Of a stretch of DNA of 64,000 nucleotides, positions 1-64,000 are shown piece after piece (the first letter of the stretch is position 1; every line of letters begins with the position of its first letter). The DNA comes from Elmis aenea (lineage: Eukaryota > Arthropoda > Insecta > Coleoptera > Elmidae), in assembly GCA_947652605.1 (NCBI GenBank), contig CANTFG010000087.1, forward strand, positions 20,516 through 84,515, given 5' to 3'. The notes under the pieces are model-generated. The model was given only the letters and a program-made list of their open reading frames with translations. It did no database searches and was not told the DNA's origin. A program made the position numbers and the translations under genes.

Positions 1-115
1 CACTTTACCTTGGGGACATTGCGCAGCTGCAGAATAAATAGTGGTGGTGGTGGAAAATGCTTCAGAAAACAATCAGTATTTAACAAGTCTTCTTATAATC
101 CTAACGTATCATAAA

Positions 116-583
116 ATGAGTGTGCCGAACATCAACCATATTTTGGCTGAGGCTTGTAAAGCAGAAGACGAGATCGACCCCAGTTTGATCGATGAAATAC
201 AAATACCTCAACACATAGACTATGAAAATGTATTATCCAGACAGTTATGGGATCAACATTATCAACATAAAGTTATGTTCAGTGATTTCGTTCCGGAAGA
301 GGAGTGTTATACGTTTTATTCATTAAATACTTTTACTCATGAAAAGATTAATTTTGTATGCTCAGACTGTTTTAATGTAGCAAAATACGTCTGGTATAAT
401 ACCGTACCAAACGCATTTTCTAGAATGCATCATTGCCACTCTAACCATGTAGTGTATTGCGATAAATGTTATAACCTTTGCAATGCGTCAACTCAATGTA
501 AATGTGAAAACTTGGAGTTTCACTATAGCATAAGACCGATTAATTTCTCTGCAAACGATTATGTTAATGAGTTAATTGTTTAA
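116..583 (+). CDS. Cys/His-rich small viral protein
   Basis: A 155-residue protein starting at the ATG at 116; an upstream in-frame GTG at 41 is less likely as a start. The C-terminal half is rich in cysteine and histidine (a CSDC pair, then HHCHSNH, CDKC, CNASTQCKC), suggesting a structural zinc-binding fold. The N-terminal half is acidic (EACKAEDEIDPS). It is the only plus-strand gene of the viral block and converges with the minus-strand array; AATAAA-type signals follow the stop. I do not recognise the family. In related elements this position tends to hold early or regulatory proteins, but that is inference only. Confidence 0.6.
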   Translation: MSVPNINHILAEACKAEDEIDPSLIDEIQIPQHIDYENVLSRQLWDQHYQHKVMFSDFVPEEECYTFYSLNTFTHEKINFVCSDCFNVAKYVWYNTVPNAFSRMHHCHSNHVVYCDKCYNLCNASTQCKCENLEFHYSIRPINFSANDYVNELIV

Positions 584-584
584 T

Positions 585-780
585 CTTTATTTTAGCATAA
601 GATCAATGTGCAATTATTATGTTTAACCTTTATTTTAATAAATATATGTTTACACAAATTCAATTGCATTTTTTTTTTTTTATCCCAAAAATTGTAACTC
701 TAAATAAATAAAACAAATCAGTTTATTTTTCATAAAAAAATTTATTACAATAAAATTGTATTACAATAAAAAAAAAATTA
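585..780. terminator. Convergent polyadenylation region
   Basis: A 196 bp AT-rich gap between the convergent plus-strand Cys-rich gene and the minus-strand array. It contains AATAAA-type hexamers on the plus strand (around 637 and 700) and their complements TTTATT on the other strand (around 720-745), as expected where two oppositely directed transcripts end. No ORF or hairpin stands out. Confidence 0.45.
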
Positions 781-1833
781 TCAGTGTATAATATTTTCTT
801 CTCGCAATTCTTCGATTATTGAAAGTATTTCGTTTTCATGATTGTTATTACCGGCTATTTTCGAAGCCCATAATAAACGCAAACGATTGATAAGTTCAGC
901 GGGTTTGTTCCAGTAGACGTACTCCAAAGGTCCATCAATGTATGTCTTTTTAGAAGAAGAAGAAATTCCTTCACCACCCCAGGTCTGCAATCGTTTTGCT
1001 CTAGTTTCATAAGGTGTTGTTCTTTTCGATGTCGACGTTTTCGGCGTTTCGTCAAGTAGTGGTTTTATAACAAATGAATATTTATAACCTCTATTGCTTT
1101 TTACCCGACTGTTGGGAAGAAAACCATGTTTATGCAAATTAGTTTGATCCATTATTTGCTTATAGATCTTCTTATCGCGTTCTTTAACCAGACGGTATGA
1201 GGGTTTATCCATGAAAAGTAATTCGTAAAGGCCCTGTGTGCCTTTGTGTAAAACATTATTAATTTTTATGTCAGCACCGATAATTTGGATGGGTGTGCTA
1301 CCTATTGACCATGAATCTGTCCCCTGATCATAATGAACTCCATAGGTATAGTCAATTTCTTTTTTATCATCTTTAATTAATTTTTCTAAATACTGACGAG
1401 GTAGTGGATCATATTGCTCGAGAAATATGTTCAAGACATCCTCGCTACTTCCTAACGTATCACGAAATACATTCTCTTCACCTTCATCACGAAATACTTC
1501 ATCATCGTCATCATGAGGAGGTGATGATTCAGCAATGAGATCAGTTGTTGTTAGGAATTTGGGTGTAGCTTGTTGTTGTTGTACTGATGTATCGTTAGTT
1601 TTAAAACTATGTTTAAATGGTGATGAATTGCTTTTTTCTAGTTTGATTTCACGTTTTATATCTGTCTTGGCTTGTTTTATAATTTCCTTCAGAGGTTCCG
1701 TTATCGGTTTATACGTTTGCTCACGTTTAAATGTTTCCTCAGCCTGCCCTAATTTTAAATCTCTGTATTTCTTTCTTACAGCTTTGCTCGTCTTAATTAA
1801 TTCACTTTTTAGTTTTTCATCTTCTTTGTTCAT
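781..1833 (-). CDS. DUF8207-like protein of Polinton-type elements
   Basis: A 350-residue protein from the ATG at 1833; an in-frame GTG nine bases upstream lengthens it by three residues but is a poorer start. The N-terminal third is lysine-rich and helical (KLKSELIKTSKAVRKKYRDL), followed by a low-complexity acidic stretch (SSPPHDDDDEVFRDEGEE) and a folded C-terminal part with YGVHYDQGTDSWSIGS, GTQGLYELLFM and YVYWNKPAELINRLRLL. That C-terminal pattern recalls proteins annotated DUF8207 in invertebrate Polinton-like elements; the assignment is from memory and unverified. Function is unknown; position next to the ATPase and capsid genes suggests a virion or assembly role. A candidate promoter motif lies just upstream. 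Confidence 0.6.
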   Translation of the reverse strand: MNKEDEKLKSELIKTSKAVRKKYRDLKLGQAEETFKREQTYKPITEPLKEIIKQAKTDIKREIKLEKSNSSPFKHSFKTNDTSVQQQQATPKFLTTTDLIAESSPPHDDDDEVFRDEGEENVFRDTLGSSEDVLNIFLEQYDPLPRQYLEKLIKDDKKEIDYTYGVHYDQGTDSWSIGSTPIQIIGADIKINNVLHKGTQGLYELLFMDKPSYRLVKERDKKIYKQIMDQTNLHKHGFLPNSRVKSNRGYKYSFVIKPLLDETPKTSTSKRTTPYETRAKRLQTWGGEGISSSSKKTYIDGPLEYVYWNKPAELINRLRLLWASKIAGNNNHENEILSIIEELREENIIH

Positions 1834-1849
1834 GTTGTACACTTAACAA

Positions 1850-1877
1850 CGAACACAAACATACTGATATTTGTATG
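1850..1877 (-). promoter_or_regulatory. Candidate promoter motif upstream of the DUF8207-like gene
   Basis: Read on the minus strand this is ACAAATATCAGTATGTTTGT followed by GTTCGTT, ending about 17 bases before the ATG at 1833. The same block with two changes lies at the same place before the next gene (2278-2302). The core contains TCAGT, which matches the arthropod initiator consensus. Promoter function is inferred from conservation and position. Confidence 0.45.
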
Positions 1878-1913
1878 TTAAACTAAGCAATTAATATATT
1901 AATCGCAGGTATT

Positions 1914-2246
1914 TTACTTAGGCACTATTTTAATAGCATCGCTATAAATTTTTTGAAGTGTATCTGCAGGCACCAACTTGATAATATCTGCATACAATTT
2001 TTGCACATTATCGATTAAATAAGTGAGGCTGTTAACCTTTTTTTCAAAATCTTCCATAAATTTCAGACGATCTGTGTGGACTTTTGCCTCGTAATCCTTT
2101 AAAGCAGTAAAAAACTTGGTACTAAATTCATTATTAACTCTGCTTAAATGGCTGAAAATTTCTATTCGTTCTGCATCACTTAAATCTAACCGACCACTTT
2201 TTAATTCTTTATTCGAACGTCGTCCAAACTTGTCGATACCAAACAT
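1914..2246 (-). CDS. Small coiled-coil protein with DKFGR N-terminal tag
   Basis: A 110-residue protein from the ATG at 2246. It begins MFGIDKFGRRSNKELK; the DKFGR-x-S element is also found at the start of the 99-residue fibre-like protein at 3012-3311. The remainder is predominantly helical with heptad-like spacing (ERIEIFSHLSRVNNEF, KFMEDFEKKVNSLTYLIDNVQ) and ends in two similar segments, ADIIKLVPAD and SDAIKIVPK. No enzymatic motif. The shared tag suggests both proteins dock on the same partner, possibly at the capsid vertex; this is inference. It is separated by about 70 bp from the ATPase gene. Confidence 0.6.
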   Translation of the reverse strand: MFGIDKFGRRSNKELKSGRLDLSDAERIEIFSHLSRVNNEFSTKFFTALKDYEAKVHTDRLKFMEDFEKKVNSLTYLIDNVQKLYADIIKLVPADTLQKIYSDAIKIVPK

Positions 2247-2277
2247 TTTTTTTTTTTTTCCTTATACGTGTGGTATA

Positions 2278-2302
2278 CTTAACGAATACAAACATACTAA
2301 TA
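2278..2302 (-). promoter_or_regulatory. Candidate promoter motif upstream of the coiled-coil gene
   Basis: On the minus strand ACAAATATTAGTATGTTTGT precedes ATTCGTTAAG and the ATG at 2246 by roughly 30-50 bases. It differs from the motif at 1850-1877 at only a couple of positions. A TATTAGT core also occurs 5' of the penton-like gene (6868-6882) and of the fibre-like gene (3340-3350). Confidence 0.45.
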
Positions 2303-2316
2303 TTTGTTTATTAACC

Positions 2317-3009
2317 TTACAAATGTATATAGCAATCAAAATTCTTACGGTAGCGACCGTTTTTCAAATCACTATCTTTATCTATAACTAACACGCCATA
2401 TTTATCATCCTTCCAGCAAGCGTTGCAAATATTTTTGAATTGTTCAAACGTCATATCGGTATTTACATGATCGTTGTATACATGTAGTAAATTTGTATAA
2501 TCCTGTTGAAAGAGTACAATTAAATTGGCATTATCACGAATTAATTGTTTTGGTATTTTGGAATATGTTTGACAAAGATAAAAACAGTCGATATTGTTGT
2601 GTCGACCCATACAAAAGTATTCGCGAATTCTATTTTGTTTGTCACAAATTATGTCATCAAAAATAAATATTGAATTACGTTTAGCCTCTCTCGGATCACA
2701 AATACTTTCGTTATCTGTAAATGTGTAATAACCTATTTCTTTTACAAGTTCGAGAGTGTGTTTTAAGAATAGATATTTTGGTTGATTTAAAAATTTTGAA
2801 TATACATACACGTTTTCGTATCGTAGACCATTCGGATCGGTAAGCAAGCTTATCAAGATATTTGTTTTACCGCAGTTGGATGGTCCGCACACTATACAAC
2901 GAATAGATGAAGGTAACAGCGAGCCATGTCTATGTTTATAATTTACAACTTTTATTGTCTCGTCGAAATTGTTTATCGGTAACGTTGATTGTTGCTTTAC
3001 TAACCGCAT
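2317..3009 (-). CDS. FtsK/HerA-type genome packaging ATPase
   Basis: A 230-residue P-loop NTPase. Walker A is GPSNCGKT at residues 42-49, Walker B is IFIFDD at about 114-119, and a polar sensor follows at CQTYSKIP (about 146-153). This architecture and length fit the A32-like packaging ATPases of Polintons, adintoviruses and virophages, which power insertion of the genome into the preformed capsid. The ATG at 3009 lies 2 bp from the stop of the fibre-like gene, so the two are probably co-expressed. All motifs are intact. The protein could only be confused with a cellular P-loop ATPase, which the viral neighbourhood makes unlikely. Confidence 0.8.
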   Translation of the reverse strand: MRLVKQQSTLPINNFDETIKVVNYKHRHGSLLPSSIRCIVCGPSNCGKTNILISLLTDPNGLRYENVYVYSKFLNQPKYLFLKHTLELVKEIGYYTFTDNESICDPREAKRNSIFIFDDIICDKQNRIREYFCMGRHNNIDCFYLCQTYSKIPKQLIRDNANLIVLFQQDYTNLLHVYNDHVNTDMTFEQFKNICNACWKDDKYGVLVIDKDSDLKNGRYRKNFDCYIHL

Positions 3010-3011
3010 CC

Positions 3012-3311
3012 TTACACTTTTTCTTCCAATTTTTTTAATTTTGCTTCTATATTTCGTACTTTAATGGTTAAACTCTCAAGTTCCGACTGCACATATTGTT
3101 TGTTTGCAACATCTTTTAGCAAGATGCCATCAACATACGCTTTAGTGGATGCATCTTGTACTTCAGTGGGATTCTTAACATTACACAGTCTTTTGTTTTC
3201 AATATTAAAATCGCCCGATTGTGTTAAAGTAAATCCTTGTCCAGGTATTCCACGTAAAAGTTTCGTTGTGGTCGCTTTCGAGCTGTGTCTTCCGAACTTG
3301 TCAACACTCAT
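3012..3311 (-). CDS. Fibre-like virion protein with DKFGR tag
   Basis: A 99-residue protein beginning MSVDKFGRHSSK. The middle contains NVKNPTEVQDASTKAYVDG (about residues 44-62), which closely resembles the repeat-like segment found in many phage tail fibre and collar proteins. Residues 70-99 form a coiled coil (ESLTIKVRNIEAKLKKLEEKV) suited to trimerisation. The combination of a short N-terminal docking tag, a beta-rich shaft segment and a coiled coil suggests a trimeric fibre or spike, but there is no recognisable receptor-binding head. The upstream gap 3312-3403 holds a TATTAGT-like core and an AT-rich leader. Confidence 0.55.
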   Translation of the reverse strand: MSVDKFGRHSSKATTTKLLRGIPGQGFTLTQSGDFNIENKRLCNVKNPTEVQDASTKAYVDGILLKDVANKQYVQSELESLTIKVRNIEAKLKKLEEKV

Positions 3312-3403
3312 TGTGAAATTGACTGTTGCCTAACTAAAAACTTAACTAATATAAAAACAAAATTCATTAAAAGCATTTATTAATTATTAATACATTTCAA
3401 AAT

Positions 3404-4315
3404 TTATTGCACAACGTTCTTTTTGTCAATCCAGGAGCGTTCATCAAGTCCAAGCCATTTCACGTACAACCTATTTCCTTTTCGACGCAATACTTTTTCA
3501 ATTAAATAAATGTCGGGGTTCAAAGTTTTTTGTAATTCGTACTCGTAAAATCCGCCTTCAATAGGACGTCCTTGCATATCTTCCAATTTATATGTTACCG
3601 GGTTGGTTAATTGAACATTGATAATTTTAAATAACTCTGTTGACCAAGATGGTGTGTAACCTTTATCAAAAATACTTTTATACTTACTTATCCTAACAAC
3701 ATCATTTATTTTATAACGATTTTTAACTGCCATTTTCAAATTACTATAAACCTTTAATTTTGTATCGGTGTGAAGAACATCAACCGGTTTCATGTTAGTA
3801 GTACTATGTTTACGATTATTGTAATTTTTTATGACTTCATCTAAAATATCAATCCATTTATAAGTACCACGCAAACTGAAGTGTTTATATAAATCATTCT
3901 TAATTGTTCTAATTGCACGTTCTGCAATTGCTGCTTTCTTAACACTATAAGTTGAATAATGATTAATATTGTATTTTTCCATAAGTAGTGCAAAAGATCG
4001 ATTGTAAAATTCTGTACCGTTATCGGTTTGTAAGTTTTTTGGAATATTACTACCTTTCTTAAATATTTCATTTTCAAACGTTTGAGCTACCTCTTTGGCA
4101 TTTTTTGATTTCAACGGACGAGCCCAAATATATTTTGAATAACAATCTATGACTAACACCATATACTTGTATCCCTTATTTTCTCTGGCATACAATCCGA
4201 ATTCTGCCAAATCAGCTTGATACAAATCTTTTAATTTTTTGATAATAGTTCGGCGTCGTGGAAAGTTTTTACGAGCTGGCTTATGCAATTCATCAACAAC
4301 TTGTTGTTTCGTCAT
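3404..4315 (-). CDS. Retrovirus-type integrase with C-terminal chromodomain
   Basis: A 303-residue DDE/RNase H-fold integrase of the Polinton/adintovirus type. The triad is Asp35 (QADLAEF), Asp98 (LQTDNGTEF) and Glu132 (AIAERAIR), spacing D-62-D-33-E. Beyond the core, residues about 200-260 form an SH3-like region (VVRISKYKSIFDKGYTPSW), and residues about 270-303 look like a chromodomain (IEKVLRRKGNRLYVKWLG, then SWIDKKNVV). The usual HHCC zinc domain is absent, as is typical of this group. It would insert viral DNA ends into chromatin. The start codon at 4315 is 3 bp beyond the stop of the upstream gene. All catalytic residues are present. Confidence 0.85.
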   Translation of the reverse strand: MTKQQVVDELHKPARKNFPRRRTIIKKLKDLYQADLAEFGLYARENKGYKYMVLVIDCYSKYIWARPLKSKNAKEVAQTFENEIFKKGSNIPKNLQTDNGTEFYNRSFALLMEKYNINHYSTYSVKKAAIAERAIRTIKNDLYKHFSLRGTYKWIDILDEVIKNYNNRKHSTTNMKPVDVLHTDTKLKVYSNLKMAVKNRYKINDVVRISKYKSIFDKGYTPSWSTELFKIINVQLTNPVTYKLEDMQGRPIEGGFYEYELQKTLNPDIYLIEKVLRRKGNRLYVKWLGLDERSWIDKKNVVQ

Positions 4316-4318
4316 TTT

Positions 4319-4807
4319 TTAATTATGCAGTTTACACCGGAATGGATGAATTATGTAATCGTAAATTAACTTTACATTTTCTACAGCACACACGCCACTC
4401 TTATGATAATAACACTTGGCATTCCAATGCGCGCTATTTAAGCGCGGTATATTTTTCAAATTAACAATTTGTTCCAAATCTTTCACGATTACATCGCCGT
4501 AAAAATATTTTCGAAGAAAATCACATTTTATTTGACCTTTACAATATATTACAGCAGCATACTTTTTAATATCGCTAAGTATATGTGGTATTCGTGATAA
4601 TTCTACGTCACCATCGGTCCACTTTAATTTATGATGATTTTTGATTAGCCAATTCGCTTGACGTTGAAGAGAAGTTGACAAACATTTGAATGGAAATGGC
4701 TCTTTAAATACGTAGTGTGCGATTCGTTCACCATCCCATATTGCTATCTCCTTTGGCACAAACTCTGGTGTTTTAAATCCTTGCACATCTATTACAATAC
4801 AGCTCAT
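4319..4807 (-). CDS. Possible exonuclease/Maelstrom-fold protein
   Basis: A 162-residue protein starting MSCIVIDVQGF. A beta strand with an aspartate at the N-terminus, RQANWLIKNHH in the middle and a late cysteine/histidine cluster (CYYHKSGVCAVENV) recall the DnaQ-like exonuclease fold and especially its Maelstrom branch with Cys/His ligands. The full set of acidic catalytic residues is not evident, so nuclease activity is doubtful. The ATG overlaps the stop of the capsid gene in the four-base ATGA at 4804-4807, an arrangement that allows termination-reinitiation. Family and role are inferred; otherwise a hypothetical viral protein. Confidence 0.45.
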   Translation of the reverse strand: MSCIVIDVQGFKTPEFVPKEIAIWDGERIAHYVFKEPFPFKCLSTSLQRQANWLIKNHHKLKWTDGDVELSRIPHILSDIKKYAAVIYCKGQIKCDFLRKYFYGDVIVKDLEQIVNLKNIPRLNSAHWNAKCYYHKSGVCAVENVKLIYDYIIHPFRCKLHN

Positions 4808-6012
4808 AATTTACGAACATCTCCATTCAATGGTCTATACTGGACTAAACAATCATGGAGAATAAGAGCATAAGCTGTGGTGTCTGATGTAAATACTTGT
4901 GTCGCTTCAAATTCCAAACGGATGTCAACTGTAGACGATTTAAGAGATTCGTTTTGTTTTGAGCAATCAAGAACATAGACAATAGAATCATGAAATTCTG
5001 TATACGTTAATAACGGTTGATTAGGACGATTATAATAACTCTTTTGAAAGTTAGCATAACTTTGATATGCTAACGCATAGCGATTTTTTTCAATATCCAA
5101 ATTCCATTGTTCGTATGGGTATACATCATGTAAATGTAATTTTATATTAGACAAAAAATTATGATCAAAAAGGCTGGAATCAAGCTTTTTATTGTATTTA
5201 CGATTTTTCTGGAATGCAAAAATTACGTAACGTGGTTTTTCTAAATGTCTCGAAGTTTTGACCGGCCAAACGTCTGCTTGAGCTTGACGCAAGGATGGCA
5301 GTTCATAAAGATCCCATTTGCGAAAAGCGATATTGATAGGAACATTTTTATTCAACTGTTTTAATAAATCCAATTTTGCTTCTTCGTTTAACTTAATATG
5401 AGGTACTTTCCATTGAACTTTAAGCAAGTCTAACGTAACGCTATTATTGGTGGACTGATAACAATTTTCATCACTCTTAGATCGAATCAATATCAATTCC
5501 AAACTGGTATTAATAAAAACCTTTTTATAATCCTCGGCTGATCCTAATAAATGTTTTAACGGTATGCAGGCACTGAAATTATCAGTAAGATTAGCACTTT
5601 TTTCATTTTTGAAACCCAAAAACCATCCAGCAGACTGAAGAGCTCTACTTTCAAAATCGTTGTAAGATACGAGTCCTTTTAAGGTACTAGTAATGCCCGG
5701 TTGTTTCGTAGAGTCTATTTCTTGACCGTTCAATTCTAACCTAACTTCTTCGAAAAGAAAAGCTAAGGAGTTATTCGTTAACTTATATTCGTTCTTAGTA
5801 TCAGGATCTGTTTTAGTAGCCACACCTTCAATGTATAAAAAACTATCGCAAACGGCTGACAATAAGTCCTGTCGTTGTATGCGTATACGAATTTCATCTG
5901 TATTGGCAAACTTCGTAGATCCATACGGTTGATATGTATGAATTTCTTCACTCGAAATTAATTCATCAAACACAACACCGTCAAAAACATTTAATTTTTC
6001 AAACGACGCCAT
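4804..6012 (-). CDS. Probable major capsid protein (double jelly-roll type)
   Basis: A 402-residue, beta-rich protein without enzymatic motifs. Its N-terminus (YQPYGSTKFANTDEIRIRIQ, then LYIEGV) resembles a widespread insect protein family occurring next to Polinton-type integrases and ATPases, and it is the largest protein of the virion block. In gene order it sits between the penton-like gene and the exonuclease-like gene, as the major capsid protein does in related elements. Length is at the short end for double jelly-roll capsid proteins. The fold cannot be proven by eye; structure prediction would decide. No internal damage is seen. Confidence 0.6.
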   Translation of the reverse strand: MASFEKLNVFDGVVFDELISSEEIHTYQPYGSTKFANTDEIRIRIQRQDLLSAVCDSFLYIEGVATKTDPDTKNEYKLTNNSLAFLFEEVRLELNGQEIDSTKQPGITSTLKGLVSYNDFESRALQSAGWFLGFKNEKSANLTDNFSACIPLKHLLGSAEDYKKVFINTSLELILIRSKSDENCYQSTNNSVTLDLLKVQWKVPHIKLNEEAKLDLLKQLNKNVPINIAFRKWDLYELPSLRQAQADVWPVKTSRHLEKPRYVIFAFQKNRKYNKKLDSSLFDHNFLSNIKLHLHDVYPYEQWNLDIEKNRYALAYQSYANFQKSYYNRPNQPLLTYTEFHDSIVYVLDCSKQNESLKSSTVDIRLEFEATQVFTSDTTAYALILHDCLVQYRPLNGDVRKL

Positions 6013-6146
6013 TGATGTTTTCTAACACGAAGTCCGATAGACTGTAAGAATTGTAAATCACCACGTGTTAACGGGTTCACGGACTGTGATTTAATAGATT
6101 TATTTTGATCTGGTAATCTTCTTTTATTACTAAAATCTATCCCCAT
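5991..6146 (-). CDS. 51-residue basic protein overlapping capsid and penton genes
   Basis: A small ORF from the ATG at 6146 to a TAA at 5991-5993, beginning MGIDFSNKRRLPDQ and ending basic (GLRVRKHQWRRLKN). It overlaps the stop of the penton-like gene by 17 bases and the start of the capsid gene by 22 bases, filling the only gap between them. The opening MGID-x-x-x-x-R-R is reminiscent of the GIDKFGRR start of the 110-residue protein. Its basic character would suit a core or cement peptide. Coding status rests on position, overlap pattern and the N-terminal similarity. Confidence 0.5.
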   Translation of the reverse strand: MGIDFSNKRRLPDQNKSIKSQSVNPLTRGDLQFLQSIGLRVRKHQWRRLKN

Positions 6147-6849
6147 TTGTAAGTTGTTTCAATTCTAGTCTTACTGTGATTTTTTCGTTGCCAAAATCTA
6201 CCAAATCACCGTCCTGGTCCACTATTGTTAAAGTAATATTATTTATACTTTTTGTTATAACTGGTAAATATATAATATTTGCGGGTTCCTTAGTTAATCT
6301 GTAACCTGGTTCAACGTTCACATCAAATTCAAAAACTGTATGCGATAAATCGTTATTATAATAAGCACCACTTGTGATGTTACACTCAATTCTAATATTT
6401 ATTATCTTCACAATTTCCACAGGTTTGTCAGACGAATGTAATTTATTCGGTTCCAATGATTTGGAAAATCCTAACAATTGTCCAATTGATTTTTTAGCAC
6501 TAAAATCAAGAGTGTATTTACTCTGAATTTCACACTTTAAGGTATTGTTATTCGGCCGAAGAGAAATATTATCGGCTCCAAGTTTATTCTGAATATAATT
6601 ATTTATTTCTGTAACTTCGTAAGCTCCGTGTGGTATTGAAATCGTTTGCGGCTTTTCTTCTGTTTTTTTAGGTTTTTCAATATAATACGCTAATGTGTTA
6701 TTTTTTTCGTTAACATTCGTTATAGAATTATATGTATAGAAGCCAACCAAACCAAGCCCATAGGAAAAATTCGGATCTAATTCTATCGGCGGAAAGTATG
6801 TGCTACTGAGAACGTTACTATTACCTGTTAAGGTGAATGTTCGAAACAT
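6130..6849 (-). CDS. Penton/minor capsid-like protein
   Basis: A 239-residue beta-rich protein beginning MFRTFTLTGNSNVLSSTYF. Alternating hydrophobic strands and the segment YEVTEINNYIQNKLG resemble the single jelly-roll minor capsid (penton) proteins of Polinton-like viruses and related insect ORFs. It is adjacent to the capsid gene, as expected. No catalytic motif. A TATTAGT core lies about 25-30 bases upstream of the ATG at 6849. The protein would be the natural docking partner for the tagged fibre-like proteins, but this is inference. Confidence 0.55.
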   Translation of the reverse strand: MFRTFTLTGNSNVLSSTYFPPIELDPNFSYGLGLVGFYTYNSITNVNEKNNTLAYYIEKPKKTEEKPQTISIPHGAYEVTEINNYIQNKLGADNISLRPNNNTLKCEIQSKYTLDFSAKKSIGQLLGFSKSLEPNKLHSSDKPVEIVKIINIRIECNITSGAYYNNDLSHTVFEFDVNVEPGYRLTKEPANIIYLPVITKSINNITLTIVDQDGDLVDFGNEKITVRLELKQLTNGDRF

Positions 6850-6880
6850 TACTAGCTATTTTTGCACGAATCACTAATAC

Positions 6881-7030
6881 TTATTTGTTAACAAGTTTGA
6901 GGGAGTCGAACACTTTTATTAAACTTCTCACTTGTTCGTAATCACGAACTTGTTGTTGTAAATGTTTTATATTTCTTAATAAACAGTCAAGTCTTGTTCT
7001 CAGTTCTTCATTTTTCTGCTCAGCATTCAT
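6881..7030 (-). CDS. 49-residue coiled-coil protein
   Basis: A short ORF from the ATG at 7030 to TAA at 6881, almost entirely predicted coiled coil (NEELRTRLDCLLRNIKHLQQ, then VRDYEQVRSLIKV). It lies in the array between the protease and the penton-like gene with 22 and 31 bp gaps, in the same orientation. Such gaps are otherwise not left empty in this genome, which supports coding status. No family recognised. Confidence 0.5.
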   Translation of the reverse strand: MNAEQKNEELRTRLDCLLRNIKHLQQQVRDYEQVRSLIKVFDSLKLVNK

Positions 7031-7052
7031 TGTACAACTAAAATATTTATGT

Positions 7053-7409
7053 TTATACAGCGGTATTATATAGAAATTTTAGACATAAATGTCCGCAATT
7101 ATAAGAATTATATTTTTGATGTCTTTCGTAATTGTATACGATTTTACTACCTCGAAAATAATCTACAACTTCTTTAGGCGGTCTTAAATTACCGAAACTA
7201 TCAAAATAGTCAACATTCGAATTTCGTTTTCTATATGCAACCCAATGTGTACCGGGACCACTGTCATCATCTAAATTGACTATTGCACTTTCATTTTTAT
7301 ACGCTTTATTGGGAAGCTTATTTTTCATGAAGACACCGCGAAAGTAAGGTGCATTTTTTGCATATATCAACAAATCTGCATCGGTAAGCGCTCTACGAGG
7401 TAGTTGCAT
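7053..7409 (-). CDS. Adenain-type cysteine protease
   Basis: A 118-residue protease of the adenovirus protease/Ulp1-like clan. The catalytic residues are visible in order: His55 (GTHWVAY), Asp70 (DYFDSFG) and Cys105 (SYNCGHLC), with Gln98 as a possible oxyanion residue. In adenoviruses and Polinton-like viruses this enzyme matures capsid precursor proteins. It is shorter than adenovirus adenain (about 200 residues) but typical for compact relatives. The start at 7409 is 2 bp from the stop of the PLA2 gene, so co-expression is likely. All catalytic residues are intact. Confidence 0.8.
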   Translation of the reverse strand: MQLPRRALTDADLLIYAKNAPYFRGVFMKNKLPNKAYKNESAIVNLDDDSGPGTHWVAYRKRNSNVDYFDSFGNLRPPKEVVDYFRGSKIVYNYERHQKYNSYNCGHLCLKFLYNTAV

Positions 7410-7411
7410 AC

Positions 7412-8185
7412 TTAGTTTTTTGGAGGTTTTAAAAATAAACCCATTCCTTTTCTGTACGGTTTCAAATATAAAGCACCTCCTTTTGTGTTGCCTATAGCCA
7501 CAGCCTCCATAACCCTATTGTGTCGTTCTGATTCTTTAAGTTGTTGCGCCGCTTCTTTGGCCTCGTTAACGGCCTTAACAATTCCTGCAGTTCCACCTGC
7601 TAGACCTCCCAAAGCCGACAAACCGGCAAATATTGCAGGTAAAAGAGGTAAAAATCCACCGGTTTTTGGTATTGGAATCACACGAGGTATTTTAACTTTT
7701 CGTTTTCCCCCCGCATTCTTGATTATTTGTTTGGCTGCTGTTAACGCCACATTCGCACCTTGATGTTCATTTTTAATGTCCGAATGCTTAAGTACATCTT
7801 TCACATTTCGTATAACATGGGTATTAAAATTAATTTTACGTTTGAGCTTCTTTTTCCTTATACCCAAACCCAATTTACGTTTAGCTTTCATAACGTTTGT
7901 CACTGTCCAAGCAGCAAATTTTTCATTAAATGAAGCGTCTGATGCTTTGACTCTCCGCCAAGCTTTTTCTTGTAATAAACGATCTGCTTCATGTCTTTTC
8001 TTTATATCATCTTTATAAACAGAATATGCAATATCATGGTCTCTACATGCAGAATCCAATGGATTTACCCCGATTTCCCCTCGGGCCAAACGTCTCTCCA
8101 ATTTAGTGCCAGGGCCGCAAAACTGATATCCTGGCCAATGAATTTCAAAGTCCAATTTGTTGATAGCATCGTTGAGGAATGACAT
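7412..8185 (-). CDS. Virion protein with parvovirus-type phospholipase A2 domain
   Basis: A 257-residue protein. The N-terminal domain carries the calcium loop YQFCGPGT (residues 20-27) and the His50-Asp51 dyad in SACRDHDIAY, the signature of the PLA2 domain found in parvovirus VP1 and in some adintoviruses, where it helps virions leave the endosome. Residues about 105-175 are highly basic (KRKLGLGIRKKKLKRKI), resembling a DNA-binding or nuclear targeting segment. Residues about 180-215 form a glycine/alanine-rich hydrophobic stretch (GLSALGGLAGGTAGIV), reminiscent of a membrane-active or pVI/pX-like region. The protein thus looks like a fused internal virion protein. It is the right-most gene. 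Confidence 0.75.
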   Translation of the reverse strand: MSFLNDAINKLDFEIHWPGYQFCGPGTKLERRLARGEIGVNPLDSACRDHDIAYSVYKDDIKKRHEADRLLQEKAWRRVKASDASFNEKFAAWTVTNVMKAKRKLGLGIRKKKLKRKINFNTHVIRNVKDVLKHSDIKNEHQGANVALTAAKQIIKNAGGKRKVKIPRVIPIPKTGGFLPLLPAIFAGLSALGGLAGGTAGIVKAVNEAKEAAQQLKESERHNRVMEAVAIGNTKGGALYLKPYRKGMGLFLKPPKN

Positions 8186-8209
8186 TACTATTTGTATTCT
8201 TCTCGCCTA

Positions 8210-8480
8210 CAAGGTGTATTAACCTCCAAGGAGTGCAAACAACTTGTCTGGACACGCAAAAACAAGTCTGTCGTTCTCCTCAGTCAAGGTCAACGAACCA
8301 GGTGTATTGGCAAACAACTTGTCTAGACACGCAAAAACAAGTCTCAACTTGTCGTTCTCCTCAGTCAAGGTCAACGACCCAGGTGTATTCGCAAACAACG
8401 GACACGCAAAAACTCAACTTGTTGTTCTCCTCAGTCAAGGTCAACAACTGTCTGGGATCGCTAATTCCCAAAAGTCAACA
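8210..8480. repeat. Tandem repeat at the right end of the viral element
   Basis: Two to three imperfect units of about 90-100 bp, each with AACAACTTGTCT..ACACGCAAAAACAAGTCT, TCGTTCTCCTCAGTCAAGGT and AGGTGTATT blocks, from just beyond the start of the PLA2 gene outward. ORFs reading through it are artefacts of the repeat. Likely a non-coding terminal region of the viral element. Confidence 0.7.
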
Positions 8481-8700
8481 ACCTTAAGTGACCATCAAGA
8501 CCACACGATTCATATATTTTATTTTTCTTTTAAATATTTTATTTTGAATGAAAACACGTTTCATTTAAATTGTTTAACATCAAGGACAACTACTGTCTGG
8601 GAATGCAATATGTTTACTTAGGTCAACAACTGTCTGGGTATGCATTTTTTTTTTTTTTAAAGTCAACAACCTTAAGTGACCATCACTGTCTGAGACCAGC
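8435..8700. repeat. Direct repeat pair beyond the viral genes
   Basis: The blocks AGGTCAACAACTGTCTGGG and AAAGTCAACAACCTTAAGTG occur at about 8439-8490 and again at about 8620-8675, roughly 180 bp apart, separated by AT-rich DNA. A long T tract follows (8735-8766). Confidence 0.6.
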
Positions 8701-8733
8701 AAACAAACAAGTTTAATTTTTTAAAATTTTTTT

Positions 8734-8767
<34 letters not shown>

Positions 8768-8779
8768 TCTAACACATCT

Positions 8780-8992
8780 AACATGAGGCCGAACCTACTT
8801 ATAGCATCTACTGTTATCGCTGACCAAAGTTTCACGTGAAACTGACGTGACCATGTTTACTGGGAAGGGTTGACCTGAAAACAAAAAAGAAATTCCAAAA
8901 TGTGTTATGCCTTACTATAGGTTAAGAGATTTAATCAATGTGTGCAATAACTTGCTATTCTTAGGAAATAAGATCATTGTACCTAGTACATA
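8780..8992. other. Unassigned spacer
   Basis: About 210 bp between the viral-element repeats and the TA-flanked foldback element. No ORF, repeat or recognisable signal was seen. Confidence 0.4.
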
Positions 8993-10870
8993 CAGGGTGA
9001 TTGATTGAGACCGGGCATTAAAAATATATGAGGAATGAAAAAGGGTATGGATCTGAAATTTTGGTTATGACCATAATGGCATCCGATCTGTTTATTGAAA
9101 ATATTTTCAAGATGGCGACACTTCCGCAAATACCGGAAGTTGACGTCTACTTTCTTATTTCAAATACAATGGTCTATTTTTTAGTGCATTTTTGGATTCA
9201 AAACGTTATTTTAGAGGGACTTTTATTAGCATTCCCTATACCTAAGTGCAGTCATTTTTTAGATTTTTGGACTTTTTTGAAATTTTTTTGATTTTTACCG
9301 TGATGCTTAATATTATCTAACATGGCCATTTTTAAAGAAAAAACGCTTAAATTTAGACCATGCCTAGAAGAAACCTTGGACTACATCCTGGAATTTTTGC
9401 AATCCATGAATTACTTACAGGGTGTCCAAAATTTAATTTTCTTTTAATACAACTTCAGACCACCAAAACTCGTTTTTTTCAAATACAATGCCCAAACTTT
9501 TTTTTCATTTTCTAATGCAAAATTACATTCTGCATCAACCTGTATTAGCGTTTCCTATACCTATCTGCAACAGTTTTCGAGTTATTAATAATTTTTGATA
9601 AAGTTAAGAGAAATTGCAACATTTTTAAATAGTAAGCCTTGGAAAATGACAGCAAATGCCAATATTAATAACTGTAAACCACTTTTATTGCGTTTGTCTG
9701 AAGCATCCATGAAAATGTATAATCAAGAGTATTCAAACACGAATATTTTGAACTTATTTTATATTCATGAAGAATGTAACAAGATTATTGAAAGAACTTG
9801 CCGCGTGGTCAGTGGGAGTTATCTTTATTTGACTGTAATGACCAGACAGAAATTTTAATGAATAGAATCAATTTTTTTTCAATTTAGAAGAGTGAAATCT
9901 GCTTGTATTCGACCTAAGCGTGTGACAAATGATGAAACTAACAAAGTTAACATCCTGAGATATTTTAATGACCATCCTCAGCGATCAATTCGATTGGTAG
10001 CGCAAGACTTGGGTTTAACATACTATGCTGTACAAGCTACATTAAAAATACACAACTATTCGTTCACACTTTCAATAATCTTCTGAATTTGTCCAAGAAT
10101 GTAAAATAAATTCAAAATATCCGTGTTTGAATACTCTTGATAATCCATTTCCATGGATACTTCAGACAAACGCGATAAAAGTGGTTGACGGTTATTAAGT
10201 ATTGGCAATTGTTGTCATTTCCAAGGCCTACTATTTAAAAATGTTGCAATTTCTCTTAACTTTATCAAAAATTCTTAATAACTCGAAAATTGTTGCAGAT
10301 AGGTATAGGAAACGCTAATACAGATTGATGCAGAATGTAATTTTGCATTAAAAAATGAAAAAAAAGTTTGGGCATTGTGTTTGAAAAAAACGAGTTTTGG
10401 TGGTCTGAAGTTGTATTAAAAGAAAATTAAATTTTGGACACCCTGTAAGTAATGCATCGATTGCAAAAATTCCAGGATGTAGTCCAAGGTTTCTTCTAGG
10501 CATGGTCTAAATTTAAGCGTTTTTTCTTCAAAAATGGCGGTGGTAGATAATATTAAGCATCACGATGAAAATCGAAAAATTTTCAAAAAAGTCCAAAAAT
10601 CTCAAAAATGGCTGCACTTAGGTATAGGGAATGCTAATAAAAGTCCCTCTAAAATAACGTTTTGAATCCAAATACGCAATAAAAAATAGACCATTGTATT
10701 TGAAATAAGAAAGTAGACGTCAACTTCCGGTATTTCCGGAAGTGTCGCCATATTGAAAATATTTTCATTAAACAGATCAGATGCCATTATGGTCATAACC
10801 AAAATTTCAGATCCATACCCTCTTTCATTCTTCATATATTTTTAATGCCCGGTCTCAATCAATCACCCTG
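8993..10870. mobile_element. Foldback mariner-type element with long inverted arms
   Basis: The element begins CAGGGTGATTGATTGAGACC and ends with its inverse, flanked by TA on both sides (8991-8992 and 10871-10872), the duplication typical of Tc1/mariner. The arms are very long: about 780 bp on each side (8993-9775 and 10095-10870) match as inverted copies with scattered changes. A roughly 320 bp unpaired centre holds a helix-turn-helix-coding remnant. The ORFs seen on the two arms are mirror shadows of each other. Confidence 0.75.
9887..10085 (+). pseudogene. HTH remnant of a mariner-like transposase in the foldback loop
   Basis: A short reading frame (about 60 codons) with KVNILRYFNDHPQRSIRLVA and QDLGLTYYAVQATLK, which matches the N-terminal HTH pattern (ILxFFxxNPxxSIRxAAxELG) of insect mariner-like transposases. 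It is preceded by a polypyrimidine-AG (TTTTTTTCAATTTAG) that looks like a 3' splice site. The frame ends in the right inverted arm; no catalytic domain is present. It probably records the origin of the foldback element from an autonomous transposon by deletion and inverted duplication. Confidence 0.5.
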
Positions 10871-10874
10871 TATA

Positions 10875-11900
10875 TACTAACGAAACAAGGAATAGAGTTT
10901 CAGACGACCATTAAAAATACGCGCCGACGACGATATTTCGCGATTTTTGGCGTGCGCGCGTATCCGGGGCCGCGCTTTCGATCGCGCGCGCTTCCAAGTC
11001 CGGCAATGGTCTTCCGGAGAAGCCATCGAGGAAAACGTGCGAAAATTTTACACGCAACATTTAAATCGGGTCGTCGGGAGCGAACATTTCGTCAAACATT
11101 GACAATTTGACATGTTGACGTGAACTTTGAACGCTCGAACCTTCTCCGATTCGACATTTTCGCGCATGTGTCGTACCGATTCGGATTCGTCTCGCTCTCC
11201 CCGACAAGTACGTACCAAACAATTCCATTTTCGAGTCGAATTCCGACCACGAACGAGAAAAAGCGCAGGCGCGCGCACGCGCTACATACTAACGAAATAA
11301 GGAATCGAGTTTAAAACTACGATTTAAAATACGCGCGGACGGCGATGATTCGCGATTTTTGGCGTGCGGACGTATCCTGGGCCGGTCTTTCGATTGTGCC
11401 AGCTCCCGAATCCGGCAATGGTCTTCCGGAGAAGCCATCGAGGAAAACGTGCGAAATTCTTACACGCAACATTTAAATCGGGTCGTCGGGAGCGGTAATT
11501 TCGTCAAAATTTGACAATTTGACAATTCGACGTGACCTATGAACGCTCGAACTTTCTCCGATTCGATCTTTTCGCACATTTGTCGTACCGATTCGGATTC
11601 GTCTCGCCCTCCCCGACAAGTACGTACCAAACAATTCCATTTTCGAGTCGAATTCGGACCACGAACGAGAAAAAGCGCAGGCGCGCGCACGCGCTACATA
11701 CTAACGAAATAAGGAATCGAGTTTAAAACTACGATTTAAAATACGCGCGGACGGCGATGATTCGCGATTTTTGGCGTGCGGACGTATCCGGGGCCGGTCT
11801 TTTGATTGCGGCCGCTCCCGAGTCCGGAAGAGGTCGTCCGGAAGTAAAATTCAGACCGCGAACGAGAAAAAGCGCAGGCGCGCGCTCGCACTATATACTA
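10875..11900. repeat. GC-rich satellite with ~411 bp period
   Basis: The phrase ACTAACGAAATAAGGAATCG starts units at about 11288 and 11700, with a diverged one at about 10879, giving a period near 411 bp. Each unit includes CGCGATTTTTGGCGTGCG, TCTTCCGGAGAAGCCATCGA and GTACGTACCAAACAATTCCA blocks and ends in a CG-rich GCGCGCGCAC tract. The short ORFs on both strands repeat with the unit and are not genes. Confidence 0.75.
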
Positions 11901-12420
11901 ACGAACGTTGAATTTCTTTGACGGGTCGTATAAAGGATCGACTTTTAATATGTGCACGCTCCGGACCTCGGAAAAAATCGTTTGCAAACGTAATTAACTA
12001 AAACGTGCAAAATTTTTCGTATTTACGTCGCGCGCGCCCGCACTATACACTAACGAACGTCGAAAGCCTTTTTTCAAAAAGCGATTAAAAATGCACAGAG
12101 GCGCGTTTTTTTTGTCAAGTCGTATGGGGTATAGAGGATCGAATTTTAATATGTGCACGTTTTGGACCTTAAATAAAATCGTTTGCAAACGTTATTAAGT
12201 AAAACGTGCCAAAATGTTCGTACATACATGATGAAAGCGTCGTCGCGCGCACGCACTGTCAAACTTTGACAGAATAATGTAAACGCTCAGACCTTCTCCA
12301 CTGTAGCTTTATGTTCATGTATCATACCAAATCGGTATCGCCTCGCTCTCCACTAAACATACATACGAAACAATCCCAGTTTCATGTTGAATTCAGAATA
12401 TGAAAATACGATGATACTGT
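11890..12420. repeat. Diverged satellite-related block, copy 1
   Basis: Contains ACTAACGAACGTCGAAAGCC, TTTTTTCAAAAAGCGAT and TTTAATATGTGCACG phrases that recur in the same order at about 13990-14500. It appears to be a related but shorter satellite derivative adjoining the 411 bp array. Confidence 0.6.
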
Positions 12421-12429
12421 CAAAAAATT

Positions 12430-12615
12430 TCATATGTAACCTAGAAATTAAAGTATGTCAAAAGACAGTACTGTCAAACTGACAGCATAACCTAGAAATT
12501 GAAGTATGTCAATACTGTCAAACTGACAGCATAACTTAGAAATTGAATTATGTCAATACTGTCAAACTGACACCATAACCTAGAAATTGAAGTATCTCTG
12601 TCAAACTTTGACAAC
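12430..12615. repeat. 44 bp tandem repeat
   Basis: Three to four imperfect copies of a unit containing TACTGTCAAACTGACAGCAT and AACCTAGAAATTGAAGTATG. The CTGTCA..TGACAG part is itself an inverted repeat. Confidence 0.65.
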
Positions 12616-12659
12616 ATTCTATTATTATATATGTAATTTCAAACTCCATGCAACGGACC

Positions 12660-12728
12660 GTGATAGCCGGGTGGCTTCGATACGCGTTCACAACGCAGCG
12701 TCTGCGGTTCGAATCCGGGTGCGGGCAA
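12660..12728 (+). ncRNA. tRNA-like Pol III head, possibly of a SINE
   Basis: A box A-like TAGCCGGGTGG (12664-12674) and a perfect box B GGTTCGAATCC (12707-12717) are spaced as in a tRNA gene. The flanks cannot form a proper seven-pair acceptor stem and the T stem has a mismatch, so a working tRNA is unlikely. A tRNA-derived SINE head or tRNA pseudogene fits better; no tail boundary was found. Confidence 0.4.
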
Positions 12729-12729
12729 A

Positions 12730-13260
12730 AAGAGAATTTTCCGCGAAATTTTCTGTCCGATGGTACGTGCGTGCGACACGAGTTGTTCGGGTAGCGATTA
12801 TATAGGATTTGAAACAGGGTCCGGGTGCGCATTGCGTAGTTGATTAAGATTAATCGAAATTAAAAAGCATCTTCAGTATAATTGAATTTGGAAAATATTA
12901 GGTACAAGCTGTGAACGATGTATCTCTGGAACGGAGCCACCCAGACATGGGGGGGCTTTGCAGCAAACGAAAAATAGTTTAATACGAATTTTAATTAATA
13001 CAAAGTTGAAAAAAGAGGCATCAATGATTTGGAAAACATTAAGGTACACGAACTGTGATCGATGTATTATTATATACTACTAACTATACTACCTTCTGGA
13101 ACGGGGGAGCCACAAGAGACATATGGGGCTTGCACCAAATGCGAAAGGTAATTTAAATGTTTGAAACTGTGGAGACACTACAATAGTTACTGAATTAGAG
13201 AGAGGCCCCCACAGCAGCTAAATAAGTAACTAAACTCAGTGGCGCACGGCATATGGATAT
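12730..13260. other. Unassigned stretch
   Basis: AT-rich sequence between the tRNA-like head and the MITE. Two similar phrases (GGTACA..AACTGTGATCGATGTAT and GGTACAAGCTGTGAACGATG; TCTGGAACGG..AGCCAC) occur at about 12900-12940 and 13042-13110, showing an old duplication. No gene seen. Confidence 0.4.
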
Positions 13261-13262
13261 AC

Positions 13263-13688
13263 GTCCGCGTTCACAATGAACGTAGTAGATAACAGATAGT
13301 AGATAGTGGGTTAGTAGCTAAAGTTGAAATGCATAGAATCAAATGCAAGTGTTCACAATGGACGTAAGATTTACGTAGTCACTATATGGTAACTAAAGTG
13401 AACTATCTATGTTTAAAATTAATTAAAATTACAATGTTGAACGATGTTTAATACAACTTATTAACGTTATAATCCTCCACAAATCATCATGTAGAAATAA
13501 ATACGTACAATACAAGGTGTCAATTTGATAAACAACCTTCCGCGTTTAAATTGAGGTTATGTGCTATGCTACAAACAAGTCGGCTTTTACCCGTATCCAA
13601 GTAAACATTTCGTTACGGACTTTTTACGTATTACGCACTAACCACTATCTACTATCTGTTATCTACTACGTTCATTGTGAACGCGGAC
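13263..13688. mobile_element. MITE with ~50 bp terminal inverted repeats
   Basis: Starts GTCCGCGTTCACAATGAACG and continues TAGTAGATAACAGATAGTAG; the right end (13638-13688) is its inverse with few changes. The 426 bp element has no ORF of note. Target duplication is unclear, so the superfamily is not assigned. Confidence 0.65.
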
Positions 13689-13809
13689 TAACGCATAAAT
13701 AAAGTGAAACCATAATAAAATTATTTGTATACGTTGAAACGGTACCACTTCGAAACAAGGGACTTGCACAAAAAAAAGCAATTCTTTGCACAAAGAGAAC
13801 TCCACGCGA

Positions 13810-15880
13810 ACCCATTGGGTGCGAGCGCGAAGCGCGAGTAGTTTGGTGGCCCATTTATTACAGTGTGAAAAGCATCATGTAGGAGCGCGGAGCGCGAGTA
13901 GTAGGAATGTAGATTTATTCTAACTTGAAAAGCAATAACGAGTGTTGTGAATAAAAGTTCAGGCCGATAGTTAAATCTCCTTAAATCTACCCATAAGCGT
14001 ATAAAAATCGCGAATTTTCTTTGACGGGTCGTATAAAAGATTAAATTTTAATATGTGCACGCTCTGGGCCACAGAAAAAATAATTTGCAAACGTTATTAA
14101 CTAAAACGTGCAAAAGTTTTAATTTTTACGTCGCACTAACGAACGTCGAAAGCCTTTTTTCAAAAAGCGATGAAAAGTACTCAGGGCGTCCGAAAATCGC
14201 GATTTCTTTTGTTGTATTAATGATCGAATTTTAATATGTGCTCGCTCCGGACCTTGGGAAAAGTTATTAAGTAAAACGTGCAAAAAGTTTCGTACTTACA
14301 TGATGAAAACGTCGTCACCCGCACGCTTTCTCCAACTTTGAAAAAATAATAGAAACGCTCAGAACTTTTCCACTCTAGCTTTTTGTACATCTATCATACC
14401 AATTCGGAATGGCCACGCTCTCCCCTATATATGCGAAGCAATCCCAGTTTTGAGTTGAATTAAGACTTTAGTTTAGAATATGAAAATACGATGACACTAT
14501 GAATATTCATTTATTCGGTTTTAAAGAGCAATGAAGAGTGTTGTTAATAAAAATTTCAGCCAATCGATTGTTCATCAACCCGATTAGTTATAATTAATAT
14601 ATCTCGGGAAAATAGAGAAACGGAACATGCACCAAACGAAAGGTAATTTTTGAGAAAAAAGATTTCTACCCGGATCCATTGGGTGCGAGCGTGAAGCGCG
14701 AGTTGTTTGATTACCGATTTAATAGAATTCGAAAAGCATTAGGTGCGAGCGCGGAGCGCGAGAGTACGAATATTTATTTATTCTAATTTAAAAAGCAACA
14801 GCGATTGTGGTAAATAAAATTTGAACCGGTCAATTAATCGCCTCCAAAAAAAGTGACCCGCCTGGCTCAGCGCGAGTAGTATGACTGTCAAATTTCTCAA
14901 TTCTGAAAAGCATTTACGAGTATTGTAAATAAAAATTTGAGCCAATCGATTGATCATATCCGGCTTAGTTATAATCGATATATCTCGGGATAATAGAGAA
15001 ACGGAACGTGCACCAAACGAAAGGTAATTTTTTGCGCAAAGAGAATTTTACTCGCAAAGAGAATTCCACTCGGATCCATTGGGTGCGAGCGCGAAGCGCG
15101 AGTTGTTTGATTACCGATTTAATAGAATTCGAGAAGCATTAGGTGCGAGCGCGGAGCGCGAGAAGTACGAATATTTATTTATCCTAATTTAAAAAGCAAC
15201 AGCGATTGTTGTAAATAAAATTTGAACCGGTCCATTAATCGCCTCCAAAAAAAAAGTGACCCGCCTGGCTCAGCGCGAGTAGTATGACTGTCGATTTTTT
15301 CCATTTTGAAAAGAAATTACGAGTATTGTAAATAAAAATTTGAGCCAATCGATTGTTCATCGACCCGCTTAGTTATAATCAATATATCTTGGAAACATAG
15401 AGACACGGAACGTGCACCAAACGAAAGGTAATTTTGTGCGCAAAGTGAATTATACTCGGATCTATTAAGTGCGAGCGCGAAGCGCGAGTACTTTGATTAC
15501 CAATTTAATATAATTTGAGAAGCATTTGGAGCGAGCGCGGAGCGCGAGTATTACGAATATGGATTTATTCTAATTTAAAAAGCAATAACGAGTGTTGTAA
15601 CTAAAACTTAAACCGATCGATTAATCGCCTCCAAAAAAAGTGACCCGCCTGGCTCAGCGCGAGTAGTATGACTGTCGATTTTTTCAATTTTGAAAAGCAA
15701 TTACGAGTATTGTAAATAAAAATTTAAGTTGAATTGATCGATTGATCATCGACCTGCTTAGTTATGATCAATATATCTCGGGAACATAGCCACTGAACGT
15801 GCACCAAACGAAAGGTAATTTTTTGCGCAAAAAGAATTTTACGCGCAAAGAGAATTCTACGCGCAAGGCGGGATCTAGCG
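13810..15880. repeat. ~400 bp tandem units with GCGC-GAA-GCGC hairpin motif
   Basis: The phrase GCACCAAACGAAAGGTAATT recurs at about 14630, 15010, 15417 and 15801 (period roughly 385-405 bp). Each unit carries two hairpin-capable blocks, one GAGCGCGAAGCGCGAG and one GAGCGCGGAGCGCGAG, about 63 bp apart (for example near 14687/14748 and 15085/15146), plus AAGTGACCCGCCTGGCTCAG. A degenerate pair is also present at about 13828/13882. Confidence 0.7.
13990..14500. repeat. Diverged satellite-related block, copy 2
   Basis: Second occurrence of the ACTAACGAACGTCGAAAGCC..CAAAAAGCGAT..TTTAATATGTGC..AAAACGTGCAAAA series present at 11890-12420, in the same order and orientation, about 2.1 kb away. Confidence 0.6.
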
Positions 15881-15916
15881 GTAAAGTAGCCCCGAAGGGG
15901 CTACGGAATCGCTAGT

Positions 15917-16981
15917 GTGTTAAGATCAAAAATGTTAAATCTTGTTCATGAAGGTCACTTTGGGATAGAAAAATTCAAAGCAAGAGCCAGATCAATTTTT
16001 TACTGGCCAAAATTACGTTGTCAATTAGAAGAAGTAATAAAAAAGTGTAAAATATGTGAAAAATTTGCAAACAAGAATGTAAAAGAACGATTAATATCAT
16101 TTCCTATACCAAATAGACCTTTTGAACGTGTAGCTGGAGACATATTTTCATATGGTAATCAGTCATATTTAGTCGTCATTGATGCATATTCGAATTGCTT
16201 GGAAATTGTATCAATTGCAGATAAGTCAGCTAAAACAGTAATCTTAAAATTGAAGGCAATTTTTTCAAAACTTGGTTGCCCTGGTCAATTTTTATGTGAT
16301 AATGTACCATTCAACAGTTATACATTTAAGCAATTTGCTAATGAATGGAATTTTGAGTTAGTAACACGTAGCCCAAATTATCCACAATCAAATGGATTAG
16401 GGGAAAAAGGAGTAGGGTTAGCAAAAAAGATGTTAAAGAAAAGTATAGTAGAAGGTAAAGATATATTTGTGTCGTTAATGGAATATAGGAATAGTCCTTT
16501 AAAGCATGTAGGTTTAGCACCTTCGCAATTGTTAATGAACAGACTTTGTAAAACTATAATTCCTGTATCTAAAAATTTATTAACGGAAACTAACATTGAT
16601 AAAAAAAAAATACTTGAAGGTCTAAGCTATCGTCAAAAACAAAATGAATTTTATTATAATAGAAATGCAAAAAATTTGCCTGTACTTAATGAAAATGACA
16701 ATGTAGTAGTTTATGATCATACGGATAAAACCTGGAAGTCAGGCTCTGTAGTTAACACTCATAAATCACCTAGATCGTATGTCATAAAAAATGAATATGG
16801 TTTTATGATAAGACGAAACCGCAAGGACTTGAGAAAGTCTCTAAATGAACCAGAACAGGAACCCAATGTGGAAGATGAGGAGTTTCGTGAAGTTGGTGAG
16901 AGTGGTGGAGATAATCATGATGGCCGGGCATTGGAAAAAAAACCGATCCGGTCGGATAATAAACAAACCAAGCAGGTTTAA
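15917..16981 (+). CDS. Ty3/gypsy integrase fragment (3' part of pol)
   Basis: An uninterrupted 354-codon frame. Residues about 10-50 give an HHCC zinc domain (HEGHFG..CKICEKF), followed by the integrase core with Asp in AGDIFSY, Asp in CDNVPFNS and Glu in GLGEKGVG, then a C-terminal DNA-binding part (NDNVVVYDHTDKTWKSG). The sequence starts abruptly after GC-rich satellite DNA, so protease, RT and RNase H are missing. The usual SDNG near the second Asp is CDNV. The protein is related to the integrase of the inner gypsy element at 27211-31634. A purine-rich tract and LTR-like DNA follow. Confidence 0.75.
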   Translation: MLRSKMLNLVHEGHFGIEKFKARARSIFYWPKLRCQLEEVIKKCKICEKFANKNVKERLISFPIPNRPFERVAGDIFSYGNQSYLVVIDAYSNCLEIVSIADKSAKTVILKLKAIFSKLGCPGQFLCDNVPFNSYTFKQFANEWNFELVTRSPNYPQSNGLGEKGVGLAKKMLKKSIVEGKDIFVSLMEYRNSPLKHVGLAPSQLLMNRLCKTIIPVSKNLLTETNIDKKKILEGLSYRQKQNEFYYNRNAKNLPVLNENDNVVVYDHTDKTWKSGSVVNTHKSPRSYVIKNEYGFMIRRNRKDLRKSLNEPEQEPNVEDEEFREVGESGGDNHDGRALEKKPIRSDNKQTKQV

Positions 16982-17009
16982 AGAGTATGTTTAAAATTAA
17001 GAGGAAGGA

Positions 17010-17150
17010 TGTAAGAGATAGTTTAGTTACTTTTAGTTAGTTAGTTGGCAGTATGGAGATTTGGCGCACAAGTGCTTTGTCATGCTTTGTGTCTGGACTT
17101 ACAATAAATACGTTTTGATATAATAAGTGTTTTATTATAAGATAATTTAT
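17010..17150 (+). repeat. Probable 3' LTR of the truncated gypsy element
   Basis: Begins TGTAAGAGATAG right after a purine-rich tract (AAGAGGAAGGA at about 16999), the expected place of a 3' LTR, and includes an AATAAA (17103). The right end is not resolved because LINE-derived sequence follows directly and no second LTR is available for comparison. Confidence 0.45.
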
Positions 17151-17154
17151 GTGA

Positions 17155-17921
17155 AAGACATAAATAATACAGCAACAAATCCAAGGCTTCTTGGAATATT
17201 ATAAATTCTAAAAGAAATCGACCACGGATTAAAACCAACATTTCTGCATCGGATTTTAATGAATACTTTGTTAACATCACCAAAGATGTACTCATAAACA
17301 ACCCACAGCCTAACATTCATGCAACAAGTTTGATGCAAAATGTTATAACTAACAATGTGTATTTCGCGCTATCAGAAGTTTCTTTCAACGAAGTACGGGA
17401 TGTCATTAATAATCTAAAAAATAGTAACAGTCTCGACTATTACGGTCTAAATAGCTGCATCATAAAACACACAAAAACATAATTTTACAACCTCCCACAA
17501 AACTTATCAATCTAGCCATTAAAGAAAATAAATTTCCCACTGCTTTTAAAATATCTAGAGTCGTTCCCATATACAAAAAAGACGACCCATCGAATATAAG
17601 TAACTATCGTCCTATTTCGATAATACCTACCTATATTTGGAAAAATCTTTGAAATCTGCATTAAAAATAGAGTCATGCAATACTTTGAAAACAATCATTT
17701 GTTCTGTGGAAACCAGTTTGGTTTTAGACAGAATAAATCTACAGTTCTAGCATTACAGAATTCGTAAAATACATAAACAACTGTCTAAATAATAACTTGT
17801 ATGCGAGTGCTCTTTTCTGCGACTTAACAAAAGCGTTCGATTGCGTTCCGCATGCATTCTATTAGAAAAATTGAAGTTTTACAACTTTAATTTCAACAGC
17901 ATTCTATTCTTTAAATCATAT
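17155..17921 (+). pseudogene. Jockey/CR1-like LINE reverse transcriptase fragment
   Basis: Conceptual translation in shifting frames gives NKSKASWNII, SDFNEYFVNITKDVL, the YRPISIIP box, FGKIFE, FGFRQNKSTVLALQN and a palm-type CDLTKAFDCVPH, the order of RT domains 0-4 in non-LTR retrotransposons. Multiple frameshifts and stops are present and the fragment ends at the TTAA flank of the piggyBac element; endonuclease and 3' end are missing. An old, 5' and 3' truncated copy. Confidence 0.65.
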
Positions 17922-18250
17922 TTAACCCTAGATTACGGGTCATTCGTAAATTTTACGACGCTTGTATGATTTCGTGATTTTTCGCCTACTTCCGGTTAAT
18001 GCACCGAACTGCCCATCAGAATACCTTCAGGGCTGGTATCCAGTAAGATAGTATGATACGTGGTAGTGCAAAATTCAGTTTCTAAAGTGATCTTTTGGTC
18101 CTTGAGTAGTAAATTTTACGAAAGTCCCGTATTTATGTTAGTTATTAATTTAAAGTGATATACATATAATTTTTCGTGGTTTTGAGACTCCTATATACTG
18201 AAATTTTAGGTAAAACATTTCTCTACCCTATTCGTATATGTATATACATA

Positions 18251-19154
18251 CAGGGTAGGATTCAAAAGTAATGAGCCTCATTTTATTCTGACGCGAGCGT
18301 ACCTCGCCGCGCGCTCCACTTGTCAGCGACGGTGATGGTGGGTGTTGGCATCACAACGCCACGGAGCAAAGTTACCTCCGAGCTTTAGGAGCGATAAGAT
18401 CAGCCTTGACGGAAACCCCTGTACGGTAGTGCGTTACACGGCGGAATGGAAAGTTCTTTAGAGCAACGGAACGCGATCAAGTTCTGCTTCCGGTTGGGCA
18501 AGTCTCCTTCCGAAACGTTCGCAATGCTTCAACAGGTGTTTGGGACTGAGAAAAACCGACAAAGCTCTGTGGCACGCACACCTCAAACTCACCGCGTCCC
18601 AAGAAAGCGCGGATGAGCAAATCCAAGACGAAGACCATGCCTTCTTCGAAGTGAAGGGATCGTCCACTACGAGTTTGTCCCGCCCGGACAAACCATGAAT
18701 GCTGTTACTACTTGGAAGTCCTGAAACGGCTGAAAAGAAGCGTCGCGCGCAAGCGAAGGGACATCAAGGACAGCTTCACCACGATAACGCGCCCAGCCAC
18801 ACCGCCTTCATCGTGAGCGTCTACCTGGCCCGGGTGAACGTTCCGGTGGTCCCCCAGCCTCCCTACAGTCCGGACGTGTCGCCTCCTGACTTCTTCTTGT
18901 TTCCGCGCTTAAAATCAGCGCTGAAAGGAAAACGCTTCGACTCGATCGAGGACATCCAAGCAAATGTCAAGGCAGCCCTTGCAGCCATACCGGAACAGGC
19001 CTACGTGGACGCCTTCGAGTCATGGAAAAGCCGCCTACAAAAGTGTATTGATGCAGGAGGTGCCTATTTTGAATTATTATATATTAGTTGTACCGATTTG
19101 CTCAATAAATTTGTTTTTTTGAACAAAGGCTCATTACTTTTGAATCCTACCCTG
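18251..19154 (+). mobile_element. Internally deleted mariner nested in piggyBac
   Basis: Perfect 27 bp terminal inverted repeats beginning CAGGGTAGGATTCAAAAGTA, flanked by TA on both sides (18249-18250 and 19155-19156). At 904 bp it is shorter than a full mariner (about 1.3 kb), and its GC-rich coding region stands out from the AT-rich host DNA. It sits 41 bp upstream of the piggyBac transposase start. Confidence 0.85.
18446..19080 (+). pseudogene. Mariner transposase remnant
   Basis: The N-terminal HTH start (MESSLEQRNAIKFCFRLGKS) is present, then the frame is broken by a stop and a deletion of the middle, including the first catalytic Asp. The C-terminal part retains HHDNAPSHTA with the second Asp, PPYSPDVSPPDFFLFPRLK with the third Asp of the DD34D triad, and FESWKSRLQKCIDAGGAYFE. 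At least two further frameshifts lie around 18699-18780. The final frame has no stop before the terminal repeat and reads out of the element. Confidence 0.8.
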
Positions 19155-19194
19155 TATATGTTATATTATATTTGCAAAAGAATTTTTTAGGAAG

Positions 19195-20060
19195 ATGTCA
19201 ACTCGGAAGTTTTTAACCCAAAAAGAACTGGTGGAGGTGGCAGCACGTATTATGAATGGGGAAGAGAGTGACGCAGAGCCGTTTGAAGACAGTGGCAGTG
19301 AATGGGAAGAGGACAATTTGGAAGTTGAATCAATTGGCTCCGACTCCGAAATTGATAAAGACGATGATTCTGTTCTTTATTCCATTCAACAAAGTCCTGT
19401 TCAAACTGAAGAAGTAATGGAATATAGTTTAGATGAGGACGATATTCCTTTATCAGAACTACGTACATGTTCAAAACACATAATAACCTTCGACAAAAAA
19501 AAGCGTGAAAGGCAAGAATGGCCATAAATGGTCAACAGAGTTACCGCAGAAATCCAAAAGAACGGCAGCTAGGAATATTATCCATTTTATATCGGGCTCT
19601 AAAGGGGAAGCAAAAAACTGTTCTACTCTGGATGATTATTTTTTGCATTTTTTTTTTCGACAATATATTTGACATTATTCTGCAACAAACAAATGTAGAA
19701 ATTGGCATACAGGCTCAAAAATACCATGGACATCAAAATGTTTCCAAAACGACCAAAGACGAACTGAAAGCTATGTTTGGTATTTTAATCCTTTCTGCCG
19801 CTAAAAAGGATAATCATTTGTCAGTAAAACTTATGTTTGATAGCACTATTTCCGGCACCATTTATAGATCATGTATGAATTATGATCATTTTGCATTTCT
19901 ACTGAACTGTCTTAGATTCGATGCAAAGGAAACTAGACAGGAGAGAAAAGTAAATGATCCTTTTACACACATTCGAGAGATTTGGGACATTTTTATTGAA
20001 ACCTGTAGATCTCAGTTTATGCAGTTATTGAGTTACGAGGATAATCAATTTTCGTGTCTG
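19195..20060 (+). pseudogene. piggyBac transposase, N-terminal half, frameshifted
   Basis: The first frame (19195-19527) gives the acidic N-terminus typical of piggyBac transposases (SDAEPFEDSGSEWEED). A second frame (19518-20078), partly out of register at first, gives the DDE_Tnp_1_7-like core start (TKDELKAMFGILILSAA, then HFAFLLNCLRFDA and IREIWDIFIETCR). The catalytic aspartates of the second half are missing. At least two frameshifts occur between 19490 and 19700. The element is dead. Confidence 0.7.
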
Positions 20061-20074
20061 TTCCCGCGTCGAAT

Positions 20075-20625
20075 GTAAAACCTCGGATCTACATTGAAAT
20101 AAATTGTCATGCGCACCGAATAAGTGTTAAAAGCTCGTATCTAAAATTAATTATAACTAAAACATAAAACCTCGTATCTCAAAAAAAACGGCTTAACTGG
20201 AAACAACGTGTTACTGTTACTGCCCAAATTAAAGTGTTAAAAGTAGTGTTTACTAAAAACAACAAAGACTGGTATGTATTATTTTAAATTTCTTAAATAT
20301 AGTGACTTTCGTAAAATTTCTTAAAATGTTGATGTAAATTGCGTATAATGTGCATAAAAATTTAAGGTTATGTCGTTTTTTATTGATAAGTGTGATTTTA
20401 GGAACACATTTTTAATAAAATTTGTTTAATATCAGTCATATCAACTGCTAATTTCATTTTTAGACAAAATTAAAACATACTTTATAAATTTTCTTAAATA
20501 ATATTCGAGATAATAGTTTTTGTAATTTACACATTTTTATAACATTTTTACGAAACGGGCGTGTTACGAGGTTTTGGGATTATAGAACTGTTTCCTATTT
20601 TTGCTTTTAGACATCCCGAGGTGCA
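20075..20625. other. Leader region with repeated AAACCTCGTATCT motif
   Basis: The phrase AAAACCTCGGATCT/AAAACCTCGTATCT occurs at about 20078 and 20168, with AAAAGCTCGTATCT at 20127 and an inverted ACGAGGTTTTGGG at 20566. A 3' splice-like TTTTTGCTTTTAG precedes the coding sequence at 20611. It may be the 5' end of the element or gene that follows; no boundaries or target duplication were found. Confidence 0.35.
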
Positions 20626-22361
20626 TTGATTTTACAAATGGCTATCAAAGCAAATGCAGATAATGAGCCAATAAGATCTAGCCCAGTTAATTCACAGTTT
20701 AATGTAATCGAAATACACCAACCTGAAATTAATGTCACAGAAAACGATGTACTTGATAAGGAAGTGAACTTAGAAAATAATAATCTAAGACAGTTTAGTG
20801 GCATACCTGTTTCTATTCCACAACCAGAAATACCTCTAGAGTGCATTTCAAATACAGAACTTATTTTTCATAAAAACACTAGTAAAGAAACCGGTTTAAA
20901 AAATGCTTTACAACAGCAAGCCGATGTTCCATCAACTGGTAGGGAAAATTTTGTATCAGACATATCAGAGGCAGCTGGATTACTCAATGACGAAGAAGAT
21001 AGTCGCTACTGTTTATTCGATTTAGAGGATGACCCATATCAAGATTCCGGTTCAAGCTACTGTCCAAGTCCAAGCCACTGTTCAAGTCCAAGCTACTCTC
21101 CAAGTCCAAGCTACTGTTTAAGTCCAAGCTTAAAGCCTGATAAAAAAAGAGCAAAGAAAGGAGAAGGAACCCCCAGTAATTGGGAAAAGAACAGGGCCAA
21201 AACACTAAGAATGGAGGGAAAAGAATATAAAACCAAAAAAAGAGAAAAAAATGGATCAAAATATAAAGTGATTACAAAGGGCTCTAGAAAAATTGGAGAA
21301 CAGTGTAACTCAAAAAAATGTACAAATTCTAAAGATAAAAGACAGTGCAACAAAATAACTAATGATCAGAGACAGGAAATATTCGATAGATTTTGGTCAA
21401 AAATGGATTGGAAACAAGGGAAAACTTATGTTGCTGCTTTAGTTAATAAAGGTCCGAGGGTCCAAAAAACAACCAAAAAGAAGTCTCGTAGAGAAGTTTC
21501 ATTGTTTTACCACCTAAAGGTCAACGATGTCTTATTGCCTGTATGCAAACGAATGTTCCTTTCAACATTGGCTTTGGGAGAATGGACAGTTCTTAATTGG
21601 GTCAAAAATAGTCATAACTCTGGTATCGTTTCACAAACTTCTTCGTTTCCAAATAAGAAAAAGGCAATTAATGGACAAAAGCGGTCTGCAATAAAATTAT
21701 TCCTTGAAAGGTTGCCTAAGTTACCCTCTCACTATTGTCGGGCTTCGACAAGTAAATTGTACTTAGAAAATTTATTTAGATCATACAGTGAAGTCTATGA
21801 GCTGTATCAAAAGGAAGTTGACAAAGAACTCATCTGCAGCAAGCCAGTTTTTTTTTGTCAGAAATGAGAACCCTCAACATTGACATATTTCAACCACGCA
21901 AGGACCAGTGTGATCTGTGCTTCAGCTTTAATCAAGGCAACGTTCCTGCTGAAGAGTACCAAAAACACACAATTGAAAAAGATAGGGCAAGGAACGAAAA
22001 ATCTTTGGACAAAGTAAAAGCTGTAGCGGGTGAGGTATGTGCATACACCATCGATGTACAAGCAGTTCAGCTAGTTCCTAGCCTAGACGCTGGAATGATA
22101 TATTTCAAACAAAAATTAGCTTGCCACAATTTTACAGTTTACAATTTAGCCAATAATAAAGTCATTTGCTATGTATGGCACGAAGGCGAAGGTGGCTTTG
22201 AAGCAAATTGTTTTGCTTCTTGTTTAATTGACTTCCTAAAGTATGAAGTCAGAGAGGAAGACGTAAATAAAACAAAGATATTTTACAGCGACGGCTGCTG
22301 TGCCCAAAAAAGGACAGACGACTTCAATTCCAATATTAAACTTGCTTGTCAAAATTTTTAG
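20626..22361 (+). pseudogene. DUF7869-like element-encoded protein, frameshifted and truncated
   Basis: Two frames join at a T homopolymer near 21850. The first (20626-21867, 413 codons) has a serine/proline/tyrosine repeat (CPSPSHCSSPSYSPSPSYC), a basic stretch and a domain ending at YSEVYELYQKE. The second (21855-22361) starts with the zinc-type FQPRKDQCDLCFSFNQGN, then CAYTIDVQAVQL, ACHNFTVYNLANN and IFYSDGCCAQKR. These features resemble the insect protein family annotated DUF7869, usually element-derived with an RNase H-like DDE fold. The frame ends soon after YSDGCC, so the C-terminal part is missing. Family assignment is from memory. Confidence 0.55.
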
Positions 22362-23257
22362 CTTTTTTTGTTTGAAAATCATATGTGCACCCCCAAAATA
22401 TTAACTCACGCGCCGCCACTGATAGATATACATATTTGTGTACCTTTGCCAAAAATATATTCTTGTAACTTCAATATTTTTTTTTTAAATACATGTTCAA
22501 ACAAATATTTCGCCCACTCAATGTGATTGTTTACATGATAACATTTTTGTCAATTTGAGGTTTAAGTATGGCACACAAAATTATTAAATTTGAGCTTTTT
22601 ACTGATGGTGAACTGTTAAATTGCCTCTTTTCATTATTCTTCCATAACTCCACTTCAGCTACATTTATTTTAAATTACATAATAATTTTCTTTTACGACA
22701 CTCTGGGTATAGTATTTTAAGTATGTAATTTAAATAGTCACATCTCTGTTATCACAATAAAATAACACAAATTAATATCTACTAACTTGATCAATAAACA
22801 CCCATTTGTTTTTGTTAATTACCCATAAATGATCATTAAAACAGCAATAACTCGAGAAATATTAATTTTAGACATAATACACCCTCATTATTTTTTAAAG
22901 ACAATCAAATTATCTTAACGAAAATGTAAAAAAATACAATGCATTCTAATTAAAAATAATCTACTTATTCGTGTTTAAAATTCAGCTACATGGACCGATA
23001 AAAACAAACACCCTGTGTATTATTGATAAAGTTTAATTGTTTAGAAGGTACTATAAGAGTATTTTTAGCAAAACTACCAAATAATTTTACATTGCCTTTG
23101 TTAAATTGCTAAGTATGAATATTTTGTTAAAGATCGGTAACCGTCAATATTTTCGGAAAAAAAACGTAAATAACTCAAAAACTTGATTTTATGTGCATAA
23201 AACCTTTTGCATTTTTTAAAGAAAATTAAATTTAGAATCTAGATAATAAAAACTATA
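22362..23257. other. AT-rich unassigned stretch
   Basis: About 900 bp without a gene. A CACCCTGTG at about 23010-23018 could be the end of another CAGGGTG-type MITE, but no matching left end was found. Confidence 0.4.
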
Positions 23258-23440
23258 CAGGGTGTTGCATTTAAAATAAAAAAGCTACACATCGGTGCGC
23301 AGACACCAAATACTCTATAGTTGAAAATAATTTTAGAATATGTATCCTATGATCTCCAACAAATTGTGTCCTGAAACTTTTTTTCTATTTTAAATAATAA
23401 AACAACTATGAAAGAAATACGCACTAGGTGGACACCTTGT
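23258..23440. mobile_element. Small TA-flanked MITE
   Basis: Begins CAGGGTGTTGC after TA and ends GGACACCTTG before TA (183 bp). The ends match as short inverted repeats with one mismatch in the first eight bases. Superfamily Tc1/mariner-like by target site only. Confidence 0.4.
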
Positions 23441-23636
23441 ATAGTCTGTTCTACAAAATTACTAAGAGTACATATACAGTCCGTTCTACAAAATGGGCCC
23501 AAGACTATAGCGACTTCAATTGTGATTTAACCATCAAAAAATCATATATATTATTAAATGGGACAGTCTTACTCTTAGCTACAACTTGGCGAAAAAAATT
23601 GTTTTAAACACCTTCATTTATTTGTTGTGACGTCAC

Positions 23637-23911
23637 CAGGGTTGCCACGCGTCCTACTTTCGGTAGGACAGTCCTACAATTACGATAGATGTCCTACGTC
23701 CTACACGCAAGCGTAATTGTCCTACATTGTACATGGCGATAATTTTTAAACTAATACAGTAGTATTTTCTTGTTTTGCTCTTCGCAACAAAATGACCCAT
23801 GCGAGGTATTTTTATTTTTTGCTCTGCACAACAAAATGACCCATGCGACGTTTTTTTTTTTTACTTTACAAAAATGTCCTACATTGAGCATCTCAACATG
23901 TGGCAACCCTA
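23637..23911. mobile_element. hAT-type MITE with perfect 8 bp duplication
   Basis: 275 bp element with ends CAGGGTTGCCAC and GTGGCAACCCTA, flanked on both sides by GACGTCAC (23629-23636 and 23912-23919), the 8 bp duplication typical of hAT transposons. Inside, CAACAAAATGACCCATGCGA occurs twice (about 23787 and 23829). No coding capacity. Confidence 0.8.
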
Positions 23912-24008
23912 GACGTCACCGACATTTTTTAAATTGGTTGTTTAATTTTTTTGGTGTATGCTTGTAGAGCATTTTCAGTACTTTTCAACGGTCTAGACTT
24001 TTAGTAGG

Positions 24009-24412
24009 GTTATACCCTTGACTATAATACCTTTATAGACAGCCCATCCAATGCTTATATTGGCCACCCAAAACAGGTCAGGAAATGGAAACGTAACGAA
24101 TTAGTTTTGGAAACCACCGTTATTTCAGTGAGGTCGTCCCGATCGAACTACTCATATGTAGATATATGTAGATAAGATTCGTTTCTCAACTAACAATAAT
24201 TTATCGTTGATTGTGAAGTAAGCCAATGTAATAGTATAGCGGTGGGTCTATTACAATTAATAGATTAGATTCAAGATTTTGTTTATTTAGCAGCTACATC
24301 GGAGCGCATTCAGCAAATAACTTCATACAGTGAAATTACATTGATAAATCGGCATTATTGATATTTATTATTCCAATAATACAAATATAGCGTATTATAG
24401 TCAAGGATATTA
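24009..24412. mobile_element. Candidate MITE with CCTTGACTATAATAC ends
   Basis: CCTTGACTATAATAC at about 24015-24029 is repeated exactly in inverse at about 24392-24406, and the match extends outward with two mismatches. The interior is AT-rich and non-coding. Target duplication is not clear, so the limits are approximate. Confidence 0.45.
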
Positions 24413-24417
24413 CAATA

Positions 24418-25040
24418 CAGGGTGTGTATAAATTGGCGGAAGCGCTACACGTGACGATGTTCTTCGTAAAATTCTAAGTCGAAAATCTTGATACAAAAAT
24501 GTTGTACCATGCTTCCTATGGCATCAGGAACCATTTAAAGAAAAAAAAATTGGCAACATTGCATACATTGATTTGCGTTTGAACATTTTTTTATCAGCAA
24601 TTTTTACTTAGGTATTTACAATTTTGTTCGAACTGAAAGCCTTCAGTTCGTAAACATAGCTGCAAACTTTTGGGTATCGTAAAACACAAACTAGAAATTA
24701 TTACGAGAAAAACAGAGATGACAGCTAATGACAATGTTGCCATATGTATTATTTTCATTCAACTCAGTGATTTACATATTTTCAACACCAATTTTTAAAA
24801 GGAAGAACACAATATCTAGGAAAAACTACTATTCGAAATTTATTTTTATTCCAAATTGCAGCTTTTTCATTTTCAAGTATTAAATAATAACGCTTATTAA
24901 AGGACTAAATGTCAAAACTTTGAGGACCTCTTGCAGGCACAGCAAGCATGGTACAACATTTTCGTATTAAGATTTTCGACTTAGAATTTTACGAAGAACA
25001 TCGCCACGTGTAGCGCTTCCGCCAATTTTTACACACCCTG
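24418..25040. mobile_element. Foldback-type mariner MITE
   Basis: Begins CAGGGTGTGTATAAATTGGC and ends with its inverse; the arms match over about 100 bp (24418-24517 and 24942-25040) with a handful of changes. TA flanks at 24416-24417 and 25041-25042. No ORF. Confidence 0.75.
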
Positions 25041-25042
25041 TA

Positions 25043-25708
25043 TAGTAAAATGTCTTCGCAAAGTGGAAATAAGTGTAGTTATATCAATTGTGGCCTCAGT
25101 GGAAGATAACATCCAGGTTTAAGAAAATTTCGATTTCCTACATCTGACAAAGATCGTTGTCAACAATGGATTAACAATTCTGGTAAAAAAGCCTTTTTTT
25201 ATAGCTACCTATTCCTAATATAAAAATATTCAGTAGATAAGATCCGTAAGTAAGCATTTTTTCGAAAATCCAAGTTTTAACTACAAAGGAAAATACCGCC
25301 GCATAAATAAAAAAGCTACAGCTTATAAAATTTTCCACCAACGTTATGCAACTTTGAGTTGATCGAAAATTCATTAGCGCCAACTATGTAAGGGGCATAG
25401 TTTATACTTTGATAAAATAGTTCAAAAAACTTGAAGACATACGTAACTCAAAAATTCAGGTTTTAATCAGGGAATGAAAACGGAACGAAAACGTAAACGA
25501 AATAACGTAATTAACCAATATTTATACATGAACCAAAACGGAGACGAAAGCTTAATTTTGAAAAAGATAGAAAACGAAATAAATAATTTCTGTTACCGGT
25601 TTTAACCGATTATATCACTATTTAAATTTTATTCATTAAACACAAATGGTGATTTACCGTATTACCTAGTTCTACTATTTTGGCTGTTACTGAAAAACTT
25701 TTACTACA
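25043..25708. other. AT-rich unassigned stretch
   Basis: No supported gene or repeat between the MITE and the outer gypsy element. A short phrase with CysAsn-type coding (TGTAGTTATATCAATTGTGG, about 25074) resembles a THAP-finger start but is too short to call. Confidence 0.3.
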
Positions 25709-25954
25709 TGTAAAGGTTGCTATAGTGCTACCTTTCGTATGACACAACCTATGTAATCTAGAAGTGTTGTGTCACCTTATTTTTTTATTTACACTGTGTG
25801 TTTTGTGTATCTATAGTTATGTGTTATTTTGACTTACTTCTGAAAGGACGTGTAATTTAATTCTTTTATAGGTAATATCTATATTTACCTATTATCTATT
25901 TGTGTTAATGATGTTTTACCTTTTATAGAATAAAATCAGTTAAACCATCTTACA
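25709..25954 (+). repeat. 5' LTR of outer gypsy element
   Basis: 246 bp, starts TGTAAAGGTTGCTATAGTGC and ends CATCTTACA. Contains an AATAAA near its right end. The gag ATG lies only 15 bases downstream and no canonical TGG-starting primer site follows. Confidence 0.85.
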
Positions 25955-25969
25955 AATTAAATTACAACG

Positions 25970-26896
25970 ATGACAACTAGTAAGGCCCAGCTTTATGTTC
26001 GAGTGATCAAGAAAGCTGAGAAAGATTTTGTGATCCAGTGTATTTCTATTGATAAGAAGATTTGGTATGTAATACCAGAAGATTTTAGAGACTTGCAGTT
26101 TCATCCTGTTTTATTAAACAAGAAACCAATTCAAAATTCAATGGCTGTTATTAAAAATGTTAATGGATTTAGAACGATAGCTATAAAGATCGATGATGAG
26201 GTTGCGCAAGAATATTTCGACGAAGAGGATAATGTTTGTTTTAAAGAATATCCTTTAGAAGAATGTGTTTTTGTGTCGGGTCCTCAATCTATAGAACCTC
26301 CACAACTAGAATTAGAAGATCGAATTAGACAATTAGAGCACCAGTTAAAATTAAATTCAGCCAAAGAAGAAATAAAACTTCATCACATCGAGAAAAATTT
26401 TGTTCTAGACCAATTTGAAAGGAGACAATATGATCCTACAGAATGGCTACGTAGATTTGAAGGCGAATGTAATCGATTCCAGATAATTTCTGATACTATC
26501 AAAATTCAGGCTTTGTGTTTTTTTGTTTCTGGGTCGGTTAAAGACTGGTATGAAACTAATTTGACAAAGATTGGTCTAACTGCTCCTTGGGCAGTTTGGA
26601 AGTGTTCATTTCTTAATGTTTTTGTTGATAAAGGTTGGACTATTGTTAGGAAAGCTTTTAACTACAAATATTTGGGAGGATCCTTAATCGATTATGCGCT
26701 TGCAAAAGAGAAACTATGTCTTGAAATGGAACCTAAATGCACTACTTTATCCTGTATTAATCAGATAGTATTTGGTTTACCATATGAAGCTCAAGAAGCA
26801 CTTGATACGGAAGAGATTACTACAATCGATAAACTATATACAGAACTCCGAAAATTGGAAGACGCATTTACTAGAAAGAAGAAAGGAAAGCCATAG
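25970..26896 (+). CDS. Gag of outer gypsy element
   Basis: A 308-codon frame. The N-terminal third resembles no catalytic domain; a helical linker with ELEDRIRQLEHQLKLNS lies at about residues 105-125, followed by the capsid-type segment common to insect gypsy Gag (YDPTEWLRRFEGEC, CFFVSGSVKDWYE, LTAPWAVWKCSF). The frame stops in a lysine-rich stretch; the zinc-knuckle segment continues in another frame immediately after (26772-27116). This is either a frameshift mutation or a programmed shift; no clear slip site was identified. Confidence 0.7.
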   Translation: MTTSKAQLYVRVIKKAEKDFVIQCISIDKKIWYVIPEDFRDLQFHPVLLNKKPIQNSMAVIKNVNGFRTIAIKIDDEVAQEYFDEEDNVCFKEYPLEECVFVSGPQSIEPPQLELEDRIRQLEHQLKLNSAKEEIKLHHIEKNFVLDQFERRQYDPTEWLRRFEGECNRFQIISDTIKIQALCFFVSGSVKDWYETNLTKIGLTAPWAVWKCSFLNVFVDKGWTIVRKAFNYKYLGGSLIDYALAKEKLCLEMEPKCTTLSCINQIVFGLPYEAQEALDTEEITTIDKLYTELRKLEDAFTRKKKGKP

Positions 26897-27210
26897 AAAG
26901 TCGGTTCCAAATCCTATTCGGAAGAACGAGCCTCAACGAAAAACGTGTTCGATTTGTGCTTCCCTAGGTTTTCCAAATCGTTACCATCCAGTAGCTGACT
27001 GTTTTAACAAGAGTTCGGTCACTGAGAAACCAAGATCGAATATGACCGAACATTCTACAATTCTAAACGATATGGAGATAATGAAGATCGATGTTGATAA
27101 CAAGAATTTAAACTGATAAGCCGGGCGAAATTAAATCCGTTGATAAAATTAAACGTAGTTGTTAATGACAATTTAAAAATTAAGGCTCTTTATGACTGCG
27201 GCTCTAATGT
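26897..27210 (+). pseudogene. Gag zinc knuckle and start of protease, outer gypsy
   Basis: In the frame of 26772-27116 a nucleocapsid-like C-x2-C-x9-H-x4-C finger is present (CSICASLGF..YHPVADC). Further on, another frame yields a hydrophobic strand leading to the aspartic protease active site (YDCGSN), where the normal DS/TG is DCG. The frame is cut there by the 5' LTR of the inner element at 27211. Confidence 0.6.
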
Positions 27211-27344
27211 TGTAGCAGTGGTGGCCTAGCCACACAGAAGATCAACGTTCGTCATTACCTTATCAGCGCAGCTCATACACTGTAAACTATATCATTGTTA
27301 CTGTAAGTATGTTTATTAATAAATACTTTAATACAATTACAACA
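27211..27344 (+). repeat. 5' LTR of inner gypsy element
   Basis: 134 bp, identical to the 3' copy except at one base (AAGTAT versus AACTAT near 27306). Followed at 27345 by the primer binding site TGGCGCAGTCG. Confidence 0.85.
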
Positions 27345-27491
27345 TGGCGCAGTCGTTTTTAAAGTAAATAGTGGAATAATTGTATTCGAACGAAACAGTA
27401 GCAACAAGATTAAGGTTAGTAACGCGTGTTAGAAAATTGTGGCTAACACGTGGTAACATAAGTAAGGTTAGAAACAGGGTGATTTAAAAAA

Positions 27492-28357
27492 ATGGAGGGT
27501 TATAATACACCCAGGCGCTTGGATACGAATGGAAATCTAAGTGAGAGTTGGAGAAAATTCAAACAAAATATCGAAATTTATATGAAAGCCACAGGAAGAG
27601 ACAAAAAAGATCCAGAAACGCAAGTAGCTATCTTATTAAATTTGATTGGAGAAGATGGTGTGGAATTATTCAATACATTGGGACTCAGTGCTGCTGATAA
27701 AAAAGACGTGGCTAAAGTAATTGGAGCCTTTGAACTGTATTGCATACCAAAGAAAAATGTGGTGTATGAACGCTTTGTTTTTCACAAAAGATACCAAAAA
27801 GAAGGCGAAGCGTTTGAACAATTCCTCACAGAAATTAAAAAACTTAGTAAAACTTGTGAATTTGAAAATTTAGTGGACCAAATGATCAGAGACAGGATTA
27901 TTCTTGGTATAAATGACCTAACTGTTCAAGAAAGATTACTTAGAATTGATGAACTGGATTTAAAGAAGACTGTTGATTATTGTCGTGCAGCTGAGTTACC
28001 TAAAATTCAAGCAAAAAATCTTCAAGACAAAACTGTTGAAACAGTAAACCAAATAAGTAATAAAAAAAAATGGTGTCTAAGTGGCAAGAGACACATGAAC
28101 CAAAAGAAGATGGCGACAAATTCAAGTGTACTAGATGTGGAATATGGCATGGTCTTCGAAATTGTCCAGCTTTTGGTAAACAATGCAGAAGATGTAATAT
28201 GCAAAACCATTTTGCAACGTGCTGTCGTAGAAGAGTCAGAGAAGTCTGTGCTGAAGACAAAGAAGACGGCAATGAAGTTGAATGGGGTATTGACTCACTG
28301 TCTGCAAGAAATGTCAATTCTGTTGCATGGTATGAAAATATTCTGGTTGAAGATTAA
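27492..28357 (+). pseudogene. Gag of inner gypsy element
   Basis: Starts MEGYNTPRRLDTNGNLSESW, with a capsid-like domain (YCIPKKNVVYERFVFHKRYQ). A frame change near 28065 (an A-rich run) moves into the frame that holds two zinc knuckles, CTRCGIWHGLRNC and CRRCNMQNHFATCC, and ends with a TAA at 28355-28357. In intact relatives Gag continues into the protease in the same frame; the shift and the stop are probably disabling. Confidence 0.7.
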
Positions 28358-29642
28358 CTGATTCAGTTCAAACTTGATACAGGTGCAGAGGTAAATATAA
28401 TTCCTAAGCGGTTATTTAAATCAGTGGATAAACAGTTTAATGTTAGAAAAACAAATATTATTTTAGAAGCTTATGGTGGGTTTAAGTTGAATCCATTAGG
28501 TATTGTTAATTTAAGTTGTAAATTTAAGGGAAAAGAAGCATATGTTGATTTTTTGATTGTAGATAATAATGCAAAGCCAATTTTAGGGCTAGATTCTTGT
28601 GTTGAGTTAAATTTAATTAAACGTGTTGAAAATGTTAAAGTAACTGCTGATAAAGATAAAGTCGTTGAAGAAAATATTGATGTTTTTCAAGGATTGGGTA
28701 AATTTAAAGATAAATGTAAGATTCATGTGAAAGATAATTGTAAACCAGTAGTAAGACCTCCTAGGAGAATACCTTTATCACTGAGAAGCAAACTGAAAGT
28801 TAAATTGGATGATTTAGAAAACAGAAAAATTATATCTAAAGTAGATGAACCTGTTGAATGGGTTAGTAATTTGGTCATTGTTGAAAAACGTGATAAAACA
28901 CTAAGATTGTGTTTAGATCCAAAAGATTTAAATTTAGCCATTAAAAGAGAAAATATTTTAATGCCTACTGTGGAAGAAATTAGTGCCAATTTATGTAAAA
29001 AAAGAGTTTATTCTGTATTGGATCTAAAAGATGGGTTTTGGCAGATTGAACCGTGCTCACTCAGCAAAATTATGTTGTTTTAGTAGTCCCTTTGGCATTT
29101 ATAAATTTAATCGATTACCATTTGGGTTAAGTATAGCACCAGAATTTTTTCAAAAAATGAATTATAAAAATTTTGGCAATATTGAAGGAGTGATTGTTTA
29201 TTTTGATGATTTGCTGATAGCTGCTGAAACTTATGAAGAACATGATAAAATATTAAATAAAGTAATTGAAAGAGCAAGAGAACTTGGTGTTAAATTTAAT
29301 AAGTCAAAAATTCAGTACCGGACTACTGAAGTCAAATATTTGGGACATGTTTTTTCATATGAGGGTATCAAGCCTGATAAAGAGTGTGTTAGAGCTATTG
29401 CTGAATTAGAAAATCCTAAAAGTAAAAAAGAACTACAAAGAATTTTGGGTATGATTAATTATCTAAGAAAATTTATTCCAAATTTATCAGAACTTACAAC
29501 TCCTTTACGTGAATTGTTAAAAAATAATGTGCAATTTCAATGGCTGCCTCAACATTCAAAAGTTTTATCTGATATAAAACAAAAAATTATTGTAGCACCG
29601 GGTTTAGCTAATTTTGATTGTGCAACAAAAACGACGTTTTGA
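28358..29642 (+). pseudogene. Protease and reverse transcriptase of inner gypsy
   Basis: Immediately after the stop the protease active site FKLDTGAEVN is readable, followed by ILGLD and the RT N-terminus (LRLCLDPKDLN). A frameshift near 29035-29080 separates VYSVLDLKDGFWQIE from the fingers/palm part with FGLSIAPEFFQ and the catalytic YFDD (about 29200). The connection region LRKFIPNLSELTTPLRELL is intact. The frame ends where foreign DNA begins near 29640. Confidence 0.7.
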
Positions 29643-29772
29643 AAAAGACCAAGACACAATGGTCGAAACGTCAACTACTTCTAAATATAGAAGACGCGGT
29701 TCCAAACCCGGAAACCAAGATTGTATTATGGATAACGGCCGCGAAAGCCTCAAGAATAAAATGGTTTAGGTT
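29640..29772. mobile_element. ~130 bp foreign insert in the inner pol gene
   Basis: Sequence with no counterpart in gypsy pol lies exactly between the end of the RT connection region and the RNase H domain. It contains AAAAAGACC..GGTCGAAACGTC, an inverted pairing of the sort found at the 3' ends of Penelope-like or LINE elements, and ends with AAGAATAAAATGG. The start of RNase H, with its first Asp, is missing. The class is a guess. Confidence 0.4.
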
Positions 29773-31474
29773 GTTGTTTAATGCAAAATAACAGACCTGT
29801 TTATTATGCGTCTAGAAGTCTCAATGATGCTGAATTAAATTATGCTATGATAGAAAAAGAATTTTTAGGTATAGTGTTTGCGGTCACAAAATTTCATAAT
29901 TTCATATATGGCAGACATGTTAGAGTAATTACAGATCATAAACCACTGACTAGCATAATGAAAAAGAAAATTGTAGACATAGCGTCATCTAGACTTCAAA
30001 GAATGAAAATTTAATTACTTAGATATGATTTAGATGTACAATACATGCCTGGAAAGTACATGTACATAGCAGATTTGTTGTCGAGATCATTTTTAAAAGA
30101 TGTTGGTTCTGAATCGGAGTGGGTTTCAGAAATAGTGCATTCGTTGAGTGCAAATTTAAATATAACAGACAGTAAAAAGAAACAGTTCGTTAAGGAAACT
30201 GATAATGATCCAACTTTAAAATTATTAAAACATTATTATAAAACAGGTTGGCCAAACAAAAAGGATTTGGTTGACAAGTATATTTAATTCTATTACAAAT
30301 TTCAAAATGAAATTTCAGTTGAGGACAATCTTGTATTCTTTAATAATAGAATTTTTGTCGCAAGTTCCTTAAGAACTTACATACTTAAACTATTGCACGA
30401 ATCACACCTTGGCATTGAGAAAACTAAAGCAAGAGCCAGACAGATAGTGTATTGGCCTGGTCTTATGGCTGACATAGAAAGTTTAATTACTCAGTGCATT
30501 GTATGTGAAAGATATAGAGCAATTAACAGTAAAGAACCTCTAGTTCTTCATAAAATTCCAAAATTGCCTTTTAATAAATTAGCTTGTGACATAGCAGAGT
30601 TTAGTGGTAAGAACTACCTTGTGGTTCAAGACTACTTTAGTAAGTGGTTGGAAATATTACCACTAAAGTGTAAAACATCAGATGAAATTATAAGTAAATT
30701 GAAAGTGTTATTTGCTACTCATGGCATACCTAAGAAAATCGTTAGTGACAATATGCCATTCAACTCTTTATGTTGTAAAGAATTTGCTGACGAGTGGAAT
30801 TTTGAATTTATCACAAGCTCTCCAAGATATCCCAAAAGTAATGGTCAGGCTGAAAGAGCTGTCCAAATCGCAAAAAATATATAAAAAAATGCAAAGATGA
30901 AAACAAGGACATTTATATAGCATTGTTAGAATATAGAAATACACCTATTACAGGTCTCAATATTTCACCATCCCAGATTTTAATGAGCAGGCGGACTAGA
31001 ACAAAAATTCCTTTACATTCCAAATTGTTAAAATCCAAAATTGAAAGAGGTGCACATGAACAAATACATGGTAAACGATTAAATTATAAAAATTACTATG
31101 ACAAAAACACTAAAGTCAGAAAAGAATTCGAGGAGGGTGATAGTGCGATTGTTTACAAAGATAAAAAATGGGAGCCAGCCAAAATTCTTAAAAAACTTGA
31201 TAGGCCCAGGTCTTATTTAATTCAAAATAGCAACGGCGAAGTCTTAAGACGAAATTCAGTTCATTTAAGAAATTCGTCGAATAAATTTGAAATAAAACCC
31301 AATGCTAATGAATTTGATAACCCAGCAGTTGAAACTAAGCACATTCAAGACGGGAGCACTGACTCCCATAGTAGAGATAAAGCAACAAATAATTCTCAAG
31401 GAGTGATTACTACTCGTAGTGGTAGAATTATTAAGTTACCCGATAGGTACGGGTTTTTAAACATGTACTTGTAA
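29773..31474 (+). pseudogene. RNase H and integrase of inner gypsy
   Basis: RNase H remnants (VYYASRSLNDAELNYAMIEK, ITDHKPLTS) are followed after a stop (30012) by YMPGKYMYIADLLSRS. After another stop (30285) comes the integrase: zinc domain HESHLGIEK..CIVCERY, core with Asp in ACDIAEFS, Asp in SDNMPFNS and Glu in GQAERAVQ, then a third stop near 30882. The C-terminal domain frame (30923-31474) is open to MYL. Similar to the fragment at 15917-16981. Confidence 0.75.
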
Positions 31475-31500
31475 CAATGAAGTATCTTAAAAAGGAAAGA

Positions 31501-31634
31501 TGTAGCAGTGGTGGCCTAGCCACACAGAAGATCAACGTTCGTCATTACCTTATCAGCGCAGCTCATACACTGTAAACTATATCATTGTTACTGTAACTAT
31601 GTTTATTAATAAATACTTTAATACAATTACAACA
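31501..31634 (+). repeat. 3' LTR of inner gypsy element
   Basis: 134 bp copy preceded by a purine tract (AAAAAGGAAAGA). Directly followed by the AATGT duplication and the resumed outer protease sequence. Confidence 0.85.
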
Positions 31635-31639
31635 AATGT

Positions 31640-33636
31640 AACAATAATTAACCAACAAATTGCTGATTTGCTTAAGTTGAAATTTATGGAACAAAGGAGT
31701 GTATTAAAAACAATCAGCGGACTTGATTTCACTTCAGCCCGGGCTACAATTAATTATGCTTCGGATTGGAAACATTACAGATTATATAACGACTTATGTT
31801 GTCAAAAATAATAATTTCTCCTACGATCTATTGCTTGGAATCGATGCTATTAAGAAGTTTAAGTTGATTCAAGATGAAAACTTAAGAATATTTCAACGTA
31901 TTAATAGCGAGACAGTGATAGATCTACAGGAAGACCGATCAAATTTTGATCAGATAGTTTTTTCAAAATGTGATGATCAGACATCTACTCCAGATGATAC
32001 TGAAGATTTTGATGAATATGTTGATGTAAATTTCAATGAACATTTAAATACGGATGACTTTGAGGCTGACTTACAACATATTAAAAATGATGAGAAGAAG
32101 CGAATGATATTACAACTAATTGAAACATATAGACACATGTTTGCAAAGGATAAATTTGATATTGGGAGAGTGCGATCACAAGAAGCAGAGATAAAACTAC
32201 TTAGAGATGAATACGTCACTTCTCGTCCATATAAATGTTCAATCCCGGACGATTTAGAAATCAGAACTCAGATCAAGGCATTATTACAAGCAGGTATCAT
32301 TGAAGAATCTGATTCTCCATTTGCGTCTCCGGTGACACTGGCATACAAGAGAGATGAGGGAAAAAAATCACGCTTATGTATCGACTTCAGAAAATTAAAC
32401 AAATTGGTAGTTGCAGAATGTTTTCCATTCCCTACAATTCAAGATGTGATCGACAAAGTTGTCAATTGTGAATATTTCACAGTTTTAGACATAAATTCGG
32501 CTTTTTGGTGTATCACGCTGAAATCACAAGATCGAGATAAAACTTCGTTTGTCACAAAATATGAAAAGTTCATGTTTAGAGTTCTTCCGTTTGGCCTAAA
32601 GAATGCTCCGGCTACGTTCCAGAGAATACTATCAAATATTATTCGGAGAAATAACTTGGATGATTTCTGCATCAATTATATCGATGATATTTTGATTTTC
32701 TCCCGGACCTGGGAAGATCACCTTCAACATATTGAGAAATTTTTACAAGTTACCTACAATGAAGGTTTCAAATTAAAGCTAGTTAAGTGTTTATTTGCAG
32801 CTAAATCAGTAAAGTACCTAGGACATACAATTTCGAAGAACAAAGTTTCGCCAGCCCAAGGAAACTTAATCTCGATCCAAAAACTTCAAAGACCTTCTGA
32901 TAAGTCCGGTGTACGTAGTATTCTCGGTTTCATAAATTTTTATTTGAAATATGTAGAGAATAGTACTCAAAAACTAGAGCCACTACACCGATTATTGAGG
33001 AAAGATGTAAAATTCGAATGGTCTGATGGTTGTGAACGAGCTTTCAATATGATCAAAGACTATTTGTGTTCTACGCCGATCCTAGCTATTTACGATATTG
33101 AGAAGCCTGTCTTTATAGAGACAGATGCCAGTTACAAAGGTATTGGTGCAACGCTCAAACAACCACAAGAAGAAGGAATACTGCACCCTGTTGCATATTA
33201 CTCACGGAAGCTATCACCTAGAGAAACACGTTTAGACATTATTCATCTCGAATGCAAAGCCATCAAGGACGCAATCAAGTTTTGGCAGTATTACTTCATT
33301 GGACGTAAATTCACGGTCTGTAGTGATCACAAACCATTAGAGAATTTAAAGACGAAAGCGAGAACTGATGAAATTCTTGGAGACATAATTCTCTATTTAA
33401 CTCAGTTCAACTTTAATATTATATATAAAAAAGGAAAAGAAAATATTCTCGCCGACCTCTTGTCCAGAAACCCAATACTTGAATACTTTGAGAATGATGA
33501 TGCTATCCAGGTTGTGAATTTAATAGATTTGCCTTCTACTTCTATATTAAAAGATCAAACTGATAATCTTTCTAATTTGAAAGCAGCTAAACATATAGAG
33601 TATAAACAAGGAATTATACTAAAGAAATTAAAGTAA
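31640..33636 (+). pseudogene. Outer gypsy protease remainder, RT and RNase H
   Basis: The outer protease resumes after the duplication, with a frameshift near 31770; the flap/dimer part (YDLLLGIDAIKKF) lies in the main frame (31723-33636). RT boxes SRLCIDFRKLN, FRVLPFGLKNAPATFQ and INYIDDILIF (catalytic YIDD) are intact, as are RNase H IETDASYKGIG, the ECKAI glutamate and SDHKPL. The frame ends in a TAA at 33634-33636, which lies in frame with the integrase that follows and is therefore an interruption. Confidence 0.8.
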
Positions 33637-34661
33637 AAATCAAGAATTTTCGTATCTCCTACATTAGGAAAGGAAATAATTGAACTTGTTCATAAACATT
33701 ATGGTCACATCGGTCCAGCACATATGATTGCTACAATCAGGCCACATTATTACTTCAATGGTCTCGACAAAGCTATACATACCTTCTGTAAAAATTGCAA
33801 GATTTGTATTGAGAACAAAGTTCGTCGTAGTCGTGCTATCGGTCAGCTCTCACAACTGGGTCCAGCTACAGAGCCGTTTCAAATCATGTCACTTGATAGT
33901 GTCGGAGGTTTTGCTGGAAACCGATCCACAAAAAGATATATGCATATCCTAGTAGATCACTTTACTAGATATGCATGGATCTCCACTACAAAGGGTCAGA
34001 ACGCCCAAGACTTCATAAATTTAATTAATCCAATTGCAAAGAAACATAAAATCTTGATCTTATTAGCTGACCAATATACAGGTATCAATTCTACCGAGTT
34101 CAAGAACTATTTAGAGAACACTGGAATACAGATCGTTTTTACATGCATTGATCACCCTGAATCAAATGGGCTTAACGAGAGATTAAATCAAACATTAGTG
34201 AATCGTCTCCGATGTAAAATAAACGATGATGGTAGTAATAGAGCCTGGTCAGTTCTCGCTCAGGAAAGTGTCAACGAGTATAATGATACCATCCATAGTA
34301 CTACGCAGTATGCACCATCATATTTACTGTTTGGTGCGAAAACTATAATATCACCTCTTCAGGAAGACCAATCCCTTGAAGAAGACCGCAAAATAGCTTT
34401 ACTTAATTCTATGAAGAGTTTCCAAATCAACAAGAACCGTGTCGATAAGAAGCGTCGTCAACATACTTTCAATGTTGGTGATTTGGTCTACAAAAAAATG
34501 GAAACAAATTAAATCGTAATAAGTTAGATCCAGTTCGAGTGGGACCTTTTCCAATCGTCAGACAAATTTCACCGTCATTTTATGAAGTGGCTTGTGGAAA
34601 GAAAAAGCAGGTTTCCAATTTCTTCCGTTCAAATAAATTGCTTCCTTTTCCCTCGCGATAA
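33637..34661 (+). pseudogene. Outer gypsy integrase
   Basis: The HHCC zinc domain (HKHYGHIG..CKNCKICIENK) and the integrase core with Asp in SLDSVGG, Asp in LADQYTG and Glu in GLNERLNQ are present. A one-base loss in the A run near 34488 shifts the frame at LVYKKMETN; the sister copy at 61750 keeps the frame there. The C-terminal domain continues in the shifted frame to about 34661, before the polypurine tract. Confidence 0.75.
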
Positions 34662-34680
34662 GCGTCTTCTAGGGGGGAGG

Positions 34681-34926
34681 TGTAAAGGTTGCTATAGTGC
34701 TACCTTTCCTATGACACAACCTATGTAATCTAGAAGTGTTGTGTCACCTTATTTTTTTATTTACACTGTGTGTTTTGTGTATCTATAGTTATGTGTTATT
34801 TTGACTTACTTCTGAAAGGACGTGTAATTTAATTCTTTTATAGGTAATATCTATATTTACCTATTATCTATTTGTGTTAACGATGTTTTACCTTTTATAG
34901 AATAAAATCAGTTAAACCATCTTACA
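34681..34926 (+). repeat. 3' LTR of outer gypsy element
   Basis: 246 bp, two or so differences from the 5' copy (for example CTATGAC for GTATGAC). Followed by TACA. Confidence 0.85.
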
Positions 34927-34930
34927 TACA

Positions 34931-36280
34931 TATAAATATAGATCGATTTTGTCACGAATAATATACTGTACAAGTAAAAATTTTATAACTCCTATGTTAG
35001 TATACCTCTTATTTACATTTATATAGTTTATTACTATTATATTATAATGTCCAAAGTCAACACAATGCAAAAGTTTAGGTTTCTAGTTGGGCATCATGTC
35101 ATGAATTAGGTTTTCAATTTTGAATCAACCGGTGTTTGCAAGAATTCTGCCGCGCACTTTTAGTTGGCTTGTATATTTTTTATTGATATGACGGTAATTT
35201 TCGGAATTACAGCACAAATTCGGCATTATTTCATTATCTAATTAAAATTCTTCTTCAAGCATTTTAACGGGTGGCGGTAAATTGCTCGAATACAATTGCT
35301 CGAATGGGAAATTGCTCGAAAAGCAAATTGCTCGAAAAGCAAATTGCTCGAATGACAATTGCTCGAATGACAAATTACTCGAAAAAAATGAAAAAATATT
35401 ACATTTTTATAAATACGAAATAATTAAATGTACTAGAAAAGTTGTTTACATTTGTTTACACTTATAAAAATGTATCTATCAAAATTTATTTACAAATACA
35501 TATACATTTATTCAATTTTTTTTTTAATTAACAAAGTAGGCTGTGAAAACAAATAAAAAACAAGGTGTAAAACCTTTTAAAACTTTAAAACTCATTTGGT
35601 ACATGTTAGGAAGGTTTCTTATTTGTTGTAGAGATAAACATTATGAATATTTCATTATAAGATAACAACAATATAGTCAGAACCAGCAGTTATGTAGTAT
35701 ACAGGGTTCTCGGTTTTCGAGGGCCACTATGGGGATCTCGTAAACGGTGAGTTACGACTTCGGTTAAATTAGGGCAAAGTTGTATATTCAGGTGCTTAAT
35801 AATTTTATGCAAACATTTTTTCTTATGGACGCTATATCTGATTTTAACGTCAATTTGTAGAGCATTTTTTTATGCATTCGACAATGTATAACACTTGGGA
35901 TTTTTTTGAAACAATTGTTATTAAAAATGGCAAAAACCAATATTTTATTTAAAACAAATCCTAATCGGCATGGTAAATAATTGTCTTTGTCCCTTTTTCC
36001 TTGAAAGCACGGGCAGTTACGAAAGTCTGTGACAACTACGTTTTTTGTGCTTTCCAAACTTTTAACTGTGCAACTTGTTCTCTAAAAGTGTTGACCTTGG
36101 TAATGTATTTGGAAGCTTTTATTATGTATTTAGACACCATGTATTTGATATTTCGAAAAAAGTTACGTTTTGTCGTGTCTAGTTATTAAAATAAAATAGT
36201 GCTGGTATAGGCAAAGAAGTGGGTTACTTTAGCCCACAATCAACGTTTAGATTTTTTACATCTTACTGAAAAATTTGTTC
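34931..36280. other. AT-rich stretch with short minisatellite and MITE remnant
   Basis: Between 35277 and 35390 the phrase AATTGCTCGAA is repeated about seven times with 5-8 bp spacers. At about 35540-35665 lies a partial copy of one arm of the foldback MITE at 54713-55135 (AGTAGGCTGTGAAAACAAAT, CAAGGTGTAAAACCTTTT). A CAGGGTTCTCGG-type phrase at 35702 may start a further element. No gene was supported. Confidence 0.55.
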
Positions 36281-36329
36281 GGTGTCCTTTAAACTTGTTC
36301 AAAAACCTTTTACTATGTTAAATATTAGT

Positions 36330-37375
36330 TGCCTATTCTCCATTTTGACAGATTGGAAAACATGCCATTCACGTATAAGTACCATAAAAAATAAGTTTCA
36401 AAGTAAGCCTGGTCATCCAAAAGTCTTTAGTGCAGATGAAGAGCTCGCATTTGCGAGCCATGTAGATAAACTTTCTAAATATGGGTTTCCTGTTGATGAA
36501 CTAGATTTGCGATTTATAGTTAAGGCTTACCTAACTAGACAAGGGAAAATTATAAAAACGTTTCAAAATAACTTGCCAGGGCGTGATTGGGTGAAGGCAT
36601 TTTTAAAGCGGAATTCTCAGCTGACAATCAGATTCGCTACTAACATTAAAAGAATTCGCGCCGCGATGAGCAGATAATATCAGAGTACATAGACAACCTA
36701 GGTCAACTGGTAAAAGATATTCCACCCAAAAACATATATAATTTTGACGAGACTAATATGACTGACGACCCCGGTCGGAAAAAGATCATATGTCGGAGGG
36801 GCTGTAAATACCCAGAAAGAATAATGAATTCAACGAAGTCAAGTACAACGGTTATGTTCTGTGGTAATGCCGCAGGAAATACAGTTCCACCTTACATCAT
36901 ATATAAGGCTGAACATTTATGGTCAACCTGGACCGAAAATGGACCTCCTGGTAGTCGATATAATAGGACCAAGCATGAATGGATGGACTTAGCCACTTTT
37001 GAAGAATGGTTTTCATCTCATCTTCTACCAATTATGAAGAAACAAGAGGGAACTAAAATTTTGATTGGTGACAACCTGACTTCTCACTTGAGCTTGAGTG
37101 CGAGGAGAATAACATTCGTTTCGTTTGCTTGCCTCCAAATTCAACCCACTTAACCCAACCCTTGGACGTTGCTTACTTTAGACCACTAAAAATAAAGTGG
37201 AGAGAAACGCTTAGCCTTTGGAAACAAAGTGAAAGTGGAAAAACTGTAAACACCTTGCCCAAAGATTTGTTTCCCACGTTGCTAAAAAAAGTTCTAGATG
37301 ATCTAGAAGGTAATATGGCTAGCAACGTCATTTCTGGATTTAGGAAAGCAGGAATTTACCCTCTTAACAAAGAAG
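36330..37375 (+). pseudogene. pogo/Tigger-like (DDE_1) transposase, fragmented
   Basis: Three partly overlapping frames. The first (36282-36677) carries a CENP-B-type HTH (GHPKVFSADEELAFASHVDK, GRDWVKAFLKR). The second has the first catalytic Asp in YNFDETN and the second in IGDNLTSH. The third (from 37129) has PPNSTHLTQPLDVAYFRPLK with the third acidic residue and GFRKAGIYPLN. Two frame changes (36665-36690 and 37110-37130) break it. The 3' end is replaced near 37375 by a Harbinger transposase on the other strand. No terminal repeats were recognised. Confidence 0.7.
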
Positions 37376-37889
37376 AGATCCTGAATACACCAAATCTGCC
37401 AACTAAAATCCCAAATGCATTTTCTGCAATACGACGGGCGCGACTTAGCCGGTAATTAAAAATTCGTTGTTCCTTAGTTAATCCTGTTTGACTGTACGGT
37501 TTCATAAAATTTTCTGTCAGTGCAAAAGCATCGTCCCCAATAAAAACAAATGGTAGCTCCTTTTCGCTGTTTGGTAATGTAAAAACTTCTGGGATTCGAA
37601 GTGATTTATCTGATAGTGCTTTTCCAAATGCCGTGTAACCTAAAACGCCTCCATCTGATATTCGTCCATTTATACCAGCATCTGCCATGATAAATTCATA
37701 ATTTGAATCCACAACTGCCATCAGTACAATACTAAAAAACTTTTTGTAATTATAGTAGTAGGAACCCGTATGTGGTGGTTTTTTAATTGCCACATGCTTC
37801 CCATCTACTCCTCCCAAACAATTTGGGAAATTCCATTGATCATAAAATGCTTTCGCGATAAGTTTCCACTCATCTTCTGTTTTTGGAAT
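37376..37889 (-). pseudogene. Harbinger (HARBI1-like) transposase, second exon, truncated
   Basis: On the minus strand an open frame follows a TTGCAG acceptor: IPKTEDEWKLIAKAFYDQWN, then FPNCLGGVDGKHVAIKKP with the first catalytic Asp, FIGDDAF with the second, and RRIAENAFGILVGRF with the Glu. It stops shortly after, where it abuts the pogo fragment, so the C-terminus is missing. The first exon lies at 38887-39297. Confidence 0.75.
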
Positions 37890-37964
37890 CTGCAATTTTA
37901 AAATAAAGTTTTAAGCCAAGGGAAATTTAATTTTTTTTATTAAAAATATACATTTATTTCACAG

Positions 37965-38334
37965 GATACAAATGGACCTCCAAAAAAGAAATCCAAAAAA
38001 TGCGATGAATCTCAAGAGTTAATAACTATAGCACGCAAACGCCTTCTACAACCACCCAACGAATTTGAAAAACTTGCTTCAGTGTGGGCTAATGAACTGC
38101 AGAAAATGGAACCGCGACAACAACTATTTGCAAAAAAAGGCCATTCATGATATCTTGTTTGAAGGCCAACTGGGCAATCTGAGCAAGGATTCCGTCCAAA
38201 TAAATGTCAGTCGTACATCCACTCCATATACCCTTTCAAGTATGCAGCCTAGCCCAATAATTTATTATGATTCATCGCAAGGGTTTTCTCCCCAACCCCC
38301 TGCGGAAACCCAAGATACTAATGTATCTCGTTAA
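37965..38334 (+). CDS. BESS-motif C-terminal exon of the Harbinger accessory protein
   Basis: An open frame begins directly after a TTTCACAG acceptor with GPPKKKSKKCDESQEL, then a BESS-like helical segment (FEKLASVWANELQKMEPRQQ, LFAKKAIHDILFEG) and a low-complexity end, stopping at 38332-38334. MADF-BESS or Myb-like second ORFs are normal partners of Harbinger transposases, encoded on the opposite strand. Only this last exon is found; the DNA-binding part is missing. Confidence 0.5.
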
Positions 38335-38429
38335 ATAAAAAATGTTAATAATGTAAACAAAAATGAAATATACTTTTCAATAATTACCATCGTTTCCTAA
38401 CCTTTATACAGCTGCAAAAGTTATTTTAC

Positions 38430-38890
38430 CAAATACGGAATTCTTACATTTCCGTGTATATTCATGTTAAAATGCTTAATGTATGTCAAGCGCAACCAAT
38501 CTAGCCTAGACAAGAATAACAAATATCACAATTACTCAACCCGAAATGCGCTAATGCTACAGACGATAACTCATAGGCTTAAAAAATTTGAATCTTCTCC
38601 TAACTATGTGGGTACCAAGCTTTAATACACTGCCCAATAAATTCACTAAGCTAGATCTTTTAGCATTTAAAAAAGAAGTAAAAAAACTGCTGATTTCGAA
38701 GGCTTACTACAACATTAAAGAATTCTTGTGTGATAATCTAATTCAGAAAAGGAAATGTTACATTTAAATGTCCTATGTTGTCTTTCTTGTTCGTTGGGTA
38801 CTTTTGTACTTAATGTTGTGTTTATTGACATGTTTTATACCATTTATGTATGGTCAAAAAGACTAATAAATTATTATTATTATTATTATA
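38430..38890 (+). pseudogene. 3' end of a Jockey/CR1-like LINE with ATT-repeat tail
   Basis: Carries the typical LINE C-terminal sequence (HNYSTRNALM, HRLKKFESSPNYVG, then after one frameshift FKKEVKKLLISKAYYNIKEF) and a short 3' untranslated part ending in AATAAATTATTATTATTATT. The insert lies directly at the end of the first Harbinger exon. Strongly 5' truncated. Confidence 0.65.
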
Positions 38891-39297
38891 TAATCTTTCA
38901 GACTATGTATTAAGGCGTTGCAAGTTTCCATAACAATAATGCCTATTGATTGTGGAGATATAGCAGATATAAATTTTAAATCTTCAAAATAGTTTCCTGT
39001 TGCAAGGTAACGCAGTGTAATTATTGACAAACGCTGACTTGGAGGAATAGCATCTCGCATAATTGTATTTTGTTTCTGAATTGCAGGAGTTATCATCTTT
39101 AGCAGCTCATCAAATGGTGCACCGTCTAGTCGCAAAAAGTTTCGAAAATCACTTGGTTCACTTAATCTTAGTTCGTTTAATAAATTTTCATGAGTGTGCT
39201 GCTTCATCCATCTGCGTCTTTTCCTCGTTTTTTTTTTTTTTCTTAAGCAAACAGCCAGTGCAATGGCCACACAGCTAGCTTCGGTATCACTCAACAT
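38887..39297 (-). pseudogene. Harbinger transposase, first exon
   Basis: Minus-strand frame with RKRRRWMKQHTHENLLNELR, the HARBI1-type FRNFLRLDGAPFDELLKMI, LSIITLRYLATGNYFEDLKF and SPQSIGIIVMETCNALIH. It joins in sense to the second exon at 37889. The end of the exon is altered by the LINE tail, which adds an artefactual isoleucine run. Confidence 0.7.
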
Positions 39298-39304
39298 GTT
39301 AACT

Positions 39305-39436
39305 GCACAAAATTCAACTAAAAATTGGACAATAATATTGCACTGTTTGGAGTATCAAGAAAAAATATTTTGCAATATATTGGCGCAATAATATTGATCA
39401 TGTAGGGGCCGCTTTAAAGACATAGTAGACACATAT
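39305..39436 (+). pseudogene. P-element-like transposase, piece 1
   Basis: A short plus-strand stretch with NWTIILHCLEYQEKIF and, in a shifted frame, FKDIVDTY. The pieces fit P-element transposases just upstream of the segment that continues at 43548, with the ATAT duplication of the LARD between them. Its left neighbour is the Harbinger first exon; the N-terminal P-element portion is missing. Confidence 0.5.
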
Positions 39437-40071
39437 TGTAACAGCCCGCCTGAGATCAATCATTTTATTTTATATCAATGTTATTTCATTTACTTTTAAA
39501 TGAATAACATTGCAACAAATGCTGATGCATCAGTTACTAAAACACGTAACACTTCAAAAGGGCCAAGTTATGAGGATTTCAACTTTAGTAAAAACACATT
39601 AACCTTAAAATATTACGGTCATAACTTGGGTCCTACAAGCCTACAACGCCAGCATTTGGGTTTCGTCAGTCAACAAACGATTGGTTGATGAATTTTTACA
39701 TGATAAGTAGAACAAACTACTCGCACAAATATGTGTTTATAGGAAAGAATGACAAAGATGCAACAACAATAAAAAAAGGGACAGCAACAGGGAACCTAAA
39801 ATCTTGAGACGATCGCACCGATAGTTAAGTTCCAACCCCCGAGAAATGTACAGCCAGTCGAAAAATAAAGGAGTTTGTTGTTAAAATTGTTGTGTTTTAT
39901 TTGTTCTTACTGTGTACTAATTGCTCTAGACCTGTGTACTACGTAAAACAACGTTTGAGGGTCCAACTACGTTACAAAGACGATCACGAGCCATAATTAA
40001 CAACAATAAATATAAGAGTAATAAGTACTCTTCCACAACAGTGCGGCCTATGTACAGTACGGCCCGTCACA
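39437..40071 (+). repeat. 5' LTR of the LARD
   Basis: 635 bp. Contains a 62-codon ORF (39500-39688) that is duplicated in the other LTR and has no recognisable domain. An AATAAA lies at about 39863. Confidence 0.85.
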
Positions 40072-41679
40072 GATGTTGCCGCGAGACCAGGATGGAGTTT
40101 TAAAATTTACACACAGTAAGAAAATTTAAATATTTGTGAGTGAAAATGTAGTACGAAAAACCGATTATGGGGGGGAAGATAAAAAGTGAATGAATTCCGA
40201 AGAATTGTACCTGTTGTGAATTTAACCGTTTAAGGTTTTGTAATCTTGGTAAAGTTAACAAATATAAGTGCAGTATATGGAAATGGATTGAGAGATAACA
40301 ATTTTGGTTGTTTTCGCTGAGGGAAGTAAAATGTTATCGATGTTCAGCAATCAAGGGCAAAATTTGGACAGCAGCACCTGGTCAGCTCCAGGTGAGCACC
40401 AGGTCAGTAACAGGCCAGCAGAACACTAACCGGTAACGCCGCTAATTGATACAGGTAGGTCAGTGCGGTGTTTTGTACGAAAAGAAAATAATAATGTGCA
40501 GTGCAGAATCTAAAAAGAAGTGAGTGATGTGCAACGTTTATTCTAAAACTCCTATTGAAAACTATTGTTAGTTTACTTATTCTAGAAACCGGATGATTTT
40601 CTTAACATTCGCTAAATAACCGTAACAAAAGAAATGCTTATTGTAAATACGAATTCCTATACATCTATGTAATTGGAATCCGTACGCTATCTTTTATAGC
40701 CCAAAATGCTAAACCTGTGTGATTTTGTTTATTTGTGAATAATTAAAAGGTATATTAATGTGCATTATTGAAAATGAATTGTTTGAAACAGATCGAGGGT
40801 GTTTCGAAATTTTGTGCATAACTGTAACAGCCACGTGCGTACAGTCATATTTCTTGTCAGTTCACTGTTGTTTATTGCTTTAGGGTACAAGAATTGGAGT
40901 TGTAAAAAAATATACTATTTCAGAAACATTATCGGTCTGTGTTCCAGGTCAGGTACTAAGTTTTAAAGCATTTTGTGTAGAAAAACATCTGTTTTCTTTA
41001 AGTAGGACACAAATTAATGTAAACATTACCGAAAACTAGGAATTTTAACTGATTGAAAATAATTAAGTTAAGAGAATATTTATTTCACTGATTTGTAAAA
41101 GTTATAATTTTACTTTAATGGCTACAATGTTTTAATTATGAATATTTTAACAAATTACAGAACCATGTAGGTATTTAAAGGTACGAGGTTCCCAACAATA
41201 TTTGGTAAAATTTTTGCGATATCTGCGTGCTTGGCGTTTATTGTTCGGCGTACAACAAGGTGAGTTTATAAAATGATTTTGTGTAAATGTGTGAGCGAAC
41301 GATTTTATAATCCCATTTCATTTAATGTTATTTTGATTGCAACACGATTGTATCAGATCTGAAGCTATCGGACAAACTGGCAACAGTGACTTACAACAAC
41401 GGCTACTGCCACCATCAGAATTACATCTGAATTGCAAAAAAAAAAAATAATATCGTGTGCATTTTGTACACAACGAGGGATAATCCAGTGTGAATACCCA
41501 CTGCGATAATAAAAAAAAAATTAAAAAAAAAAAATCAGATGTATAACGGAAAAAAAAAAATAGCAGCCAGATGTACTCCTGATGCGACTTTTAACCACCA
41601 ACAAATATCAGATTTGTTTCAGATATGCTACAAAAAAAATCGGATGCATTATGATATGTTAAAAAAAAAAAAAAAAAAA

Positions 41680-42650
41680 AAAACACACACACACAGCGAG
41701 GGATACAGTGTGAATACCCACTGATAAATATAACTTAAAATAAAAAACAGTCAGTTGCATTGTGAAAAAAAAAAGAGTAGCAGTCAGACTAATTTCTGAT
41801 GACAGGAAAAAAAAACTTGACTTGATTTTTATCCGAACCAGGACTACAAGTCTTCCTTGCGTCCGTCGCGGGGAGCTGGACTTGTTTTCCTACACATGCT
41901 AAATTTTACTTGTCATTTTCTTGAGGATTTTTCCTGGCGTTTGCGCTGGGAGCTGAAGCCCAAGAAAGTTCATTGACGCTGGTCTTCTTGGCGAGTAATC
42001 GCTGAGAGCTGAACATTTAACGAATCAAAATTATTGACTGTACTTGAACGATATTCTTGTTAATGCAACGGAGCCATTACACTCCGTTGAATAACAACAA
42101 TCCAACTGAAGACTGTAAAAAAAAAAAAAAAAAACAGCGAGGGATACAGTGTGAATACCCACTGATAAATATAACTTAAAATAAAAAACAGTCAGATGCA
42201 TTGCGAAAAAAAAAGAAAAGTAGCAGTCAGACTTATTTCTGATGGGGAAAAAAAAAAAAAACTTGACTTTTGATTTTTATCCGAACCAGGACTACAAGTC
42301 TTCCTTGCGTCCGTCGCGGGGAGCTGGACTTGTTTTCCTACACATACAAATTTTACTTGTCATTTTCTTGAGGATTTTTCCTGGCGTTTTGCGCTGGGAG
42401 TTGAAGCCCAAGAAATTTCATTGACGCTGGTCTTCTTGGCGAGTAATCGCTGAGAGCTGGACTGTGCGTTCTTTTGTTTATCAAAATTTTCGGTACTAGT
42501 TCTTCCTGGCGAATCTCTCGCTGGGAGCTGAACATTTCACGAATCAAAATTATTGACTGTACTTGAACGATATTATTGTTAATGCAACGGAGCCATTACA
42601 CTCTGTTCAATAACAACATCCCCACTGACGACTGTACTTAATTGATATTA
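41680..42650. repeat. Tandem duplication inside the LARD
   Basis: A block of about 440 bp beginning CAGCGAGGGATACAGTGTGA and containing ATCCGAACCAGGACTACAAG and GCGGGGAGCTGGACTTGTTT occurs at about 41694 and again at about 42135. The second copy has an additional ~75 bp with another GCTGGGAGCTGAA phrase. Poly(A) runs mark each junction. Confidence 0.75.
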
Positions 42651-42912
42651 ATTTTAACCAACACGGAGCATTTATACTCCGTCAAATCACAACAATAACA
42701 CCAACTACCGAAATGGTAGAGATATGAGAATGCTTGCAATTAATTGCAGTAAATAAACCATTTATAAGATTAAAAAAAAAAAAAAAATAATAAAATCTTT
42801 ATTTTGGATACGATCAAAACAAAATAAAAAAAAAAACAGTAAGAGTGAAAGCACACCCGCAATGGATTCGGCGGTATTGCTAAATAGCAAACCACCGAAC
42901 CCAGGGGGGGAA

Positions 42913-43547
42913 TGTAACAGCCCGCCTGAGATCAATCATTTTATTTTATTTCAATGTTATTTCATTTACTTTTAAATGAATAACATTGCAACAAATGCTG
43001 ATGCATCAGTTACTAAAACACGTAACACTTCAAAAGGGCCAAGTTATGAGGATTTCAACTTTAGTAAAAACACATTAACCTTAAAATATTACGGTCATAA
43101 CTTGGGTCCTACAAGCCTACAACGCCAGCATTTGGGTTTCGTCAGTCAACAAACGATTGGTTGATGAATTTTTACATGATAAGTAGAACAAACTACTCGC
43201 ACAAATATGTGTTTATAGGAAAGAATGACAAAGATGCAACAACAATAAAAAAAGGGACAGCAACAGGGAACCTAAAATCTTGAGACGATCGCACCGATAG
43301 TTAAGTTCCAACCCCCGAGAAATGTACAGCCAGTCGAAAAATAAAGGAGTTTGTTGTTAAAATTGTTGTGTTTTATTTGTTCTTACTGTGTACTAATTGC
43401 TCTAGACCTGTGTACTACGTAAAACAACGTTTGAGGGTCCAACTACGTTACAAAGACGATCACGAGCCATAATTAACAACAATAAATATAAGAGTAATAA
43501 GTACTCTTCCACAACAGTGCGGCCTATGTACAGTACGGCCCGTCACA
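42913..43547 (+). repeat. 3' LTR of the LARD
   Basis: 635 bp; differs from the 5' copy at one position (TTTATTTCAATG versus TTTATATCAATG). Followed by the ATAT duplication. Confidence 0.85.
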
Positions 43548-44358
43548 ATATCATATAGATAAACAAAGTATAACCGCTCGCGCTTTATGTAAAATAACGG
43601 ATTCGCACATTTCCCCCAATCCCTTTCAAAAACTTTCCTGTAAGCTAGCTTTGCAAGTGTTAAGTCACAGCATGGCGGCAGCAATTCGGACTTGTATTGG
43701 CACTGGGCAACTTAAAAGTGAAACGGCATTATACACTGCCGAATTTTTAGATTTAATGGACTAGACATTCGATTGTCTTAACAGTAGATATCGCTTTCAT
43801 AAAAACCCATATAACTGCGCAATTTCCGAACGCACACCACTAGTATGGGAAACCTTAGAAAAAGCCAAAGATTATTTCATGAAAGTAGATAAAATTAATT
43901 CAAAAGGAAAAATATCTCGCCCACCTTGTTTTAATGGTCTTGTTTTCAGCATAAACGCCATTCAGCTGATCTATAAAAATATTCTTGAGAAAGAGTACGA
44001 TTATATTTTGACATCAAGACTGAACCAAGATGTGTTAGAAAATTTGTTTTCTATCATTAGACAACGTGGAGGATATAATAGAAATCCAACAGCACGAGTT
44101 TTTCGAACGTCATTTAGAATTAATACTGTAATGAATTTAATGAAACCGCCCGAATCCGCCAACTGCGAGGAAGACGACGATGAGTTTATGCCGATAGAAA
44201 TACCTCAACAATTACCATCTACATGTATGTCACTAGATTCTACTGTAGTATCTGACAAAGATAGCATGTCTTCCACATCTTCAACCCTATCATCTTCTAG
44301 TGTTGTATCTGTTAAATTAGAGGACTGTTCGGTTACATATTTTGCAGGTTATTTAATT
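43548..44358 (+). pseudogene. P-element-like transposase, piece 2
   Basis: A readable frame with ITARALCKITDSHI, LALQVLSHSMAAAIR, TAEFLDLMD, then a single in-frame TAG (43761), then FDCLNSRY and an open frame (43879-44403) with RPPCFNGLVFSINAIQLIY, SRLNQDVLENLFSIIRQRGG and NRNPTARVFRTSFR, the hallmark C-terminal blocks of P-element/THAP9 transposases. It ends at VTYFAGYLI where the gypsy LTR begins (44359). A serine-rich insertion (SSTSSTLSSSSVVS) lies before that. Confidence 0.7.
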
Positions 44359-45813
44359 TGTTACGTTACTATTGTCCGATTGGGAGTTAGGTCCCATGAG
44401 TAGTAGTTTCGGCTTATTTTAGTAGCTCCAGTGTCTAGTATATTTTCACGCATGTCAATTGGTATTGTCTACCGTTCACGCACTTCCGGTTATTGTCTGG
44501 TTTGGTGATACACCTGTGATTTGTGCAGGGTGAATATCCAGGGAAATATTGTAAATTTTGGTGGATCTCGACTTTTGTAGTCACGCGTACGGCGAATTTG
44601 GTCCAGCCAAATAAAACCGTTGGATTATTTAGCGGCACATAAAACAGGTAAATCTTTTCTTCAAGCCACGTGAAAATTGGAGGTTATCTTACATTTCGTT
44701 TCTTTTTAGGTGTTTACGTTTCGTACTTAAATTGGCTGATATTTCGTTTGTGTAACGTTTGGATGTACGTTTTGCTTTGAGCTGGAGGTTAAGCTCAGTC
44801 CTTTTCTCCAAGTTTCGTTTAACGTTGTGATCGGACGTTTGATACTCCGTTGAAGATTGGTTCCGTGGATGTTTATCTGTTAGTTTGGACTACGGACAGC
44901 AGTTCCGGCCCTCTTCTCTTTCATCGTGCCTTCGGCGGCTCATCGAAAGCTAAGCTTACATATTTAAGCCCCGACTAGCTACGTTCTTAATATTTTTATT
45001 ATCTTACGTTAACTATTGTAGAGCCCTCAGCTCGTACTATAGTTAGTTCACTGTTTTGCTTTGGCGTTATGTATTAACGTTTAGTTCATTACGTTGTATT
45101 TTTGCTAGTGTCATTTATTAACGTTTAAATCAATTCTTATATTGTTGTTAACAGGACCTTACGTCCATGATACATCCTACGTTCTCAACAACCTTTGAGT
45201 GGCTTTGGTGTCACTAAATTCTTATTTGAAAGCTACGATTAATAAGTTAGAGACCGTTTTCGGTTTGCAAGGTATTTTTTATTTACGTTACCGCTTGGCG
45301 ATTTTACTGCCACAGTTTTGATAGGTTGGAGAGCTCTTCCACTTTATTGACGTTGTGTTATCAGTCTTACATACAGGTATAAATATATGTTGGTGTTTTT
45401 TTATATAGGTACTTGCAAACCCCGGAACAGGACCGATCTTATTTCGTCGTACATATTTTATTTAGGTTTAATTATAACGAAGGGTTTCTTCGTAGTGGCC
45501 TTCTAAGTCTGTTGAGGCGAGGACCATTTTATTGTCAAGTGCGTTCTATATTTTGTTTGTTATTTTCATTTTTGTGTTTGGTGTTATTAAAGGCATATAC
45601 CGTTCAAGCCTACGAGTTCTTTTATTTCTTTCCTTAGGTTTTTTCGCTATTTTACCTTACAGAATAAATAGTGTGGCGCCCTTTTGATATCTACAAGTTT
45701 AGTTCTAATCTGGACCTACCCCTTCTCGTCTGACTTAGCCGCGAGTCCGAATCACCCGTTCTTGTTGTACGAGTATAGGCTTTCTTTATTAAGTGGCCGA
45801 TATTCGTGTAACA
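44359..45813 (+). repeat. 5' LTR of the complete gypsy element
   Basis: 1455 bp. Short ORFs within it recur in the 3' LTR and are not genes. Confidence 0.85.
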
Positions 45814-46426
45814 AAATTGACGCCCAACATTAGGGGCCTTGTGTAACTAAACCTTATTGGCCTTGTATAACTAAACTTTATTCCTTTAGTGACTTGTCTG
45901 ATAATTGCCTTTATTCTTTTTAAATAGCAACTTAGACTATTTTTCTAAAATTTTATTTCTTGCTACGTGTGTTGCATATATCTAGGCGTTCCTAATAAAT
46001 GCAAGCATACATTTACCCTAGCTTCGCGACGATTCTTTAGGTTTTGACTCCTCTGCTGGACGTTTTCGTTGTTACTACCTGGTTTTCGGGATTTCTGATA
46101 CACAGGGTGGAACAACAATTTTGCACTTTTTTTTTTTATTGGTTCTATAGATTCCTTAGGTGGTTCTATGCAATTTAGCACATTTTCTATATACAGAGCC
46201 AGTAAAAATTCTTGTCCAAATTTTCTTTTATCGCTTTTTAGGTTTTTGGAAGTCTTTTGCGACCAGACTTGATACGTAGGTACAGTTTCGGTCAAAAATT
46301 TAGTCCAAATAATTTTTTTTCTCTTTTAGGCTATTTAGTTGCTTTTTCTTTCTTTTTGGGTTGTTTTCTTCCTTCTCGAAGGAAAGTTAATTACTTGTTA
46401 TACTTTACTGATCTTGACTAGATACA
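45814..46426 (+). other. Leader of the complete gypsy element
   Basis: About 610 bp between the LTR and gag. It begins with AAATTGACGCCCAACATTAG, a plausible primer binding site offset by a few bases, and repeats the phrase GGGGCCTTGTGTAACTAAAC/TTGGCCTTGTATAACTAAAC. No ORF supported; the minus-strand frame at 45963-46295 has no similarity. Confidence 0.6.
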
Positions 46427-47818
46427 ATGGCACCGTCGTGCATTTGGAAAGATTTTATTGACTCTCTGAATCAAGTTGAGCTCGCGTATGAGTTAACGAG
46501 CCGTGGTTTTCCGTCCGCTACAGTAGCCGAGATGAGAAAGTCAGTTCGTGGCGTGCTTAAATTGGATTCAGAAAAATCGCTATCGCAAGTTGCCTATACT
46601 GTTGAGTTTAAAGACGATAGTGCAGCTATTACTAGAAATTTAATTGAGTTAGAATCGGCACTTCAAACTTTTGAAGGTGATACGAAATCTACGTGCTTCC
46701 GCCGAACATCGGCGCTGATGAAACATACTGATCGACGCCTTGAACTCGCTAACCCGACTACCGGCGAGATGAAAAGTCAACTTAATGCGCTTCGACTGCG
46801 TGCGCTTGAGCTTAAATCAGATTTCGAAAACGCTTACAAACGCGCGTTACGCGATCAGACTGTTCCACCAACCACAAGTACTCCGCTTCGTAATGCGGTG
46901 ACACATGCGTCAGATGACTCGTCCGACGAAGGCGATATTCTAGTTCCTCCGGTTTCTCAAATATTTTCTGCAAGGTTTGTTCCTGTCTCGAAATGGGGCA
47001 TTACGTTTAGTGGACGAAGCGATGCTTCCGTTAGCTCTTTCTTGGAACGTGTTGAAGAACTAAGAATAGCGCGTAATGTTACTACCTCTCAATTATTTTT
47101 TTCGGCCATCGACCTGTTTGAAGGCGATGCTCTTCTATGGTATCGTTCGGTGCGTGAGGATATTCGCGATTGGACTTCTCTAGTCATTAATCTTCGTCAA
47201 GCATTTTTACCATCGGATTATGACGAGAGATTGAGACAAGAAATCTACAATCGCTTACAAGGATCTTCCGAACGCCCAACCTTATTTGTCGCTGCGATGC
47301 GTAATTTATTTCGCAGATTGACCTTCATTCCTTCTGAGTCTGAACAACTTCATCGTATTATCGGTAATCTACGTCCTAAATATTCGCAAAGCTTACTTTT
47401 CCAACAACCGACTACCTTTACTAAACTCGTTTCCTTGTTACGCACGTTAGAGGATGCAGAGATTCGAAATCGACGTTTTGAACCTCGATCTGGATCCGAA
47501 CCTTTGCTGGAACCTGACTTAGCGTGTGCGCAACGATCTTCTCGCCAACGTGTCGATAAAGTTGATGTTCCTTCTTCTCTTGAACGTACTAAACCTGTCG
47601 CGTCTCTTTCTACCTCGACTACGGTATGTTCAAAGACTGTTCCTGTTTCTTCTTCTAAACCTCTCGCTTCCATGACGTGCTGGAATTGTGGGAAAACCGG
47701 TCATGTTTCTCCTTCTTGTCCCCAACCCCAGAAACGTCATTGTTATAAGTGTGGCCAACCGAACCACACTACTCGGACTTGTCCGAAATGTAACAGTAAT
47801 AAGCCTTCGGAAAACTAA
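46427..47818 (+). CDS. Gag polyprotein of the complete gypsy element
   Basis: A 463-residue Gag. Residues about 185-310 form the capsid-like retrotransposon Gag domain (KWGITFSGRSDASVSSFLER, GDALLWYRSVREDI, LRQAFLPSDYDERLRQEI). Two CCHC zinc knuckles sit at the C-terminus, CWNCGKTGHVSPSC (about 417-430) and CYKCGQPNHTTRTC (about 438-451). It packages the element RNA into virus-like particles. The stop lies at 47816-47818; the pol frame is at -1 relative to gag and open upstream into gag, so Gag-Pol is probably made by -1 frameshifting near the GGAAAAC before the stop. Confidence 0.85.
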   Translation: MAPSCIWKDFIDSLNQVELAYELTSRGFPSATVAEMRKSVRGVLKLDSEKSLSQVAYTVEFKDDSAAITRNLIELESALQTFEGDTKSTCFRRTSALMKHTDRRLELANPTTGEMKSQLNALRLRALELKSDFENAYKRALRDQTVPPTTSTPLRNAVTHASDDSSDEGDILVPPVSQIFSARFVPVSKWGITFSGRSDASVSSFLERVEELRIARNVTTSQLFFSAIDLFEGDALLWYRSVREDIRDWTSLVINLRQAFLPSDYDERLRQEIYNRLQGSSERPTLFVAAMRNLFRRLTFIPSESEQLHRIIGNLRPKYSQSLLFQQPTTFTKLVSLLRTLEDAEIRNRRFEPRSGSEPLLEPDLACAQRSSRQRVDKVDVPSSLERTKPVASLSTSTTVCSKTVPVSSSKPLASMTCWNCGKTGHVSPSCPQPQKRHCYKCGQPNHTTRTCPKCNSNKPSEN

Positions 47819-47838
47819 CTTGTGAGTCGTCGACCCGA

Positions 47839-50800
47839 GTGACTGACTCACCTTTCTCTTCTAGTACTGCAATCTCGGATTCCTTTTCTGACTTAGACAT
47901 TCGATCTAAATTCGCTTTAGATTTTCTTTTAGCTTCTTCTGAGGGTGACGAACGCCCTTATTTATCTGTAGAGATTTTTGGGAAAACTTTTCTAGGTCTA
48001 TTAGACTCTGGTGCTTCCCGTACTATACTTGGTCGTTCCGGTTGGGACGTACTCAAGTCTTTTGATTTAACTTTGTTGCCTTCTTCGATTCCTGAGTGTA
48101 CTGTCGCTAATGGCGTATCCTGTTCCGTCTTGGGATTACTTTGTGTTCCTGTAGTAGTAGAGAAACGCGTTGTCCTGACAGAAATTCTAGTTATACCTTC
48201 GCTACCTCATTCTCTTATCTTAGGTGTTGACTTTTGGAAGAAATTGGGAATCATTCCCAATATCCGTAATGGAGGATGGACGTTTAGCGATAGGAAAGAG
48301 CTAGAAATTGCTTCCATTACTGACCATAGTCACTTGGACTCAAGGCAGATGTCTCTTCTTTCTTCGTTGCTTAGGGATATCTTTTCTGTTATGAAACCGA
48401 CTTTAGGATGCACGAACCTTGTTGAACACGAAATTCGTACTACCGCTGAACCCATCAAACAGCGTTACTACCCTATCTCCCCAGCACTACAAAAGTTTGT
48501 GGATGCTGAAATGAACGCCATGCTGGAGCAAGGTGTTATCGAACCATCACAGTCACCGTGGGCGTCACCCATTGTGCTTGTCAAAAAGAAAGATAGTACT
48601 TATAGGTTCTGTGTGGACTATCGCAAGGTAAACAAAGTCACTGAACGTGATGCGTATCCTCTTCCATATATATCTAATATTCTAGATCGTCTACGTGACG
48701 CTAAGTTTCTTTCTAGTTTGGATATTAAAACTGCTTATTGGCAGATTCCTGTTAAAGCTGAGTCTAGACCTATTACTGCCTTTACTGTACCAAATAGAGG
48801 TTTATTTCAGTTCCGACGCCTTCCCTTTGGGTTACATAATTCTCCAGCCACGTGGCAACGGCTGATCGACCGCGTTATCGGCGCAGACCTAGAACCTCAT
48901 GTCTTTGTCTATCTCGATGATATTGTCATAGTCACGAATGACTTTGATAAGCACTTGGACGTCCTTCGGGAAGTCTTCAAACGACTTGTGGACGCTGGTC
49001 TTACTGTTCGTCGAGATAAATGTTACTTTTGCCGTCCCGAATTACGCTATCTCGGTTATGTTGTCGATAAACAGGGTTTACATGTGGACCCAGAAAAAGT
49101 TTCTGCTATTCTTAACTTACCTATTCCTACTTCCGTTACTGAAGTACGTCGTGTCCTAGGAATGGCATCGTGGTACCGACGTTTTATTCCTAATTTCTCT
49201 ACCGTTGTGTCTCCTATTACTTCTCTTACTAAAAAGAATGCTAACTTTCTTTGGAGTGACGAATGTCAACTAGCTTTTACGGCCATTAAGGAAGCTCTTA
49301 TTGCTGCTCCAATTCTTAGCTGTCCTGATTTTAACAAGGAGTTTACTATTCAGACTGATGCCTCAGATTATGGTGTAGGTGCTATCTTGACCCAAACGCA
49401 TGATGACGGCGAACATGCAGTTAGTTATATTAGCTGTTCGTTGCAGAAAGCAGCGCGTAATTATAGCACCACGGAAAAAGAATGTCTCGCAGTCGTATGG
49501 GCCATAGAAAAATTCCGACCATATATCGAAGGTGCTCACTTTACTGTGGTCACTGACCACCACTCCTTGATTTGGCTTAATAATCTTAAGGATCCTTCTG
49601 GACGCCTTGCTCGGTGGAGCGTACGACTACAGCAGTACGACTTCACAATAGTCCATCGCAAGGGCAAAGATCATGTCGTTCCAGATACTTTGTCTCGTTC
49701 TGTTCCTAAACTTGATGTCGTGGAACCTGCCACTATTCTTCCTCCACTTCAGACTTCTGATGAGTGGTATTGTCGCTTACGTACCTCTATCGAAACCAAC
49801 CCGGATAAATATCCTGTTTGGCGTGTCGACAATGGTAAGGTCTTTAAGTATACTTCTCCTCGTATTCGTGGGCTCGATCCGGAATGCGATAACTGGAAGT
49901 TTGTTGTTCCTACGGAACTTCGTCGAGATCTCATCAATGAGAACCATGACTTACCAACTGCCGGTCACGCTGGTGTGTTCAAAACGTTTGAGCGTTTGGC
50001 CACACGTTACTATTGGCCTAAAATGAGATCCTCTGTTGCCAGATATGTCCGGAGATGTGCAGTTTGTGCCGCACATAAGGTAGAACAGAAGAAACCTTAT
50101 GGTTTTATGGTACCTCGTGCTAAACCTTCTCGTCCTTGGCAGTTCCTCTGCATCGATATTGTAGGACCTCTTCCTCGTTCGCCTAAAGGCTATACCTTTA
50201 TTCTTGTTGTCGCTGATTGCTTTACTAAATACTCTTGCTTCTTTCCTCTTCGTCGTGCTACAGCTGCTACGGTTTGTCGCGCTGTAGAAGATGAAATTTT
50301 TTTAGTTTATGGTACACCGCAGTACATTATCTGTGATAATGGTGTACAATTTCGTAGTAGAGAGTTTGGCTCTCTATGTGAAAGCTATCGCTGTAAAATT
50401 CTATTCAATGCTCCTTACCATCCGCAAGCTAATCCTGCAGAACGCATTAACCGCGTACTAAAAACTATGCTTTCTTCGTATGTTGCGGATAACCACCGAA
50501 AGTGGGATTCGCTATTGCCAAAAGTTGCGTGTGCTATTCGCACGTCCAAACATGAAGTAATTGGTCACTCTCCTTTCTTTGCTAACTTCGGACGTGAGCA
50601 CCATCTATATGGAGATCACATGGGACGACCACCCGATCTCAATGAACCGATCGAAGACCCTGATCGTACTGTTGACGAACCTGGCTTACGAACGAAAGGC
50701 ATAGAACAACTTCGTTTGGATATCAAGGATCGATTGAACAAGGCTTACGAACAAGCTAGCCGACGTTACAATCTTCGTCGACGCCCAGTCGAGTTTGCTG

Positions 50801-51003
50801 TAAACTCACTTGTGTGGCGCAGGAACTTTGCTTTATCCAACGCCGCTGCTTACATCAACGCCAAACTCGCTGCGAAATTTATTGGTCCCTTTACTGTTTT
50901 GAAACGTGTGTCTCCTTGGACTTACCAGTTAGCTGACGAGTCTGGTAAAGACGTAGGCACCTGGCATGTTCAAGATATGAAGCCTTATCTCGCTGAAGAC
51001 TAA
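47839..51003 (+). CDS. Pol polyprotein of the complete gypsy element
   Basis: An uninterrupted frame of about 1054 codons. Domains in order: aspartic protease (LLDSGAS, about residue 55), reverse transcriptase (FCVDYRKVN, catalytic YLDD at about 356), RNase H (QTDASDYGVG at about 503, then TEKECLAVVWA and TDHHSL), integrase zinc domain (HAGVFK..CAVCAAHK, about 709-743) and core (Asp in CIDIVGP about 771, Asp in CDNGVQF about 832, Glu in PAERINR about 866), and a C-terminal part ending YLAED. The first codon here is GTG; there is no upstream ATG in frame, consistent with expression by frameshift from gag. No lesions found. Confidence 0.9.
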   Translation: MTDSPFSSSTAISDSFSDLDIRSKFALDFLLASSEGDERPYLSVEIFGKTFLGLLDSGASRTILGRSGWDVLKSFDLTLLPSSIPECTVANGVSCSVLGLLCVPVVVEKRVVLTEILVIPSLPHSLILGVDFWKKLGIIPNIRNGGWTFSDRKELEIASITDHSHLDSRQMSLLSSLLRDIFSVMKPTLGCTNLVEHEIRTTAEPIKQRYYPISPALQKFVDAEMNAMLEQGVIEPSQSPWASPIVLVKKKDSTYRFCVDYRKVNKVTERDAYPLPYISNILDRLRDAKFLSSLDIKTAYWQIPVKAESRPITAFTVPNRGLFQFRRLPFGLHNSPATWQRLIDRVIGADLEPHVFVYLDDIVIVTNDFDKHLDVLREVFKRLVDAGLTVRRDKCYFCRPELRYLGYVVDKQGLHVDPEKVSAILNLPIPTSVTEVRRVLGMASWYRRFIPNFSTVVSPITSLTKKNANFLWSDECQLAFTAIKEALIAAPILSCPDFNKEFTIQTDASDYGVGAILTQTHDDGEHAVSYISCSLQKAARNYSTTEKECLAVVWAIEKFRPYIEGAHFTVVTDHHSLIWLNNLKDPSGRLARWSVRLQQYDFTIVHRKGKDHVVPDTLSRSVPKLDVVEPATILPPLQTSDEWYCRLRTSIETNPDKYPVWRVDNGKVFKYTSPRIRGLDPECDNWKFVVPTELRRDLINENHDLPTAGHAGVFKTFERLATRYYWPKMRSSVARYVRRCAVCAAHKVEQKKPYGFMVPRAKPSRPWQFLCIDIVGPLPRSPKGYTFILVVADCFTKYSCFFPLRRATAATVCRAVEDEIFLVYGTPQYIICDNGVQFRSREFGSLCESYRCKILFNAPYHPQANPAERINRVLKTMLSSYVADNHRKWDSLLPKVACAIRTSKHEVIGHSPFFANFGREHHLYGDHMGRPPDLNEPIEDPDRTVDEPGLRTKGIEQLRLDIKDRLNKAYEQASRRYNLRRRPVEFAVNSLVWRRNFALSNAAAYINAKLAAKFIGPFTVLKRVSPWTYQLADESGKDVGTWHVQDMKPYLAED

Positions 51004-52201
51004 TACGACATTTCTCTGTTACTTGTTGGTTCACTTTCTCTTTACTTAGTTGCTTTCCCTACTGGGATTTTCTTTGGACTGACAGTTTCTATGTTCGTAT
51101 TTGTCGATGTCTCGGCTTCACCATTCGACGTTTCGTAACTTTCTGTTCTTTCTCTTTCTCTCCTTCTTGGTTCAGGATGAAGAATTGGCCAAGGGTGTGT
51201 GGTTACCAGGGGTAAAAGCCCCCTAAACACTCACTTTGTTTTGTCTTTCTCTGTTTCTTTCTTCTTTCTCTCCTTCTTGGTTCAGGATGAAGAATTGGCC
51301 AAGGGTGTGTGGTTACCAGGGGTAAAAGCCCCCTAAACACCCGCTTTCTCTCCTTCTTGGTTCAGGATATAGAATTGACCAAGGGTGTGTAGTTACCAGG
51401 GGTAAAAGCCCCCTAAACACTCGCTTTGTTTTTCTTTTGTCGTTCTTTGGAACTTTCTTCTTTCTGGAAATGACTGATGATGGATAAATGTGAACATGAC
51501 GACAAGCGATCAGTTCTCGGAACCCTGACTCTTTGGACTCAGACCGAGCCGCCTCTGTCAGAGTAGATGAGTGACGGATGACTGCTGTCTTTTGGTTTCA
51601 CTGTGTGATCTCTCCTGGACAGGTGGATCACGACAGCGCTTTTCTTCGCCCAAAGTCCGTGATATATTTCTTACCAGTTCCGAGGATAAACCGATTGGTT
51701 TATACCTCTTTAGTTTCAGTTCGGTGTCCTTATCGGCGCTGTGTTAGTAGGTTAAGTTGTTTTCTCTTTTGTTCCGATTTCGCTTAAATTTTCGAGGATA
51801 AGCCGATAGCTTTATACCTCTTTAGTTTCAGTTCGGTGTCCTTATCGGCGCTGTATTAGTAGGTTAAGCTGTTTTCTCTTTTGTTCCGATTTCGCTTGAA
51901 TAAGCTTTCAAGTGTAGTTGGTGGCGCTTGGTCTCCACTTGTTGTGTGGGATGACATAGATGGCCACGACGCGACGAAGATCTTGAGCGAGGAATCCTTG
52001 TCCCCCCTGCTCCCAACAAGCGTGTAGCGTGGAAGGTGTGCCGACTCACACTAGGGTTTTCAAGTGAAGTTGCGGTTTTCTTTGGTTTTCTCTTGGACCT
52101 TTCGGTTCTTTCTTTTGATTTCTTTGTATTACTACTTTTCTTTTAGGGAAGAATTTTTTTTTTCCTTTTTCTTCATTTTTCCTTCTAGTAAGGGGGGGAT
52201 T
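51004..52201 (+). repeat. 3' non-coding region with hairpin tandem repeats
   Basis: Three copies of a block with CTCCTTCTTGGTTCAGGAT, ATTGGCCAAGGGTGTG and AGGGGTAAAAGCCCCCT (about 51164-51235, 51269-51340, 51349-51420). The last part can fold into a strong hairpin (AGGGG/CCCCT). A second repeat of about 113 bp with TTTATACCTCTTTAGTTTCA and TCGGTGTCCTTATCGGCGCT occurs twice (51700-51780 and 51812-51895). The region ends in the polypurine tract before the LTR. Confidence 0.75.
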
Positions 52202-53655
52202 TGTTACGTTACTATTGTCCGATTGGGAGTTAGGTCCCATGAGTAGTAGTTTCGGCTTATTTTAGTAGCTCCAGTGTCTAGTATATTTTCACGCATGTCA
52301 ATTGGTATTGTCTACCGTTCACGCACTTCCGGTTATTGTCTGGTTTGGTGATACACCTGTGATTTGTGCAGGGTGAATATCCAGGGAAATATTGTAAATT
52401 TTGGTGGATCTCGACTTTTGTAGTCACGCGTACGGCGAATTTGGTCCAGCCAAATAAAACCGTTGGATTATTTAGCGGCACATAAAACAGGTAAATCTTT
52501 TCTTCAAGCCACGTGAAAATTGGAGGTTATCTTACATTTCGTTTCTTTTTAGGTGTTTACGTTTCGTACTTAAATTGGCTGATATTTCGTTTGTGTAACG
52601 TTTGGATGTACGTTTTGCTTTGAGCTGGAGGTTAAGCTCAGTCCTTTTCTCCAAGTTTCGTTTAACGTTGTGATCGGACGTTTGATACTCCGTTGAAGAT
52701 TGGTTCCGTGGATGTTTATCTGTTAGTTTGGACTACGGACAGCAGTTCCGGCCCTCTTCTCTTTCATCGTGCCTTCGGCGGCTCATCGAAAGCTAAGCTT
52801 ACATATTTAAGCCCCGACTAGCTACGTTCTTAATATTTTTATTATCTTACGTTAACTATTGTAGAGCCCTCAGCTCGTACTATAGTTAGTTCACTGTTTT
52901 GCTTTGGCGTTATGTATTAACGTTTAGTTCATTACGTTGTATTTTTGCTAGTGTCATTTATTAACGTTTAAATCAATTCTTATATTGTTGTTAACAGGAC
53001 CTTACGTCCATGATACATCCTACGTTCTCAACAACCTTTGAGTGGCTTTGGTGTCACTAAATTCTTATTTGAAAGCTACGATTAATAAGTTAGAGACCGT
53101 TTTCGGTTTGCAAGGTATTTTTTATTTACGTTACCGCTTGGCGATTTTACTGCCACAGTTTTGATAGGTTGGAGAGCTCTTCCACTTTATTGACGTTGTG
53201 TTATCAGTCTTACATACAGGTATAAATATATGTTGGTGTTTTTTATATAGGTACTTGCAAACCCCGGAACAGGACCGATCTTATTTCGTCGTACATATTT
53301 TATTTAGGTTTAATTATAACGAAGGGTTTCTTCGTAGTGGCCTTCTAAGTCTGTTGAGGCGAGGACCATTTTATTGTCAAGTGCGTTCTATATTTTGTTT
53401 GTTATTTTCATTTTTGTGTTTGGTGTTATTAAAGGCATATACCGTTCAAGCCTACGAGTTCTTTTATTTCTTTCCTTAGGTTTTTTCGCTATTTTACCTT
53501 ACAGAATAAATAGTGTGGCGCCCTTTTGATATCTACAAGTTTAGTTCTAATCTGGACCTACCCCTTCTCGTCTGACTTAGCCGCGAGTCCGAATCACCCG
53601 TTCTTGTTGTACGAGTATAGGCTTTCTTTATTAAGTGGCCGATATTCGTGTAACA
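52202..53655 (+). repeat. 3' LTR of the complete gypsy element
   Basis: 1454 bp; identical to the 5' LTR apart from one T in a homopolymer (near 53240). Confidence 0.85.
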
Positions 53656-53881
53656 AATTCATAGACTACTTAAAAAGTGTATGTGCCAATGTTGTGCAGA
53701 TACACTTCTTTCATCAGGTCATCTCCGAATTAAAAGAGAATTGTTAATAATAGAAAAATTGTATAAAAATACTAACGACTTGTCTGTCGGTCTTCGCACA
53801 CCCAGTATAATAACTGTTGACATAACTAAAAACGCATTGTCCGTTTTAATGCAAATTTTTAGTAAAAAAACCGCACAGTAA
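53656..53881 (+). pseudogene. P-element-like transposase, piece 3
   Basis: After the AATT duplication the reading resumes with IDYLKSVCANVV, then in a shifted frame LRIKRELLIIEKLYKNTND and a short C-terminus ending at 53879-53881. It fits the C-terminal end of P-element transposases with one frameshift. The region beyond could hold the element's 3' end, but inverted repeats were not recognised. Confidence 0.5.
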
Positions 53882-54712
53882 GATTTTGTCTACTACCGAG
53901 GCCAGTTTCTTAGATCGAGGGGGTTCTTGCGAAACACATAGGCAATATTTTTTCAATTTGTTGATTATCACCAAATTATATAAAGGCTGCAAATGGAATT
54001 TACAAACAACACAAAAACTGGTTAATAAACCTCATCCTAAACTACGTATTTTAAAAAATAAGTAGGCAACGAAACAATGTTCAAATATTAAATAGAATAG
54101 AAGGTAGTATTTGTTATTGTTTTCAAATGAAAATTGATTTTTTTTGTATTCCTGTTTTATGTTTGAACTTTGCAAAACACCGGCTTAGGTTAGGAAAGTA
54201 TCCTAGTAATTTTGCAAAAAAAACGGATTATTCAAAATTCCAGCGACATATACGTTCAATAACGTAGGTACTATAAAAAAATATCTCTTAACTAGTACCA
54301 CTAATTAATAATGTTTTATCTATTTCTTACTAAACTAAAATTTACAATATACAATAGGTACAGGGTGGGCAAATTTCGATGTTTTAATAGGGAATCTCGG
54401 TAACTATAAGAGGTATCGAAAAAGTTAATGGTGAAAACTAAAATTGGTTATCGTCTTTTGTTTTCGAGTTATCGCCGATAACTCGATTTTTCGACTTTTC
54501 GTTTTATGACTATATTTCGTTTGTTTATGAAAATAAACAAAAATAATTTTGACGTTCTACAGGCACTTTTTTAATAAGTGGCGTAGACAATTTTTCAAAA
54601 AAAAATCCGAAATTCGAGTTGTGACATAAAGTTGTATTTTTTTAAATCGAACCCATAGTTGGCTATGACTTATTTAAATTCCTTATTTTTTTGTCATTCC
54701 AAAAATATAAGG
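53882..54712. other. AT-rich stretch with one possible MITE end
   Basis: No gene. A CAGGGTGGGCAAATTTCGAT phrase at 54361 after TA looks like the left end of a mariner-type MITE, but the matching right end was not found; the foldback element at 54713 may have inserted into it. Confidence 0.4.
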
Positions 54713-55135
54713 GTTGATGTATTTATTTTCAATAATACGCAAGTTACGGAGGTTTTTTAGTTTTGTTTTTAAACAAAATTATAGTAGGCTGCAAAAACAA
54801 AACCAAAACAAGGTGTAAAACCTTTTTAAACTTATTTGGTACAAGTTACGAAGGTTTTGTAATTTGTTGTTGTGATAAACATTACAAATATTTGAACATA
54901 AGATAAACTAGATTACTGCAGATTCCGACTTTATCGTTGTTTCCTTATTTTTATATATTTATAATGTTTATCACAACAACAAATTACAAAACCTTCGTAA
55001 CTTGTACCAAATGAGTTTATAAAGGTTTTACACCTTGTTTTGTTTTTGTTTTCACAGCCTACTATAATTTTGTTTAAAAAAAAAAAACTAAAAAATCTTC
55101 GTAACTTTCGTTTTATTGAAAATAAATACATCAAC
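54713..55135. mobile_element. Foldback MITE
   Basis: Begins GTTGATGTATTTATTTTCAA and ends with its inverse. Arms of about 190-200 bp pair nearly throughout (blocks ATAGTAGGCTGC, CAAGGTGTAAAACCTTT and GGTTTTGTAATTTGTTGTTG recur inverted). A partial copy of one arm occurs at about 35540-35665. Confidence 0.7.
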
Positions 55136-55754
55136 TGAAAGGCACTTAGTTTATGGCTTATTTTTCATTTTTTTTATATACCTTAATATCATGTAATCAA
55201 CTTAATCATAATTCTTATTCGATAAAATATAGTAAATTAGTTCGTTAAGTCAATATACAAATAATACTTTTACGTTAGAATATTTTACATTTATAAATAA
55301 AGATTTTGTGGGTTCATTTTGGCTTTTAATATCAGCTGAGCAGGTAGTCAGAAACCCTTAGGCCCGGTTGTACAATAGTACGGTTCGGTCTTAGTTTAAC
55401 TGAGCTGCATTCACCTAAAGTTAAGACTGAACCTACATCGCGGTTGTACAATAGATGCTCATGGGTAGTTCAACAAAACCACTGCAAGTAAAAAATTCCC
55501 CAAAGTTGGTAATGCTAAGCTTGCGCAGTATGGGTTATTATTGGCGCGAAGTTACTCGATTTGTAACTTTCTAACTTTCTAACATTCTAACGTATTTTTT
55601 AACGTGGTATAACCATAGTTAAAGAATCGTATAATCCAAGATTTAAGTGTTTATAGTTTATTACAACGAACGTATTTTCGTGTTTACTTTAGGTATAATT
55701 ATAAGGTAAGTGTAACAATAGTAATATTTTTTATAATTAATGCTTGTAGTTAGA

Positions 55755-56865
55755 ATGGGTGACGGTGTAGCTGATAAAAATGTAGTACGCAAAAGATCAA
55801 CAAATTTTATATCGCAAGAAGAAATGCTTTTAGTATCTTTGGTAAAAAAGTATAAAACCACTGTTGAATGCAAAATGACGGACCACATGACAAATACCGC
55901 AAAGAATGCAAGTTGGATGAAGATAGAAAAAGAATTCAACAGTACAAGTGGACAGACGTACAGAAATGGGAACATATTGAAAAAAAAATACGATAATATT
56001 AAAAAACGTTCAAAAAAAAAGTTTGCCGATGAAAAGTGTTACATGCAGGGCACTGGTGGTGGCCCTCCAAAACCGATCATTATCACTTGCATCGATTCGG
56101 AAATCAAAGATATACTGGGTACAAGAATCGAAGGCCAAGTAGCCGAATTTGGTGGTGACGGTATGTATTTTACGCCTATGTAGGTACCTACCATGTGTAT
56201 ATTTCTAAAAAAATAATATATTGCAGGTGTAGTTGATATAGCGGATGAAGGACCCTCTGCTCCACAAGTCACCGAAACTTTATGTGTGGAAAGCGGTAAA
56301 TATTTTATAGGTATATTATATGTATTTATATTAAAACTTGGTTATTTCTAGAAAATTGTGAATTGGATGAAAAAGCTACGGAGGATTTATCGAATGAAAA
56401 TACTACAGCCACAAATATGAATAATGGTATTATAAAATTAATTTAATTCAGCATAAAATTATATATTGCTAATATCAGGAAATATTCAAAATGGGAATTG
56501 GGCCACATATAATAAGCAAATGCTGCGATCTAAAAAATCTGCAGTACTAGCAAGTACGTCTGAAAAATAACGTAAGTGTAGTAAATTTTGAATAATATTT
56601 TTTTTCTCGTTCAGATAGCCATAACAGAACATACAAAAGTAACCAAGCAGTGATTACCAGGGTGTCGCAGTGGGCCACGATAAAGGCAGATATAGAGGAT
56701 GCAAGGAAAACGTTTGTTGAAGAAGAACAAAAAGTTAAATTAAACTTCATCAAAGAAAAATGTGCATTAGAACTGCAATTAATGAGAGAGAAAGCAGAAC
56801 TGGAAATGGAGTTAATGAGAAAAGAGCATGCTGTAAAAATAGAAATGTTAAAAAAAACAAAATAA
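55755..56865 (+). CDS. Myb/SANT-like DNA-binding protein of Harbinger, five exons
   Basis: Exon 1 (from the ATG at 55755 or 55740 to 56160) encodes a Myb/SANT-like domain (NFISQEEMLLVSLVKKYK, ECKMTDHMTN, NILKKKYDNIKKRSKKK). Exons 2-5 are joined by consistent GT..AG introns in frame: 56161-56226, 56296-56351, 56427-56478 and 56554-56614. The last exon is a charged coiled coil (DIEDARKTFVEEEQKVKLNF, ELQLMREKAELEMELMRKEH) ending at 56865. In Harbinger elements this protein binds the transposon ends and brings the transposase into the nucleus. No lesion seen in the spliced model. Confidence 0.75.
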
Positions 56866-56945
56866 ATATTTTCATGTTCTCTACATTTTTTCTTTTTTTT
56901 CTTATTTTAGCAGTTAACTTAAATGATTTTTTAGTGATATAATTG

Positions 56946-58097
56946 TTACAATAAACCATAAAAATATTCATGTATTAACTGATAACGAATAACATTGTTT
57001 GCGCCTCCAGGATTGTCTCTGTCAGGTTCGTTATCAAAATTATTAACGAATTCAATAGCTGCCAATTCTTCATCATTTGCTATTGGTAGGGGATCATTTA
57101 GTAAATTAGCAATGTTATGTAATACCGCAGTAACTACTACAATAGCTTCAACTTTGTGCACTTTTAACCTTATCCCAAAAGCAAGAATAGGAAAACGCCT
57201 TTTCCAAACACCGAAGCATCTTTCAATTGGATTCCTTGTTCTAATTTGAGATTCATTAAAAAGATGTTCTGCTTCTGTCATTGGATTGGTCAGTGGGGTT
57301 ATTAAAAATGGTCTAATACCGTAACCGCTGTCGCCAACTAATAAATAATTGTTATACGTTCCATTTTCGAATTTCATTCTGATTTGCGAGTTGTTGAAAA
57401 TTGTGGAGTCGTGTGTAGAACCTGGCCATCTGCAAACAATATCTTGGATTTTTCCCATGGCATCGCAAACTGTTTAAACGTTGAAAGAAAAGAATCCCTT
57501 GCGATTTCGGTAAATTTCAGGCTCTTCACCTCCAGGGGACGAAATTTTAATATGTGTGCAGTCTAGCGCTCCAATGCATTTTGGAAATCGGCTTATTTCA
57601 AAAAATTGCTGACTATTAGATATGTTTTCTCCTTCATTCGTAGGCATTTTTATAAATAACCGATGCAAGCTTGCAATCTGCCGACTCACTTTGTAAACAA
57701 TTCTACTTGCTGTAGATTTGTCTATTCCAACAAAATCTCCTACAACTTGTAAAAACGAGCCTGTTGCATAAAATCGCAATGTAATCAAAACCATTTCTTC
57801 AGCAGTAACAGCATGATTTCTAAAATTAAATGTATGTACACAATTTGATATAAATAAAATAAGCATAATGGTTTTATACCTTTCAGTTGGGGAAGCTATT
57901 TGATTAGCAACATTTTCTAACAAATATCGAACACCATTTTTTGACAATCGAAATCTTTTAATAAAATCTGAATCATTCCACTTTTCAAAATGATTTTCCC
58001 GTTGTCTGTAAGTTTTTGGAGCTCTGGGGTGGTCAATTACATTTATTAACTCTAACATATCTTCATCGTCGGTTAATATTTCAAGTAAGTTTTCCAT
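56946..58097 (-). pseudogene. HARBI1-like transposase with a single nonsense codon
   Basis: The N-terminal part starts MENLLEILTDDEDMLE at 58097 and contains FRLSKNGVRYLLENVANQI, MVLITLRFYATGSFLQVVG and the first catalytic Asp in IGALDCTHIKI. A 60 bp GT..AG intron (57820-57879) lies in it and is in frame without stops. A TAA at 57474-57476 interrupts the frame at a position where related proteins usually have glutamine; the frame then continues to IQDIVCRWPGSTHDS, the second Asp in GDSGYG and the Glu in NPIERCFGVW. Everything else looks intact. Confidence 0.8.
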
Positions 58098-58664
58098 GAT
58101 AGGTAAGATGTAAAAAAACAACAACTTAAAAACAATTTAAAATGACAGGTCTAAGTTTGAGGTTAAACTTTTAAACACCACTTGAACCAGCTAGCAACGG
58201 CAGTTCAACAAAGCTCTTGTGTGAACCGTACTTATGCGCTGAGCTGTACTTGTACAACGCTTAAAAATCATATTATAGGGTTCACCAACGGCTCATCCGT
58301 TAAGCTAATGTTGAGCTAGTATTGTACAACCGGGCCTTAGTCACATAAACAACCCTTAACATTTCCAAGAGAATTCGACAGCGTTGCAAAGTAAGTTGCT
58401 AAGAAGGACAGATGTTTGAATGCATGCAAACAGAGTGGTTGTGAAAAGGTTAGCTAATCGTTGTGTAGTGCATGTAATTATATTGTATGGCCTTTATTAA
58501 CATAATACTGCAGTTATTGGTGATTGTTATGTTATTATGTTATTGTGTTAATGTGCTATACGTGTTAATGTGTTCTGGATTGCAATCATTTGGTAATGTA
58601 CTAATCATGCAGCCAGGTGCCATCAAAGCATGCCAACGGTACCCAACGTAACCATAGAGTCTGC

Positions 58665-59438
58665 TAGCTGGACGGTTGTCCAGGTTGTTGAGCTGGACTA
58701 GATCCAGGTTGTTGAGCTGGACTCGATCCAGGGGTTGAGCGGGACTAGATCCAGGTCGTTGAGCTGGACTCGATCCAGGGGTTGAGCTGGACTAGATCCA
58801 GGTCGTTGAGCTGGACTCGATCCAGGGGTTGAGCTGGACTAGATCCAGGTTGTTGAGCTGGACTAGATCCAGGTTGTTGAGCTGGACTCGATCCAGGGGT
58901 GAGCTGGACTAGATCCAGGTTGTTGAGCTGGACTCGATCCAGGGGTTGAGCTGGACTAGATCCAGGTCGTTGAGCTGGACTCGATCCAGGGGTTGAACTG
59001 GACTAGATCCAGGTCGTTGAGCTGGACTCGATCCAGGGGTTGAGCTGGACTAGATCCAGGTTGTTGAGCTGGACTCGATCCAGGGGTTGAGCTGGACTAG
59101 ATCCAGGTTGTTGAGCTGGACTCGATCCAGAGGTTGAGCTGGACTAGATCCAGGTTGTTGAGCTGGACTCGATCCAGGGGTTGAGCTGGAATAGATCCAG
59201 GTCGTTGAGCTGGACTCGACCCAGGGGTTGAGCTGGACTAGATCCAGGTTGTTGAGCTGGACTCGATCCAGGGGTTGAGCTGGACTAGATCCAGGTCGTT
59301 GAGCTGGACTCGATCCAGGGGTTGAGCTAGACTAGATCCAGGTTGTTGAGCTGGACTCGATCAAGGGGTTGAGCTGGACTAGATCCAGGTCGTTGAGCTG
59401 GACTCGATCCAGGGGTTGAACTGGACTAGATCCAGGGT
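58665..59438. repeat. Dimeric ~47 bp minisatellite
   Basis: About 33 copies of a ~23-24 bp monomer, alternating between TTGAGCTGGACTAGATCCAG plus GTNG and TTGAGCTGGACTCGATCCAG plus GGG, so the higher-order period is about 47 bp. Single-base variants (GAACTGG, GGAATAG, CGACCC) mark individual monomers. Confidence 0.9.
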
Positions 59439-60071
59439 GTATGTTAATACACGTGCTAATTTATGTTGCGTGGAATGCCATGCTTTTGCCTCAGCTTGGT
59501 ATGCGAGTGAGACCACCTCGATGCTTATTGCTTGGCTATTGGAGATTTATGTATTCATGTATAATATGGTGATGGGCTTATATTGACACTGGCAATCCAG
59601 CATCATACGCGGGGGTGGATTCCCTCCGGTGAGTAGATAATTGTTACTAATTATTTAATTGTTATCAGTGGCACAAGTTTCTTTGTTTTATGTACGGCGC
59701 CAATTGCTAGCTTCAGCCGCTGCCTGCTCGAGTAATCCCTGTGCCTGGTATTGGGCTTTATTGCCCTCATAAATAACTCTGCACTTGTAAGTAAAAATAT
59801 GCGACGATGTAAACTAACAAGCAAGTCAATACCATATTTGTTATTTCAAAAAGGCATCCCAACAGTTTCAGAAGTGGGATCGACTCGAGCAGTAGCAGTG
59901 CAGTGTAGCGAACGCTTGTTAAAAATTTAAAATAATTATCTCAGTACGTTTGTTGAATTGCAAATGAATATTTAAAAATTTACGCTGGTTTAAACTGAGA
60001 TAATTTCGAACGATTTTAATAGAAACATTTATTAATCGGTGCGCGTGTGGTAAAATTACAAAAAAAAAGCA
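59439..60071 (+). other. Possible LTR and leader of the chimeric gypsy copy
   Basis: The stretch from TGTATGTTAATACACG (59438) to CCAACAGTTTCA (about 59867) starts TG and ends CA. It contains a hairpin-like GGGCTTTATTGCCC with AATAA close by, and is followed by GAAGTGGGATCGACTCG, which may be a primer site. With no second copy in the window the boundaries cannot be confirmed. Confidence 0.35.
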
Positions 60072-60996
60072 ATGGAAGCTTCGAGCGTCGCAAAGCGTCA
60101 TGCTAACGTCCTGTCGTCGAGTGACAGTGACAGCGGCGAAGAACGTCCGTGCGAACGAAGTGTAGGATTAACAAACAGTAGCCAGATTAGTGACATTGTG
60201 TGTAGTAGGCGATCTTACAAAAAGCGTTGAACTTCAAGTGGCTACTGGGGTGAATCGCCAAGGTGCTCAATCGTTCCGCGGTGACATAGTGCCCGTTTTC
60301 GATCCTGAGCATGGAAGCCAGTCAATTGAGCGCTGGTATCACGCAATTGATGAGTTAAAGTGTATATACGGGTGGACAGACGAAACCACGGTTTATCATG
60401 CACTCACGAAATTGCGCGGGCTGGCTCAAACGTGGTACGCCAGTCTGCCATCCATTAATTACACATGGTCGCAGTGGAAGGAAGAACTTGCAGCAGCATT
60501 TCCATCGTGTGACGACTTTTATTCGAAGCTCGAGGAAATGATTAAGCGAAAGAGGCGACCGCAAGAAACGTACGTGCGATACTTTTACGAGAAATTGGTA
60601 CTACTGCGGTCATGTAAAATTACAGGACCGGACGCAGTATCATGCCTAATCGGAGGGCTGACGGACAAAAACGTCGAGGCGGCTGCTAAAGGTGGCAGGT
60701 ATCAAACGCCTGAAGATCTGCTGCCGTATTTGAAAACGTGCGAGAATACGGTAGCCAACCATCAATTTCCCCGAAACGATCGGACGAATAACGCAAAATT
60801 GGCCAAGTTTCGACATTTTAACCACCGAATGATGAACGATCAAAATCGCGGGCCGCGTTTATGTTATCGGTGTGGTTCACCAGATCATGTTAGAGCCAAC
60901 TGCAGAGTCCGTGTTCAATGCAGGAAGTGCAATCGTGTTGGTCACATTAAACGCAACTGTCGTACGGGCAACCCGAAGCCAGCCACCACCTTGTGA
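60072..60996 (+). pseudogene. Gag of the chimeric gypsy copy
   Basis: The natural ATG is probably at 60072 (MEASSVAKRHANVLSSSDSD), with a frameshift near 60200-60225 leading into the main frame. This gives the capsid-like domain (PVFDPEHGSQSIERWYHAID, LRGLAQTWYASLPS, YVRYFYEKLVLLRSC) and two CCHC knuckles, CYRCGSPDHVRANC and CRKCNRVGHIKRNC. GC content is higher than in the neighbouring elements. The family differs from the other three gypsy elements in the window. Confidence 0.65.
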
Positions 60997-61041
60997 CTGT
61001 CAGGACCGAACGCGAATAAAAAATACTTTAAGGATGTTTGC

Positions 61042-61923
61042 GTGAATGGGCGGTCCACCAGGGGCTACGTTGATTTCGGTAGCACTTGTAACATCATTCG
61101 TCAAGATGACGCAATAACCTTGGGACTGACCATTGACGCAAGTGATGTTATCGTAGTGACTGGTTTTGGTTCTGGACGCACTGAAACTTTGGGATCGACA
61201 AAATTTAACCTGAAGGTGGATGATGTGGAGCTGCCAGTGACGGCTTATGTAGTATCAAACCAAGTACAGGAAATTCCCATTTTGATTGGTCAAAATTTTA
61301 CCGAGGACCCAAAAGTTTTAGTGATTAAGAATCATGACACCTTGAAATTACTTAAGGCAACGCAGCCATTGCCAAAACTTTTTACTGAGCAGCCGAAAAA
61401 GATTGCTCTGTGGGCAGAAAGTGCGCATGTTATATCACCGCAACATCTTGGACACGTAACTGTGGGTCTCCGATGTAAAATAAACGATGATGGTAGTAAT
61501 AGAGCCTGGTCAGTTCTCGCTCAGGAAAGTGTCAACGAGTATAATGATACCATCCATAGTTCTACGCAGTTTGCACCATCGTATTTACTGCTCGGTGCGA
61601 AAACTATAATATCACCTCTTCAGGAAGACCAATCCCTTGAAGAAGCCCGCAAAATAGCTTTACTTAATTCTATGAAGAGTTTCCAAATCAACAAGAACCG
61701 TGTCGATAAGAAGCGTCGTCAACATACTTTCAATGTTGGTGATTTGGTCTACATAGAAAATGGAAACAAATTAAATCGTAATAAGTTAGATCCAGTTCGA
61801 GTGGGACCTTTTCCAATCGTCAGACAAATTTCACCGTCATTTTATGAAGTGGCTTGTGGAAAGAAAAAGCAGGTTTCCAATTTCTTCCGTTCAAATAAAT
61901 TGCTTCCTTTTCCCTCGCGATAA
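61042..61923 (+). CDS. Chimeric ORF: protease of one gypsy family fused to integrase end of another
   Basis: A 293-codon open frame. Residues 1 to about 140 form an aspartic protease-type domain (GYVDFGSTCNIIRQ, with DFG at the active site; then ILIGQNF) continuing the family of the Gag upstream. From about nucleotide 61467 the sequence is about 98% the same as the outer gypsy element from 34203 onward and encodes the integrase C-terminus through VSNFFRSNKLLPFPSR. RT, RNase H and the integrase catalytic core are missing. The junction preserves the reading frame. Confidence 0.75.
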   Translation: MNGRSTRGYVDFGSTCNIIRQDDAITLGLTIDASDVIVVTGFGSGRTETLGSTKFNLKVDDVELPVTAYVVSNQVQEIPILIGQNFTEDPKVLVIKNHDTLKLLKATQPLPKLFTEQPKKIALWAESAHVISPQHLGHVTVGLRCKINDDGSNRAWSVLAQESVNEYNDTIHSSTQFAPSYLLLGAKTIISPLQEDQSLEEARKIALLNSMKSFQINKNRVDKKRRQHTFNVGDLVYIENGNKLNRNKLDPVRVGPFPIVRQISPSFYEVACGKKKQVSNFFRSNKLLPFPSR

Positions 61924-61942
61924 GCGTCTTCTAGGGGGGAGG

Positions 61943-62186
61943 TGTAAAGGTTGCTATAGTGCTACCTTTCGTATGACACAACCTATGTAATCTAGAAGTG
62001 TTGTGTCACCTTATTTTTTTATTTACACTGTGTGTTTTGTGTATCTATAGTTGTGTTATTTTGACTTACTTCTGAAAGGACGTGTAATTTAATTCTTTTA
62101 TAGGTAATATCTATATTTACCTATTATCTATTTGTGTTAATGATGTTTTACCTTTTATAGAATAAAATCAGTTAAACCATCTTACA
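61943..62186 (+). repeat. LTR of the outer-gypsy family, third copy
   Basis: 244 bp, preceded by the same CTAGGGGGGAGG tract as at 34669-34680. It differs from the LTRs at 25709 and 34681 by a 2 bp deletion (ATAGTTGTGTTA) and few substitutions. The right flank is TGTTT; no partner LTR is present on the left. Confidence 0.85.
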
Positions 62187-62798
62187 TGTTTATTTTACAG
62201 TTTAAATAAAATATGTTTTATAATTGTATTTTACATGATTTGACATTTCGTAAAAACAAATCAAAGCCAAATTTTCGTAAAATTTTTCCTAACAATTTGG
62301 TTATACTTATTTAAATTATTTTATTTAAATAAAAGCAACTTTTCATTTAAAAACTATAAAAATACCATGCACATGGAACAAACTTCTATAAAAATGTGCT
62401 AAGCAGCTTAGGAGATTGTTCCATATCCATTTTCAAATTGGCAGTAACTCAAAATTTTATTAAAATTTAATAATTTTGAATTCATTAATTAGATACTGTA
62501 TTACTTTCAAGTTCTTTCAGAAAAATTAAACGCCTATATAACAGAGTAATAAAAACAGAAACTTTAAAGTCGATTTACTCAAAACTAACTAAATGGCGTA
62601 TGGAACAAAACAACTCTAAGGCGACGAAGTACCGGCGCCGTAACTTTTATTAAAATTAAGTTTAAAAGAAAACATGTCTTTAATCTACTGTGGTATATAG
62701 TGGGACACTTTAATGTGGTATGTTGTGGGACACGTTCCATTGTATACCAGTCCATCAAATCAACCGTATTCAAATTTTTTTACTGTTATTTTAGAAAA
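62187..62798. other. AT-rich unassigned stretch
   Basis: No gene or repeat supported. It ends with a polypyrimidine-AG (TACTGTTATTTTAG at 62781-62794) just before the mariner fragment. Confidence 0.4.
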
Positions 62799-62941
62799 AT
62801 GGTGTACGGGTACGACCCAGAAACAAAAAGACAGTCGTCGCAATGGAAGCATCCCGATTCTCCAAGGCCGAAGAAAGCGCGGCAGGTGCGAAGCAAAATC
62901 AAGGTGATGCTGACTGTTTTCTTTGATGTCCGTGGAATTAG
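62799..62941 (+). pseudogene. Mariner transposase fragment (catalytic core start)
   Basis: About 47 codons starting MVYGYDPETKRQSSQWK and including SPRPKKARQVRSKIKVMLTV and the first catalytic Asp in VFFDVRG, a highly characteristic mariner segment. The sequence is GC-richer than its surroundings. It stops before HHEF, and neither terminal repeats nor the other catalytic residues are found. It covers the same region that is deleted in the mariner at 18251-19154. Confidence 0.75.
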
Positions 62942-63400
62942 GTGCGTGAAGGTGGCCGCGACTTTTTCGAAAGTGCAATTTTTTTAAATTGCATTAATTA
63001 GCGCCTAATTAGCGCCAATTGGCGCCGTAGTTTTGAAAATTAGCGCCCTTATAATAAAAAAGTTACACGCATTTTAAAAAAGTCGCGGCCAACTTCACGT
63101 AGCCGCGACTTTTTCGAATATGCAAATTTTAATGATACCATCAATTAGCGCCCAATTAGCGCCAATTAGCGCCGTAGTTTCAAAAATTAGCGCCCTTATA
63201 ATAAAAAAGTTACAGACATTTTAAAAAATCGCGGCCAACTTCACGCAGCCGCGACTTTTTCGAATATACAAAATTCAATTATGCCATCAATTAGCGCCTA
63301 ATTAGCGCCAATTAGCGCCGTAGTTTTAAAATTTAGCGCCCTTATAATAAAAAAGTTACAGACATTTTAAAAAATCGCGGCCAACTTCACACCGCGGAAA
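62942..63400. repeat. ~146 bp tandem repeat with AATTAGCGCC sub-repeats
   Basis: About three units beginning GCCGCGACTTTTTCGAA (62956, 63102, 63248), each with a run of two to four AATTAGCGCC words, TAGCGCCCTTATAATAAAAA and CGCGGCCAACTTCAC. The GCGGC..GCCGC ends of adjacent units can pair. Confidence 0.8.
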
Positions 63401-63639
63401 CCTTGGAAACATACAGATTTTAAGTAAGTTACTAATCAGTTCTGTTTTGATTACAATTAGCGCTACTTAGCGCCATGCTTCAAAAACCTCGAACTTGTCA
63501 AATTAATAAGTTACAGGTTATAGATAAACACAGGGCGCAGGGCGCGGCTATAGACATTTTGCGCCCATGTGAATGCGGATCGAGTACAAGTAGCTATGCT
63601 TTTACAGTTCTAACCTACTCCACAGGGGTAAAAATATTC

Positions 63640-64000
63640 TAAAATATTGTGATGAGCAAATTACGAAATTATGTCAAAAATCCAAAATTCAAAATTAAAA
63701 TTTTTTTTTTTCGAAAACGACTCCAACATGTTTTTTCAAATTTTAATATGTTATAAAGTTTAATTTTCTTAGTAAAATGCGGTTTGTCTCAAGTATCTTG
63801 CAATTTCAGATTACGAAATGTTTTCAGAAATTCAAAATTTTGAATTTTTTTTTTGAAAACCGCTGCAACAATTTTATTCAATTTTTACTATGTTATAGAA
63901 TTTATTTTTCTTACTAAAATGCCGTTTGTTTCAACCATCTTGCAATTTAAATAAAATTATTAAAAAATAAAAAAATTTGAAAATTTTTCTCGAAAACGCC
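63640..64000. repeat. ~138 bp diverged tandem duplication
   Basis: Phrases TCGAAAACGACTCCAAC / TGAAAACCGCTGCAAC, ATATGTTATA / CTATGTTATA, TTAGTAAAATGCGGTTTGTC / TTACTAAAATGCCGTTTGTT and ATCTTGCAATTT recur in order. The array runs off the right edge of the window. The stretch 63400-63640 between the two arrays has only scattered TAGCGCC words. Confidence 0.6.

What the first reader, a model, noticed from the sequence alone, without database searches (positions are those of the whole stretch)
1..8780. Undamaged endogenous adintovirus/Polinton-like virus with a complete virion module
Twelve minus-strand ORFs and one plus-strand ORF are all open, with intact catalytic residues in integrase, ATPase, protease and PLA2, amid otherwise decayed transposons. 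That contrast suggests a recent integration or selection for function, and the lineage may be undescribed.
Basis: partly seen in the sequence, partly recalled or inferred. Interest (0 to 1): 0.9.

Follow-up and report, generated by a model that had tools for sequence, protein, structure and literature searches.

The report
Complete, recently inserted insect adintovirus provirus
The start of this window is the larger part of a complete and very recently inserted copy of an adenovirus-like DNA virus (a Polinton or adintovirus) in what looks like an insect genome; it is a well-preserved member of a known family, with an unusual pattern at its DNA ends that deserves follow-up.

Summary
Confirmed, with corrections. 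Window 1-8812 is the right 56% of a 15,754-bp Polinton/adintovirus provirus (contig C90:13574-29327). Both ends read AGTAGA..., flanked by a perfect 6-bp target duplication, GTTATC. AlphaFold models support a double-jelly-roll capsid protein and a penton. I count 11 minus-strand genes, not 12. "Otherwise decayed transposons" is wrong: an LTR element in the window has sampled LTR stretches 100% identical.

The insertion is recent: the same assembly holds the matching empty site (C2:40.48 Mb), colinear with C90 at 99.2-100% identity on both sides; whether that is the other allele or a young duplicate is open. Six sister copies differ from this one by 0.16-0.60% in the 3.7-kb interior; four have both ends and their own perfect duplications. 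The genome has 76 full-length, stop-free ATPase genes of this family.

Family: Adintoviridae, renamed Eupolintoviridae; new member of a known kind. Possibly new: the outer ~29 bp match between the two ends of each element but differ between elements, as if one end is copied onto the other during replication.

The parts
1..8812 (.). right 56% of the 15,754-bp provirus (whole element C90:13574-29327; the left part is in L009:3059-10000)
1..37 (+). 3' end of the PolB gene (starts L009:6273), with OTU-like N-terminal region
116..583 (+). 155-aa ORF, Cys/His-rich, unknown function
   Evidence: no accepted Pfam match
781..1833 (-). 350-aa ORF, unknown function
   Evidence: 10 synonymous to 3 nonsynonymous variable codons among 7 copies
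1914..2246 (-). 110-aa helical-looking ORF with N-terminal DKFGRRS tag
2317..3009 (-). A32-type packaging ATPase
   Evidence: Pfam Pox_A32 7.2e-10
3012..3311 (-). 99-aa fibre-like ORF with N-terminal DKFGRHS tag
   Evidence: phrog_1640 tail protein 4.3e-5
3404..4315 (-). retrovirus-like integrase
   Evidence: rve 2.6e-14; DDE residues
4319..4807 (-). 162-aa ORF, unknown function
   Evidence: no Pfam match
4804..6012 (-). double-jelly-roll major capsid protein
   Evidence: PF21738 5e-99; model pLDDT 84.9; PBCV-1 MCP 3.1e-18, mavirus MCP 6.5e-14
6130..6849 (-). penton (minor capsid protein)
6881..7030 (-). 49-codon small ORF
   Evidence: reality as a gene not tested
7053..7409 (-). adenain-like cysteine protease
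   Evidence: Peptidase_C5 6e-3, under cut-off; H55, D70, Q98, C105
7412..8185 (-). protein with parvovirus-type PLA2 domain
   Evidence: PF08398 1.5e-11
8476..8812 (.). right terminal inverted repeat arm (left arm L009:3059-3401)
   Evidence: about 85% identical arms
8813..8818 (.). target site duplication GTTATC (other copy directly left of L009:3059)
   Evidence: single copy at the empty site

Best explanation
A complete provirus of an integrating double-stranded DNA virus of the adintovirus (Eupolintoviridae) / Polinton kind. Inferred cycle: PolB copies the linear genome by protein priming from the AGTAG ends; capsid protein, penton, protease and ATPase build and fill an icosahedral virion; PLA2 helps it out of the endosome; the integrase inserts the linear DNA with a 6-bp stagger. 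Shown here: anatomy, folds of the two capsid proteins, ends, TSD, several close copies with their own TSDs, the empty site, purifying selection among copies. Inferred: protein priming, virions, entry, current activity. This insertion is younger than the separation of the C90 and C2 versions of the locus.
For: Domains and folds; PolB related to 'PolB [Megastigmus wasp adintovirus]' (46% over residues 8-1242); TIRs, AG...CT ends, 6-bp TSD; four sister copies with distinct perfect TSDs; interior divergence 0.16-0.60%; 29 synonymous to 16 nonsynonymous variable codons, p 1.7e-7 against an assumed 73% nonsynonymous; empty site with colinear flanks.
Against: No expression or particle data. Pfam PF03175 (DNA_pol_B_2) is not hit by this PolB, though recorded for many of its homologs. 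Selection is uneven: INT 3 synonymous to 7 nonsynonymous, 99-aa gene 1 to 4. One sister has an in-frame stop in INT, and two sisters lack a left end where expected. The sister ends diverge more than the interior, up to 42 of 1,180.
Confidence: 0.93

Rival explanations
1. The element now moves only as a transposon in the germ line; its virion genes are recent inheritance and no particles pass between animals.
For: Many copies in one genome (76 of 106 ATPase matches full-length without stop); no particle evidence.
Against: Capsid and penton changes private to this copy spare conserved columns (0 of 93 and 0 of 48, against 13 of 303 and 11 of 176 elsewhere), so virion genes were under constraint until recently.
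Confidence: 0.3
2. C90 and C2:40.48 Mb are a young segmental duplication, not two alleles; the insertion is then recent but may be fixed.
For: C90 carries three further large insertions that C2 lacks; the locus lies in a repeat-rich part of C2.
Against: C90 is a short unplaced contig of 84.5 kb and flank divergence is about 0.35%, as expected of a haplotig; none of this is decisive.
Confidence: 0.3
3. A host-domesticated copy kept for a host function.
For: Open frames in this copy and purifying selection.
Against: Near-identical copies at several sites and an empty counterpart site; constraint is spread over several genes of several copies.
Confidence: 0.03

Closest known systems
Adintoviruses (Adintoviridae, renamed Eupolintoviridae 2025; PMC11071296, PMC12451622)
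   Same: PolB with OTU-like N-terminal region, DJR hexon, penton, rve integrase, ATPase, protease, lipase-type protein; PolB 46% identical to Megastigmus wasp adintovirus PolB
   Different: No named record close to it was listed; Alpha/Beta clade not determined
Polinton/Maverick elements of vertebrates (PMC8097293)
   Same: Two convergent gene blocks, size about 16 kb, 6-bp TSD, AGT-type ends
   Different: Ends AGTAGA rather than (AGT)2 or (AG)3 in the window lineage; ATPase lies on the strand of the virion genes, not with PolB
Mavirus (virophage)
   Same: Best solved match of the penton model and a good match of the MCP model
   Different: About 12% identity over the aligned penton

Membership tests
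Adintovirus (definition in PMC11071296, section 16) | PolB with N-terminal OTU-like domain | tested here: met
   PolB homology across residues 8-1242 to an adintovirus PolB; the OTU-like motif itself was read by eye, no Pfam OTU match
Adintovirus (definition in PMC11071296, section 16) | Hexon recognisable by BLASTp with adintovirus hexons | tested here: inconclusive
   Hexon fold and PF21738 shown; no named adintovirus hexon was among the 120 of 314 homologs listed
Adintovirus (definition in PMC11071296, section 16) | rve integrase with C-terminal chromodomain | tested here: inconclusive
   rve met; chromodomain suspected by eye only, no Pfam match
Polinton/Maverick | Terminal inverted repeats with AG...CT ends and 6-bp TSD | tested here: met
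Polinton/Maverick | PolB, integrase, ATPase, protease and two jelly-roll capsid proteins in one element | tested here: met
   the protease rests on a sub-threshold match and residues
Virus in the strict sense | Particles that carry the genome | not testable with these tools
   no particle or read data

The most novel reading that the evidence does not exclude
The lineage is an integrating DNA virus still active in its host population (insertion present on one version of the locus and absent from the other in the same assembly), and its elements carry a record of linear replication: the outer ~29 bp are identical at the two ends of each element but differ strongly between elements, while the rest of the 340-bp terminal repeat keeps about 15% difference between arms. 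One end would serve as template to repair the other over a short stretch during protein-primed replication, so that tips tag replication lineages.
Probability: 0.4. Interest if true: 0.7.

Novelty: new member of a known kind. Interest (0 to 1): 0.5.

Why it matters
Adintoviruses and Polintons are mostly known as integrated copies, and it is rarely clear whether a lineage still moves. A complete copy with a matching empty site, sister copies within 0.2-0.6% in the interior and many related intact genes makes that question directly testable in one host. If the end pattern is general it gives an indirect record of how these linear genomes replicate.

Tried and rejected
Scans of viral contigs with MCP, an MCP alignment and INT found no relatives. 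Sequence search of the PDB found nothing for penton or PolB and only weak ribosomal-protein matches (E 0.68, 0.81) for MCP. PHROGs and NCBIfam did not name PolB as a polymerase. A shared promoter-like motif upstream of several genes was looked for in the one 85% relative held and not seen there as such; dropped. The idea that INT lacks its N-terminus was dropped: stop-free full-length relatives have frames of 300-339 aa. TIR arms were not used for dating, as all five elements compared show a similar arm difference (83-87% identity). For the 59% and 56% lineages I fetched end pieces of five copies each and found no repeat pair; the geometry differs. In the 83-85% group I fetched ends of 10 of 15 copies: five gave a repeat pair, three of them a TSD, two none (one of those two has N in its left flank). 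MCP, PolB and the other genes were not counted genome-wide. Host species not determined; insect is inferred from named homologs and the transposons. Papers: PMC11071296 passages and section 16; PMC8097293 passages and section 7; PMC9963324 and PMC12451622 passages; all others search listings only. That tip homogenisation is unreported rests only on searches (and 114 for adenovirus), a weak basis.

Full report
What is there. Window 1-8812 carries 11 minus-strand ORFs and one plus-strand ORF. Pfam names the capsid protein (DJR-like, 5e-99), integrase (2.6e-14), A32-type ATPase (7.2e-10) and PLA2 (1.5e-11); the protease match is sub-threshold. Residues expected for catalysis are present (roles recalled). 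The window begins inside the element. The stretch to its left (L009 = C90:10516-20515) holds a PolB frame that ends at window 37, four shorter plus-strand ORFs of 82-136 aa, and the left terminal repeat.

Ends. The element runs from C90:13574 to C90:29327 (window 8812), 15,754 bp. Both ends begin AGTAGATGCTATAAGTAGG and GTTATC stands on both sides. The terminal repeats are about 340 bp and about 85% identical.

Relatives. MCP has 314 homologs at E<=0.001; of the 120 listed, the best seven are 75-84% identical and carry no informative name, and named ones come from fireflies, scarabs, ants, a sawfly and a leafhopper. PolB has 6,529 homologs among 7,980 scored; among the 120 listed is 'PolB [Megastigmus wasp adintovirus]', 46% identical over residues 8-1242. 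PF03175 is recorded for many of these homologs but is not hit by this PolB. ICTV renamed Adintoviridae to Eupolintoviridae (PMC12451622, passages). More than 1,000 contigs assigned to this family were reported from Colorado potato beetle data (PMC9963324, passages). So the kind is known.

Copies in the same genome. G000 has 516 Mb in 302 contigs. The ATPase has 106 matches; 78 cover at least 226 of 230 residues, 76 of them without a stop (recount). Seven including the window's are listed at 100% protein identity, one of these with a single difference; 15 are at 83-85%, and most others at 52-60%, in groups with equal scores. INT has 130 matches, the weakest of them probably retrotransposon integrases; 77 cover at least 279 of 303 residues and 71 of these have no stop (counted by hand). 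The six sisters differ from the window copy by 6-22 substitutions in 3,157-3,683 compared bases, 0.16-0.60%. Four have both ends, each with its own perfect TSD (GACGAG, GCCACA, CATAGT, TTTTAG); one has only the right end, and one runs into a contig end on the right; neither of these two had a left end where expected. The outer 1.2 kb differ more: 0-33 of about 1,175 on the right and 10-42 of about 1,190 on the left, partly in A/T runs.

Selection. Variable codons over the seven copies: 29 synonymous and 16 nonsynonymous; against an assumed neutral 73% nonsynonymous, p is 1.7e-7, without correction for codon usage or for shared descent. It is uneven: ATPase 8:1, 350-aa gene 10:3, 162-aa gene (part) 6:1, 110-aa gene 1:0, but INT 3:7 with one stop and the 99-aa gene 1:4. 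In MCP and penton, changes private to this copy fall on 0 of 93 and 0 of 48 strongly conserved columns, against 13 of 303 and 11 of 176 others.

Recency. The left flank matches C2:40484484-40485483 over all 1,000 bases at 99%. C2 reads ...GACGTTATC|GCTGACC... with one GTTATC and no element. C90 and C2 are colinear on both sides: 6 mismatches in 1,701, 0 in 287, 4 in 1,539, 1 in 157, 7 in 1,320 and 0 in 175, together 18 in 5,179, or 0.35% (blocks above 99.2% identity, gaps not counted). C90 has three further insertions that C2 lacks: window 8988-15911, window 18771-24079 and C90:8167-10872. The last 407 bp of the left flank is repetitive (7 places), but its first part is matched in full only at C2 (C127 joins from position 419). 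So C90 is another haplotype or a young duplicate, and the insertion is younger than their separation.

Surroundings. The neighbours are not all decayed: see the LTR element at 44356-53538.

Tip pattern. In an alignment of both ends of five elements (window and four sisters), the first 29 columns (28 comparable) hold 8 columns that differ between elements but agree between the two ends of each, and no fixed difference between arms; beyond them there are 0 of the first kind and 38 of the second in 327 comparable columns, with 36 mixed. Fisher gives 5e-10 for the first contrast and 0.057 for the second; columns and elements are not independent, so the first value overstates. A genome-wide pattern search found 15 such ends and none with the reversed pattern as control; three tip types occur, two of them with both GG and CC a few bases further in, which points to exchange between tips. 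In the 83-85% group the repeat is 99-100% identical between arms over 162-354 bp in the five pairs found among ten copies fetched, with three tip types. I favour repair of one end from the other in a panhandle intermediate (adenovirus analogy recalled); selection for matched ends is an alternative.

Verdict. A complete, recently inserted member of a known virus family, with one end pattern worth following.

Noticed in passing
window 8784-8812 and L009:3059-3087, and ends of four sister copies: Outer ~29 bp identical between the two ends of each element but different between elements; the rest of the repeat differs about 15% between arms.
   Followed up: yes
window 1914-2246 and 3012-3311 (minus): Two otherwise different small proteins share an N-terminal tag DKFGR; both keep it in the seven copies held, and the 99-aa protein also in the 85% relative L008. 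A common docking tag on the capsid is a guess.
   Followed up: partly
L009:4856-5266 (+): 136-aa ORF that looks like a small glycoprotein: hydrophobic start and end and several N-glycosylation sequons, by eye.
   Followed up: no
window 44356-53538: LTR retrotransposon with two sampled 300-bp LTR stretches 100% identical and long open frames.
   Followed up: partly
window 8984-10879: Foldback element with 662-bp arms, 96% complementary, inside a 6.9-kb stretch (8988-15911) that is absent from the C2 version.
   Followed up: partly
window 58591-59534: Tandem array with a 47-bp period.
   Followed up: no
G000 C5:34.77-34.79 Mb, C1:45.54-45.55 Mb, C8:4.87-4.89 Mb: Elements of different lineages lie within about 10-22 kb of each other in several places.
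   Followed up: no
P0129 and P0151 (penton homologs): Penton relatives of 320-328 aa seem to carry an internal repeat of part of the protein (by eye).
   Followed up: no
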